This document shows positions 1-64,000 of a DNA stretch of 64,000 nt, one piece after another. Position numbers and translations under genes: made by a program. The notes below the pieces were generated by a model that saw only the letters and a list, made by a program, of their open reading frames with translations, was not told where the DNA came from and made no database searches. The stretch is taken from assembly GCF_012489685.1 (NCBI RefSeq), contig NC_080042.1, positions 32,741,158 to 32,805,157 on the forward strand, read 5' to 3'. Source of the DNA: Lotus japonicus (Eukaryota > Streptophyta > Magnoliopsida > Fabales > Fabaceae). The stretch's first letter is position 1, and each line of letters starts with the position of its first letter.

Positions 1-409
1 CCTTCATGACCATAGATGTGTCACTGGGCAAATACAAGGAATACATTTCACTTCTTCTGAAGTGATTCTAGTTGACTCTGATACCCAAGACTCTGATACC
101 TTGTCCGTGACTCTGATTACTTATGCGCTCTGATTACTCGATTTTCATCTATGTCATAAGTTTTTCACTCTGAACTCTTATATCATTTAGCTCAGAATCT
201 AGACTTTACTAACGTTTTCATCAAGTATTAGATTCAGGGGGAGCTAAGCTCAGAATCAAGCAGTGACTTAAATTCAGAATGAGCAAGATAAACTATTCAC
301 ATCAGGATAAGTCTTATTCTATATCTCTAAACTCTGAGTGAATTCAGTTTAATGTTTAAGAATTGTTCATCAAAAATCTTAGTTTTGTCATCATCAAAAA
401 GGGGGAGAT
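1..409 (+). mobile_element. Sirevirus A' interior: 3' noncoding tail with polypurine tract
   Basis: Noncoding 3' end of a Ty1/copia Sirevirus-type element whose body lies left of the window. It is rich in TCTGA/TCAGA pentamers and ends in a polypurine tract at 396-408 (five A, then GGGGGAGA) directly before the LTR start. A diverged reverse-strand relative lies at 57092-57918, including the stretch around 210-300. There is no coding potential. Confidence 0.75.
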
Positions 410-1616
410 TGTAAGATCAAGTTTTGATCTAGTAGTACAACTCTATGTTTTGATGATTACAAGTTAACCTTTTGATATGAACAATTGTGGTACTCTAACG
501 TGTTTTTCTGAGTGTGCTATTTACAGGCTCTGACCTCAACTCAATCTCACACAAATCAGAAGCACTGTGTATAAAGAGCAACCCAAGCAACGCTTTCGCA
601 TTCACCATGTTCAGTATGAACAGTGGAAAAGCTTCAGAAGTTCTGAAGTTATACAAACTCTGATGTGGACTCAGACACTAGAAGCTCTGAAGATCCAGAA
701 AGTCTGATAACCAAGAAACACTGAAGGCTCAGATATTCTGATGGTGTAGAAGACTCTGAAGATCCAGAAGCTGAATAGTGGAAACTCTGATGTCCAGAAG
801 CAAGATACTCTGAAGACCATGTTCTTCCCTCTGAGTTCAGAATCAGAAGAAACAATGGTCAGAGGATCTGGGCTTTCCCTCTGACTCTGATCAACCGGCT
901 TCACAAGTTCCTATATGAAGCATCCCCTGATCAGAAGTCTCCTAGGTTTAAAGGTCAAGTCGCTATCCAAGTACAAAAGCAACTGTACCTTCCTGACGAC
1001 CTACCTAACAGTCTCAGACACAGCAGAAGCTGGATTTTCCAGAACTGCCCTCCAACGGTAGCATTTCCCATGCAACGCTCAACCCTAATCCTTGGAGTAT
1101 ATAAAGAGGCTGAAGACTGAAAGAAGCGGCTAGAAGCATTCACATACGCACAAGACAAACTTAAATTCTTCTAAGCTTTCTTTCATCTGAAATTCATTGA
1201 GTTTACTATTAGCTTGTTAGAAGCAAATCTCTTGTAAACAATTCTTTGATAAACAGTTTGTTTAGTTCCTTTAGGAGATCAAGGTTGATCGGATCCTAGA
1301 GAAGACTAAGAGAGTGAATCTTAGTGTGAGCTAAGTCAGTGTAATTGTTAGTCACTTGTAGGTTTCAAGTGCAGTTGTAACTCTTACCTGATTAGTGGAT
1401 TGCTTTCATTCTAAGAAGGAAGAAATCACCTTAACGGGTGGACTGGAGTAGCTTGAGTGATTTATCAAGTGAACCAGGATAAAATCCTTGTGTGCTTTTC
1501 TATCTCTTATCTTTAGCACTTAAGTTCTCGAAAGATTGGTCAAAATCTTTAAGGTGGAAGTTTTATACTGAAAACGTTATTCAAACCCCCCCTTTCTACC
1601 GTTTTTCATACCTTCA
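410..1616 (+). repeat. 3' LTR of Sirevirus A'
   Basis: Begins TGTAAGATCAAG after the polypurine tract and ends CATACCTTCA, giving the canonical TG...CA. It is the same family as the two LTRs of element A (38805-40038 and 48586-49853, opposite strand) but lacks a block of roughly 90 bp that those carry. A TATA box lies at 1098-1105. The next base belongs to a copia reverse transcriptase, so this element inserted into element D. The matching target duplication is outside the window. Confidence 0.9.
1098..1105 (+). promoter_or_regulatory. TATA box of LTR A'
   Basis: TATATAAA lies about 500 bp before the LTR end, where the U3/R boundary is expected. The equivalent position in both LTRs of element A reads TATTTAAA (39379-39386 and 49160-49167, minus strand). 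Confidence 0.6.
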
Positions 1617-2545
1617 CAGACTATATCAGATGGATGTGAAGAGTGCTTTTCTGAATGGCTATTTGAATGAAGAAGTCTATGTTGAACAACCTAAAGGATT
1701 TACAGATCCGCATCATCCAGATTGTAAGACCCGGGGATTTATTTATGTTTTTGTATTATTGAAGAATAATATAAAGTACGATGTTCTATTTTCAGTAAGG
1801 AGAAAATACTGATTAATTGTTACTATAACGCTTGTATAGTAATTTATTACGTAATTAATTATTACGTAAAGCGCGAGTAGTCGATATGCATGCATGCACA
1901 TGCATAATTTTGGGTAGTGCATAAAATATGCAAAAAGGGAATTTTCAAGACTCATATCTATTATATTGGAGGAGGAGTTTTATTTATTTATTAAATAAAT
2001 ATAAAGTGTTATGGGAATTTATTTAAATCAGATTTTTATTTTGAATTAATTTATTTTGAGAAGATAGGATTTGAAAATTGGAGATATACCTTTTTTTTAT
2101 GTTGGCCGAAAATTTGGTTTAAAAGGGCAAAGATATTGGAGATATTTTATAATGAAATAAATGCTTTGGGTCATCTTTATTTTAAAAAAATAAATAAATT
2201 CAGATTTTATTTAAACTAATATGGAAGGTTTTTAATTTTTGAAAATTGGTTAAGGAGAGAGAGAGTGGCCGAAAACTCTAGTTGCTAGGGTTTAGGGCTT
2301 TATTTTGAAATTTAAACCAATTTTCCTTGATTTGAGGGTTTAATTGAAGAGAAAATCAGAAAAATATCCTAACTACCTAGATGAGGGGGGCGGCCAAGGC
2401 ATCTTGGAGGGGATCTTGGGATATTTTGATTTTTCTTGGTGATTAAGTAATTAATTTGAATTAAAGTTTATTAAAATTATATTTTAACCCTGGGCTTGGG
2501 CTGAAAATAAGGGTTTTATTGTATTTTCACCTCCACACCCTCCAC

Positions 2546-2553
2546 TATAAATA
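2546..2553 (+). promoter_or_regulatory. TATA box of LTR F1
   Basis: TATAAATA in an otherwise AT-rich LTR, followed about 30 bp on by a pyrimidine-rich leader (CTCTCC runs at 2600-2630). Transcription would therefore start near 2580, so the donor-like site, the hairpin array and the ORF would all be transcribed. Confidence 0.6.
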
Positions 2554-2899
2554 GGAGTCTCTAGTGAGGGGAAAATCACAACTCAGAGCTCTCCAAATTT
2601 TTGTGAGTCTCTATCTCTCCCTCTCCAGAGTTCTTCTTGACCTCTATAGGAAATAATTCCTATAGTAACTAAGCTCTGCTTCCTTCGGGAAGTAGTGAAC
2701 TCAAGTATTTTTTCTTCTTGTTTACAAGAAGAAGATGAAATATTGTTTGGTTTTAGGGGATGGGGTTCGAATATTTGAAGGGGGGAAATGATGCTCCTTT
2801 TTCCTTCAAATTCTAACCCTAGTTTGTTGGTCCGTGCAGGTTCGCGCACGGAAAGGTTAGATCGAACGTACTCGATCTCGCGTGGAAAGCGTAGCCAAG

Positions 2900-3661
2900 G
2901 TGAGGGCACTTCCGTCTAGAGAAGTCTTACTGCTTTCCTGCATGTGAAGTTGTATGCGAGTGTGGTTGATAACATGCTTAGTATTAGTATTCAATATTAT
3001 GCTAAGTGATGATATGATGTATGATTTATTACTAAGTTAATATGATAAATTCTTAGTATGCTATAGAACTAGTTAGTTGATGTATTCTAGTTCAAGTATG
3101 CCTTATTTGCTAAGTGAAATTATGCATGATGTTATTTAATTTCAATAACATGAGATAAAATGCCTGTCTATTTACTTGAAGTAGTAACATGAGACTAGGA
3201 TTTTATGATGTTTACTCGCATGCAAGTAAATTATGATTAGTGGAACATAGGTCTGGTTAGGACTATGAACCATGAGAACAGTGGTTCCGTTAGAGACAAA
3301 ACGGATAACTTGCACGCGAGGGTGAATGCGGTTTGAACCGTGATGTTATGACTTGTGGGTGTCTGACCCATGGTGTGCTGTGGTCGTTCCAAGGAACGCC
3401 ATGATGTTGTGAGCTTTGCTCATGGTGTTGTTCGTCTGCTGGACGAATGGTGTTGGATCCAAGGTGAAAGGTGGTTGTGTGAAAAGTGAGGACGCATAGA
3501 CTAACTGAAACTTAGGCTATGTGATTAACCTTTTAGTTATGTTCTGTTGATTAATGATGATATTATATTGTCTATAACATGCTAGAGACTAGAGATATTT
3601 GAGAGTCAGAAGTTGACCCTCTCTATTTGCTATTTGTTGTTTGGGCGCTTAACGCCAACAG
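2900..3661 (+). other. Candidate intron in LTR F1 (GTGAGGGC ... AG before ATG)
   Basis: AAG|GTGAGGGC at 2898-2907 resembles a plant 5' splice site, and CAG at 3659-3661 lies directly before the ORF start codon. LTRs G, H and F2 show the same pairing at equivalent places. The stretch between contains the hairpin array. Splicing is inferred, not shown. Confidence 0.4.
3329..3447 (+). repeat. Array of five different hairpins with a shared linker (F1)
   Basis: Five short inverted repeats start 21-28 nt apart: CGGTTTGAACCG (3329-3340), TGGGTgtctgACCCA (3356-3370), GGTCGTTCC/GGAACGCC (3382-3400), TGAGCtttGCTCA (3410-3422) and TTCGTCtgctgGACGAA (3431-3447). Each is followed by a variant of ATGGTGTTG. 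The stems differ in sequence but pair with themselves, so the structure is kept rather than the sequence. Confidence 0.75.
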
Positions 3662-4084
3662 ATGGTGATCCGGAAGGAGCTAGTGGATCAGGACTGGGAG
3701 ATTTATCTCCATAGTTTTGATGAGGACACGGCCTGGGGTGTCGACTACCGCCAGGAGAAGAACGTGTACGTCGGCGGCGCGACCATCTTCAAAAGAGACC
3801 AAGCTGGGCAGATTGTTGAGACTCAGCCTATCAGAGGGAAGATTCGGTTTCCTCACGCACCCTTCCGTTTTGGACTCCCCTTAGGGATGGATTTTCTCAG
3901 CGGTTCGGAGTCGGACCCTAGTGAGGGGCCAGGCTACGAGTCAGGCGAGGGGAGCGAGCCTTCAGTGACTTCCGAGTACCGGAATCAGACAGAGGGACTT
4001 TTGGTGCCGAAGGAGGAGCCGGTGAGCCCCATTGCACCACCCGAGCAAGAGCTGAATCAGGGACTCATGGATCCGTACCATTAG
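3662..4084 (+). CDS. LTR-embedded small acidic-tailed protein, family unknown (F1 copy)
   Basis: 140-aa ORF inside solo LTR F1, about 475 bp before the LTR end. ATG 3662 follows CAG directly and is preceded by a GGGCG/CGCC stem-loop (3642-3656). Residues about 10-70 contain the pattern AWGVD...VYVGGATI...RDQAGQIVE...P, shared with the ORF in LTR F2 (60535) and more weakly with LTR H (36080). The C-terminal half is Ser/Glu/Pro-rich and includes SESDPSEG, a motif also present in F2. There is no signal peptide, membrane segment or zinc finger. It is not gag or pol. I do not recognise the family and give no function. Conservation between diverged LTRs suggests it was once translated. Confidence 0.5.
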   Translation: MVIRKELVDQDWEIYLHSFDEDTAWGVDYRQEKNVYVGGATIFKRDQAGQIVETQPIRGKIRFPHAPFRFGLPLGMDFLSGSESDPSEGPGYESGEGSEPSVTSEYRNQTEGLLVPKEEPVSPIAPPEQELNQGLMDPYH

Positions 4085-5673
4085 GGTTTGGGTGGAGCTT
4101 GGAGGCATTGAAGCAGTGGAACCTGGACATGAAAGTTGAGCTTCCGAAGCCAGGAGAGGAGACGCCGGAGCCTTCCAACATGTGGGCCAGAGAAGATGCA
4201 GACTGCAACGAGTGGCCTTGATTGGGTTGAGAGCGCTGTTTTATTTTTGGAGCTTTTATTTTACTTTGAAGTACTTGTAGTTGATTTTCAAATGTAAACA
4301 ATTTTGTCAGATTACTAGGGTGGTTTTGTTTACACACATGGGTGTGGCCACCGTACATTATTTCAGTTATTGGATTTATATCAATCGTTCGTTTTCCTTA
4401 CTCGCACGTTTGTTTATTTGATTTATATTTAACGCTGAGAACTTTCGTAATAATTGGATCTTTGTCATTTAATGAAGATTAATAAATGGACGGCGAAAAT
4501 TCTTTGTGAAAATCATGATTTTTGGTTTTTCGTGACGTCCGAGAAATCGGGGCGTTACACAGATCATGTGTACAAGTTGAGGAAGGCGTTGTATGGTTTG
4601 AAGCAAGCACCTAGGGCTTGGTATGAAAGGTTAACTGAATTTCTTGTAAGCAATGGTTACAGCAAGGGTGGAATTGATAAAACTCTGTTTGTGAAGAATG
4701 ACAAAGGTAAGCTCATGATAGCACAGATTTATGTGGATGACATTGTCTTTGGAGGAATGTCGAACTCCATGGTGGAGCATTTCGTCCGACAAATGAAATC
4801 TGAATTTGAGATGAGCCTAGTTGGTCAATTGAATTATTTTCTAGGCCTACAGGTCAAACAAATGGAGGATTCTATGTTCATATCACAGAGTAAGTATGCT
4901 AAAGGGTTAGTCAAGAAGTTTGGCCTTGAAAAGGCTGGTCACAAGAGAACTCCTGCTGCTACACACATCAAACTTTCCAGGATGAACAGGGGGAAGATGT
5001 TGATCAAAGTCTCTATAGAAGCATGATTGGAAGCTTGTTGTATCTCACTGCTAGCAGACCAGACATCACATTTGCTGTCGGAGTTTGTGCTAGGTATCAG
5101 GCAGCTCCTAAGGCCAGTCATCTGCTGCAAGTCAAGAGAATTATCATGTACATCAATGGCACGAGTGACTATGGTATTCTCTATACTCATGATACAAATT
5201 CTTCGTTAGTTGGTTTCTGTGATGCAGATTGGGCAGGTAGTGCAGATGATCGAAAGAGCACATCTGGTGGTTGTTTCTTCTTAGGGAATAATTTGATTTC
5301 ATGGTTTTGCAAGAAGCAGAATTGTGTCTCATTGTCTACAGCTGAAGCAGAATATATTGCAGCAGGAAGTAGTTGTACACAGCTCATGTGGATGAAGCAA
5401 ATGCTGAAAGAGTATGATGTTGAACAGGATGTCATGACATTGTACTGCGACAATCTCAGTGCAATTAATATTTCTAAGAATCCCATACAGCATAGCAGGA
5501 CCAAGCATATTGACATTAGACATCATTTTATTAGAGACTTGGTGGAGGATAAAATTGTTAATTTGGATCATGTTACAACTGACAAGCAATTGGCTGATAT
5601 TTTCACTAAACCCCTTGATGCAATCACTTTTGAAAAACTAAGAGGAAGTCTAGGGGTTTGTCTTTCTGATGCA

Positions 5674-5682
5674 TAGCAATTA
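5674..5682 (+). promoter_or_regulatory. UAG CAA UUA stop-codon readthrough context between pol and env-like ORF
   Basis: The pol frame ends TAG (5674-5676) followed by CAA TTA. The same frame then stays open through the env-like ORF to 7749. UAG CAR YYA is the tobamovirus-type leaky stop, and soybean SIRE1 is reported to express its env-like protein by stop-codon suppression in this kind of context. Readthrough would give a Pol-Env fusion. Confidence 0.7.
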
Positions 5683-5913
5683 GCGTGCCCCAGTGTGTTA
5701 ACGGCTAGTTTATTCTTGGTCATCATTAACTGCCGTTGTGACATCAGCAGAGAAAAGGTTACTTCATGGTTCATTTATCCTATAACTACCTCCAACGGGC
5801 AAATTGTGTTCTCTCAATCGAGTGTGCATCTATCTTCTTCAAGACTTATCATCTCTCATTCGCAAATCTGTTTCATTGTTCTGTACTCTGTTTGTATTTG
5901 CTCTCGATTCATC

Positions 5914-7749
5914 ATGTCTCAAAGTTCAGGAAAGAAGGAATCTGTCAAGGCCAAGATTGAAAGAACTGCTAAAGGAGTCAAGTGCATGGGTTTGAAGAGT
6001 GATCTTTCTCAACCATCTTCTGTGTCCAAGAAAGCCTCCAAGAAGATGCGATCAAGAAACCCAACGTGTAAGGTCTACAAATCGCAGATCAAGAACAGCA
6101 AAGCCCCACATGTTCCTATTCTTGAGGATGTTCCGGACGAAGAGGAAATCAATGATGAAGATTCTCCTGTGAAATCGTCCCCTGATGTTGTGCCTGATGT
6201 TGTGGCTGATGTTGAGGCAACTGGGTCTAAGGGAAGTTCTGCTCAAGAAACTCCTGGAAAGGATTCCACTTCTCATGAAAATTCAGGCGATGCTACCCAG
6301 CCTAATATCTCTGATTCATCCTCTTCGAAGGATGCTGATCCAGCCTCTGTTCAGGACATCTCTGATGATGCTTCTGATGATGTTCCTCTGACTGAGTCTT
6401 TTGCTGATAGTGTTGCTGCGAGGATGAAGAAGAAAAGAAGGGTCTCTTCTCCTGAAGTCACTCCTACTCCATCAAAGAAATCCAAGTCTTCACCTATAAC
6501 TTGCAAGTCCCGACAAGCCAGAGTGAAGAGTAAAGGAAAGCAAAAGGAAGACAAGACTCCCACTGAGAAGAAGAAAAGGAAGATTTCAGTTGAGGTTGAA
6601 GACTCTAAGTCAGATGTTGAAGTCGGTGTCCAGGACATTCGATCTTCTGAGAAAAAGAAGTTTTCAGGTAAGCGTATTCCTCAGAATGTTCCTGCTGTTC
6701 CTATTGATAGAGTGTCTTTCCACTCAGAAGAGAATGTTCAGAAGTGGAAGTTTGTCTGCAAGAGGAGAATGGCCAAGGAAAGGGAAGTTGGCTCTGATGT
6801 TCTTGAATGCAGAGATGTTATTGCACTTATTGAGAAAGCAGGTCTGATGAAGACTATTCAGAATGTTGGTAGGTGCTATGAGAAGCTTGTGAGAGAGTTC
6901 TTGGTGAATCTCTCTGTTGATGTAGGACTTCCTGATAGTGCAGAATTCAGGAGAGTCTATGTGCGGGCTGAATGTGTGATGGTCTCACCTGCTGTGATCA
7001 ATCAAGCACTTGGCAGAAGTGCTATTGAATTTGTTGATGAAGAAGTGTCCATGGATGATGTTGCCAAGGAGCTTACTGCAGGTTATGTGAAGAAGTGGCC
7101 CAGCAAGAAGTTGTTGTCTACTGGAAATTTGAGTGTGAAGTATGCTATCCTTAACAGGATTGGTGCTGTAAATTGGGTTCCTACTCAGCATACTTCTGGT
7201 GTTTCTGCAACGCTTGCCAAATTGATCTACAGGATTGGCAAGTCTATTGCTTTTGATTTTGGAACTTTTGTGTTTGAGCAGACATTGAAGCATGCTGATA
7301 CTTGTGCTGTGAAGCTGCCTGTTTCATTTCCTTCACTTCTTACTGAGATCATTCTGAAGCAACATCCTCAGATTCTTAGGGCTGATGATGTGGCTATGTC
7401 TCGTGGTGTTCCAATCACTTTGGATCAACGTTTGTTTATGGAGCCACATGTTCTAGACATTGCTTTACCAACCAGCAGAACATCTGCTCCTCCTGTGACT
7501 GAATCTGGTACTAAGGCCATAATTGCTGAATTACAGGAAGTTTCCAAGGCTTTGGAGGAGACAATCAGGGTGAGCACTGCCAGGAAGCTCAAGGTTGATG
7601 CGTTGTTACTCAAGCTACAAGAAGAAGCACGTCAAGATGGTGAGCAAAATGCTGCTCCTACAGCTACTCAGAAAGCGAGAAATGTAGAGGAGGAAGGATC
7701 TGAAGAAAGAGCATACGGGTCTGGGGAGGAGTCAAGTTCTGAAGACTAG
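5914..7749 (+). CDS. Sirevirus env-like protein (element D)
   Basis: 611-aa ORF after pol in the position of the SIRE1 env-like gene. ATG 5914 is the first ATG of the open stretch; the frame is also open back to the pol UAG at 5676, so readthrough and internal initiation are both possible. The N-terminal 250 residues are Lys/Ser-rich with acidic blocks and nuclear-signal-like clusters (RMKKKRR, KKKRK). Residues about 270-470 hold the conserved region (CYEKLVREFLVNL, AVINQALGR, LSVKYAILNRIGAVNW) seen in related env-like ORFs. The C-terminus is helical and probably coiled-coil (AELQEVSKALEETIR). There is no clear hydrophobic anchor, so 'env-like' refers to position only. It is intact although its own pol is broken. 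Confidence 0.75.
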   Translation: MSQSSGKKESVKAKIERTAKGVKCMGLKSDLSQPSSVSKKASKKMRSRNPTCKVYKSQIKNSKAPHVPILEDVPDEEEINDEDSPVKSSPDVVPDVVADVEATGSKGSSAQETPGKDSTSHENSGDATQPNISDSSSSKDADPASVQDISDDASDDVPLTESFADSVAARMKKKRRVSSPEVTPTPSKKSKSSPITCKSRQARVKSKGKQKEDKTPTEKKKRKISVEVEDSKSDVEVGVQDIRSSEKKKFSGKRIPQNVPAVPIDRVSFHSEENVQKWKFVCKRRMAKEREVGSDVLECRDVIALIEKAGLMKTIQNVGRCYEKLVREFLVNLSVDVGLPDSAEFRRVYVRAECVMVSPAVINQALGRSAIEFVDEEVSMDDVAKELTAGYVKKWPSKKLLSTGNLSVKYAILNRIGAVNWVPTQHTSGVSATLAKLIYRIGKSIAFDFGTFVFEQTLKHADTCAVKLPVSFPSLLTEIILKQHPQILRADDVAMSRGVPITLDQRLFMEPHVLDIALPTSRTSAPPVTESGTKAIIAELQEVSKALEETIRVSTARKLKVDALLLKLQEEARQDGEQNAAPTATQKARNVEEEGSEERAYGSGEESSSED

Positions 7750-8453
7750 TTTGCTTTGTTCTTTTGCTATTGTCTTGTGTTTTTGTTTTGATGCACCCTT
7801 TGCAAATTTGTGCTAAAAAGGGGGAGTAGCTCAGAAGTTCAGAAGTTTGTTCAGAAGTTTGAGATTTAGAAGTTTGTTTGTTCAGAAGTTTGAGATTTCA
7901 GAAGTTTGTTTTTTTCAGATGTTTGAGATTTCAGAAGTTTGTTCAGATGTTTGAACTTTCAGAAGTTTGTGAAGACCTATGTTTCTACTGTGAAGTTCTA
8001 CTATAAAGTGGCTTCTGTTTCTGCTATATGTGTTCTGATAGTGTTAGCTTTGGTCAGTTCAATTTGAAGACACGTTCAAGACATTGGCCATGTTTGTTTC
8101 TGAAACGTTGCCTCTGATAAGCAGTACTTCTGACGTTGCCTCTTATAAGCAGTATTTCTGATGGTAGTACTTCTGATCATGTGCTGCCAACTTCTGATGA
8201 CAGTATTTCTGATACGATGATGTTCAAGCCGATCTATTGTGGTGTCATCATGTGCTAAGGCTGATTGTACCTCTGGTTGTGTATTCGTGCTGCTAACTGG
8301 TTTGTTCCGACAGTGCCTTCTGAAGTATGGTAGTTGGTTGTGTAGTTGCATCAGTTTGAGGGGGAGATCTGACTAAGGGGGAGAATTGTTTCTCTAGTTT
8401 CTATCCTCTCTGATTGTGAGTTGTTTTAGACAAAATTTGACAAAGGGGGAGAT
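7750..8453 (+). other. Element D 3' noncoding region with minisatellite and polypurine tracts
   Basis: There is a first purine tract just after env (AAAAAGGGGGAG near 7816-7827), then an imperfect repeat of TTCAGAAGTTTG(T/A) at about 7829-7970. A TCTGA-rich stretch follows, and a second tract CAAAGGGGGAGAT at 8441-8453 abuts the LTR. Two purine tracts after env fit Sireviruses. No ORF is supported. Confidence 0.7.
7829..7970 (+). repeat. TTCAGAAGTTTG minisatellite
   Basis: About eight imperfect tandem copies of TTCAGAAGTTTG, some with the spacer AGATT, lie just behind the env-like ORF. They appear to have expanded locally. Confidence 0.7.
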
Positions 8454-9300
8454 TGTTGGAACATGTTGCCATGCATTTTGTCAAAACAACCGATTGTCGA
8501 AGCAGATGCCGTGACATCTGACCTCGTGAAGCTAGGGCATCAGTCCTCAGCTTGTGTTTCTGTTGTGGGCTCTCTGAAGATTTGCTGAAGATATGTTTTT
8601 GAGTTACTTGAGGAGCAAGTATCTATTCCAGAAGGGTTTATTTGTTGGGTTGTTATTTGTTGAAACAATCTTTGTTAAAAGATTGGTTTCTATCTTTACT
8701 TGTGCAATAAGAAACCGAATCTATCAAGATTGCGTTTTGAATTGCCGTTACTGCAATCTGTTTCTTCAGCCCGTGCCAACCCTAAAGCCCATGGTACCGC
8801 TGTTGAAGTCTATAAAAGGATGAAGACCTAAAACATGAAGTGTGGGGAAGCTGATAGAGAGATCGAGTGTTTTAGGATTTGTGTTTGTGCTTTGTCCTTT
8901 GTTATTTGTGAATCCTCTTTGCACACTGATTCTATAAAGCAAAGTAGGGTTCTGTGTTGTTTGATTACATTCAAACTCTGATTGTTCACTGTGTTTACCA
9001 ATCACTGTGGCAGTGATTGAGAGAAAGTGAGAGGGGCTCTCATACTTAGGTTGAGATTCTAAGTAGAAATACACTGGGTAGATTAGGAAGTGAACTATGA
9101 ACTGAGTTGTTCATGAGTGTCTATAATTCCTGAATCTTGAGATAGTGGATTTCCTTTCTTTGGGTGCAAACCCTCCAGACGTAGGTGAAAGTTTTCACTG
9201 AACTGGGTTAACAATTACTGCGTGTTATTGTTTCTGTTGTTAAGTTTTGTTTTACTGTTAAGTGGTTGTCGAACCTCTTGTCCCAGCATCGTGCAGGACA
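8454..9300 (+). repeat. LTR of Sirevirus D (847 bp)
   Basis: Starts TGTTGGAACATG after the polypurine tract, has a TATA box TATAAAAG at 8811-8818, and probably ends GCAGGACA at 9300. A PBS-like GTATCAGA follows (9304-9311), odd for a 3' LTR. Related 3' LTR sequence recurs at 16003-16340 (shared GTGGCAGTGATTG). The start is firm; the end is inferred. Confidence 0.65.
8811..8818 (+). promoter_or_regulatory. TATA box of LTR D
   Basis: TATAAAAG about 357 bp into the LTR and about 480 bp before its inferred end, consistent with a U3/R boundary. Confidence 0.55.
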
Positions 9301-10120
9301 ATCGTATCAGAAGGAACCTGAATTACAAAAACATTCAAAGTCTTACAAAGAACCCAAAGCAAAAGGGGTTTTTAGCCAAACATGGCTATGAAATCCATGC
9401 TAGAAAATAAGGATAAAACCTGGAACATAAGACCTAGGGAAAGCTCCCAAAGCTCCAGAACTCAAGCTCTCCCTTCTAACTTATGAAAATATCATAAAAT
9501 GACAAAAGGTTCCAAGAGAAATGACAAAAAGCCTATTTATAAGCAAACAGGTCGAGTCTGGGCGCTCAGGCGCCAATTAAGCACGCCTGAGCGCCAACTC
9601 CAAGCCAAAACAAGCTCTCTGGAAGGCAATTGGCGCTCAGGCGCTTCAACAGGAGCGCTCAGGCGCCAATTCCTTTCTAGCATCTTGTAAACATCGATCC
9701 AATTGGCGCTCAGGCGCACAACACGAGCGCCTGAGCGCTCTCTACATGCTAGAAAGCCTCTTGACCTTCTTCTTAACTCCCTTTTAAGCCTCCCTTCAAT
9801 TTTCCAAGCCTTTTGACCTTCTTTCTTCATCAGTTTTCAGACCTAGCTGTTTAGGAACAAAGCAAGGAAAATATCTAGGATTTCCAAGAGTTTATTAGCA
9901 CAAAAGACCCTCAATTCAAGTAGAAAAGATATACAAGTCTTAAACTTACTTAAAATGCATGAAAGGTCCCTATAAAACTATGAAATTACCAAAGCAAAGT
10001 AGAAACACAAATAAAGATAAAAATGCATGAGAATGCATGAAACACTACATGAGACTCATCAAAAAGACTCAAAACAAACTAAGAAATGACCCTAAAAACA
10101 CTACTAAACTAGGGTCATCA
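9301..10120 (-). repeat. Athila-like LTR fragment, reversed (5' portion)
   Basis: On the minus strand it starts at 10120 with TGATGACCCT and parallels the LTR at 17148-18494 for its first two thirds, then stops at 9301. It shares the run of lead sequence ending in GCATTCTCATGC, the CTATAAATA block (minus strand) and a cluster of GCGCTCAGGCGCC-type motifs (about 9567-9750). It is truncated against the end of LTR D. Confidence 0.75.
9567..9750 (-). repeat. Cluster of GCGCTCAGGCGCC quasi-palindromes
   Basis: At least six copies of GCGCTCAGGCGC or its complement lie within about 180 bp, some as TTGGCGCTCAGGCGC. The motif recurs in the other Athila-like LTR copies (12940-13055, 17525-17640) and in the interior at 19140-19310. 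It is much GC-richer than its surroundings. Confidence 0.7.
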
Positions 10121-10324
10121 CATATCAAGGTATCTTGGTGAAACCAGAGCGTTATCACCCAGCTTCTCACTCTTCACTGCACCAATTTCTTGGTTCTGAA
10201 CAAATCGATATTGGTTGATCCTCTCGGCTCTTCTCTTCAGAATCTCCATTTCAGCCTTTGAGTAGAGTGCCTTTCCACCTTTCTTGGAAGGAGCCTTAGA
10301 GGCGGTTGCAAGAACTCCGACCAT
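10121..10324 (-). pseudogene. Env-like ORF, N-terminal fragment (reversed copia)
   Basis: 68-codon start of a Sirevirus env-like ORF with a Lys-rich N-terminus (SKAPSKKGGKALYSKAEME). It lies downstream, on the minus strand, of the pol fragment at 10812-12137, as expected for env. It is cut by the reversed Athila-like LTR at 10120, and the remaining stop belongs to that LTR. Confidence 0.5.
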
Positions 10325-10811
10325 TTGGACTTGAAAAGAGGAAAAAATTTGCAGAGAAAGGAAGTTGCTTTTCTTGGAGGTGAGAGAGTGTATTTTGCAA
10401 ATGAGATAGCGTAAGGTAGGTTTACAAAATCTTTAAGAGATATATTGATTTGGAATATGGGATGACGGTTTTGGAAGGAAGTGTAAAAAGTGGTTTTTCC
10501 TTCAAAAGAGAAAATATTAAACAAATGAGTTGGGGTTGCACGTGCCATAAAGGCTGACTGAGTAACTGTTGAGCATTGAATGTGATGTAACTTTTCAGAA
10601 AAGAACTGTTGAAGCACGTGCCACGGAAATGATGACGTTGAACTTTTGACAATCATTTTTCAGGAAAGGCTGAACAGTAGCAATGGTAAATTCATAGTAC
10701 GATAAAGCATGCATGCAATTGGCCTAGTTCGTTCTGGGATGGCTTTTAAACTATACTCCGTTAATTCATCGAACAGTACCGGCAAAATAGTAAACTTGCA
10801 TTTCTATACCT
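10325..10811 (-). other. Pol-env spacer of the reversed copia fragment
   Basis: 487 bp between the pol stop and the env-like start on the minus strand. No supported ORF or structure. Its length resembles the spacer in element A (43168-43611). Confidence 0.5.
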
Positions 10812-12137
10812 TCAGTGTGCATATTGCATATTGATTCTTTCTCTTAGATAAGAGAATCTGCCTTCCAGTAGGGGTTTAGTAAAAATTTCAGCAAGTTGAT
10901 CTTCAGTATGAACATAAGACATATCAATGGGCCCTTTCGCAACTAGATCACTGATGAAATGATGCTTAATCTCAATGTGCTTTGTTCTTGAGTGTTGAAC
11001 TGGATTTTTTGCAATATTTATAGCACTTGTGTTATCACATAGTAAAGGTATGTGATCTTCATGAATACTATAGTCTTCAAGCTGATGCTTGATCCATAGA
11101 AGTTGAGTGCAACAGGAACTTGCTGCTACATACTCAGCTTCACCAGTGGATAGGGAAATGGTGCTTTGCCTTTTGCTAGACCAAGAGACTAAACAGTTTC
11201 CTAGAAAATGACATCCTCCACTAGTGCTTTTCCGTTCTACTCTATCTCCAGCATAATCAGCATCACAGTATCCACTTAACCTGAAATCACTACCTTTCTC
11301 ATACAATAGACCAAGATTAGCAGTACCTATTAGGTATCTAAAAATTTGTTTAACAGCACTGAGATGAGATTGTTGAGGATTTACTTGGAATCTAGCACAT
11401 AGGCAAACACTGAACATGATGTCCGGTCTGTTTGAAGTAAGGTACAGTAGAGATCCTATCATTCCTCGGTACGATGTTGGATCAACCGGTGAGCTTTCAT
11501 CATTCTTGTCAAGAACAGTGTTTGGATACATAGGAGTGCTCATTTTGTTTGAGTTTTGCATGTCGTATTTCTTGAGCATATCCTTTATGTATTTGGTCTG
11601 ATGTATGTAGATCTTGTCCTTTTCTTGCTTGATTTGAAGACCAAGAAAGAATTTTAGTTCCCCCATCATACTCATCTCGAATTCGCTTTGCATGAGAGTT
11701 GAAAATTCCTTGCATAGATTATCACTAGTAGCTCCAAAGATGATATCATCGACGTATAGTTGTACAAGGATGTAGTCATCTTTCAGTTGCTTTCTGAATA
11801 GGGTGTTGTCAATCTGTCCTCTTGAGAAACTGTTCTTCATGAGAAAGCTACTTAAGCGATCGTACCAAGCCCTTGGCGCTTGTTTTAGTCCATAGAGAGC
11901 TTTCTTGAGTTTGAACACATGCTCGGAGGAAGATGGTTCCTCAAAGCCTGGAGGCTGCTTCACATAGACTTCTTCTTCTATTACTCCATTTAGAAAAGCA
12001 CTTTTGACATCCATTTGATATAGTTTAATGGAGTGTTGACATGCAAAGGCTAAGAGAATACGAATAGCTTCAATTCTGGCCACTGGAGCAAAGGTTTCAG
12101 TGTAATCAAGTCTATCCTTTAGCTCAAAAGGTGATGT
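10812..12137 (-). pseudogene. Copia pol fragment: reverse transcriptase and RNase H
   Basis: Uninterrupted 440-codon C-terminal half of a Ty1/copia Pol on the minus strand. From the right: [46 protein letters not shown], the catalytic [25 protein letters not shown], then RNase [31 protein letters not shown] and HIEIKHHF. It ends in TGA, not in a UAG readthrough context. Gag, protease and integrase are absent: the frame runs directly into an LTR-like segment at 12138, which marks an internal deletion. The ORF is open but truncated and probably not functional alone. Confidence 0.88.
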
Positions 12138-12700
12138 TTGTCAGCTAGTAGGTGGTGATAGACTTTGGGCTACTTTTCAGACATGAGACAATTTGGCAAT
12201 TTGATGTTGACGGCTTGTAATTTCCTTTGTTGGTCAGCGTGCCTTTTGCTGAAGTAAATTTGTCTTCATGTGTTTTAGTTTGAATGAGATTCAAATAGTT
12301 GTCATTGGATTTGAATGTGGGACAACCGGTTGTAATCAAACTATGACTTTGGCGCTCAAAATACTTCTTGATATATCTGACTGATGACGTGGCATTGAAC
12401 GGTCAGAGTCTTCACTGGGGTACAGTAGAGGCAGAGTTACTTCTATTTTCTGAGGAAAATATCCTTTTAATAATTGATAGAACGTTGAAGCGTGTGACAT
12501 ATAGCCAAGTTTCTCCTGAAATTGAGAACGTTATCAGTAAATAAATTTTCAATGAAACTTCTACTATAAAATTGTTATGATCAAAATAAGATTTTAAAGA
12601 CGTTATGATACGTTTGAACTTAACATGATCCTTGTGTTCAACACCTTGTACCGCATTCAAAGCAAAAATACTTTGACACGGGCCTGCGACAGTGCGTTCG
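12138..12700 (-). repeat. B-type copia LTR fragment, reversed
   Basis: The minus strand matches the left part of LTR B1: the block GCTGACCA...GTCAACATC...AATTGTCTCATGT...GAAAAGTAGCCCA...CACCTACTA corresponds to 21605-21710. In element orientation it lies directly upstream of the pol fragment at 12137, so LTR and reverse transcriptase are joined by a deletion. The outer boundary near 12690-12700 is approximate. Confidence 0.6.
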
Positions 12701-12703
12701 TCA

Positions 12704-13871
12704 AGTAGTTTTATAAGGACTTTTATTGCATTTTAGCATAGTTTAAGGGTTTGATGGAAGTTCCACTTGATTTGAGGGCTTTTGTTCTAATAACCTCTTG
12801 GAGTTCCAAGAAATTTTCCTTTCCTTGAATGTTAGCTTTCAGGTCTGAAACTGCTGAAGGAAGAAGGCCAAGAAGCTTGGTTGTTTGACGGGAGCAATCA
12901 AGTGGATTAAAAGTGAAGTTTAAAAGACTTTTGATCTTGCAATTGGCGCGGAAGCGCTCCTGATGGGCGCCTAAGCGCCAGGTCAACAAAAGGATTTGAT
13001 GCTGGAATTTGAAGGTGTGCGCTCAAGCGCCCCTGTATAGCACTTGGGCGCCCTGGCTTGACCATTTTCCTATAAATAAGGCTTTTGTTATTTTCTTTGG
13101 AACCTTGGATCATTTTCTTATAATTTTGTCAAGATTTGAAGCTGAGGAAGAATTTTGGAGCTTTTAAGAGGCTTCCACCTTGTAATTTCTCAGATTATTT
13201 AAAATTTCCTTGTATGGATTCCCTAGCCATGAGTGGCTAGTTTTTTCTTTGCTTTGGATTTCAAGTGATACTATGAAGTTTTAGTTGTTAAATACTATCT
13301 CTATGCATGAGTTCTTGATTCCATCTTTGTATTTCAATTCTAATATGCATGCTTTGCTTGAGTGCACACTTGCAATAGGCTAGACTATAATCATAACGAA
13401 AGTTTGTTATAGTTTAGGGACATGAATTGAAATTGATTCTTCTATGCTTTCTACAAGGAATAGAGGAATGGTTGGGTTTTGTTGGTCTAAATATGTATGC
13501 TCAAAACCTCAAATGAATGATTAAGTACACAAGGAATTGGGCTTAACTTTTAGTTTGAGAGAATTTTTTATGTGAGGAATCAATACGTAATTAGATAGGC
13601 TAGAGCAACAAGGATTGGATCAAGGTTTCACATGCATAGGATAGGTATTTTCACTATTGCTCTTTCACATGCATAGAATGGATTCGATGATCGACAACTC
13701 AAAGTGTTTTTATCATTTGATATTTTCAACATTTTCACTATTGCTCTTTTGACAATATCTTGTCACATTCAATCAATCTCTAAATCAGAATTTTACTGCA
13801 TTCAAAACTCACAATCTTTAAGCTTAAACCTACAATTCTCACTCACAATCCCTGTGAATTCAATAAATATA
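12704..13871 (+). repeat. Athila-like LTR fragment (forward, 5'-truncated)
   Basis: Closely parallels 17286-18440, from AGTTTTATAAGGAC through ACTCACAATCCCTGTG, but lacks the first 140 bp including TGATGACCC. It contains the GCGCTC/GCGCC motifs (12940-13055), CTATAAATAAGG (13070-13080) and the CAATCCCTGTG block typical of Athila-type LTR ends. Together with the reversed copy at 9301-10120 it forms an inverted pair around the copia fragment. Confidence 0.75.
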
Positions 13872-14250
13872 ATTTATTATTCGCCGATTTAGAAGGATGC
13901 AAAGATTCAATATTCTTCCACAAGGATTTTGTATTTTCCACAGTAGAAATGTGTTTATAAACCTTAAAAAAAATTATTGTGTTACTAATTGCTTGGAAAT
14001 TGTTACATTACTAAAAGATCACATGTTTGGTCTCCCTGAGCTTGCTAGTGATTTCATGGATCTTCATCTCCTCTTAGCATGTGATTGCGACACCCATCTT
14101 CAACATGTGCTCAGGGATGGTACTAAGTCTAATAACTTCATGCTGGGATGGGAGCACGCTTGCAAAGTGCTTATATAGAGCTTGTTATCCTTATGAGGGT
14201 ATTCGGGAGTGTATGTATAGAAATGGGGTAGTCTTGTAGTTTGTTGTTTA
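13872..14250 (+). other. Unassigned spacer
   Basis: About 380 bp between an Athila-like LTR end and a decayed env-like gene. A 93-codon open frame (13897-14178) has no recognisable motif and no relative elsewhere in the window. Confidence 0.4.
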
Positions 14251-14700
14251 TAGAGTAAACAAGGAATTCATGAAGGTCTTTGCGAGGAGTAAGTGTGTTA
14301 AGTATTCATCTACTGTTATTAACAAGTATTTGGGTAGAACTACAACTGTTGTGCCTGAAAAGGATGTTAGTCTGAATGCTCAGAAAGAAAAATATTGCTG
14401 GGCAAGTGAAGACTTGGCCCAAGAAAGGTCTGCTTTCTAGTGGAAGCCTAAGTGTGAAGTATGCAATTCTGAACAGGATTAGTGCAAAAAATTAGGCACT
14501 TATAGATCATACTTCTGGGATCATTGTGTAGTTGGCTAATTTTATTTTTCTCATAGGAACATAGGTCAAGCTTGATTTGGGTGCTTATGTGTTTGATCAA
14601 ACAATGAAACATGTTGACTCCTTTGTTGTGAAGCTGCCCATAGCCTCTCCATGTCTGTTTACTGATATCATTTTGATTGAAATCAAGCAAAATTCCCATT
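14251..14700 (+). pseudogene. Decayed Sirevirus env-like gene fragment
   Basis: In shifting frames it matches the conserved region of the D env-like protein: INKYLGRTT (D: INQALGRSA), WPKKGLLSSGSLSVKYAILN (D: WPSKKLLSTGNLSVKYAILN), DHTSGI, and LGAYVFDQTMKHVDS (D: FGTFVFEQTLKHADT). Several stops and frameshifts are visible. Only the central part of the gene survives, running into LTR sequence near 14735. Confidence 0.7.
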
Positions 14701-14734
14701 GAAGATAAAGCCGAGAAAGCTTTGTGCAGAAGAT

Positions 14735-16002
14735 TCATGTTGAAAATCAAATATCTGGCACAATACTATGGTAAATATAAAAGCTTTGAGTCGTCACTAT
14801 CAGATTTCCATATCTCTACAACAATGGATAGAAACTCAGACTTATGCTACCTGCTACAGATAGATTACATCTTTACGACAGTACCACTCTCTGACAAAAG
14901 TACCTTTTGTACATTTTGATCCAACGGCTAGAAGCTATGTGTACAACACGCTCCAACGAGTCGCAACAGCTATCTTTCACTTATAGATGGTTCAAGAGTA
15001 TAAAGGGAAGAGGTGAAGACTTGAAGAAGTAGCGCTTAGGCTCACATGGATTGAGCTTTATGCTCAAACCAATTAAACATGAAAAGAAGCCTCAGAGCTC
15101 AACAATCAGAGATCAATGATGAAATGGATCATATCATTTATCATCATCCGCTTCAACATGTAGAGTAAATATTATTTATAGTCAAATTCTTTCTACCTCT
15201 ACCTTGTAACTCAACATAAAGTATTCACTTAAGAGTCAAACCTTAATACATTATGATTCATGATCTTAATTGATTTACTATCCCTCTATCAAGAAGCGAT
15301 TCTAGAGTACAATAAAGCAATCTTGAAAAAGATTGTTTTGGGAGAAGTCTTGTATGATACTTGTAATGGAGGAGTCCTTTATAATACTTAATGCCTGGAG
15401 AGGCAGTGGTAAAAGAATACTCAATTCCTGAGAGGGAGTGGTAAGATAATACTCGTTATGCCTGGAGAGACATGGACAAGAATACTCGTTATGCCTGGAG
15501 AAGCATGTACAATAATACTTGTTGGGAGGAGTCTTGTCTAATACTCAATACCTGGAGAGGCAGTACTGAAAGAATACTCGCTAATTCCTAGAGAGGCAGC
15601 GGAAAAATAATACGTGTGTTTTTCGTAGAGAGACAGTGGCAAAAGAATACTCGTTCTGCCTGCAGGTGCATGTACAATAATACACGTTATGCTTGGAGAC
15701 ACATGTACAAGAATACTCATTGGGAGAAATCATGTCGAATACTTGTAAGGAGAAGTCATTGATACTTGATCTTAGTGAAATCTTGGTGCTGCCAAGGACT
15801 GGACGTAGCCTTATCGTTCAAGGGGTGAACCAAGATAAAATTGTTTGTCTGTGTGCATCATCTACCCTTCTGCTTTTACACTTGCGCTGCACCAAACGAT
15901 ACCAACGAAGATTATTAAATCTTTATATCATTTTGAAAATCAAGATTTAAGTGGGGCACAATTCAAACCCCTCCCTTTCTTATGCTATGTTGATCAACTT
16001 CA
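14735..16002 (+). repeat. B-type copia LTR (diverged copy)
   Basis: The right half parallels LTR B1 (37198-37583): tandem GGAGAAGTCTTG-type units, then CTTGGTG...CCAAG...ACTGGAC.TAGCC, the start of a CGCTGCACC block, and CAAACCCCTCC before the end CAACTTCA at 16002. A likely TATA sequence GTATAAAGG lies near 14998. The left boundary is uncertain because the env-like remnant merges into it without a polypurine tract. Confidence 0.6.
15340..15740 (+). repeat. Minisatellite in B-type LTR
   Basis: About 10-12 imperfect units of roughly 30-38 bp built on GCCTGGAGAGGCAG...AATACTC, expanded relative to the four or five units of LTR B1 (37205-37325). Many units contain a short inverted repeat (GCCTGGAGAGGC). 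Confidence 0.7.
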
Positions 16003-16340
16003 GAGTTGTTATCTCTTGTCGTTCTTATTGTAAGAAATCAATCATTGTGGCAGTGATTGTGAGAGAAAGTGAAATTTGTTTCTTACTTAGGGGGAGTCCT
16101 AACTAGAAGTTCACGGGTTGTATTTGGTAGGAAAGTGTTGAACAAGGGTTGTTCATCTAAGACCGGCTAAAAGTCACGTTGCACCGAACTTGATTACCAA
16201 TTTTCTGTGTTCTTTATTGCTTTACTGTTTTTTACTGTGTTAATCGTTGTGGCTAAACTCTTGTATGTTAAAACATTGTGTGAAACATTGTGTTTGACAT
16301 CTGTCTTGCGAGAACCAGAATTTCAAATTTTTCCATCAAT
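16003..16340 (+). repeat. D-type LTR 3' fragment
   Basis: Parallels the last 300 bp of LTR D: ATCA.TGTGGCAGTGATTG, GAGAGAAAGTGA, ACTTAGG, GTTGTTCAT, then a T-rich stretch ending near ACCAGAATTTCA. It is joined directly to the end of the B-type LTR at 16002. Confidence 0.6.
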
Positions 16341-17147
16341 TTTGTCACATTTAGTGCACTACACTCTCCATTTTTAATTGAAGGCCTCCTTCGCAGTGAT
16401 CTTTTGGTGGGCAGGAAGAGAGCGTGTAGCGGCCTGAACAAAGTTTAGTTCATCCTTGTGAAGCAGTCATGTCACCGGGGAGGTGTGCAACAACGACGAT
16501 ATCTAATGGGGGGAGAGCTTGGCGACAGATCTAGTGTCACCCATTTCAAATGCATGGGGTAGAGGTGGGGTCCGGTTGTCTTAAGTTGAATCAGATTCAA
16601 TAAATACTTGTCAATCACATGAGGATTTTAGAAGGGATTTTGAGCTTTTGGATCCACATATTCAAGTAGAGGGGGTACAGATTGAGAATGGTGATGTGCA
16701 TGATGAGAAGGTAATGGCATGTGGTAGCTTGGAGGAATTGGGAGAGGATCAAGGTGCCACCAACTCTTGTGCTAGTGATGTGAGTACCATGGGGTGTGTA
16801 ACGCCACACCAGGAGGTGAAATGTGGGAGGGGTAGACCAAAACGTAGCCGTAACAGGAAGACATCATGACGATTGAATCTAGAGAATAAATGTCAGGGTG
16901 AGGACAAGGGCTCAGAGGATTTGGAATTTAGGGAAGGATTTAGGCCTTGGTTACAACGGTGATGATGAGGTGATGATTGAAGGGTTGCAAGCTCAGCTAT
17001 TAACCAATCATCCAAACCTTGCTACTTGAGAGGGTTGTTTTTTGGTTCTGGGCTTGTGGCTTTGATGTATTCTTGATTTCCTGGTTTTTCGGTTGCATGC
17101 GAGTTGTGTTTACGCTCGAGGGCGAGCTCTTGTTGAGCATAGTGGTC
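16341..17147 (+). other. Unassigned segment, possibly a LINE ORF1 tail
   Basis: 807 bp not explained by the LTR families here. A 73-codon frame (16648-16869) ends in a basic GRGRPKRSRNRKTS-like tail, the kind found at the end of plant L1-type LINE gag-like proteins. No reverse transcriptase or zinc knuckle follows, so the assignment is weak. It ends where the Athila-like LTR starts. Confidence 0.3.
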
Positions 17148-18494
17148 TGATGACCCTCTTTTAGTCTTGTTTTTAGGGTTATTTCTTTGTTAGTTTTGAG
17201 TCTTTTTCTTGTGTCTCATGTAGTGTTTCATGCATTCTCATGCATTTTTATCTTTATTTGAATTTTTGTTTGGTTTTGGTAATTTAGTAGTTTTATAAGG
17301 ACTTTTATTGCATTTTAGCATAGTTTAAGGGTTTGATGGAAGGTCCACTTGATTTGAGGGCTTTTGTGCCAATAACCTCTTGGAGTTCCAAGAAATTTTC
17401 CTTTCCTTGAATGTTAGCTTTCAGGTCTGAAACTGCTGAAGGAAGAAGGCCAAGAAGCTTGGAGGTTTGGTGGGAGCAATCAAGTGGAGTAAAAGTGAAG
17501 TATAAAAGACTTTTGAGCTTGCAATTGGCGCTCAAGTGCTCCTGATAGGCGCCTGAGCACCAGGTCAACAGAAGGTTTTGGTGCTGGAGTTTGAAGGTGG
17601 GCGCTCAAGCGTCCCTGTATAGCACTTGGTCACCCTGGCTTGAACATTTTCCCTATAAATAAGGCTATTGTCATTTTCTTTGGAACCTTGGATCAATTTC
17701 TTATAATTTTGTCAAGTTTAGAAGCTGAGGAAGAATTTTGGGGCTTTTAACAGGCTTTCACCTTGCAATTTCTCAGATTATTTAAAATTTCCTTGTATGG
17801 ATTCCCTAGACATGAGTGCCTAGTTTTTTTTTTTTTGCTTTGGGTTTCAAGTGATACTATGAAGTTTTAGTTGTTAAATACTATCTCTATGCATGAGTTC
17901 TTGATTCCATCTTTGTATTTTAATTCTAATATGCATGCTTTGCTTCAGTGCACACTTGCTATAAGCTAGACTATAATCACAACGAAAGTTTGTTATAGTT
18001 TAGGGACATGAATTGAAATTGATCCTTCTATGCTTTCTACTAGAAATAGAGGAAGGGTTGGGTTTTGTTGATCTGAGTATGTATGCTTAAAACCTCAAAT
18101 GAATGATTAAGTACACAAGGAATTGGGCTTAACTTTTAGTTTGAGAGAATTTTTTATGTGAGGAATCAATACGTAATTAGATAGGCTAGAGCAACAAGGA
18201 TTGGATCAAGGTTTCACATGCATTGGATAGGTATTTTCACTATTGCTCTTTCACATGCATAGAATGGATTAGATGATCGACAACCCAAAGCTTTTTCATC
18301 ATTTGATATTTTCAACATTTTCGCTATTGCTCGTTTGACAATATCTTCTCACATTCAATCAATCTCTAAATCAGAATTTTACTGCTTTCAAAACTAACAA
18401 GCTTGAAGCTTAAACCCACAATTCTGACTCACAATCCCTGTGGATCAATATTTTAAAACCGGGTGGTATATGTACACTTGCAGATTGACCAACA
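17148..18494 (+). repeat. Athila-like LTR (most complete copy, about 1.35 kb)
   Basis: Starts TGATGACCCTC and probably ends GATTGACCAACA. It contains CTATAAATAAGG (17655-17666), the GCGCTC motif cluster (17525-17640) and the terminal block CAATCCCTGTGGATC...GTACACTTGCAGA typical of Athila-type LTRs. Interior gypsy remnants follow, so it acts as the 5' LTR of the decayed element to its right. The last bases are inferred. Confidence 0.7.
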
Positions 18495-19060
18495 CCCTTC
18501 TTATCTAGTGGCAGGGCTAAGATTGATGTTGGTAAGGGTCATCTCATTCTCCGAGTTGATAAGGACAAGGTAAGGTTTTCAGTTTTCAATCCTATGTGAG
18601 AAACTGACCTTGTTGATGATTTTGTTTGTGATGTGATCAAGAGCTTGCCCATGACTCCGGATGAGATCCCCAAGGTTAAGGAAAAGGATGTTGAGTTCCA
18701 TCCGGCTCTCATTAAGCTTGTTAGCGAAAAAAAGTATGGTGAGTCTAAGTACGAGAACTCCAAATGGTCAAGTTTACCCAAGCTAGCTCTCTTATCAAAA
18801 AGGAAGGAGTGTCAGATGATGAGTTAAAGATTAAGCTCTTCCCTTATTCCTTGATAAGGGGAGCTAGATTTTGGTTTGATGAACAAGAATATATCTCCTC
18901 TTGGGAGGATTTGCTCTAGAGGTTTTGTGCAAGGTTCCTCCCTTGCACTTGTGGTAAGAGAATTGATGGTAAGGAATTTCCTTCCTAACACCAAAGGAAG
19001 GAGGGTCTACCTGGGACTATAACTTATGGCTGAATGGGAGACAACCCATGTCTTTATTTT
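18495..19060 (+). pseudogene. Athila-like interior remnants: protease piece, then gag piece
   Basis: Frames near 18515-18600 read AKIDVGKGHLILRVDKDKV, like the strand after the retropepsin active site in Athila-type Pol. Another frame, 18768-18960, reads SDDELKIKLFPYSLIRGARF and then SSWEDLL.RFCARFLP, the Retrotrans_gag core. A post-pol-like GGGAGACAACCCA follows (19038-19050). Protease before gag is the reverse of the normal order, so this is a rearranged, heavily deleted interior with stops throughout. Confidence 0.6.
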
Positions 19061-19953
19061 CATTTTTGCTTTTTCTTGCTTTAGGTAAGTTCTTTTTAGA
19101 AAGAAAAAGCCAAAAAAATGAAGTTCCTAAGCCCAATTGGTGTCTAAGCGCTCCTCATTAGCGCTCAGGCGCTACCTGTGCAGTAGTTTTGCACTGGGTG
19201 GGGAGCTCAAGCGCCCTGGATTGGTGCTCAAGCGCCAATTTAACATAAACTTTTGTTACTTTTTCACCCAGTGGCGCTCAAGAGCCCTTATCTAGCGCTT
19301 GAGCGCTCAGAACGCGTTCTTACCAATTTTTTTCTTTTAAAACCCCTCTAACCCTTCATTTTCCCACTCTCTAACTTCCCTACCTCTCTTAAAACCGCAC
19401 CCAACTCTACTTATACCCCATTTCTACTTCCCATCTCTCATTTGCACACACTTTGGCTCTCCTTTGTTCTCTCAAGCTTTGCATTGCATCAAGTTCATCT
19501 TCACTTTCACCCACTTACTTTCATTTCAAGGTAAGTTCCATTTTCCATTTTATTTCATCTTTACTCTTGGGTGCTACATTGCATGCTTCAATGGGGGTTT
19601 GGGTGAGAGGTATTGTGTTTGTATGAGTTGGATTTGGGTTGTTGAAGCTATTCTTGGGTAGTTTCTGTTATTTTAGTAAGGGTGAGTGAAATTTTGAGAG
19701 TTGGGTAATTTAGGATTTTGTGGTTTAGTTTAGCTTTGTTCTTGCCTTCTAGGTATTTGTTAGAATGCCTCAATGGGTTTTCTAGTTGATTTTGTGCAAA
19801 TTCTCTTGTGGTTGTCTATCTCTTTGTGCCAAATTCTCTAGAAAATTTGTTGAGTGCTCTTAGGTGCTTGAGTTTTAGTTTTATAAAGAGGTTTTTTTCC
19901 CTTTTAGTTTTCGTTTTGTTTTTTTTAAGTAACATGTTTAACATTTGTTTGTG
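19061..19953 (+). other. Athila-like post-pol spacer
   Basis: Noncoding leader before the env-like ORF. It carries another group of GCGCTCAAGCGCC-type motifs (19140-19310) and then a long pyrimidine-rich stretch (19320-19540). I see no gene. Confidence 0.5.
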
Positions 19954-20753
19954 GCTTGCGGTTGTACTAACTTTGTGAAGATTCCTTCTAAGAGAGCAAG
20001 GTTTTCCACAAGAGCCACGGGTTCGTCCTCTTCTTCCCAAATCTTTGACAGCTCCCACTTCTTATCGGCAACAAAGGATGGGTTCTATCAAACTGTCCTA
20101 GCACACAAAGAGTGTGTGAAGGAGCGGGGAGTTATCTATAGGGATGGAAAGAGGGACACCCTTGGTATGCAAGAGGCCATGGAGAAATGGAAGTGGGGGA
20201 AGTGGGTTAACCCCAGTCCTTTAGCTTGTGAGGTCATGGTGAGGGAGTTTTGTGCGAACTGTGACGACCAGGAGCAGAAATCGAACCCCCCGACCTACTC
20301 ATCTTGGTTCAGGGGGAATGTTATTCAGTACCAAGTTGAGGATATCCGGAAATTCCTTGGTCTCCTCACTGAAAATCAAGAGAAGGCCCTCTTCCCAGGG
20401 AAGACTACTTTCCATGAGCTACTTCTTAACCAAACACCAGAGTTCCGCGAAGATTTGAAATTGGTGTTGGTTAGGCCTGGTTGGAATTGGGAAGAGGATA
20501 TGAAAGTGGTGAATACTTTGTTGAACTTCCACCAGAAGTTGAACTTGCTGATGAACAATCAAAGACCCCCACGGAGAACGATGCAGAAGAAGAAGGAGAT
20601 CAAGAGGAAAATGATGCTTCCATAAATCAAGAACAGTCGTTGGCCAATCAGTTTGTCACCAAGGAGGATTTTGAAAGCCACAAGGATCAAATGAATCAAC
20701 TCTTCCTGAATCTTACCTCCAAGATTGAACAGCTGCTCACCAGATTCGGCTAA
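19954..20753 (+). pseudogene. Athila-type env-like (putative plant transposon protein) gene, frameshifted
   Basis: The frame from about 19954 matches the Athila/Calypso env-like N-terminus: a basic Ser-rich start (KRARFSTRATGSSSSS), IFDSSHF, VKERGVIY, W..GKWVNPSPL, MVREFCAN and a WFRGNVIQY segment, as in the putative plant transposon protein domain. A one-base frameshift near 20500 moves coding to the frame that ends at 20753 with an acidic stretch (NDAEEEGDQEEND) and a coiled-coil-like end (MNQLFLNLTSKIEQLL). No plausible ATG lies close upstream, so the start is unclear. The right part may already belong to a Sirevirus-like tail. Confidence 0.6.
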
Positions 20754-21297
20754 TGGCCACTCTCTATCTCAATCCTTATTGAACGATTTAAGCTTTTATG
20801 TCTGTTTAATTATTGCACTTATGTCGTTACACTGTTTGCTACATTGTTTAATTATTTGTTCACTCTATATGCTATGTTGCACCGTTTAATGTGTTTATTG
20901 CTATTCTTGCTATCTTCACATGATAGTTTATGCTCCGATACCGCTTCTTGGCTAATTTATTGCATGCTTTTTAATAATGCCAAAGGGGGAGAAGTCATAG
21001 AAAAAGTATAGAGAGATGATCAGTTATGTATGTTAAGTTTTTGGAACTTAAAAACCTCGCTCTGAAAAAGTTTTATTCAAACAGACTGCTTTCCTTAGGG
21101 GAAATAAAACTTAAAAAGTCTTGGTTGAGAAACGAAGGCTATAAGTAGAACTTGAATGTTTTTCTTTTTTGCAAACTCTTATCTAAGAATCGTCTTACTA
21201 TATAGAACTCAGGGGAGTTTATGCTATCTTTAGAAACCTTTTTCAACTACCCTCTATCCTTTTATTAGAAAATTGTCATTTTTAAAACAGGGGAGAT
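20754..21297 (+). other. 3' noncoding tail with two polypurine tracts
   Basis: AT-rich noncoding stretch with CCAAAGGGGGAGAAG at 20981-20995 and AAAACAGGGGAGAT at 21284-21297. The second abuts the TG of LTR B1. Two tracts after an env-like gene is the Sirevirus pattern. Confidence 0.6.
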
Positions 21298-22164
21298 TGT
21301 TATATAGAAGCACTCATATTGTCAACTAAGCTTCTCAATTAATTTGAATTTCATAAAAATTCAATTTGCATACAATGCTTCAACATTCAATCGCTACGAA
21401 AAGAAAAAGCTTCAGAATTCACAAGACTATCTGGTATGCAAACAAGTTCAAATCACGGCACATTCGTTCTGACCATCCAATGCCAACTCACCAGTCACAA
21501 AAATAGAAAACAATTTTTCGGCGCCAAAGACAAAGTCAGATTGGAACCATTTGACTTACATTCAAAATATATCACATAAAGACTATGTTACTCTTTCTAA
21601 AGGGGCGCTGACCAGCAAGGGAAAAGGACAACCTGTCAACATCATATCTCCCAATTGTCTCATGTTTGAAAAGTAGCCCAAGTTTATTGCCACCTACTAA
21701 CTGACAAACACCACATTTTCGGCTAAAGGATAGACTTGATCTGAGCATGCATTCAATGAAGCTACCAACCAAAGCCATTTCAATCAACTGATGAATTGCA
21801 TCTCTCAACGGCTAGAACAACGGTTAGATCATGTCTCACAATGGATACAACACTAGCAAGCGAGTATTTAAGGCAAACATGAAGAATGAAGACAAAGAGA
21901 ATTAACGGTGTAAGCACAAGAACTCAAAGCATTCAAAGCTCAAAGCAGAAAATTTCCTAAGTGTCAAATTCCAGCCACTTCATCTGCAAAGTAAAAGAGA
22001 GAACCTTGTACCTTAAAAGAGTCGAATCTCTTCATTTATTTCTCTCTTAGATCTAGAACTCTTGAGTGATCCAAAGTCAAATCTAAACCCAAAAACTTAG
22101 AGTTCTAGTGATTTAAATTCTCTACCATTACTCTTGAACGAAGAGAAACATTGTAGAGCTAAAC
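21298..22164 (+). repeat. LTR B1, left part
   Basis: Starts TGTTATATAGAAG after a polypurine tract and is broken at 22164 by solo LTR H. It continues at 37198. The diverged copy at 14735-16002 is continuous across this point, which confirms the join. A probable TATA-like TATTTAAG lies near 21866. Confidence 0.75.
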
Positions 22165-22588
22165 TGTGAGACCCAAGTTTTTAACCTTAGAATAAATCGA
22201 TAAAATTCATATTCACGATTAGGTTCGATGTAACGTGAAGGAAAACTGAACAAGTGTTCATCAAATGGAATAAATTTATGAAGGAGAAAGTTCAGGAAAA
22301 GGCTAAGGATAACATTAGAATCGAAATAAGTTATAGCGCAAGTAATATTCGCTTATGCTTAGGACTAGTGCATTAGTAAAAGAATAATTTACCCTTAAGA
22401 GCACTATAGAAACTAATTCCAAAAATCTTCAGAGAAATGTTAGAACTTCTCTTAATCATTTCCATGACAAGCGTTTCGATACGAAACCCTAGGATGTATG
22501 AACGTCCGATTCTAATTCTCGAAGGTTTGCCAAAACTATATCCATGATAGCTCAAGAACCTTAAAATAAATGGTCGATGAAGACTTTT
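22165..22588 (+). mobile_element. Solo gypsy-type LTR H, left part
   Basis: Starts TGTGAGACCC and parallels the first 400 bp of LTR G. Preceded by TAAAC (22160-22164), which is repeated after the end of H (37193-37197). Interrupted at 22588 by G1 and continued at 33488. Confidence 0.85.
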
Positions 22589-23293
22589 TGTAAGACCCAA
22601 GATTTTAAGCTTAGGATCAGTGGAAGAGATTTCCATTTACGATTAGGGTTGATGTATTGTGAAGGGAAACCTTAACTAGAGTCTACCAAATGAAATAAAT
22701 TTATGAAGGAGAAAGTTCAGGAAAAGTCAAAGGATTACATCATGATCGATAAAAGTTATAGTACGATCGTTATACGCTTAACCTAGGTCCGAAACCCTAG
22801 TATATAGCTAATTTTCACTTTTAGGCACGATGGAAGTTAATTCCAAAAATCTTCAGAGAAATGTTAGAACTTCTCTTCTTCCATATATCACAATCGTTTC
22901 GAGGCGAAACTCTAGGATCTACGAACGTCCGATTCCAATCATCGGAAGTTTGCCGAAACCGAATCCCTGGTATTTCAAAACCCTAGAATTTCTCGACGAT
23001 GAAGACTTTTTCTATTCAGAGCTTCAAATGAATATTCTACACGCGTACACCTATTTCTCTTGATGATTTCAATCTTTCTTCCGAAGGAAGTTTTCCATTC
23101 CGACATCCGATGCAAAAAGCAACTTATCGGGTAAAATAGTTTTATACCGACTAGCTTTAGTTGCCAAAAATACAAAGAGACCTCATTTTAGTTTTGGAAT
23201 TCTTTCGCCAAAACACATCTATTAATTCACGGAGAATGACGCCGGAAAAATCTGATTCGTGAAACTTTCATTTTACCGCGTTTTGCCAACCTC

Positions 23294-23301
23294 TATATAT
23301 A
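23294..23301 (+). promoter_or_regulatory. TATA box of G 5' LTR
   Basis: TATATATA, kept at the equivalent place in the 3' LTR (30034-30041), in solo LTR G3 (50791-50798) and, as TATAAATA, in H (33770-33777). It sets the likely transcript start about 700 bp into the LTR. Confidence 0.6.
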
Positions 23302-23442
23302 GCCAAGAAATGAGAAAAAAATCACAAAACTCACCCAAAAACCCATTCAAGGCCGCGAGTTTGCATAGGAGAGGAGGAGGAGAGATTTTCTTCATTTCTT
23401 GCTTGATTTTCGATCAATCAGTTGCTACTTCAAGGTTTCGAG

Positions 23443-24117
23443 GTATAGTCGCTAATCCTTACCTCTGATCGCTTTTTCCATAGCTTTTCTGTAGAGTTTT
23501 CTGAGCTGATAGTTTATGGGTTTTTGCAAAACTATCCTGAATCTTTCATTTCTGATTCTAAACCTCTTCTATATGTGCCCAAGATCACTTCTGCCGGATT
23601 AGATTTTCCGTTATGTCGCCGGAATTCCGCCGGAATCAATTTGAACCTAAAATACCCATTTTTGGAGTTTTTGGTGTAAAGCTTCAACCTTTTAGGCTGA
23701 AAACTATCGCCTTAGCTTAGTGCTAGTAGGATTAGTTTTCATAAACGTCGTTGGTGACGTCCCTGCAAAATTTTATTTTTGGGATTTCAGTTTTGAAAAT
23801 CCTAAGTTAAAAATCATGACCAAAATACCCCTGCGACAGTTTTTGATCCGATAATTTTTCCGAGTTCAGAATACCCTTAGTTACGGCTTATGAAATCATA
23901 GGAACCAAGTTTGATCGAAGAAAAATCGAGCCCCATAATTACCTAAAGTGGCCGAGCCCTATTAAGGGGGAGGAGGAAAATTTCCTTTTCCAAAAACTTG
24001 TCTTTCGCGCTAGATTATCGTACCTTAGAGTATAGATTACTTCGTGTAACCTTAGTAAGTATCGATAGCTTAGTTCTCGATAGATTCTGATAGTATTTCT
24101 GTGACTTTGCTTTAAAG
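23443..24117 (+). other. Candidate intron 1 in G LTR
   Basis: Donor-like GAG|GTATAG and acceptor TTTAAAG|GAAC. Both edges have counterparts in LTR H (33905 and 34569), although the stretch between has diverged. The 78-nt segment that follows (24118-24195) has an open frame starting T-F-E-E-F; the H counterpart (34570-34647) reads L-F-E-E-F. Confidence 0.35.
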
Positions 24118-24195
24118 GAACTTTTGAGGAATTTCCTGAGGAGCAACGCTTTGCTTGTGAGGAAGAGTTAGAAGATAATCCTGGAGAATCTGCAG

Positions 24196-26136
24196 GTGAG
24201 GGCTTCTCACTGAATCTCTAGTTAAGGCTTAGGGTCGATGTTTCGACATGGTTTACTGTTTATGCACTGGAATTGTGTGTGATTGGAAAATGTTTTCTGA
24301 GGCATCGGCTGACAATGTAGATGATGCATCTACTGAATGTTTTTGATGAGTGAATGACATGCTAAGTGCTAATTGGGTAATTTAGGATGTGTGGTGCATG
24401 CCTTATATGCTAGGTGCTATGTGGTTATTGCTTAAGATATTGACATATGACATGTTAATTGATTATGATGAGTTAATTCTGCTTTTGCACTATAATCTGA
24501 GTTTCTGAACGGTGAGAAAAGCGGGCAGGTCATGCCGATTTTATTTTGAGAGTTTTGAGAAAGCTTGAAAGGACGAATGAGATTCGGGCCTTGTTGTGGT
24601 GTTGTATGGATCGAGACATTCTCTGGAGTCATTTGGGGATTAGGAGATCCCGAGAACTTATAGGATTCGCGATAAGACTAAAAGGATAATTATTTTGTAA
24701 AGAAAACTCATAAGACATTAAACAACCTCTAAATCTTTAAGTAATGGTAATAATCTCGGAAGGAAGCTTTGGATGCAAATCATAGTTTTGGAAAACGAGA
24801 AGTGTCGTCGGATCCCAGCATTGAGAAAGTTGAGGGGCTTCGAGTATGTAGATGTTGTGGTGCTGTTGGAGCAGCGTTTGTCGTTGTGTTGTTGGAGCAG
24901 CTATTGTGGTTGTGCTGTTGGAGCAGCTATGTTGTTGGGTGTATCTTCGACTTTGCGGCGCGAATCCGTATGTCCAAACCCGACGGGTTGGGCCGATTCG
25001 GCAATAATTGTTGACACGCGCGAATCCGTATATTCAATCCGGTGGATTGGATCGATTCGGCGGTAGTCACTCAGGCACGCGTGAGTCGGTATGTTCAATC
25101 AGAGGGATTGGATCGATTCAGCGATGGCCATTTTACCTCGCGTGAATCCGTATGTTCAATCCGAGGGATTGGATCGATTCAGCGACAACTTTTCGACACG
25201 CGTGAATCCGTATATTCAATCCGATGGATTGGATCGATTCGGCGGTAGTCACTCAGGCACGCGTGAGTCCGTATGTTCAATCCGATGGATTGGATCGATT
25301 CAGCGATTGCCATTTTACCTCGCGTGAATCCGTATGTTCAATCCGAGGGATTGGATCGATTCAGCGATAACCTTTCGACTCGCGCGGATCCGTATGTTCA
25401 ATCCGATGGATTGGATCGATTCGGCGATAGTCATTGGACACGCGCAATGTCCGTATGTTCGACTCTTTTGAGTGAACCGACTTGGCGTTGTCATTTGTTG
25501 CGTGTGCGAGTCCGTATGTTCATCCCGATGGGTTGGATCGACTCGACATGCCTAATTGTGGGAGTTGCGTGTGCGAGTCCGTATGTTCAACCCAAGGGGT
25601 TGGATCGACTTGACATGCCTAATTGTTGGGCTATCCTAGGGATAAGTCCGGGAAACCGGTAGTTTGCGAGTATGTGATACTCTTTGCCTGTTGAGCAGTT
25701 GTGACCATCGGATTGAGATGAGTCGGATGATCCGGAGATCATCATGAGTTACTATGTTGATGTGAAAAAGTGTCTTTTGTCGCAGAATCGACTTTACCTT
25801 AGGGTAAGCTTTTAGAGACTTTAATTTACCTAGAACACGCGGCGACGTGTCGAGTGAGAGTCGGAGACGTTGTTTGACTAATCATCCTGCATTCATACAT
25901 ACTGATTTAGTTGTCGAGTGTGATTGTTATTTGTTAATCCTATGTGGAACATGTTAATTGTTATTATTGCTGTTAAGTTCATTATGGAATATGCAACCCT
26001 AGGATGTTATCCCTAGCTATAAGCCTAAGTGGCTATTCTCTTATCTATATCTATTGGTGCTATTATTTATGTAATTCTTTGGAGTTGACCCTCGCGTCTT
26101 CTGTGTGTGCTTTGGCGGACAAACGCCCTTTGTCAG
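24196..26136 (+). other. Candidate intron 2 in G LTR, containing the hairpin array
   Basis: Donor-like CAG|GTGAGGGC and acceptor GTCAG directly before ATG 26137. The same donor octamer and an AG-ATG junction occur in F1 (2900, 3661), H (34648, 36079) and F2 (59416, 60534). Inferred only. Confidence 0.4.
24858..25612 (+). repeat. Hairpin tandem array in G 5' LTR (11 units of about 60 bp)
   Basis: Starts with three roughly 30-bp copies built on GCTGTTGGAGCAGC (24860-24930), then 11 units from 24961. Each unit has an outer stem of about 6 bp, a left loop CGTATGTT, an inner stem of 4-6 bp with a 3-5-nt loop, a right GATC-like loop, and a variable spacer ending in CGCG or CGTG. The outer stem occurs as CGAATC/GATTCG, TGAATC/GATTCA and CGAGTC/GACTCG. 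The inner stem occurs as CAATCC/GGATTG, CAACCC/GGGTTG, AACCC/GGGTT and ACTC/GAGT. Arms change together, with wobble intermediates. Confidence 0.85.
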
Positions 26137-26253
26137 ATGTCTTTGGCGGACTGGTTCACGACGGTTCACCCTTCGGGGGAAACTAGAGTTGGGATGCTGG
26201 AACAGGAGCGCATCGCGATAGCGAGCGGAGGACGGATGGTGTACATAGACTAG
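26137..26253 (+). pseudogene. Remnant of LTR-embedded ORF (G 5' LTR)
   Basis: 38 codons starting MSLADWFTTVHPSG, like the start of the ORF in LTR H (MSMANWFTMVHPSG), then joined by a large internal deletion to the H-type 3' end (26254-26310). The upstream GGCGGACAAACGCC stem-loop (26115-26128) and the AG-ATG junction are conserved. Equivalent copies: 32839-32955 and 61968-62084; the copy in G3 (53573) has a one-base frameshift. Confidence 0.6.
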
Positions 26254-26780
26254 GTCGTTCTGGATTTCGAATTCGGACGACGATCATGCTAGCATGTAGG
26301 TTTGAGTGTTAGTGTGAGCTCCTCGAGATGGGATTAGTGTAGGAGTAGAGTCCTAGCTCTGAACATTATTTGTTTCATTCGGGACAGGGTAGTTTCCCAC
26401 CCATAGCTTTTTGTGTGGTTTCTTTACGGGAATCACAGAGAGTTGGTTGGACTTAGGAGGTCTTGTTTCAGGCCGATGGGCCAGCTTATTCTCAGTTTTG
26501 AGGGATAGTGTTGCGGACACTTACCTGTAGATTTGGTTTGTACATTTTGCCTTCGGGCGCTACACTTTTCTTTCCGTCACTGGAGGTTACTCGTGACGAG
26601 GTTGTTACTTACAGCGGGGGGCTGTTTATATATTGTATATTAGCTCTATTACTTTTCGCTTTTGGGTTTTATTTAATTCAGTCTTGTCTTAGTTATTATC
26701 GAAAAAAAATATTCACGTTTTTCCGCATTAAGTTTATTTTGGTTACTAAAGTGACGCCACCGAAATCGGGGTGTTACATG

Positions 26781-26792
26781 TGGTATCAGAGC
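26781..26792 (+). other. Primer-binding site of G1
   Basis: TGGTATCAGAGC, complementary to the 3' end of initiator methionine tRNA, two bases after the LTR end. The same sequence occurs in G2 at 62611-62622. Confidence 0.9.
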
Positions 26793-26990
26793 ACGGTCGA
26801 GTCTTTCGGGAGTTGTTGGGGAATAGGTCTTCTGTGCTAGGTTGTGTGACTCTGCAAAGAGTGAAAATTGATTGTCTGCAAGCGATTTTTCGCTTAAAAA
26901 TTGATTGAAGTTATTGCTTAATCATATTGTATAGTTATACTAGATGCTATCTTATGATGAGTACTAACTGTTTGTTTAACTTAACAGAAC

Positions 26991-28205
26991 ATGGTGAATA
27001 CTAATCAGCTAGCTGAGATGATGGCCACTATGGCCCAAGCGGTAACAGCGCAGGCCCAAGCGGTAACAGCGCAGGCAAATGATAATGTGATGAGGCGTGC
27101 TGCTGAGGAGGCACGTGATCAGCATCAGCGCCAGAGGGAAGTAACTCTGGACCAAAACAAAGGCCTCAATGACTTCAGGAGGCAAAACCTACCAAAGTTC
27201 TCTGGTGGTACTGACCCAGACAAAGCGGATCTCTGGATTCAGGAAATCGAGAAGATATTCGGCGTACTACAAACTGCTGAGGGTGCCAAAGTGGGCATGG
27301 CGACTTATCTGCTACTCGGGGATGCTGAGTACTGGTGGAAGGGCACCATAGGAATTATGGAAGACAATCACGAGGAGATTAGCTGGAACTCATTCCGGAC
27401 CGCATTCTTGGAAAAGTATTTTCCAACAAGTGCTTGGGATGAGCGGGAGTCACAATTTCTGACACTCCGTCAGGGAGGTATGTCAGTACCGGAATTTGCT
27501 TCAAAGCTGGAATCTTTGGCGAAGCATTTTCAATTCTTTCATGATCATGTGAATGAGCGCTACATGTGCAAGCGCTTTGTAAATGGACTGAGGCCTGATA
27601 TTGAGGACTCAGTGAGGCCGCTGGGAATCATGCGATTCCAGTCGTTGGTTGAGAAAGCCACGGAAGTGGAACTGATGAAGAACCGGAGAATGAACCGGAC
27701 TGGAACTGGAGGGCCGATGAGGTCGGGCTCTCAAAATTTTCAGGGCAGAGAGAAATTACAGAGCAGGGGGCCATATCAGCGTCCTGCTGGAAGAGGATTT
27801 ACTTCAGGATCTTACATACCCATGACGGGTACTGCTGGAGGTCCCGGAGATCAGACTTTGAAGAAGGAGATGACCTGTTTCAGATGTGGGGAGCCGGGGC
27901 ATTATGCTAATGCTTGTCCCGACAAGAGGCCCAAATGCTTTAATTGTAACAGAATGGGGCACACTGCCGATCAGTGCAGAGCACCCAAGACGGAGCCAAC
28001 CGTGAACACTGCTCGTGGAAAGCGTCCTGCTGCTAAAGCAAGAGTTTACACCATGGACGGTGAGAGAGCTGAGGGGTTTGTCAGAGGAGAGCGCAAAAAC
28101 GATGGTAACCTTCTAACCATTCCTTCTCATTTCAGTATACTATATTCCATTACTCTCGTAGCGTGTGCAAACACACCTAACTTATTTATATTGTCTAAGC
28201 TTTGA
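26991..28205 (+). CDS. gag: Ty3/gypsy Gag with two zinc knuckles (G1)
   Basis: 404-codon ORF. Gag forms the particle and binds element RNA. Residues 16-30 contain a short tandem duplication (QAVTAQAQAVTAQA). The capsid core at about 57-215 shows FRRQNLPKFSGGTDPDKADL, WWKGT, FLEKYFP, FLTLRQG and FVNGLRPDI, as in Retrotrans_gag. Two CX2CX4HX4C knuckles follow (CFRCGEPGHYANAC and CFNCNRMGHTADQC, about 300-335). Past about residue 365 the frame enters the protease region, but the aspartic active site is not recognisable and the ORF stops at 28205. ATG 26991 is the first after the PBS and leads straight into conserved Gag. It could still supply capsid or be packaged in trans. Confidence 0.9.
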   Translation: MVNTNQLAEMMATMAQAVTAQAQAVTAQANDNVMRRAAEEARDQHQRQREVTLDQNKGLNDFRRQNLPKFSGGTDPDKADLWIQEIEKIFGVLQTAEGAKVGMATYLLLGDAEYWWKGTIGIMEDNHEEISWNSFRTAFLEKYFPTSAWDERESQFLTLRQGGMSVPEFASKLESLAKHFQFFHDHVNERYMCKRFVNGLRPDIEDSVRPLGIMRFQSLVEKATEVELMKNRRMNRTGTGGPMRSGSQNFQGREKLQSRGPYQRPAGRGFTSGSYIPMTGTAGGPGDQTLKKEMTCFRCGEPGHYANACPDKRPKCFNCNRMGHTADQCRAPKTEPTVNTARGKRPAAKARVYTMDGERAEGFVRGERKNDGNLLTIPSHFSILYSITLVACANTPNLFILSKL

Positions 28206-29327
28206 CCTTATAGTTATTACGCATATTAACACCTTATTTGACCGTAGCTCGTATTTTAGCTGTAGAAATTACACGAGGTTTAGAATAACACGGTAAACCT
28301 AGAAAGTAGTTTTGCACCAATGCGTTTAACAAGAAGTTAGAAGCTGAAGATTGAAACTTAGAGAGATTCCTTATGGGTAGTATACGTGTTATGTTGAGGG
28401 TGTGTAGTTCCGTAGCGGAATCATTTAAGGATTTAACATCAGGATATTGTGACTACTGGATGATAGGAACTCATTGACTGTTCCAGTGGGTTTTTCTAAA
28501 TTTCACCTTCGATAGATTAGGCTTGATCAACTTAATATTGAGGGGGTGATATTCGGAATCAGAGCTGGCTATGGACTTTGATAGAAGGATTGGTAAGATT
28601 AACTTGATTGGATCGAGGATTAGTCGAGCTGGGAGGAAAAAGTTCGCATTAAGTATAAGTTCTCTTGCGAAGGAGATATAGTTTGAAGAAATGGAGATTC
28701 ATTTAGGAAGCATTGAAGAATTAACGGACATTAGAGGTCCAAACTTGGTGAAGGTTCAGGTTTTAAGTCTATGAACTGTTGTCTTAAGTTTCTAGGACTC
28801 GAAGTTGGTTAGAATTTGATAGAGAGATTAAGAAGTTGATTGACGCGATGGTGATCAAGTTACAGAAAAGGGAGGTGTTAGTATTAAGATGAACACTTGA
28901 GGTTGTCATATTTGGACAAGTTGCTTAAAGTCTAAGAGTGAATGAAACTTGTTATGGATTTTGGTGATACGAGCTAGAGATTATCGAGTGAATTTTGCTA
29001 AGTGGAATGAGAATCTTAGGGTAAAGATTGACTTCAGAAGCTGGAGATCATATTCGAGTAAGAGTTTTAGTGGTGTTATCATTGATGATTGTAGTTAAAC
29101 CTCGGCAAGTTGAAAGATGATATGTCTGTCGAGACGCTGTTGGTCAACATTGGGACTAGAAGAGTGAAACAATCGAAGGGAAAGCAGAGTGCTTTAGTAA
29201 GAGTTATTTGGAACAAAGACACAGACGATGCCATATGGGAGTTAGAGGAAAAGATCAAGAACAATAGTCAGAGCTTTTACTGAACCCTAAGTTTCGAGGA
29301 CGAAACTTTCTTTTTGGAGGGTAGTAA
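28206..29327 (+). pseudogene. Collapsed pol remnant of G1
   Basis: 1.1 kb stands in for a pol of about 3 kb. A weak reverse-transcriptase-like stretch lies near 28510-28580 (RLDQLN then GIRAGYG). A linker-like segment follows, and a recognisable Pol C-terminus at 29130-29272 (IGTRRVKQSKGKQSALVRV, then WELEEKI). The catalytic Asp pairs of reverse transcriptase and the integrase DDE are not found. It ends with the polypurine-like GGAGGGTAGTAA (29316-29327) before the 3' LTR. Confidence 0.6.
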
Positions 29328-32300
29328 TGTAAGACCCAAGATTTTAAGCTTAGGATCAGTGGAAGAGATTTCCATTTACGATTAGGGTTGATGTATTGTG
29401 AAGGGAAACCTGAACTAGAGTCTACCAAATGAAATAAATTTATGAAGGAGAAAGTTCAGGAAAAGTCAAAGGATTACATCATGATCGATAAAAGTTATAG
29501 TACGATCGTTATACGCTTAACCTAGGTCCGAAACCCTAGTATATAGCTAATTTTCACTTTTAGGCACGATGGAAGTTAATTCCAAAAATCTTCAGAGAAA
29601 TGTTAGAACTTCTCTTCTTCCATATATCACAATCGTTTCGAGGCGAAACTCTAGGATCTACGAACGTCCGATTCCAATCATCGGAAGTTTGCCGAAACCG
29701 AATCCCTGGTATTTCAAAACCCTGGAATTTCTCGACGATGAAGACTTTTTCTATTCAGAGCTTCAAATGAATATTCTACACGCGTACACCTATTTCTCTT
29801 GATGATTTCAATCTTTCTTCCGAAGGAAGTTTTCCATTCCGACATCCGATGCAAAAAGCAACTTATCGGGTAAAATAGTTTTATACCGACTATGCTTTAG
29901 TTGCCAAAAATACAAAGAGACCTCATTTTAGTTTTGGAATTCTTTCGCCAAAACATATCTATTAATTCACGGAGAATGACGCCGGAAAAATCAGATTCGC
30001 GAAACTTTCATTTTACCGCGTTTTGCCAACCTCTATATATAGCCAAGAAATGAGAAAAAAATCACAAAACTCACCCAAAAACCCATTCAAGGCCGCGAGT
30101 TTGCATAGGAGAGGAGGAGGAGAGATTTTCTTCATTTCTTGCTTGATCGTCGATCAATCAGTTGCTACTTCAAGGTTTCGAGGTATAGTCGCTAATCCTT
30201 ACCTCTGATCGCTTTTTCTATAGCTTTTCTGTAGAGTTTTCTGAGCTGATAGTTTATGGGTTTTTGCAAAACTATCCTGAATCTTTCATTTCTGATTCTA
30301 AACCTCTTCTATATGTGCCCAAGATCACTTCTGCCGGATTAGATTTTCCGTTATGTCGCCGGAATTCCGCCGGAATCAATTTGAACCTAAAATACCCATT
30401 TTTGGAGTTTTTGGTGTAAAGCTTCAACCTTTTAGGCTGAAAACTATCGCCTTAGCTTAGTGCTAGTAGGATTAGTTGTCATAAACGTCGTTGGTGACGT
30501 CCCTGCAAAATTTTATTTTTGGGATTTCAGTTTTGAAAATCCTAAGTTAAAAATCATGACCAAAATACCCCTGCGACAGTTTTTGATCCGATAATTTTTC
30601 CGAGTTCAGAATACCCTTAGTTACGGCTTATGAAAGCATAGGAACCAAGTTTGATCGAAGAAAAATCGAGCCCCATAATTACCTAAAGTGGCCGAGCCCT
30701 ATTAAGGGGGAGGAGGAAAATTTCCTTTTCCGAAAACTTGTCTTTCGCGCTAGATTATCGTACCTTAGAGTATAGATTACTTCGTGTAACCTTAGTAAGT
30801 ATCGATAGCTTAGTTCTCGATAGATTCTGATAGTATTTCTGTGACTTTGCTTTAAAGGAACTTTTGAGGAATTTCCTGAGGAGCAACGCTTTGCTTGTGA
30901 GGAAGAGTTAGAAGATAATCCTGGAGAATCTGCAGGTGAGGGCTTCTCACTGAATCTCTAGTTAATGCTTAGGGTCGATGTTTCGACATGGTTTACTGTT
31001 TATGCACTGGAATTGTGTGTGATTGGAAAATGTTTTCTGAGGCATCGGCTGACAATGTAGATGATGCATCTACTGAATGTTTTTGATGAGTGAATGACAT
31101 GCTAAGTGCTAATTGATTAATTTAGGATGTGTGGTGCATGCCTTATATGCTAGGTGCTATGTGGTTATTGCTTAAGATATTGACATATGACATGTTAATT
31201 GATTATGATGAGTTAATTCTGCTTTTGCACTATAATCTGAGTTTCTGAACGGTGAGAAAAGCGGGCAGGTCATGCCGATTTTATTTTGAGAGTTTTGAGA
31301 AAGCTTGAAAGGACGAATGAGATTCGGGCCTTGTTGTGGTGTTGTATGGATCGAGACATTCTCTGGAGTCATTTGGGGATTAGGAGATCCCGAGAACTTA
31401 TAGGATTCGCGATAAGACTAAAAGGATAATTATTTTGTAAAGAAAACTCATAAGACATTAAACAACCTCTAAATCTTTAAGTAATGGTAATAATCTCGAA
31501 AGGAAGCTTTGGATGCAAATCATAGTTTTGGAAAACGAGAAGTGTCGTCGGATCCCAGCATTGAGAAAGTTGAGGGGCTTCGAGTATGTAGATGTTGTGG
31601 TGCTGTTGGAGCAGCGTTTGTCGTTGTGCTGTTGGAGCAGCTATTGTGGTTGTGCTGTTGGAGCAGCTATGTTGTTGGGTGTATCTTCGACTTTGCGGCG
31701 CGAATCCGTATGTCCAAACCCGACGGGTTGGGCCGATTCGGCAATAATTGTTGACACGCGCGAATCCGTATATTCAATCCGGTGGATTGGATCGATTCGG
31801 CGGTAGTCACTCAGGCACGCGTGAGTCCGTATGTTCAATCAGAGGGATTGGATCGATTCAGCGATGGCCATTTTACCTCGCGTGAATCCGTATGTTCAAT
31901 CCGAGGGATTGGATCGATTCAGCGACAACTTTTCGACACGCGCGAATCCGTATATTCAATCCGATGGATTGGATCGATTCGGCGGTAGTCACTCAGGCAC
32001 GCGTGAGTCCGTATGTTCAATCCGATGGATTGGATCGATTCAGCGATTGCCATTTTACCTCGCGTGAATCCGTATGTTCAATCCGAGGGATTGGATCGAT
32101 TCAGCGATAACCTTTCGACTCGCGCGGATCCGTATGTTCAATCTGATGGATTGGAACGATTCGGCGATAGTCATTGGACACGCGCAATGTCCGTATGTTC
32201 GACTCTTTTGAGTGAACCGACTTGGCGTTGTCATTTGTTGCGTGTGCGAGTCCGTATGTTCATCCCGATGGGTTGGATCGACTCGACATGCCTAATTGTG

Positions 32301-33482
32301 GGAGTTGCGTGTGCGAGTCCGTATGTTCAACCCAAGGGGTTGGATCGACTTGACATGCCTAATTGTTGGGCTATCCTGGGGATAAGTCCGGGAAACCGGT
32401 AGTTTCCGAGTATGTGATACTCTTTGCCTGTTGAGCAGTTGTGACCATCGGATTGAGATGAGTCGGATGATCCGGAGATCATCATGAGTTACTATGTTGA
32501 TGTGAAGAAGTGTCTTTTGTCGCAGAATCGACTTTACCTTAGGGTAAGCTTTTAGAGACTTTAATTTACCTAGAACACGTGGCGACGTGTCGAGTGAGAG
32601 TCGGAGACGTTGTTTGACTAATCATCCTGCATTCATGCATACTGATTTAGTTGTCGAGTGTGATTGTTATTTGTTAATCCTATGTGGAACATGTTAATTG
32701 TTATTATTGCTGTTAAGTTCATTATGGAATATGCAACCCTAGGATGTTATCCCTAGCTATAAGCCTAAGTGGCTATTCTCTTATCTATATCTATTGGTGC
32801 TATTATTTGTGCTTTGGCGGACAAACGCCCTTTGTCAGATGTCTTTGGCGGACTGGTTCACGACGGTTCACCCTTCGGGGGAAACTAGAGTTGGGATGCT
32901 GGAACAGGAGCGCATCGCGATAGCGAGCGGAGGACGGATGGTGTACATAGACTAGGTCGTTCTGGATTTCGAATTCGGACGACGATCATGCTAGCATGTA
33001 GGTTTGAGTGTTAGTGTGAGCTCCTCGAGATGGGATTAGTGTAGGAGTAGAGTCCTAGCTCTGAACATTATTTGTTTCATTCGGGACAGGGTAGTTTCCC
33101 ACCCATAGCTTTTTGTGTGGTTTCTTTACGGGAATCACAGAGAGTTGGTTGGACTTAGGAGGTCTTGTTTCAGGCCGATGGGCCAGCTTATTCTCAGTTT
33201 TGAGGGATAGTGTTGCGGACACTTACCTGTAGATTTGGTTTGTACATTTTGCCTTCGGGCGCTACACTTTTCTTTCCGTCACTGGAGGTTACTCGTGACG
33301 AGGTTGTTACTTACAGCGGGGGGCTGTTTATATATTGTATATTAGCTCTATTACTTTTCGCTTTTGGGTTTTATTTAATTCAGTCTTGTCTTAGTTATTA
33401 TCGAAAAAAAATATTTCACGTTTTTCCGCATTAAGTTTACTTTTGGTTACTAAAGTGACGCCACCGAAATCGGGGTGTTACA
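29328..33482 (+). repeat. 3' LTR of G1 (4155 bp)
   Basis: Near-identical to the 5' LTR with scattered substitutions and one 38-bp deletion after 32808, which removes GTTGACCCTCGCG and part of the candidate acceptor region. Carries the same 11-unit array (31701-32352), TATA box (30034) and ORF remnant (32839-32955). Confidence 0.93.
31701..32352 (+). repeat. Hairpin tandem array in G 3' LTR
   Basis: Eleven units, same order as the 5' LTR array. Point differences include a lost outer-stem mismatch in unit 3 and an inner-stem change in unit 8. Confidence 0.85.
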
Positions 33483-34647
33483 CTTTTTCTATTCGGAGCT
33501 TCAAACGAAGATTCCACACGCGTGTACCGATTTCTTTCGTTGTTTCTAATCTTTCTTCAGAAAGAAGTTTTCTCATCCGACATCAACTGCAAAAAGTAGT
33601 TTTTCGGGTAAAATAGATTTACACCGACTTTGGATCGTTTGCCTTAATTCTGAGAAACCTGTTTCGAGTTTTGGAATTTTGTCGCCAGAACCTATCTTAG
33701 AATTCACAGAGGACTGCACAGGAAAAATCGGAATCGCGAAATTTTCATTTTCCCGCGTTTTCCATCTTCTATAAATAGCATGAAAATCAAAAATCTTCAC
33801 CACCATTGCACCTTGAACCCGGAGCTTGGAGGAGAGGGAGAAGAATATTTTCGCCGTTTCTTGCCTGATCGTTGCACTGACAGTTGCTACACGTCGACCT
33901 CGAGGTATAGATGTTGTTCCTTACCTCTAATCGTAAATTCGGTCGCTTTTCTCTATGTTTTTCTGTGCTCAAAGTTTCGAGCTTTTTGTAAAACTGTCCA
34001 AATAACTTGATTTTAGTGTCTAAACATATTCCCTACTAACCTAAGAGTACTTCTAGCGGATTACATTTCGCCGAATCTCGCCGAATCGTCGCCGAGCTTC
34101 AATTCTGCTCAAATACCCATTTTTCGAATAAAGTTTCGCCCTTTTGACTTAAAACTCTTGACTGAGCTTAGCGCTAGTAGGATTAGTTGTCATAAACGTC
34201 GTTGGTGACGTCCCCATCCAATTTATTTTTCGAAATTCCAATTTTGAATTTTCGAGCTAAAAACACTGACCAAAATACCCCTGCGTCAGTTTTCGATCCG
34301 ATAATTTTTCTGAGCTTTAATTCTCCTTAGTTACGACTAATGATAACCTAGGACCAAGTTTGATCGAAGAAAAAGTGCCGGAACACATTTTCATGTGTTC
34401 TGGCCGAGAGCACCCTAAGGGGGGGGAGGAAAATTTCCTTTTTCGAAAACTCGTCTTATCGCGTTAGGTTATCGTACTTCAGAGTTTATAATGCTTCGTG
34501 TAACCTTAGTAATTATTGTTTGCTGAGTTTCTGACTGGTTGTGATTGAATTCTGTGATTTCGCTATAAGGTTTGTTTGAGGAATTCAGTGGAGCGGAAGG
34601 AGGAGATCGTGAAGGAACGCTGCAGGAACGCACTGGAGGAACTACAT

Positions 34648-36079
34648 GTGAGGGCTACTCACTGAATACTAGCTAATGCTTTAGGTGTCGATGAATTCGA
34701 CTTGATTTATTGTTTATGCACTTGATTGTGATTGATTGGGAAATGTTTTCTAGAGGCTTCGGCCGAGTGAACTAATTAAGACGTATGTCTCCGTTTTCTG
34801 AGGCTTCGGCTGAAATTGTTGATTATTTATCGCTTTAATTGTGGTTGATTGATTCACATGTTATGTGCTAAATGGTTAATCTAAGATGTGTTGATATATG
34901 TGCCATGACTTTTGGATTGTGCTAATTTGATTATGCAATTACACATATATCTGTTGTACGTCAGGGTGAGGATAACGGCCAGTTATGCCACACTCATCAT
35001 GAGATTTTGGGAAAGTTTGATGGGACGAACCGAGGTTCGGGCCCTTGTTATTGTTTTAGTGGATTGAGACCTTCTCTGGGAGTTACTTGGGATCATGGGA
35101 TCTTTTAAACTCATAATATTAGAGACAAACCTAAATGGAAACTATTTTACAAGGAAAATTCATAATACACTAAACAACCTCGGAACCTTTTAAATAATGA
35201 TAAAAATCTCAGATAAAAGCATAGGGTTTGGATATTAGTTTTGGAAAATGAGAAGTGTCGCCGAATCCATGTTTCGGGAAAACTAATAAGTTTCTCAGTA
35301 TGTTGATACTCTTTTGCTCGATGAGCAGTTTATTTGTTTGACTATCTAAAGGATAAGTCGGGGAACTATAAGTCCCAAGTACATTGGTACTCTTTGCTCG
35401 CTGAGCAGTTTTTGACCATCAGAATTAGATGAGTCAGATGACTCGAGAAGTCATCACGAGTGATGGCACTCTTTTTATATTTAATTGTCTTTTGTCGCAG
35501 AATCGACATTTACCTTAGGGTATTCTTTTTAGAGACAATAAGTTAGCTAGAACACGTGACGACGTGACGAGTGAGGTCAGAGACGTTGGGATGCCGGACC
35601 TCGTTGGATTCCAAAATGGGCATAAGACCCGGATTTCCACATAAGCACACTGCGGTGATTCTTAGTAGCAGACAGAAATGGCAGGCCTGCGGTTATACTG
35701 CCGATCTGACTACATTTTGTTTGGTGTAAGAGACGCCCGAGCGGAAATGGTCCCACTATGGCCGGTGCTAGGATTGACTCGTTGGTGCCCATCCTTCCGG
35801 ATTGCATCTTGTTCCTCGTCATATCATTCATGCGCCATGCATACTGACTTAGTTGCCGAGTGTGATTGATACTTGTTAATCTTACTTGATATATGTTAAT
35901 TGTCAGCAATTATCATTTATATTCCTTTGGAAGATATACAATTTATAATGCTATCACAAACCTTTAAGCCTAAGTAGCTATCCCTTAAACACTATCCACA
36001 GGGTGTATTATTTATGTAATTCTTTGAGTTGACCCTCGCATCTGCTGTTTGTGTATTGGCGGACTACGCCCATTGTCAG
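34648..36079 (+). other. Candidate intron in LTR H
   Basis: CAT|GTGAGGGC donor-like site and GTCAG acceptor directly before ATG 36080, at the same places as in G. A GGCGGACTACGCC stem-loop (36058-36070) sits just before the acceptor. Inferred. Confidence 0.38.
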
Positions 36080-36607
36080 ATGTCCATGGCGAATTGGTTT
36101 ACGATGGTCCACCCTTCGGGGGGGGGGACTAGGTTCGAGATGCTTGATCAGGAGATCCCCGGCTCATGGGTGGTCGACCCCGCCGGCCACCGAGCGATCT
36201 ACTCGGGGAGAATAATGGAGGATCGTGTCGACAGTCTGGGACATTTGACGGAGGGAGTACTAAGGCGTTACACTGTCAGCTTTAACCTGCCACCCAGCGT
36301 GCACTGTGGACCCGGTGTAGGAGCACCACCACCACCGTCGTCTTCTGACGACGAGGACCCCTCGGAGGAGGAGCCTGTGGGAGGGACTTCATCGGACTCT
36401 AGTTCACCTACTGTTGCTGTTGCTGATGACTTTGCATCGGGTTCCGGACCAGCGAGACCAGCCCAAGAGCGTGTTGCTGTAGCCACCCTTCGCCCGAGGA
36501 CATCGGCTTCTCCCCGTGGTTTTCTTGTTGTGCCTTCGGCGCGCCTGATGGAGGAGGATGTGTTCGCCCGCGTAGTGGATACGGTGACGGGAGTTCCTAG
36601 GTTTTAG
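36080..36607 (+). CDS. LTR-embedded small acidic-tailed protein, family unknown (H copy)
   Basis: 175-codon ORF in solo LTR H. It starts MSMANWFTMVHPSG, shared with the remnant in the G LTRs. Residues about 30-70 read WVVDPAGHRAIYSG...VDSLGHLTEG...LRRYTVSFNLP, an arrangement (W..D, YxG, D..G, final Pro) also seen in F1 and F2. A Pro run (PPPP) precedes an acidic Ser/Asp/Glu-rich stretch (SSSDDEDPSEEEP), then an Ala/Arg-rich tail. The TAG at 36605-36607 looks like a recent nonsense change: the same frame stays open to TAG 36695-36697 and adds another acidic segment (VVLDSDSGDDHASM) whose DNA also survives in G. There is no transposon catalytic domain. Function unknown. Confidence 0.5.
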   Translation: MSMANWFTMVHPSGGGTRFEMLDQEIPGSWVVDPAGHRAIYSGRIMEDRVDSLGHLTEGVLRRYTVSFNLPPSVHCGPGVGAPPPPSSSDDEDPSEEEPVGGTSSDSSSPTVAVADDFASGSGPARPAQERVAVATLRPRTSASPRGFLVVPSARLMEEDVFARVVDTVTGVPRF

Positions 36608-37197
36608 ACCCAGGCAGTAGCGAGAGAGGAGATGGATGCAGACAGTGACCTAGTCGTCCTGGATTCTGATTCAGGCGACGATCATGCCAGTATGTAGTTG
36701 GGAGTGCTGTGGTGTGCTCCTCTGGACAGGATTAGAGTTGGAGTAGCGTTACAGCTCTAGTCGTCATGTTCTCATTTTGGGGCAGGGTAGGTCCCCGACC
36801 TTTAGCTTTTTGTGTGGTTTTCTTTATGGAAATCACAGAGAGTTGTCATACTAGTTGGTCTTGTTTAGGTCGTTTTGGGCTGACCTACTTTCGTTTTGGA
36901 GGACTGTATTACGAACACTTGGCCTTTTAATTTGGTTTGTACATATTCGCCCACGGGCAATACTTTCGGTTACTTTCCCGTCACTGGAGGATACTCATGA
37001 CGTAGCTTACTACTTACAGCGAGGACTGTAAATATATTGTACATTAGTTATGTTTATCTTTCGCTGTAGAGTCTTTATTTCGACAAGTCTTTCTTTTATT
37101 ATTTAAACAAATCGGGAAAAAAATATTCACGTTTTTCCGCTTTATTTTCTTTTTGGTTACTAAAGTGACGCCACCGAAATCGGGGTGTTACATAAAC

Positions 37198-37583
37198 CAT
37201 CTGGAAATGATTGTAGGAGAAGTCCTGTACAATACTTGTAGGAGGAGTCTTGTACAATACTTGGAGAAGTCTGTGATAATACTTGTGGGAGAAGTCCTTG
37301 AGAATACTTGTATTGGAGAAGTCCTTGAAACTTTCTAGTGAAAATCTTGGTGGTGGCCAAGTACTGGACATAGCCCAATCGTTTAGGTTGAACCAGTATA
37401 AATCCGTGTGCTGATCGTCTGCTTAACTTTGTTCATTATTTCGCTGCACTAAAAGGTTTACAAAAAAAATTTGCTAAAAATTTTCAAGAACTAATATTCT
37501 TTTCAAAAACCTAAGTTTTTAAAAGTGATTTATAAGAACACAATTCAAACCCCTCCTTTCTTGTGTTATTTACTTGCATCTCA
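37198..37583 (+). repeat. LTR B1, right part
   Basis: Continues the LTR interrupted at 22164. Contains four or five tandem units built on GGAGAAGTC(C/T)TG...AATACTTG (37205-37325) and ends CTTGCATCTCA. Total LTR length without the insertion is about 1.25 kb. Confidence 0.8.
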
Positions 37584-37585
37584 AT

Positions 37586-37597
37586 TGGCATCAGAGC
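37586..37597 (+). other. Primer-binding site of element B
   Basis: TGGCATCAGAGC, two bases after the LTR end. One base differs from the initiator-tRNA complement TGGTATCAGAGC, probably decay. Confidence 0.75.
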
Positions 37598-37643
37598 ATA
37601 GTCGTTGGAACTAACATCTTAAAAAGGTGTAGAGTAAAGAACC

Positions 37644-38799
37644 ATGTTAGAAGATCTAGCTATCGCTACGGGCTCATCCACCAACAAACATCCCTTCTTT
37701 GATCGAATTGAGTATCCTTATTGGAAAACTCATATGCAATTATTCATTGAGTCCTCAAACTATAAGTTGTGGGACATCATTGAAACTGGTAACATTGTCC
37801 ACAAAGATGATGTTGGAGAACCCATCAAAGAAAGAAATCATTTACACACAAAGGTGAAAGTGATCCAAGTGCAGACAAAAGTCACATCACTTGCTTTGAA
37901 TGCAAGAAGTCAGGACACATCAAGAAGTCAGAAGACGAAGATGAAGATGTTCTACCAGAAAAAGAAAGCCTTGGTGGCAGGATGGGATGATTCTGATGAA
38001 AACTCAGAAGACAAAGATGAAGATTTTGATGAAGATTCTCTCTTCGCACTCATGGCATCTGTGAACGGTTCAGACAATGATGAGGACGATGAGGTACAAT
38101 TTGAAAACCTTAAAGAAGAATATGATGAATTACTTTAACATTCTTATGCCTTATCTGAAAAATATAAAGCTTTAAAGAAATAGTTTTCGAACTTACAACA
38201 AGAGCATGAAAAATTTTTAAAAGAAAAAGACTCTATCGTTCAAGAAAATGAAGTTTTGAAGAAACAAGACTCTGCGAAAGAAATAGTTGTTTTAAAGAAA
38301 AGATTCAAAGTATTAATAGATGATTTATCAAACTTTACTGTTGGTCATGATAACCTTGTTAAACTATGTGGAAATAATCGTGATCCGTACGATAGAAGTG
38401 GCTTAGGTTTTGATAGTGAATCATCGTCTGGTAAAACCATGTCGGATATATCATTTACATCGTCTGACTCTGGAAAAACCAAGTTTATTGTGAACTGAAT
38501 AATAGAACATAACGGAAAGAAGGCTTCCTATGAAAACAAGACTCCTTCTAAACATGCAACTAACCACTAAGGACCCAAAAAGATTTGGGTACCGAAAAAG
38601 TTAATTATTTCTGTTGCAGACTTACTCAACAGAACGAAAGAAACACCAACGCTGGTTAATAGTCTAAGTTCCAAATCTAGACAGTGGATGCTCATGACAC
38701 ATGATGGGAAAAAAGTCTATGTTCCCAAAGATCCAAATTAGAAAGGATGGTGGATCAGTCATCTTTGGAGGTAACCAGAAGGGCCTCATTGTCGGAGAA
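37644..38799 (+). pseudogene. Copia gag and protease of element B, decayed
   Basis: Starts MLEDLAIATGSS with the Gag N-terminal motif FDRIEYPYWKTHMQLFIES. An internal deletion near residue 70 then removes most of the capsid. A zinc-knuckle remnant CFECKKSGHIKKS (frame shifted, last Cys lost) follows at about 37903-37935, then acidic repeats. A coiled-coil Gag end lies at 38160-38498 (ENEVLKKQDSAKEIVVLKKR, then HDNLVKLCG). The retropepsin active site LDSGCS with a stop right after it is at about 38678-38695, followed by GGSVIFGGNQKGLIVGEG at 38742-38800. Several stops and frameshifts; not functional. Broken at 38804 by element A. Confidence 0.8.
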
Positions 38800-38804
38800 G
38801 GTAA

Positions 38805-40038
38805 TGAAGGTATGAAAAACGGTAGAAAGGGGGGGTTTGAATAACGTTTTCAGTATAAAACTTCCACCTTAAAGATTTTGACAAATCTTTCGAGAACTTA
38901 AGTGCTAAAGATAAGAGATAGAAAAGCACACAAGGATTTTATCCTGGTTCACTTGATGAATCACTCAAGCTACTCCAGTCCACCCGTTAAGGTGATTTCT
39001 TCCTTCTTAGAATGAAGGCAATCCACTAATCAGGTAAGAGTTACAACTGCACTTGAAACCTACAAGTGACTGACAATTACACTGACTTAGCTCACACTAA
39101 GATTCACTCTCTTAGTCTTCTCTAGGATCCGATCAACCTTGATCTCCTAAAGGAATCACCACTAAGATTCACTCTCTTAGTCTTCTTAAGGATACTGACC
39201 TACCCGGTCCCTTAAGGAAAATCAAACAACTGTTTGAGGTTGGTGTTTACAAAGGTTTGCTTCTAAATAAGCTGAGTGTAAACTAAATAAATTTTAGATG
39301 AAAGAAAGCTTAGAAGAATTTAAGTTTGTCTTGCGCGTATGTGAATGCTTCTAGCCGTTTCTTTCAGTCTTCAGCCTCTTTAAATACTCCAAGGATTAGG
39401 GTTGAGCGTTGCATGGGAAATGCTACCGTTGGAGGGCAGTTCTGGAAAATCCAGCTTCTGCTGTGTCTGAGACTGTTAGGTAGGTCGTCAGGAAGGTACA
39501 GTTGCTTTTGTACTTGGATAGCGACTTGACCTTTAAACCTAGGAGACTTCTGATCAGGGGAATGCTTCATATTGGAACTTGTGATGCCGGTTGATCAGAG
39601 TCAGAGGGAAAGCCCAGATCCTCTGACCATTGTTTCTTCTGATTCTGAACTCAGAGGGAAGAACATGGTCTTCAGAGTATCTTGCTTCTGGACAACAGAA
39701 TTTCACTAATCAGCTTCTGGATCTTCAGAGTCTTCTACACCATCAGAATATCTGAGCCTTCAGTGTTTCTTGGTTATCAGACTTTCTGGATCTTCAGAGT
39801 TTCTAGTGACTGAGTCCACATCAGAGTTTGTGTAACTTCAGAACTTCTGAAGCTTTTCCACTGTTCATACTGAACATGGTGAATGCGAAAGCGTTGCTTG
39901 GGTTGCTCTTTATACACAGTGCTTTTGATTTGTGTGAGATTGAGTTGAGGTCAGAGCCTGTAAATAGCACACTCAGAAAAACACGTTAGAGTACCACAAT
40001 TGTTCATATCAAAGGTTAACTTGTAATCATCAAAACAT
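38805..40038 (-). repeat. 3' LTR of element A, lacking its outermost 34 bp
   Basis: Matches the 5' LTR from its right end up to the CATCAAAACATAG block and then stops at 40038, where unrelated sequence GTCAGAGCGGCGCC begins. The TG end and the polypurine tract are gone through a small deletion. Confidence 0.88.
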
Positions 40039-40287
40039 AGGTCAGAGCGGCGCCAGGAGTGCAGAAGAATGAGGAGGGATCCTCCATTCTAGACTTTAGG
40101 GAAAGAATGTATGATGCAAACATAAAGAGATTATGAATAAAAAGATTTTTGCAAACACATGTGACAAAAATATATATAGATATGCATAGATAATCACAAA
40201 TGAACAAAGTAGAATAATTAAAAGAACCATAAGTGAACAAAAATAAAACAACGTTAAAGAAAAAAGAAAAGCGAAGAGATCCTAAAA
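40039..40287 (-). other. Element A 3' noncoding region
   Basis: 249 bp between the truncated LTR and the env-like stop, AT-rich, with no polypurine tract. It is much shorter than the tails of A' and C, consistent with a deletion. Confidence 0.6.
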
Positions 40288-43167
40288 CTAGGGTTTATCA
40301 GTTCGACGCAGAAGTTCCATCATCATGTGCTTCATTTCAATTAGCATGGATTCATGAGTGTCAAGACGCTGTTCCATGATGTCGAGTCTGGACGAGCTTG
40401 ACGGAGTAGAGCCGGAAGGAACATTCTGAGCAGATTGAGGAGCTGGAATGGAAGCAGAAGCAGCAGAAGTAAACACTACTGGTGCAAGTGCTTGGCATCT
40501 AAGAGCTTCAGCCTCAGCTTCAATTCGTTCTGCCTCTAATCTGGCTTGTTCAGCTTGAGCTGCTGCTTGACGTGCAGCTTCTTCTGCTTGTTCTTTCTTT
40601 TTCTTAGCTTCTTCAATAGCTTCAAGAAGCTTATGTCTCTGTTCTTGTTCATGAAGAGCCACCCTTCGAGCATACCTTTGCTTTGCAGCCTCAATCCTCT
40701 GACTTACCTCTGCATGCAGGAGCTGCATCATAATTGGAACTTGAGCCACTAGCCAGGTGCCTAGATTGTTCCACTCATCAACCACACGTTCAGCATTCTC
40801 ACTTAGGTCAGTCTGACCGTGCACATTGCGTAGCATCAAGGAGGCTTCATGATAGAAAATATTGATGCACTCAGAGAGAGATGTGGGTTGAAGGTGAGTG
40901 TAGGGAATTATGGAGAGGTTGGTTTCAGGAGAGGCTGGGTGATTGCTGCTGTGAGCTTCAGAGGCACCGTGTGGAGAGCCAATGTTAAACATTTGAGCAT
41001 TGGGTTCAGAGGTTCTAAGGTGAGGTTCTGAAGTTTCAACCAGAGGATGGGGTGATCTAACCGAGGATTGGTTAGACACAGATTGTTCTGGTTCAGGTTC
41101 TGGTTGAATAGGCTCTTGTTGGTCTGGGGCAGGGTGAGCTTGTTGAGCCAAAGGGTCTGCCTCATGTAAAGGATTGGCCAAGATAGGTTCATCTGGGTCA
41201 ACTAGACGTTCAGGTCTAGGGCCAGGATATCTCCTAGGGCTTGGACAAGTGAGATAATACTCTTCTAAGGTAGACACCTTTTCTTTTCTGACCTCCATGA
41301 ATTTTCTAATGGATTCAGAGTTATTGGAGGGAGAAGAGTCAGCAACATTGGTTGGGAAGGATACAGGTGTAAAGGCTGTGGAAGAGTCTGTATCCGTGGG
41401 TCTGAGAGCCAGACGTTCTGATGCTCTTGGGACAGAGTGATCAGAAGTTCTGGGTCCAGGTTCTGTGTGGGTAGGCTCTGGTTGTTCAAGTGGGTTGTAT
41501 GGAATGGTGATGGGAGAGGTTGGTTCTTCTGACCTAGAGGGTTGGTTCTGGAGCAAATTCCAGAGAGGTGCTTCAGTAGGGGAAGGTTGAAAGAACGAAG
41601 ACCTTGGGGAATGTGGTGGAGAGGTGGTTTGTGCAGCTGGTTGGGATTCAGGAATAGGAGTGAGGGGATTTGAAGAGTGTTTGAGCATGGCAGATATGGG
41701 GAGTGCATCAAATAAATTCAAATCATCATCAGAAGCAATGGCAGACTTACTTGAATGTGCTGATGATCTTGTCACTCTGGCAGGAGTTTCAATCCTTCTG
41801 ACCACTTCAGCAGCTGGTTCCACCCGAGTAGGCTTCACCACGATTCTGACCTGCTTCTTCTTCTTCTGAGGAGGACCATCCTCATTGTCACCATCATCAC
41901 CATCATCACCATCATCGGGCTTGCTGATTTCATCTTGCTTTCTCTTGGATTGACCAGCCTTCTTCTTTTTGATCAGAGGGACATCTGATTCCTCAGAAGA
42001 TTCTTCTAGGATCATCTTCCTCTGAACTTTCTTCTTGGGAGGAGAAGGAAACTCTGGAGCTGGCGGCAGTCTGCTGAAGAAGTCATCGAGATCAATTTCG
42101 AATCCTTGAGCCCTTAGGTCTTCAACATAGCACCTAATGGCGTCAGGATTGTCTGCCTGTGTCCACAGAGGGTAATCATTTAGAGGCATCCTTCTACTTC
42201 TGATCTCAGAAGATGTGTCTTCATGGGCAGGAGCAATCTTCTTCTTGATTAGGCCCATCTTCTTTAGAGAATTTGCCGTGAAGACATCACTGACAATGGT
42301 GGTCAGATCCTCTGTGCATCCAGCATTTATCAGATCTTGAACTAGGCCACTCTCAATGAAGAGATCAGACAGAAGTCTCCCGAAGGGAATATACTTGATC
42401 GCTGACTTGATGGAGGCAGTGGTACGAGACTTCCGGATACATTCCTTCAAGTAGGAGAACTGGAAGTAGGGAAGGCAGATCTTCTTCTGGTCTTGGATGA
42501 AGAACAACATCACCTTCTGGTTGAAGTTGATGTAGTCTGGGGAACTGCCCTTTGGTCTCTGGTTTATGCAGTGGAGCAAAATTTTGTGCCAGATCCTGAG
42601 CTTGGGATGAAGGTCCATCACCTTGTAATTCGTCTTGCCCGGTTTGTAATTGGTGTACAGGGCCTTGTTGATTGTATCCTTCGTCTTGGGTTTCAGCTTC
42701 GATTCCGTGAATTGGAAACGATACCCAAAAGCAGTGTCTGCACCCAGCAAGTTCACGAAGGACTTCTCTGTGATGATGATCTTTCTTCCAAGAATGTGAG
42801 ATACCACCTGAGTATCATCGCAGTCGGCGTGCTTCCAGAATTCCTTGATCAGTTTATCATACACCGGTCCTCGAAGTCTGTTGAAGTAATTTCCCCAACC
42901 TTGAACTTGGACTTCAGGACGAAGATCATACCCATTTGTAGCAAGGTTGTCGAGGTCGAATCTCCATTCTGCCAGTACTTGAAGTTCATCAGGAGCAAAA
43001 ACGCAATGAACGGCACAGCCCCGTTCTGCAATCGGAAGAATCTGCTCTTGAGCTTGACCTTGATCTTGTGTCGGATTCTCAGGACCCCTTTGACCCGTTG
43101 CTAGACCAACTACCATGTGAGGGAACTGGGTTGCATCTGCAGTAGCTCTTCTGGTTTGACTCACCAT
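40288..43167 (-). CDS. Sirevirus env-like protein (element A), 959 aa
   Basis: Uninterrupted ORF after pol. I chose ATG 43167 (MVSQTRRATADATQFP); the frame is open upstream to 43350 through a hydrophobic stretch but has no ATG there. Residues about 60-260 form the conserved block (VQGWGNYFNRLRGPVYDKL, IKEFWKHADCDD, LYTNYKPG, PKLRIWHKILLHCIN). Next comes a basic region (KKKVQRK, KKKKAGQSKRK) with an acidic run (DDGDDGDDGDNEDG), then a long Pro/Ser/Thr-rich middle. The C-terminus has a strong Glu/Lys/Ala coiled coil (EEAKKKKEQAEEAARQ) and ends LLRRTDKP. No clear signal peptide or membrane anchor, so viral-envelope function is not supported. Pol ends in TGA with another TGA 12 codons on, so the D-type readthrough is absent here. 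Confidence 0.82.
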   Translation of the reverse strand: MVSQTRRATADATQFPHMVVGLATGQRGPENPTQDQGQAQEQILPIAERGCAVHCVFAPDELQVLAEWRFDLDNLATNGYDLRPEVQVQGWGNYFNRLRGPVYDKLIKEFWKHADCDDTQVVSHILGRKIIITEKSFVNLLGADTAFGYRFQFTESKLKPKTKDTINKALYTNYKPGKTNYKVMDLHPKLRIWHKILLHCINQRPKGSSPDYINFNQKVMLFFIQDQKKICLPYFQFSYLKECIRKSRTTASIKSAIKYIPFGRLLSDLFIESGLVQDLINAGCTEDLTTIVSDVFTANSLKKMGLIKKKIAPAHEDTSSEIRSRRMPLNDYPLWTQADNPDAIRCYVEDLRAQGFEIDLDDFFSRLPPAPEFPSPPKKKVQRKMILEESSEESDVPLIKKKKAGQSKRKQDEISKPDDGDDGDDGDNEDGPPQKKKKQVRIVVKPTRVEPAAEVVRRIETPARVTRSSAHSSKSAIASDDDLNLFDALPISAMLKHSSNPLTPIPESQPAAQTTSPPHSPRSSFFQPSPTEAPLWNLLQNQPSRSEEPTSPITIPYNPLEQPEPTHTEPGPRTSDHSVPRASERLALRPTDTDSSTAFTPVSFPTNVADSSPSNNSESIRKFMEVRKEKVSTLEEYYLTCPSPRRYPGPRPERLVDPDEPILANPLHEADPLAQQAHPAPDQQEPIQPEPEPEQSVSNQSSVRSPHPLVETSEPHLRTSEPNAQMFNIGSPHGASEAHSSNHPASPETNLSIIPYTHLQPTSLSECINIFYHEASLMLRNVHGQTDLSENAERVVDEWNNLGTWLVAQVPIMMQLLHAEVSQRIEAAKQRYARRVALHEQEQRHKLLEAIEEAKKKKEQAEEAARQAAAQAEQARLEAERIEAEAEALRCQALAPVVFTSAASASIPAPQSAQNVPSGSTPSSSSRLDIMEQRLDTHESMLIEMKHMMMELLRRTDKP

Positions 43168-43611
43168 TTTTGAAGCGGTTGAAGGTTTGAGGTAGAAGAT
43201 GAAGGTTGAAAGATAAAGAGAGATCGAGAGAGAAAACAAGGATGAGCGGTTTTGAAATAGCAGAGAGAGAGAGAGTAAAAACCGGAAGTGAAAGAGATCG
43301 TGTGTGTATAGTGGGTTTTGACAAATAACCGTTGTTGATTCAAAAAGCACTTTAAGATCAACGGTTGAAAATTAAAGATAGATAGTAACAGTAAATACAC
43401 AAATCACACACATGAGAGAAGCACATCTACACGCAATCATAACAGACTGTCACACGGGCACAAGGAACTATGCATCAGAAATACTGACACACGTGTTGCT
43501 GTCTCAGCTTCAGAGTCAGTACCAGTGGGTACACACACTCTGATTGAGTTACCTTCTGGACTAGACATCTTCTGATCAAGAAGTATCATAGTCAGAGGTT
43601 CTGATCCATCT
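43168..43611 (-). other. Pol-env spacer of element A
   Basis: 444 bp in frame with both pol and env but containing stops in its first part. From 43350 to 43168 it is open and rich in Leu, Ser and Phe. Nothing else is recognised. Confidence 0.5.
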
Positions 43612-46600
43612 TCACTCTGGACAAAAGTCCATGTTTAGATTTTTCAGAATAAAATTAAATCTATCCTCTGCTAAGGGCTTTGTAAAGATATCTGCCCATT
43701 GATGGTCAGTATCAACAAACTTCAGAAGAAGTACGCCCTTCTGTACATAATCTCTAATGAAGTGATACTTTACCTCAATGTGCTTTGCCCTTGAATGCAA
43801 GATAGGATTCTTACTCAATGAGATTGCAGCAGTGTTATCACAATAGATTGGGATATTACTCTCAAGGATCTAATAATCCTCCAGCTGATGTTTCATCCAG
43901 AGCATCTGAGTGCTGCATATTGCTGCTGAGATATATTCTGCCTCTGCAGTTGATAGTGCAATGGTTGATTGCCTTTTGCTTGCCCATGAGACTAGATTGC
44001 TTCCCAGAAATTGACAATTTCCAGAAGTACTTTTTCTCTCTGTTCTATCTCCAGCATAATCAGCATCACAATAACCTGAAAGCTTATACTCTGATGTTTT
44101 CTTATACATCAAGCCAAGGTTAGTGGTGCCTTTCAAATACCTTAGGATCCTCTTAACAGCAGTTAAGTGGGTTTCCCTTGGATCTGATTGGAAACGAGCA
44201 CATAAATGAACACTAAATAGTATGTCTGGCCTAGATGCAGTTAAGTATAGAAGTGAACCTATCATGCCACGATAGAGCTTCTGACATACTTTACCACTTT
44301 TATCTTCTTTCTCCAGAATGCATGTAGGATGCATTGGAGTCTTGGCCACTGTAGATTCCAGCATATTGAACTTCTTCAGAAGTTCTTTAGTGTACTTGCT
44401 CTGATGGATATATGTTCCTTCTAGTGTCTGATCAACTTGTATTCCCATAAAGTACTTTAATTCTCCCATCATACTCATCTCAAATTCAGCCTGCATCATC
44501 TCAGAAAATTCTTTGCATAGAGATTGATTAGCAGAACCAAATATAATATCATCAACATAAATTTGCACAATTAAGATATCATCTTTATAAGTCTTGCAAA
44601 AAAGAGTTGTATCTACTTTACCCCTTACAAACTCATTCTCCAGAAGGAATGAGCTGAGTCTCTCATACCACGCTCTGGGAGCTTGCTTCAGACCATAGAG
44701 TGATTTCTTCAATTTGAACACATGGTCTGGTTTCTTCTCATCTTCAAAACCTGGGGGTTGATGAACATAGACTTCCTCAGAGATATAACCATTTAGGAAG
44801 GCACTCTTCACGTCCATCTGATGTAGAACTATGTTGTGATTTACTGAGAAAGAGATCAACAGTCTGATTGCCTCCAGTCTTGCTACTGGAGCAAATGTTT
44901 CAGTGTAGTCTATTCCTTCCTGCTGGCTGTAGCCTTGAGCAACTAGCCTTGCCTTGTTTCTGACTACATCTCCTTTCTCATTCAGCTTGTTTCTGAATAC
45001 CCATTTCGTTCCAATAACATGGACACTCTCAGGCTTCTTCACTAAGCTCCAAACATCGTTCTTGGAGAATTGATTCAATTCTTCTTCCATGGCCAGAATC
45101 CAATCCTTGTCCTGAAGAGCTTCATCTATGGACTTGGGTTCAATTAAGGACACCAATCCTTTCAGACTGAGCAAGGTCTCTTCAGAGGGTCTGAAGGCAG
45201 ATCTGGTTCTGACTGGTTCGTCTTTGTTGCCCAGAATCAATTCCTTAGGGTGAGCTGCAGTGATTCTGCTCTTCTTCAGAGTTTGTGAGTTAGAGGGACC
45301 AGCTTCTTCCTCTGGTTCATCTTCCTCTGGCTCAACTTCCTCTGGAGCTTTGCCTTTGTCAGAAACATTAATGCTTAAATCTGCAAACTTTTCAGCTAGC
45401 TTTGACTGGTCAGAGTCAAGCTTATCGTCAAATCTAACATGAATAGATTCTTCAATAGTCTTAGCATCAGTATTATAAAATCTAAAACCTTTAGATCTAT
45501 CAGAATAACCAAGTAATAGACACTTAGAAGACTTAGCATCAAATTTATGCAATCTATCCTTAGTATTGAGAACATAACAAACACAGCCAAAAGGATGAAA
45601 ATAAGAAATGTTGGGTTTTATGTTCTTCCACAATTCATAAGGAGTCTTATTCAGAATTGGTCTCACAGAGATTCTGTTCTGAATGTAACATGCTGTATTT
45701 ACTGCCTCGGCCCAAAAGTGCTTAGCCATGCCAGTTTCTTGGAGCATGGTTCTAGCCATCTCCTGAAGAGTTCTGTTCTTCCTCTCAACAACACCATTTT
45801 GTTGAGGAGTTCTGGGACAAGAGAAATCATGTGCAATTCCATAGGAATCAAACAGACTCTCAAACTTGTCATTCTCAAACTCTCCACCATGGTCACTTCT
45901 GACACGCACAATCCTACAAGCCTTCTCGTTTTGCACTTGAGCAATGAAGGTAGAGAACACAACATGAGACTCATCCTTGCGGGTTAGAAACTTTACACAT
46001 GTCCAGCGGCTATAGTCATCAACGATAACCATCCCATATCTCTTGCCACCTATAGACTCAGTTTTCACTGGTCCAAAAAGGTCGATATGCAGAAGTTCTA
46101 ACGGCCTTGAGGTTGAGACAACATTCTTTGCCTTGAAAGGGACTTTTGTGAATTTGCCTTTCTGACATGCTTCACAAAGAGCGTCTGAAGCGAACTTCAG
46201 ATTGGGTAAGCCCCTGACAAGGTTTTGCTTGCTCAGTTGAGAAATCTTTCTCATACTGGCATGCCCTAACCGTCTATGCCATACCCACTGCTCTTCATTA
46301 ACAGACAGAAGGCACTTCACATTCTGAGCCTCCAACTCAGATAATCTGATCTTATAAATGTTGTTCTTCCTCTTGCTGTTAAACAGAACAGAGCCATCGA
46401 TCTGACTTACAGCCCGGCAGGACTTTTGATTGAATATAACATCATAACCCTTGTCAGCTAATTGACTTATAGACAATAAGTTATGTGTTAAGCCGTCTAC
46501 CAATAACACATTATCAATGCATGGACTACTATCTACACAAATAGTACCAGTACCAACAATTTTACCCTTTTCATTTCCTCCAAAGCCAACTTCGCCTCCA

Positions 46601-46716
46601 GGCTTAAGTTTCAGCTCTCGGAACATACGCCTTTCTCCCGTCATGTGACGCGAGCATCCACTGTCCAGATACCATGATTGGTGTTTCAGTGGAGCTATCA
46701 AGGATATCTGCAACAT
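43612..46716 (-). pseudogene. pol: Copia Pol of element A: protease, integrase, reverse transcriptase, RNase H (one in-frame stop)
   Basis: Polyprotein with all domains in copia order. Retropepsin active site [11 protein letters not shown] is near residue 17. The GAG-pre-integrase WHRRLGHAS follows. Integrase shows its DDE in [16 protein letters not shown] and [11 protein letters not shown]. Reverse transcriptase has [38 protein letters not shown] and catalytic YVDDIIFG. RNase H has CDADYAGDR and [15 protein letters not shown] at 43869-43871 stops translation inside RNase H; the same frame then continues with CDNTAAISLSKNPILHSRA and HFIRDYV to TGA 43612-43614. The first ATG-equivalent is uncertain because the frame begins by overlapping gag (46604-46716) in another frame, either a frameshift mutation or a recoding site. 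Apart from that stop the catalytic residues are intact. Confidence 0.93.
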
Positions 46717-48513
46717 AGATAATCTTGTCCTTAGGTACCCACTTTCTGGGTCCTCTCTTGTTAGTTACCCCAGAGGTTCTGATCACCTTGGGTGTCTCAA
46801 CATGATATTTTAAAGGAATATTTGCATGATATTTAGTCATAGAGAAGGATCCCTTTTTAAGAGGGTTTTTAGCAATTTTAGCAGGTACAGGATCAGGCAA
46901 TATGGTACCAGAGGGAACAAAGCATTCATACAAGGATTTAGCTTTAGACACAGAGGTCTCATTTCTAATTGGTTTAGAATAGCCAATGCCATGCATTCCA
47001 TTTCTGCTTACGCCATAGATCATTGAAGCCATTAAGCTTCTATCCACGCTTTTAGCTAGGAATCTTTGAAAAGACTTTTCATACTTAGATTCATTTCTAC
47101 AATCAGAGGCATCACAGGCAACAATTTCTTCTAACTTAGCAATCTGGTTCTTAAGCACAGAGTTAGAATTGATCAAGGCATGATTATCATTTTTCAAATC
47201 AGAAATAATTTTCTCATGTTCAGAAGGAGTCTTGGAAACAGCAGATAAGTTCTTTTTCAGCTTCTTATGCTTAGACAATAAGGAGTTATACTTATCCATA
47301 ATATCAGACAATGCATGTTTCAGTTCAGAGGTAGAGAAAGAAGCGAATACCTCATTTTCATCGTCTGAGTTAGGATTTCCTTCTGATTCTGAGTCAGAGT
47401 CAACAGTTCCCTTTGACTCTGCTTCCTTGTCTTTGACAATGGCCATGAGTCCTTGGACTTCACCATCAGAGTCAACATCCTCTGACTCTGATTCATCAAA
47501 TGTCACCATCAGACTCTTCTTTGTCTTGAAGTGCTTCTTTGGCTTCTTGTCCTTCTTCAATTTTGGACAGTCACTTTTGTAGTGCCCTGATTCTTTGCAC
47601 TCAAAGCATGTGACTTCCTTAAGTGAGGACTTCTTCTGACCTGAGGATTCAGACTTTCCTTTTGCCTTTCCAGAGCCTTTGTATTTGCTCTGCCTGTGCT
47701 TCCAGATGCGATTGAGTCTCTTGGAGATCAGAGTCAGCTCATCTTCACCAGAATCTTCTGATGCTTCTTCAGATTCCTCTTCTTCAGCTTGAAGAGCTTT
47801 TGACTTCTCAACCTTAGCCTTTTCAGATTTAGATTTCAAGGCTATGGACTTTTTCCTCAGATCTTGCATCTCTGAGCGCTTCAGCTCATGGCATTTCAAA
47901 ATGCTGATGAGTTCTTCTAAACTCATATTCTCAACGTCTCTCGTGAGCTCTATTGAAGTCACTAAAGGCATCCAACTTTCAGGAATACTCCTGATGACCC
48001 TTATGACATGATCTTTTGTTGTGTAGCTCTTGTTGAGAGGTCGTATGCCAGCTACAAGCAGCTGAAATCTGGAGAACATTTCTTCAATGGATTCATTTGG
48101 CTCCATGATGAAGGATTCATACTTTTGGATCAAAGACAATGCTTTGATTCTTTGACTTTCTTGTTTCCTTCATGAGACATCTTCAGAGATTCGAAAATGC
48201 CTTTCGCAAACTCACGATCTGTAATCTTCTGGTACTCTTCATAGGAAATAGCACTTAGAAGAATTGCTCTTGCTTTGTGATGTTGTGAGTACAGCTTCTT
48301 TTGATCTGCAGTCATCTCTGACCTTGGGATCTTCTTGCCATCTGCATCAACTGGACGCTCGTAGCCATCCACAATAATATCCCAGAGATCTGCATCGAAA
48401 CCCAGAAAGAAACTTTCCAGTCTATCTTTCCAATATTCGAACCTTTGACCGTCGAACATAGGAGGCTTTGCATTGTAACCATCTCTTTGAGTTTCACTGG
48501 TGGTGGCAGCCAT
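46604..48513 (-). pseudogene. gag: Copia Gag of element A (one-base frameshift)
   Basis: Starts at ATG 48513 (MAATTSETQRDGYNAKPPMF), with FEYWKDRLESFF and ADLWDIIVDGYE typical of copia Gag N-termini. A one-base change near 48142 stops this frame at 48130. The next frame carries on from 48139 with LIQKYESFIMEPNESIEEMF, RFQLLVAGIRPL, a Glu/Ser-rich stretch and the zinc knuckle CFECKESGHYKSDC. Then come a second acidic stretch, a coiled-coil stretch (LSKHKKLKKNLSAV) and the C-terminus ending near 46604. The long coiled coil downstream of the knuckle is a Sirevirus trait. The particle protein would be truncated after about 127 residues. Confidence 0.9.
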
Positions 48514-48573
48514 TGTTTTTCACACCGGCCCGGATCACTGAACACTGTTAGGTGTGGTAATCAGAACTTGCGA

Positions 48574-48583
48574 TCTGATACCA
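48574..48583 (-). other. Primer-binding site of element A
   Basis: Minus strand TGGTATCAGA, two bases inside the 5' LTR end, complementary to initiator methionine tRNA. Confidence 0.88.
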
Positions 48584-48585
48584 AT

Positions 48586-49853
48586 TGAAGGTATGAAAAA
48601 CGGTAGAAAGGGGGGGTTTGAATAACGTTTTCAGTATAAAACTTCCACCTTAAAGATTTTGACAAATCTTTCGAGAACTTAAGTGCTAAAGATAAGAGAT
48701 AGAAAAGCACACAAGGATTTTATCCTGGTTCACTTGATGAATCACTCAAGCTACTCCAGTCCACCCGTTAAGGTGATTTCTTCCTTCTTAGAATGAAGGC
48801 AATCCACTAATCAGGTAAGAGTTACAACTGCACTTGAAACCTACAAGTGACTAACAATTACACTGACTTAGCTCACACTAAGATTCACTCTCTTAGTCTT
48901 CTCTAGGATCCGATCAACCTTGATCTCCTAAAGTAATCACCACTAAGATTCACTCTCTTAGTCTTCTTAAGGATACTGACCTACCTGGTCCCTTAAGGAA
49001 AATCAAACAACTGTTTGAGGTTGGTGTTTACAAAGGTTTGCTTCTAAATAAGCTGAGTGTAAACTAAATAAATTTTAGATGAAAGAAAGCTTAGAAGAAT
49101 TTAAGTTTGTCTTGCGCGTATGTGAATGCTTCTAGCCGTTTCTTTCAGTCTTCAGCCTCTTTAAATACTCCAAGGATTAGGGTTGAGCGTTGCATGGGAA
49201 ATGCTACCGTTGGAGGGCAGTTCTGGAAAATCCAGCTTCTGCTGTGTCTGAGACTGTTAGGTAGGTCGTCAGGAAGGTACAGTTGCTTTTGTACTTGGAT
49301 AGGGACTTGACCTTTAAACCTAGGAGACTTCTGATCAGGGGAATGCTTCATATTGGAACTTGTGAAGCCGGTTGATCAGAGTCAGAGGGAAAGCCCAGAT
49401 CCTCTGACCATTGTTTCTTCTGATTCTGAACTCAGAGGGAAGAACATGGTCTTCAGAGTATCTTGCTTCTGGACAACAGAATTTCACTAATCAGCTTCTG
49501 GATCTTCAGAGTCTTCTACACCATCAGAATATCTGAGCCTTCAGTGTTTCTTGGTTATCAGACTTTCTGGATCTTCAGAGTTTCTAGTGACTGAGTCCAC
49601 ATCAGAGTTTGTGTAACTTCAGAACTTCTGAAGCTTTTCCACTGTTCATACTGAACATGGTGAATGCGAAAGCGTTTCTTGGGTTGCTCTTTATACACAG
49701 TGCTTCTGATTTGTGTGAGATTGAGTTGAGGTCAGAGCCTGTAAATAGCACACTCAGAAAAACACGTTAGAGTACCACAATTGTTCATATCAAAGGTTAA
49801 CTTGTAATCATCAAAACATAGAGTTGTACTACTAGATCAAACTTGATCTTACA
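48586..49853 (-). repeat. 5' LTR of element A (1268 bp)
   Basis: Minus strand begins TGTAAGATCAAG and ends CATACCTTCA. Same family as LTR A' (410-1616). The TATA position reads TATTTAAA. The U3 part is dense in TCTGA/TCAGA pentamers. Confidence 0.93.
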
Positions 49854-49858
49854 GGTAA

Positions 49859-50101
49859 TGTTGGTAAGGAACCACTTCCTGTGATTAATAATGTCTTGCT
49901 AGTTAAGGGATTAAAACATAATCTACTTAGCATAAGTCAATTATGTGATAGTGTGTTCACTGTTTCCTTTAATAAAGTGAAGTGTAGTGTCACTGATATT
50001 GATGACAAAATCATCTTTGAAGCTCAGAGACAAGGGAATCTATATAAGACAAATTTGGAAAATCTAGGAAATCAAAATGTAACTTGTCTAGTATCGTCAG
50101 A
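49859..50101 (+). pseudogene. Element B pol: GAG-pre-integrase segment
   Basis: Continues the frame broken at 38804: [20 protein letters not shown], then KCSVTDIDDKIIFEAQRQGN and QNVTCLVSSD. Ends at the TCAGA duplication, where solo LTR G3 inserted. Confidence 0.85.
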
Positions 50102-53100
50102 TGTAAGGCCCAAGTTTTTCGGTTTATACCAAGTGAATAAATTCTTATTCACCAGTAGGTTTGATGCATGGCGAAGGGAAACCTGAACAAGAGTTTAGTA
50201 AATGAAATAAATGTATGAAGGAGAAAGTTCAGGAAAGTCTGAGGTTCGTATTGAAGTCGATAAAAGTTATAGCACGAACGTTTTACGCTTAAACCTAGGT
50301 CAGAAACCCTAGTATATAGCTAATTTTCACTTTTAGGCACGATGGCAGTTATTTCCAAAAATCTTCAGAGAAATGTTAGAACTTCTCTTTTTCCATATAT
50401 CACAATCGTTTCGAGGCGAAACTCTAGGATTTATGAACGTCCGATTCCAATCATCGGAAGTTTGCCGAAACCGAATCCCTGGTTTTTCTCGACAATGAAG
50501 ACTTTTTCTATCCAGAGCTTCAAATGAATATTCTACACGCGTACACCCATTTCTCTTGATGATTTCAATCTTTCTTCCGAAGGAAGTTTTCTATTCCGAC
50601 ATTCGATGCAAAAAGCAACTTATCGGGTAAAATAGTTTTATACCGACTATGCATTAGTTGCCAAAAATACAAGGAGACCTCTTTATAGTTTTGGAATTCT
50701 TTTTCCAAAACATATCTATTAATTCACGGAGAATGACGCCGGAAAAATCAGATTCGCGAAACTTTCATTTTCCCGCGAATTTCCAACCTTTATATATAGC
50801 AAAGAAAGGAAGAAAAACTCAAATTTTCCTCCACTTTCTCTCTCAAAGCCGCGAGTTCACCAAGGAAGAAGGAGAAGAAGATTTTGTTCAATCCTTGCTT
50901 GATCGTTGATTAATCAGTTGCTGCTTCAAGGTTTCGAGGTATAGTCGCTAATCCTTACCTCTGATCGCTTTTTCCATAGCTTTTCTGTAGAGTTTTCTGA
51001 GCGGATAGTTTATGGGTTTTTGCAAAACTATCCTGAACCTTTCATTTCTGATTCTAAACCTCTTCTATATGTGCCCAAGATCACTTCTGCCGGATTAGAT
51101 TTTCCGTTATGTCGCCGGAATTCCGCCGGAATCAATTTGAACCTAAAATACCCATTTTTGGAGTTTTTGGTGTAAAGCTTCAACCTTTAGGCTGAAAACT
51201 ATCGCCTTAGCTTAGTGCTAGTAGGATTAGTTGTCATAAACGTCGTTGGTGACGTCCCTGCAAAATTTTATTTTGGGATTTCAGTTTTGAAAAATCCTGT
51301 TAAAAATCATGACCAAAATACCCCTGCGACAGTTTTTGATCCGATAATTTTTCCGAGTTCAGAATACCCTTAGTTACGGCTTATGAAAGCATAGGAACCA
51401 AGTTTGATCGAAGAAAAACCGAGCCCCATAATTGCACAAAGTGGCCGAGCCCTATTAGGGGGGAGGAGGAAAATTTCCTTTTCCGAAAACTTGTCTTTCG
51501 CGCTAGATTATCGTACCTTAGAGTATAGATTACTTCGTGTAACCTTAGTAAGTATCGATAGCTTAGTTCTCGATAGATTCTGATAGTATTTCTGTGACTT
51601 TGCTTTAAAGGAACTTTTGAGGAATTTCCTGAGGAGCAACGCTTTGCTTGTGAGGAAGAGTTAGAAGATAATCCTTGAGAATCTGCAGGTGAGGGCTTCT
51701 CACTGAATCTCTAGTTAATGCTTAGGGTCGATGTTTCGACATTGTTTACTGTTTATGCACTGGAATTGTGTGTGATTGGAAAATGTTTTCTGAGGCTTCG
51801 GCTGACAATGTAGATGATGCATCTACTGAATGTTTTTGATGAGTGAATGACATGCTAAGTGCTAATTGGGTAATTTAGGATGTGTGGTGCATGCCTTATA
51901 TGCTAGGTGCTATGTGGTTATTGCTTAAGATATTGACATATGACATGTTGATTGATTATGATGAGTTAATTCTGCTTTTGCACTATAATCTGAGTTTCTG
52001 AACGGTGAGAAAAGCGGGCAGGTCATGCCGATTTTATTTTGAGAGTTTTGAGAAAGCTTGAAAGGACGAATGAGATTCGGGCCTTGTTGTGGTGTTGTAT
52101 GGATCGAGACATTCTCTGGAGTCATTTGGGGATTAGGAGATCCCGAGAACTTATAGGATTCGCGATAAGACTAAAAGGATAATTATTTTGTAAAGAAAAC
52201 TCATAAGACATTAAACAACCTCTAAATCTTTAAGTAATGGTAATAATCTCAGAAGGAAGCTTTGGATGCAAATCATAGTTTTGGAAAACGAGAAGTGTCG
52301 TCGGATCCCAGCATTGAGAAAGTTGAGGGCTTCGAGTATGTAGATGTTGTGGTGCTGTTGGAGCAGAGTTTGTTGTTGTGCTGTTGGAGCAGCTATTGTG
52401 GTTGTGCTGTTGGAGCAGCTATGTTGTTGGGTGTATCTTCGACTTTGCGGCGCGAATCCGTATGTCCAAACCCGACGGGTTGGGCCGATTCGGCAATAAT
52501 TGTTGACACGCGCGAATCCGTATATTCAATCCGATGGATTGGATCGATTCGGCGGTAGTCACTCAGGCACGCGTGAGTCCGTATGTTCAATCCGATGGAT
52601 TGGATCGATTCAGCGATTGCCATTTTACCTCGCGTGAATCCGTATGTTCAATCCGAGGGATTGGATCGATTCAGCGATAACCTTTCGACTCGCGTGAATC
52701 CGTATGTTCAATCCGAGGGATTGGATCGATTCAGCGATAACCTTTCGACTCGCGCGGATCCGTATGTTCAATCCGATGGATTGGATCGATTCGGCGATAG
52801 TCATTGGACACGCGCAATGTCCGTATGTTCGAATCTTTTGAGTGAACCGACTTGGCTTTGTCATTTGTTGCGTGTGCGAGTCCGTATGTTCATCCCGATG
52901 GGTTGGATCGACTCGACATGCCTAATTGTGGAGTTGCGTGTGCGAGTCCGTATGTTCAACCCAAGGGGTTGGATCGACTCGACATGCCTAATTGTGGGAG
53001 TTGCGTGTGCGAGTCCGTATGTTCAACCCAAGGGGTTGGATCGACTTGACATGCCTAATTGTTGGGCTATCCTGGGGATAAGTCCGGGAAACCGGTAGTT

Positions 53101-54213
53101 TCCGAGTCTGTGATACTCTTTGCTTGTTGAGCAGTTGTGACCATCGGATTGAGATGAGTCGGATGATCCGGAGATCATCATGAGTTACTATGTTGATGTG
53201 AAGAAGTGTCTTTTGTCGCAGAATCGACTTTACCTTAGGGTAAGCTTTTAGAGACTTTAATTTACCTAGAACACGTGGCGACGTGTCGAGTGAGAGTCGG
53301 AGACGTTGTTTGACTAATCATCCTGCATTCATGCATACTGATTTAGTTGTCGAGTGTGATTGTTATTTGTTAATCCTATTTGGAACATGTTAATTGTTAT
53401 TATTGCTGTTAAGTTCATTATGGAAAATACAACCCTAGGATGTTATCCCTAGCTATAAGCCTAAGTGGCTATTCTCTTATCTATATCTATTGGTGCTATT
53501 ATTTATGTAATTCTTTGGAGTTGACCCTCGCGTCTTCTGTGTGTGCTTTGGCGGACAAACGCCCTTTGTCAGATGTCTTTGGCGGACTGGTTCACGACGG
53601 TTCACCTTCGGGGGAAACTAGAGTTGGGATGCTGGAACAGGAGCGCATCGCTATAGCGAGCGGAGGACGGATGGTGTACATAGACTAGGTCGTTCTGGAT
53701 TTCGAATTCGGACGACGATCATGCCAGCATGTAGGATTGAGTGTTAGTGTGAGCTCCTCGAGATGGGATTAGTGTAGGAGTAGAGTCTTAGCTCTGAACA
53801 TTATTTGTTTCATTCGGGACAGGGTAGTTTCCCACCTATAGCTTTTTTGTGTGGTTTCTTTACGGGAATCACAGAGAGTTGGTTGGACTTAGGAGGTCTT
53901 GTTTCAGGCCGATGGGCCAGCTTATTCTCAGTTTTGAGGGATAGTGTTGCGGACACTTACCTTTAGATTTGGTTTGTACATTTTGCCTTCGGGCGCTACA
54001 CCTTTTCTTTCCGTCACTGGAGTTACTCGTGACGAGGTTGTTACTTACAGCGGGGGCTGTTTATATATTGTATATTAGCTCTATTACTTTCGCTTTTGGG
54101 TTTTATTTAATTCAGTCTTGTTTAGTTATTATTATAAAAAAAATATTTCACGTTTTTCCGCATTAAGTTTATTTTGGTTACTAAAGTGACGCCACCGAAA
54201 TCAGGGTGTTACA
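50102..54213 (+). mobile_element. Solo gypsy LTR G3 (4112 bp)
   Basis: Starts TGTAAGGCCC, ends AGGGTGTTACA, and is flanked by TCAGA (50097-50101 and 54214-54218). Same family as the G1 LTRs, a little more diverged, with a partly different leader (50780-50900). Holds a 10-unit hairpin array (52453-53048), a TATA box (50791-50798) and a frameshifted ORF remnant (53573). The interior was lost by LTR-LTR recombination. Confidence 0.93.
52350..53048 (+). repeat. Hairpin tandem array in G3 (10 units)
   Basis: Same monomer as in G1, but with three left-hand units missing, one copy of the CGATAACCTTTCGACT-spaced unit duplicated and one right-hand unit duplicated. Units are gained and lost while the paired-arm design is kept. 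Confidence 0.85.
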
Positions 54214-54218
54214 TCAGA

Positions 54219-55301
54219 GGACAAAACTTGGGTTTGGCACAGAAAGTAGGGCATGCTTCCTTAAGGACCATTTCTAAATAGTCAGTCATGACTTAATATG
54301 TGGTCTGCCAAACTATCTTTTAAATCTGACGTTACATGTCTGCTTGTGTTCAAGCAAACAACACAAAACCTCTTTTCGTGCTAAAAACTTTGTCAGCACT
54401 AGCAAACCTCTGGACCTTTTACATATGGATTTGTTAGGACCTACTAGAGTAGCTAGTATCTCTGGAAAAAGATAATTTTTTTCATAATCGATGACTACAC
54501 ATAATTTCTTGGGTATATTTCCTAAGAAACAAAGATGAAACCGTTCAAGCGTTCAAAGTGTTCAGCAAGAGAGTTCAAAAATGCGACCTTGTTAAAGAAG
54601 ACTCCATATGAACTATGGCGTGGATGACGTCCAACGGTATCTTACTTTCATCCCTTTGGATGCAAATGCTTCATCCTCAACACAAAGGACAACATTGGGA
54701 AGTTTGACAACAAATCTGATATAGGAATTCTAGAACTCTATGGTTGAAGAATCGATCAACGTTAAATTTGATGATCAAAGTTCAACTAAACCACTGATCG
54801 TTTACAGAGAGACTTCTTAAACTTAGGTCTATCTGATCGAGATGAAGAAGAGTCATCAAAGGAAGCTCAACTATAGGAAACTTCATCTGAAGCACCGTCC
54901 AATCAACCACAGTCAACCAACCCTGAACAGTCCGATCAAATGATGACCTCAAGTAGAATTCGCTTCCTAGGGATTGGAAATACAAGGCGGATCATCCACC
55001 AGAGTAGATCATTGGTAGTGTTTCAGAAAGAGTTAGAACCAAATCACCGTTCAGAGAAGAATCCAATAGTGCATTCATTTCAAAAATTGAACCAAAGTCA
55101 GTGGACAAAGCCCTACAAGACGAAGGATGGATTCTAGCTATGCAAGAAGAACTAAATAAGTTAAAAGAAGTCAAGTATGGACACTTGTACCAAGACCCAA
55201 AGGGAAATTCATCATTGATACTAAGTCGGTATTTAGAAACAAGATGGATGAAAATGGAAGAGAAACTAGGAACAAAGCAAGACTAGTACTCAAGAATAAA
55301 T
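54219..55301 (+). pseudogene. Element B pol: integrase to start of reverse transcriptase, decayed
   Basis: Resumes after G3 with KTWVWHRKVGHASLRTIS in a shifting frame, GLPNYL, and an integrase start DLLGPTRVASISGK. A deletion removes much of the catalytic core. Then KKTPYELWRG, YFHPFGCKCFILNTKDN and GKFDNKSD (54600-54720), and the segment before reverse transcriptase KALQDEGWILAMQEELNK (55105-55160). Many stops. It ends at 55301 against the LTR of element C. Confidence 0.8.
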
Positions 55302-57091
55302 TGAAGGTTTGAAAACACTGAAATGGGGGTTTGAATGGGGTTTTGCAATAAAAACGTTTCTTTATGTGTTTCACGTAACACACTTGCTAGCAAGGAAGAA
55401 GGGTGAAAGGATGAAGGAAAGCACACAGTGATTTTATCTGGTTCACTTGAACAAATCCTCAAGCTACGTCCAGCCCACCCGTTAAGGTGATTTCTCCTCG
55501 TTGAATGAAGGCAATCCACTAATCAAATGTTCTTACAACTGTACTAGCACAATTTGCTCAGTGACTAACACACCTAAGAACTAGCAACCACTAAAACACA
55601 AGTCTTAGTCTTCTCAAGGATCCTGACCTAAACAGTCACTTAAGAATACAACAATATGATCAAAGTTTGGTTTACAAAGAGTGCTTCTAAAACAAGCAAC
55701 GTGTAAACAAATTTAGAACATGAAGAAAATGATTGTTGATGTGCCAACTGCAAGTGTACAGTTTTTCCCGCGGTTTTAATTATCCACTCAAGGTTGTGTG
55801 AGTTTACTTCTAAATTTACCAATTTAGTTGCAAGGACGAAAAACAATATTAATATAGAGTATGATTGATTGTAATTATCATGAAACAAATTAAGAAACAC
55901 AAATAAACGGTTGTTGATTTGGAAACTTCTGGAGAAAATAGGCACTAGGGAATTGAATCTGTTCCCTCGGTTATGCTTGTGCCGTCCGATAATATGAATT
56001 CGACTAACTCGTTCAGGTGTTATGTCTATGTGATACTTACTAATTCCTTAGCCAAGTTTCCTTCTAGTAATAGTGATAGCTATCAGCCATCCATATTCCA
56101 TCTCTTGATTTCCTTTAATTTCCTCTAAAATAAAGCAAATAAAACATATAGAGTACTTATAAGATAACAATCTAAATTAAACTTATATTATTCTAAAATA
56201 AAATAATTTAATCCAACAAAAACTATAAAGATATCATAAAACTCATAAAATATTAAAATAACAAAATACTAAATAATGCAAATACTTAACTAAAACTAAT
56301 GAAATAACTCAAATAAACCCAACCAAACATCAAATTGCCACACTAAAGAAGCATAGAACCCGGGTTATCAATTGCTAAGGTATTCGTTGGTGTAAATTGA
56401 TTGCAACGAGTTTCTTAGCATTTTCTTCCTTTCTTCAGCATTTAAATACTCCAAGCCTTGAGAGACTTTCCGTTGTGAATTCTATCAGTTGGAGGGTACA
56501 TCTGGAATTTCCATATCGTACATGGTGATCCTCGTTAGGCGGTGGTCAGGATAGTACCCTGGATTGTACTATTCATAGTGATCCTTTGCCTTTTACATTT
56601 GACTTCCGATCTCAGATGCGCTTCAAATGTGAACTTGTGAAGCTTTTAATCAGAGTCACGAGGATGCTTGGATCTTCAGAACTTCAAGTCTTCAACTGCT
56701 GGACCATTCCCATTAGAACTTCTGTCTTCATAATTGAAACACTTGGTCTTCAGAGCCAGCTTTCTTTGGGTCTTCAAAGTCTTTGACCGTTCACTCAGAA
56801 CATCTGGTCTTCAGAGTCTTCAACACTTGATTCTTCAGAACCTACATCAGAGCTTTATCTTCAGAACATCTGAGCAATAGACTACCGTTCATCATAATGT
56901 AGTGAGTGCAGAGAGGTTGTTGGTCACACTTTGGTCTTTGACTTCTGATGAATACCACTTTCAATCAGAATCAGAACCTGTTTGTCAAGCACACAAAAGA
57001 CAAACGTTAGAGTACCAAATTATTCATACTCAATATATACTTGTTATTATCAAAACTTAGAGATGTAACAGAACTAAATCTTGGTCTAACA
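55302..57091 (-). repeat. 3' LTR of element C, containing a solo LTR
   Basis: Minus strand runs TGTTAGACCAAG ... CAAACCTTCA. Without the 55737-56370 insertion it is about 1.15 kb, close to the A family. The U3 part (56640-56960) is rich in TCTGA/TCAGA. Confidence 0.8.
55737..56370 (-). mobile_element. 634-bp solo LTR inside the LTR of element C
   Basis: Minus strand begins TGATAACCCGGG and ends TGGCACATCA, with GTACACTTGCAG near the end, as in the Athila-like LTR at 17148-18494 (TGATGACCC..., GTACACTTGCAG). It is flanked by ATTGT (55732-55736) and ATTGC (56371-56375), an imperfect duplication. Very AT-rich and noncoding. Confidence 0.7.
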
Positions 57092-57817
57092 ATATCCCCC
57101 TTTTTGATAATGACAAAACTATATATTTTGATGAATAAAACTAACACAATCAGAGTTTAAGGTTTAGAGGATCTTATCCTGATGTGTATAGTTTGTTTAT
57201 CTCCTTCTGAACCAAATACTTGAGCTTGATTCTGAGCTAAGCTCCCCTGAATCTAAGACTTAATAAAAACATTAGAAGTGTCTAGATTATGAGCTTTATG
57301 AAATAATTGATCAGAGCATTCTATGTTTATAAGATATTGATCAGAGGAAAAAAAAAATGTGTAAAATGTGTGGTCAGAGTTATGAAGAAGCAATAATAGA
57401 CATAATACTATCAGAGCATAGATATTGCATCAAAGCTATATGAAATTGTGCAGCGGGGTATTAGAGCTTAACCGTCAGAATATAGAAGCAAATGAAGAGC
57501 ACTTCTCAGCAGAAGTGAATGTAATATGTGCATTGCTTGAGAGAAGGTTTATAGAGGTTACACAATTGATCACTAATTCTCCAAAAAAAATAATTCTTAT
57601 CAAAATATTACTAGTACCCCCTTTTTGTTATAATCAAAAAGATTTAAGTGTGAAAAACTTGGCTAAAAACATAAGAGTAAACCAGTACTCCCCCTGATTA
57701 AATGAACAGAAAGCGTTAAGTCCAGAAGAGGGAATTAAAAAGAAAAGAAAATAAATATATAAAAGAGAAAGAATTAAAGAATAAAAAGAAGAGAAAAAAG
57801 AGAAATAATTTGAATAC

Positions 57818-57866
<49 letters not shown>

Positions 57867-57918
57867 GCAGAAGTAAAGAAGGTAAAGTTTGTGAAAACAA
57901 GAGAAACAAAGAGAAATC
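57092..57918 (-). other. Element C 3' noncoding region
   Basis: Reversed polypurine tract next to the LTR, then noncoding sequence related to 1-409, with a second reversed tract near 57610-57700 and a (TA)22 microsatellite. No gene is supported. Confidence 0.65.
57819..57862. repeat. (TA)22 microsatellite
   Basis: Forty-four bases of uninterrupted TA in the noncoding tail of element C. Confidence 0.95.
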
Positions 57919-58511
57919 CTAAGAGTTATTCTTCTTCAGATCCAGCATCTGCTTGATCTCAGAATTTGATTGCATGAGCCTAGAAATTGCTTTGTCTTGC
58001 TTGTCCAGACGTTCCTTGATAGGTTGCTGTTCAGACTGAAGGGTGGCCAGAGTCGCTCAAAACAAGAAGGACCTTGACCAGAAGAGCCAACCATTTCAGT
58101 ACCAGAAATTCCAGCCTGAGCTTCTAACTCTGCAGCCTTAGCTTTCAGCTTTGCAGCCTCTTCCCGAGCCTCTTGGCGAGCAGCCTCTTGTCTTGCAGCT
58201 TCTTCTTATGCTTCTTTCTTTTCCTGAGCTTCTTCCTCTGCCTTTCTTTGTGCTTCTATGGCAAGTTGCCTTAAGGCTTGTAACTTATTTCTTTCCTCGG
58301 CAAGTCTCTTGGCTTCCATTTCCTTTTCCCATCTGGCTTGTGCATCCGCAACACTGGCAGCAGCTTCATAATCAGCATAATCAAATAGGTCTTGAAGGCG
58401 GCTTTCCATCCAGAGGTGAAACTCATCCCATTGGCCTTTGACATAGTTTGGCAACAGACTATTGCTAGTCACGACAGTTTAATTCCTTAAGCTTAATGTG
58501 AGCACGCATAC
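57919..58511 (-). pseudogene. Env-like C-terminus of element C
   Basis: The minus strand encodes WDEFHLWMESRLQDLFDYAD, then an Ala/Glu/Lys/Arg coiled coil (EAQRKAEEEAQEKKEA; EEAARQEAARQEAREEAA after one in-frame stop). After a frameshift it ends KERLDKQDKAISRLMQSNSE. The layout matches the end of the A env-like protein (coiled coil, then RLDIMEQRLDTHESML). Only the last 190 codons remain. Confidence 0.7.
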
Positions 58512-59204
58512 TGTAAGACCCTAATCTTACTATTGTATTACTTATGTGAGTTAATGAATAAATGTGATGTTTTCGTGAAGTTTGAGTTTCTTGTGAATCT
58601 GTCCGTGACCTTGTGTGAATTTTTGAGAGGTCTTAACGACCTAATCTTGAGAAGATTTATTCATAAGAGTTGTAGCTCTCTCAATTAGCTAAATTCGCTC
58701 GTTGGTTTCATGTCATTCCGACATCTGTAGGCCGAGATATCCACGTTTTAGTAAGCAGAGGTCTGGTTGTACAGTCCTTGCGTTTTTGCTAGAAGAAGGG
58801 GAATTTGTTTTGTTTTAATTCTTTTAATTAAGTGATTAATTATTTAATTATTTGTTTAATTAAATCAGAGGTTGCGGGCTTAAGAAAAGTGTGAGAAAAT
58901 CCTAATTGGGCTAGGAGTGTCGTGGGCTCGAGGAAGGAGGGAAATTAGGGTTTGAAACCCTAATAACCCTTGTGGCCGCCGGCCACATATGCTAATGGGA
59001 GGATTTTTTCTTGGTTTTTAATCTGATTAATGAGTGATTAACGAGATTAATTGCTTGATCTTGGGCTTGGGCTAGAAATAAGAAAGAAAAAAAAAGAGAA
59101 CCCTAGCCCATGTGTTGTGTGTGCCGCTGGTTTTTGGTGCATGGAGAGGGGGGAAAACCTCGTTTTCTTTCACAAACACAACTTGAAGCCTCACCAAACA
59201 CTTT

Positions 59205-59352
59205 CACGTGAAAACTCAGCAAAGAAAGAGAAGAAAGAAGAGAGAAGAAAGAGAAAAAACTGAGAGAGAAAGAGAGGAAGCGAGAGAGAGAGCGTGAGGG
59301 ATAGCGAGAGAGAAAGAGAGTGATCGAGTGGGAGGGAAGAAGAGAGACTTGG
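59205..59352 (+). repeat. GA-rich leader tract in F2
   Basis: About 150 bp almost entirely of GA, GAA and GAGA runs upstream of the donor-like site. F1 has a pyrimidine-rich leader at the same place. Confidence 0.7.
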
Positions 59353-60210
59353 ACAGCAGCTTGTTGGAGTCTCTTTCTCATCAAAACCTTTTCTTTTCCA
59401 TCAAGTTTGATCAAGGTAAGGGCTGGTTTAGGAAAAGTGTAGATGCTTAGGATGTTGCCATGAAAATCCTTGAGAAAAGATGTATTCTTGCATGTTTTTG
59501 CATGAGTTTCGTGAACATGTTTGTTGCTGTACATTGATGCCGTGAAAACCATGATGTGTAACCTTTATTTGATGTATCTAGTATGGCCCTATGATCATAA
59601 TTAACAATCACATGTTTAGTTGTTATTTTGGTCTTGGTTTTTCACATGTTTTTGACATGAAGGTTGATGATTGTTGGATCTGATTTTTCTGGATGAATAT
59701 GGCTAATGTTGTGGCTGGACTTATGCTTGTGATGTTGAAGGGAAAGAAAGAAAGAAAAAAATACAAACCCTAGGACTCATATTGGGTTCAGCCGAACCCT
59801 ACTTCAGGGGTTCTGGGCGTTTCTTTCTTTCGTTTCATGCACAACTTCGTCTGATGCCTTGTTCGATGAGTTTGCTATGATATATGTGTTGATATGCATG
59901 AGAACATGATTATGAGTATTGGTACAATATCAATAATGCCTGACTGAGATAATGTTACAAGAGTCGCTCATCCAGCTGTAATTCCCATTGGTGCTGTGAA
60001 TTTTTATTGTCGTTTATGTATCATTATTCGACGTTAAAATTTGTTAAGACTCTAGGTTGACTAATTAGAGCCATGAACAAAGAGAATCGAGAACTAAATC
60101 GCTTGCAAGTAAAATGTGAATTAATATGGAACATAGGTCTAGTTAAGACTGTGGACCATGAGAACGATGGTGTCGTTATAGACAAACGGTTACTTGCACG
60201 CGAGGGTGTT

Positions 60211-60340
60211 GGATTGACTTTATGTCATCCTGAGAATTAAGGGTTGTACTGTGTGTCCCTTGGAATTGACTGCGCGTCTCCCCGTGAACTGAGGGTTGTA
60301 CTGAGTGTCCCCTCCGAGAATTGTGCATCTGCGGATGTTC
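60211..60340 (+). repeat. Hairpin array in F2
   Basis: Stems include GGAT...ATCC with an inner GAC/GTC (60211-60230), AAGGG...CCCTT (60239-60261), GAGGG...CCCTC with one bulge (60291-60314) and GCATC/GATGT (60324-60338). They are joined by variants of YGAGAATTG. Same position as the F1 array, but with different stems and a different linker. Confidence 0.55.
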
Positions 60341-60534
60341 GAGATTGCCCAAGGTGTTGCGATGGTTGTGTGAATGGTGAGGATCGTTAGTCTGACCAAA
60401 TACTTAGGTGGCTAACTGTTATATAAATCCTATTAAAGTAAAGAGATACTATGTGAAGTAAATCGTTATATTTATGTTTGGTTTGTAACCTGACCCGTAC
60501 TTGTTTGTTTTGTGTTATTTGGGGGGGGGGGTAG

Positions 60535-60936
60535 ATGGTTCTGACGAACGACACAACGTCGATCCACTCCTGGAAACTGACGTTGTCTGATGAGGAGAAA
60601 GATTCGGCTTGGACGACCGACACGTCCGGAGTCCGACGAATCTATGTCGGCGACGCAAGGCTTACAGGTAGGGATGTGCATGGAAATGTCGTGGAGAGAC
60701 AACGTATGACGGGAGGAGTCATCACGATGCCTTATCCACTCCACGTTACTTTTACCCGAGGACGAAGGCTCTCAAGTAGCATCAGTGGAAAGTGATCCTT
60801 CCGAAGGAGCAGCGGTCGAGACCCAGCGACCAATAGAGCATATCATAGTTCCAATACAGATCCAAGCTGAGGAACCAAAGCATGATGACAAGTCAGAGAT
60901 GAATGGGCGAGTACCTGATGCACCGGTTTTGGGGTG
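60535..60936 (+). pseudogene. LTR-embedded small acidic-tailed protein (F2 copy, frameshifted)
   Basis: ATG 60535 follows TAG directly, again an AG-ATG junction. Residues 1-70 parallel F1: SWKLTLSDEEKDSAWTTD (F1: DWEIYLHSFDEDTAWGVD), then RIYVGDA, RDVHGNVVERQ and P. A one-base frameshift near 60755 ends this frame at 60795. The neighbouring frame continues with VESDPSEGAAVET and an acidic tail to TGA 60934-60936, matching the F1 tail motif SESDPSEG. The protein-level match between two diverged LTRs is the main evidence that this ORF was real. Confidence 0.55.
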
Positions 60937-61086
60937 ACATGGAGGCTTGCTGTGTATTCAGTCAGTTTGAGGCTCCGCCACTTGAGTCTCTACCCATTCC
61001 GTCTAAGAAGCATCGTCAGATCAGAGGTTGCTTCGAGAAGGAGATCATTGAGATTTCCAGTGAAGATGGGGGTAGGGATTGAGAGT

Positions 61087-61186
61087 NNNNNNNNNNNNNN
61101 NNNNNNNNNNNNNNNNNNNNNNNNNNNNNNNNNNNNNNNNNNNNNNNNNNNNNNNNNNNNNNNNNNNNNNNNNNNNNNNNNNNNNN
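61087..61186. other. Assembly gap (100 N)
   Basis: Exactly 100 N, the usual placeholder for a gap of unknown size. F2 is on the left and the middle of a G-type LTR on the right. About 2.8 kb of the G LTR (the part equal to 22589-25356) and the end of F2 are missing, so the true gap is larger or the join is wrong. Confidence 0.95.
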
Positions 61187-62608
61187 TCGATTCAGCGATA
61201 ACCTTTCGACTCGCGCGGATCCGTATGTTCAATCCGATGGATTGGATCGATTCGGCGATAGTCATTGGACACGCGCAATGTCCGTATGTTCGACTCTTTT
61301 GAGTGAACCGACTTGGCGTTGTCATTTGTTGCGTGTGCGAGTCCGTATGTTCATCCCGATGGGTTGGATCGACTCGACATGCCTAATTGTGGGAGTTGCG
61401 TGTGCGAGTCCGTATGTTCAACCCAAGGGGTTGGATCGACTTGACATGCCTAATTGTTGGGCTATCCTGGGGATAAGTCCGGGAAACCGGTAGTTTGCGA
61501 GTATGTGATACTCTTTGCCTGTTGAGCAGTTGTGACCATCGGATTGAGATGAGTCGGATGATCCGGAGATCATCATGAGTTACTATGTTGATGTGAAAAA
61601 GTGTCTTTTGTCGCAGAATCGACTTTACCTTAGGGTAAGCTTTTAGAGACTTTAATTTACCTAGAACACGTGGCGACGTGTCGAGTGAGAGTCGGAGACG
61701 TTGTTTGACTAATCATCCTGCATTCATGCATACTGATTTAGTTGTCGAGTGTGATTGTTATTTGTTAATCCTATGTGGAACATGTTAATTGTTATTATTG
61801 CTGTTAAGTTCATTATGGAATATGCAACCCTAGGATGTTATCCCTAGCTATAAGCCTAAGTGGCTATTCTCTTATCTATATCTATTGGTGCTATTATTTA
61901 TGTAATTCTTTGGAGTTGACCCTCGCGTCTTCTGTGTGTGCTTTGGCGGACAAACGCCCTTTGTCAGATGTCTTTGGCGGACTGGTTCACGACGGTTCAC
62001 CCTTCGGGGGAAACTAGAGTTGGGATGCTGGAACAGGAGCGCATCGCGATAGCGAGCGGAGGACGGATGGTGTACATAGACTAGGTCGTTCTGGATTTCG
62101 AATTCGGACGACGATCATGCTAGCATGTAGGTTTGAGTGTTAGTGTGAGCTCCTCGAGATGGATTAGTATAGGAGTAGAGTCCTAGCTCTGAACATTATT
62201 TGTTTCATTCGGGACAGGGTAGTTTCCCACCCATAGCTTTTTGTGTGGTTTCTTTACGGGAATCACAGAGAGTTGGTTGGACTTAGGAGGTCTTGTTTCA
62301 GGCCGATGGGCCAGCTTATTCTCAGTTTTGAGGGATAGTGTTGCGGACACTTACCTGTAGATTTGGTTTGTACATTTTGCCTTCGGGCGCTACACTTTTC
62401 TTTCCGTCACTGGAGGTTACTCGTGACGAGGTTGTTACTTACAGCGGGGGGCTGTTTATATATTGTATATTAGCTCTATTACTTTTCGCTTTTGGGTTTT
62501 ATTTAATTCAGTCTTGTCTTAGTTATTATCGAAAAAAAATATTCACGTTTTTCCGCATTAAGTTTATTTTGGTTACTAAAGTGACGCCACCGAAATCGGG
62601 GTGTTACA
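61187..62608 (+). repeat. 5' LTR of G2, right part
   Basis: Begins inside hairpin unit 7 of the G array; four further units reach 61443. It includes the ORF remnant 61968-62084 and ends GGGGTGTTACA. Confidence 0.92.
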
Positions 62609-62610
62609 TG

Positions 62611-62622
62611 TGGTATCAGAGC
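62611..62622 (+). other. Primer-binding site of G2
   Basis: TGGTATCAGAGC, two bases after the LTR end, as in G1. Confidence 0.9.
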
Positions 62623-62820
62623 ACGGTCGAGTCTTTCGGGAGTTGTTGGGGAATAGGTCTTCTGTGCTAGGTTGTGTGACTCTGCAAAGAGTGAAAATTG
62701 ATTGTCTGCAAGCGATTTTTCGCTTAAAAATTGATTGAAGTTATTGCTTAATCATATTGTATAGTTATACTAGATGCTATCTTATGATGAGTACTAACTG
62801 TTTGTTTAACTTAACAGAAC

Positions 62821-64000
62821 ATGGTGAATACTAATCAGCTAGCTGAGATGATGGCCACTATGGCCCAAGCGGTAACAGCGCAGGCCCAAGCGGTAACAGC
62901 GCAGGCAAATGATAATGTGATGACGCGTGCTGCTGAGGAGGCACGTGATCAGCATCAGCGCCAGAGGGAAGTAACTCTGGACCAAAACAAAGGCCTCAAT
63001 GACTTCAGGAGGCAAAACCCACCAAAGTTCTCTGGTGGTACTGACCCAGACAAAGCGGATCTCTGGATTCAGGAAATCGAGAAGATATTCGGCGTACTAC
63101 AAACTGCTGAGGGTGCCAAAGTGGGCATGGCGACTTATCTGCTACTCGGGGATGCTGAGTACTGGTGGAAGGGCACCAGAGGAATTATGGAAGACAATCA
63201 CGAGGAGATTAGCTGGAACTCATTCCGGACCGCATTCTTGGAAAAGTATTTTCCAACAAGTGCTTGGGATGAGCGGGAGTCACAATTTCTGACACTCCGT
63301 CAGGGAGGTATGTCAGTACCGGAATTTGCTTCAAAGCTGGAATCTTTGGCGAAGCATTTTCAATTCTTTCATGATCATGTGAATGAGCGCTACATGTGCA
63401 AGCGCTTTGTAAATGGACTGAGGCCTGATATTGAGGACTCAGTGAGGCCGCTGGGAATCATGCGATTCCAGTCGTTGGTTGAGAAAGCCACGGAAGTGGA
63501 ACTGATGAAGAACCGGAGAATGAACCGGACTGGAACTGGAGGGCCGATGAGGTCGGGCTCTCAAAATTTTCAGGGCAGAGAGAAATTACAGAGCAGGGGG
63601 CCATATCAGCGTCCTGCTGGAAGAGGATTTACTTCAGGATCTTACATACCCATGACGGGTACTGCTGGAGGTCCCGGAGATCAGACTTTGAAGAAGGAGA
63701 TGACCTGTTTCAGATGTGGGGAGCCGGGGCATTATGCTAATGCTTGTCCCGACAAGAGGCCCAAATGCTTTAATTGTAACAGAATGGGGCACACTGCCGA
63801 TCAGTGCAGAGCACCCAAGACGGAGCCAACCGTGAACACTGCTCGTGGAAAGCGTCCTGCTGCTAAAGCAAGAGTTTACACCATGGACGGTGAGAGAGCT
63901 GAGGGGTTTGTCAGAGGAGAGCGCAAAAACGATGGTAACCTTCTAACCATTCCTTCTCATTTCAGTATAATATATTTCATTACTCTCGTAGCGTGTGCAA
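62821..64000 (+). CDS. gag: Ty3/gypsy Gag of G2, open to the window end
   Basis: ATG 62821 opens a frame of 393 codons with no stop before the window ends. It is collinear with the G1 Gag, with a few amino-acid changes, for example Arg to Thr in MTRAAEE, Leu to Pro in RRQNPPKF and Ile to Arg after WWKGT. Both zinc knuckles are intact (63707-63820). It then enters the same decayed protease region as G1 (63935-64000). Two independent copies with open gag suggest selection on, or recent spread of, this gag-only form. Confidence 0.88.
   Translation, partial: MVNTNQLAEMMATMAQAVTAQAQAVTAQANDNVMTRAAEEARDQHQRQREVTLDQNKGLNDFRRQNPPKFSGGTDPDKADLWIQEIEKIFGVLQTAEGAKVGMATYLLLGDAEYWWKGTRGIMEDNHEEISWNSFRTAFLEKYFPTSAWDERESQFLTLRQGGMSVPEFASKLESLAKHFQFFHDHVNERYMCKRFVNGLRPDIEDSVRPLGIMRFQSLVEKATEVELMKNRRMNRTGTGGPMRSGSQNFQGREKLQSRGPYQRPAGRGFTSGSYIPMTGTAGGPGDQTLKKEMTCFRCGEPGHYANACPDKRPKCFNCNRMGHTADQCRAPKTEPTVNTARGKRPAAKARVYTMDGERAEGFVRGERKNDGNLLTIPSHFSIIYFITLVACA

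Follow-up and report, generated by a model that had tools for sequence, protein, structure and literature searches.

Introduction

Retroviral packaging signals lie downstream of splice donors and are thus absent from spliced RNA, and the known packaging signals consist of one or a few hairpins in the leader or in gag. How genomic RNA is sorted from mRNA, and how the RNA to be packaged is chosen, is poorly known for plant LTR retrotransposons. For barley BARE, packaging and dimerisation signals have been mentioned and BARE1 makes a spliced, gag-only RNA; the RNA that is spliced and the RNA that is packaged form separate pools, and fairly little is known of the packaged RNA of other LTR retrotransposons (PMC3735527). 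Structured RNA of another kind occurs in the retrozymes, whose LTRs contain hammerhead ribozymes (PMC4918200). Paired changes in stems have also been described for hairpins that evolve by template switching (PMC8794818).

Here we describe tandem hairpin arrays in the LTRs of a retrotransposon of Lotus japonicus. The window, the whole stretch of DNA that was analysed, comprises 64,000 nucleotides (contig NC_080042.1, positions 32,741,158 to 32,805,157 of the forward strand); all coordinates below are window positions. Like the psi and DIS signals for packaging and dimerisation, the array would place structured RNA near the 5' end of the genomic RNA; unlike these, it holds some 10–11 copies of one hairpin, lies inside the LTR about 1.4 kb 5' of gag, and can be connected with packaging by analogy. 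The likeness to retrozymes is that of structured RNA within the plant LTRs of a non-autonomous element, the difference that the array has no ribozyme or other Rfam match and that the LTRs measure about 4.2 kb. Neither a hammerhead nor any other Rfam family matched in the window at the gathering score or in 24800–25760 at E up to 1, which speaks against a retrozyme. The locus has paired stem changes in common with template-switch hairpins; what sets it apart is that the changed pairs are interspersed with wobbles, a bulge and a conserved internal loop, all of them retained.

No description of covarying hairpin arrays in LTRs was found in the open-licence literature by titles and abstract openings; in the text of the LORE1 paper (PMC2832683) 'tandem' and 'splic' are absent and 'hairpin' occurs once, in another context. 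Relative to the known structured cis-acting RNA of LTR retrotransposons, the unusual parts are the multiplicity of the hairpin and its probable position in an intron. The constrained, repeated hairpin, carried by a young element in a model legume, offers a definite target for probing, pull-down and deletion, and the array amounts to an internally replicated experiment in hairpin evolution, which helps to tell selection from template-switch mutation. We give an even chance to the reading that the array is a multi-copy, cis-acting, sense-strand RNA element of a Lotus Tekay-like gypsy LTR retrotransposon, maintained by selection.

The host element and its LTRs

The element was delimited by BLAST self-comparison and by reading of the sequence. 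Its 5' LTR (TGTAAGACCC...GGGTGTTACA) occupies 22589–26778 and its 3' LTR 29328–33482, both on the plus strand; the paired LTRs have TG...CA ends, and a 5-bp target duplication, CTTTT, is present at 22584–22588 and 33483–33487. The two LTRs are 98.4% identical by BLAST, with 25 substitutions over 4152 aligned sites, from which we conclude that the element is young. The sequence TGGTATCAGAGC at 26781–26792 (plus strand) was read as the primer-binding site and is presumably complementary to the initiator Met-tRNA (iMet type). The gag ORF (26991–28205, plus strand) is of the gypsy type, with a Retrotrans_gag match (PF03732, E 4.8e-15) and zinc knuckles; its nearest protein is a Lotus japonicus gene product with 92% identity over 99% of the query. 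No long pol ORF was found 3' of gag, where short frames resemble, by eye only, remnants of an integrase end. The element is thus a gypsy LTR retrotransposon of Tekay/chromovirus-like character, the Tekay label being a guess in view of the lack of a long pol ORF and of remnants judged by eye.

Further LTRs are present in the window. A solo LTR with TCAGA at both flanks (50102–54213, referred to as copy C) and an LTR cut by a run of N (61187 to ~62608) carry arrays of the same kind. A related LTR, on the plus strand and without an array, starts at 22165 and resumes at 33483–37193; it is the host of the nested gypsy element, which interrupts it at the target site CTTTT (22165–22588 plus 33483–37193). 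The related and the array-bearing LTRs are 71–76% identical.

Hairpin arrays and unit anatomy

The initial annotation reported tandem hairpin units in four regions, and arrays of 11, 11, 10 and 4 whole units were indeed found there, all on the plus strand: array A in the 5' LTR (24956–25637), array B in the 3' LTR (31696–32377), array C in the solo LTR (52448–53073) and array D in the N-cut LTR (61187–61468), the last holding four whole units and the tail of a cut unit after the N run. The array begins about 2.4 kb into the LTR. The units of array A start at 24956, 25016, 25077, 25138, 25198, 25259, 25320, 25380, 25441, 25502 and 25569; units 1–9 are 60–61 bp long and unit 10 is 67 bp, while the end of unit 11 is undefined as no unit follows it. 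The unit number varies between copies (11 versus 10), and the units show a higher-order recurrence of 182 bp.

Each unit consists of a 48-nt core with 20 pairs, followed by a linker. The core is built from a basal stem (positions 1–4/45–48), an outer stem (6–11/39–44) and an inner stem (17–25/29–37), with a single unpaired G at position 5, an asymmetric internal loop and a small apical loop. The alternative arms that had been described are all present, both the outer (CGAATC/GATTCG, TGAATC/GATTCA and CGAGTC/GACTCG) and the inner (CAATCC/GGATTG, CAACCC/GGGTTG and ACTC/GAGT). Beyond that description, the basal stem covaries as well, from CGC/GCG to TGT/ACA. A covariance model built from 18 units recovered 36 array units in the window (E below 1e-11) and nothing further below E 0.4, which indicates that the related LTR has no diverged copy of the array.

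The unit pattern gave 0 matches in viral contigs, and phage records had no match; a gag search of the viral contigs returned one stretch, an unconfirmed match. A 16-base pattern was found in 88 prokaryote stretches (80 of them listed, one match each), which we take to be chance, since by our estimate a 16-base pattern is expected at that order in 257 billion bases.

Covariation of the stem arms

That the two arms of the stems change together beyond chance was borne out by three kinds of test, which agree: alignment with shuffling, a tree-based null model and exchange of arms between units. In a MAFFT alignment that took no account of structure and comprised 18 of the 36 units as 17 distinct rows (340 cells), 91.2% of the cells were paired and 7 of 20 pairs had two-sided changes. 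The covariation score was 0.324, a value reached in 0 of 500 shuffles, and six slid registers scored 0.031–0.090. Two simpler counts did not exceed the shuffles: the number of pairs changed on both sides (78/500 reached the observed value) and the number of further pair types (495/500).

Shuffling ignores the relatedness of the units, and neutral change was therefore simulated along the unit tree (our own simulation, 2000 runs, on the 15 distinct cores among the 36 units). The observed 284 canonical cells out of 298 compare with 221±18 under neutrality, and 8 pairs with two-sided change compare with 1.8±1.2; neither value was reached in 2000 runs. For the 12 gap-free cores the corresponding figures were 230/240 versus 190±12 canonical cells (0/2000 runs; 1/2000 at a tenfold CpG rate) and 6 versus 0.8±0.8 two-sided pairs (0/2000). 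In B8 and C7 some pairs are broken by changes private to these copies; a run with 14 cores, without these two, gave the same picture as that with 15.

Individual comparisons are in line with these figures. Unit 7 of array A differs from unit 9 of array C at 13 positions, and 6 pairs are doubly changed yet canonical where 0.9 is expected. When units 7 and 8 were compared with C9 in both directions and at three CpG rates, 11 of the 12 tests gave P ≤0.00045 and the remaining one 0.0011. The effect was weaker for unit 2 versus C9, with 4 doubly changed pairs; there P ranged between 0.004 and 0.13 according to the direction and the CpG weight chosen. When arms were swapped between units the fit decreased: in array A, 205 of 209 pairs formed with the unit's own arm versus about 191 after swapping (4/100000 permutations), and for the 15 cores these values were 276 of 285 versus about 258 (0/100000). 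Intermediate G-T states are present in units 3, 5 and 6.

The expectation that plain tandem duplication would not keep the pairing thus held, as the neutral simulation along the unit tree fails to reach what is observed. Unconstrained duplication of a chance palindrome would account for the variable unit number (11 versus 10) and the 182-bp pattern, as in a drifting minisatellite, and for modest hairpin z-scores (given below). Neutral runs attained the observed pairing in 0/2000 cases for the 15 cores and in 0 or 1/2000 for the 12, so that this explanation is rejected at the level tested and appears highly improbable. Constraint on the fold of the array is well supported.

The two-sided changes are mostly concentrated on a handful of deep branches, namely types I and II, unit 9 and unit 1, and all come from a single window. 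Compensatory pairs separating type II from type I are 2-47 and 4-45; those separating unit 9 from type I are 7-43 and 24-30. This distribution bears on the chief rival to selection, namely template switching (quasi-palindrome correction), in which an arm is copied onto its partner while the element is replicated or reverse-transcribed, and compensation comes about in single events without selection. Such events have been proposed to create and mend hairpins, and switching within a strand would convert pairs to G-C or U-A by way of G-U (PMC8794818). Several two-sided changes indeed share the same few lineages, and with type I as the ancestral state the changes at 2-47, 4-45, 9-41 and 24-30 fit switching and selection equally well. 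A single tract would, however, erase the unpaired G5 (between 4-45 and 6-44) and the asymmetric internal loop, and both persist among the changed pairs; likewise, two wobbles persist between the outer and inner covarying pairs, T19-G35 in every core of types I and II and G17-T37 in most cores. With the bulged G, the loop and the wobbles retained, the step from type I to type II requires at least three short tracts. How far switching serves to maintain short stems is, according to the same paper, less clear (PMC8794818). We regard template switching as an unlikely source of the pattern.

The conserved internal loop

A feature that had not been pointed out before is the asymmetric internal loop UCCGUAU/CGA, which is nearly invariant across the units. 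In unit 7, for example, TCCGTAT (unit positions 10–16) lies at 25329–25335 on the plus strand and the 3' side, CGA, at 25357–25359. Of 48 inferred changes, 1 falls within the ten positions that make up the loop together with its closing pairs (10–16 and 38–40), and 8 fall on the three apical sites. The sole change in the motif is a C-to-G at position 12 of unit A3; it is absent from the sister unit B3 and so probably arose after insertion. When B3 and B5 replace A3 and A5, the motif has 0 of 42 changes (binomial P 5e-5, an optimistic figure as the block was picked after inspection).

A fixed unpaired motif on drifting stems is the pattern that a recognised RNA internal loop would show. Its conservation is predicted neither by plain duplication nor by template switching, and in this respect counts against both. 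In the RNA reading, each hairpin of about 48 nt (20 pairs) would display the asymmetric loop UCCGUAU opposite CGA, and the sequence of the stems would be free to drift provided that pairing persists.

RNA or DNA, strand and stability

The initial annotation held that the fold matters, as RNA or as a DNA cruciform. The constraint stands; the preference for RNA over a cruciform, which depends on G-T versus A-C pairs, is no more than suggestive. The strand test covered 17 pairs in 15 cores (255 cells, two of them gaps) and omitted the terminal pair as well as 17-37 and 19-35, these two being mostly G-T. It gave 9 G-T cells, in 6 pairs, and 0 A-C cells, with about 36 and 35 cells expected under neutral drift. 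The depletion of A-C is strong (0/2000 runs; 3/2000 at a tenfold CpG rate), and G-T is depleted also (34/2000 runs were as low as observed). The difference between G-T and A-C, counted in pairs, was reached in 77 to 178 of 2000 runs depending on the rows and the CpG rate (P 0.04 to 0.09); in a separate run, P was 0.056 in pairs and 0.26 in cells. The data lean towards sense-strand RNA, without proving it.

These counts also bear on an element acting at the DNA level, be it a cruciform, dyad sites for a dimeric protein or a tandem enhancer or boundary within the LTR. The units are near-palindromic in DNA too, the G-T depletion just given means that such mismatches are not freely tolerated, and a neighbouring hairpin (see below) is Watson-Crick in both LTR families and scores well on the minus strand. 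Against this, the stems keep G-T mismatches in 31 of 280 cells in the 14-core count, 21 of them at two pairs, while A-C is nearly absent (1/280); moreover, a dimeric protein would fix the half-sites, whereas in these units it is the unpaired loop that stays fixed on drifting arms. A function of the array as DNA seems to us decidedly unlikely.

The stability of single hairpins was modest, with z-scores versus shuffles of −1.1 to −3.8 for 11 units. None of the plus-strand 120-nt windows over the array fell below z −2, and one minus-strand window overlapping the end of the array had z −2.3 (25529). In the predicted fold of the whole array, duplexes between neighbouring units predominate and the mean unit-pair probability is 0.0–0.8 (21 units; for unit 1, unit 9 and the copies of these two, the register was not adjusted to their extra bases). 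Such cross-pairing is expected of near-identical palindromes; the preference of the arms for their own partners argues that the unit hairpin, and not the inter-unit duplex, is the selected form.

The long inter-unit duplexes predicted for the array would suit a source of small RNAs, in which the palindromic array yields double-stranded RNA, within or between units, that is diced, so that host or element tunes silencing. Single hairpins are short for this purpose, and complementarity would suffice for silencing, which leaves the conserved unpaired loop unexplained; we judge this proposal very unlikely.

Transcription, splicing and a possible role in packaging

A TATA box, TATATATAG, is present at 23294–23302 on the plus strand; it is shared with copy C, and the related LTR has TATAAATAG at the corresponding point. 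The location of the array downstream of a TATA box, as originally noted, is confirmed by this. The further statement that the array would be transcribed has to be qualified: it probably lies in an intron that is spliced out, and would then be present in unspliced RNA only.

A candidate splice donor, GAG|GTATAG, is located at 23443–23448 (junction 23442/23443, plus strand) and recurs in copy C and in the related LTR. An LTR exon at 24118–24195 (plus strand) is bounded by the acceptor AAAG| and the donor CAG|GTGAGG (24195/24196). It was recognised through the L. japonicus gene model P0002, whose residues 409–434 equal the peptide encoded by LTR positions 24117–24194 (26/26 identical); the match holds in both the 5' and the 3' LTR, and copy C has a stop within it. 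Another exon starts on the plus strand at 26988–26993, after the acceptor AACAG| and directly before the gag start (AACATG). The model has K, and not the genomic Q, before N-M at the start of gag, which places the junction AACAG|AACATG at 26987/26988. P0002 joins gag at KNDG, for which the window has GATG|GTAACC at 28104/28105; a codon-pattern search of the window did not recover the exon that comes next in the model (DNESW). The donor and the acceptor taken from the model flank the array position on its 5' and 3' sides, respectively, but P0002 itself does not splice the one to the other. Were the 5' LTR to follow this pattern, an intron of 24196–26987 would contain the array (24956–25637), which would hence occur in unspliced RNA only. 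Judging from this one gene model, the array probably resides in an intron of the 5' leader. The unspliced leader, from about 23325, contains 72 ATGs, which fits a need for splicing before gag can be translated.

These elements suggest a possible course of events. Transcription directed by the TATA box, some 1.7 kb 5' of the array, would run through it, and splicing from an LTR donor to the acceptor before gag would remove the array from the gag mRNA; it could thereby mark the unspliced, genomic RNA. The repeated motif may then be bound, most likely by the zinc-knuckle protein of the element's own Gag, for packaging or dimerisation of the genomic RNA. This last step is the least certain, a guess by analogy with retroviral signals and BARE. 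In its most specific form the proposal is that one packaging or dimerisation hairpin was amplified to about ten copies and put in an intron, so that full-length genomic RNA alone carries many loop motifs, as a polyvalent RNA address whose stems evolve by compensation; this we advance as a doubtful, tentative extension.

The sequence GTTCAATCC resembles the B-box consensus, GWTCRANNC. A reading of it as a Pol III B box was discarded because, by eye, five units of array A (1, 2, 3, 5 and 10) deviate from it. There was no evidence of a Pol III promoter for the tandem units, and no tRNA genes were found in the window.

The related LTR and neighbouring hairpins

The array is absent from the corresponding place in the related LTR, as judged by BLAST, by reading of the sequence and by the covariance model, and is thus not essential for the wider group. 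A lack of paired arms in related elements, which the initial annotation named as evidence against its view, is thus seen in part: the array is missing there, and a covarying hairpin just downstream is kept. This hairpin, GATGATC/GATCATC at 25726–25743 (plus strand), corresponds to GATGACT/AGTCATC at 35437 in the related LTR, with two pairs that covary between the LTR families and are Watson-Crick in both. The region of the neighbouring hairpin scores z −8.3 on the minus strand and −5.1 on the plus strand, on a scale that is loose (25% of the plus-strand windows of the upstream segment lie below −2 and the last LTR segment reaches −5.4). The higher minus-strand score speaks against a simple sense-only story.

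Two other repeated structures adjoin the arrays. Just 5' of them is a second tandem repeat of 26 bp in 3.3 copies (TGCTGTTGGAGCAGC; 24853–24937, 31593–31677 and 52345–52429), each copy of which can, by eye, form a small hairpin. A module of two hairpins at 25669–25700 (GAGTATGTGATACTC and TGCCTGTTGAGCA) has a counterpart in the related LTR at 35268–35420 (AGTAC...GTACT and TGCTCGCTGAGCA), and paired changes between the two LTR families are visible by eye.

Other elements in the window

Units resembling small hairpins also make up two other tandem arrays, at 15383–15718 (units of about 33 bp, TGCCTGGAGAGGCA) and 37211–37325 (about 25 bp, TTGTAGGAGAAGTCCTGTACAA). The former is enclosed by a pair of direct repeats, 12704–13865 and 17286–18450, which are 93.8% identical and probably represent the LTRs of another element. 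ORFs matching the Pfam family Transposase_32 (putative plant transposon protein) are found at 5695–7749, 19945–20625 and 40288–43350, the last below the curated cut-off. A copia element on the minus strand (43870–48139) encodes gag, a zinc knuckle, integrase and RVT_2 in two long ORFs.
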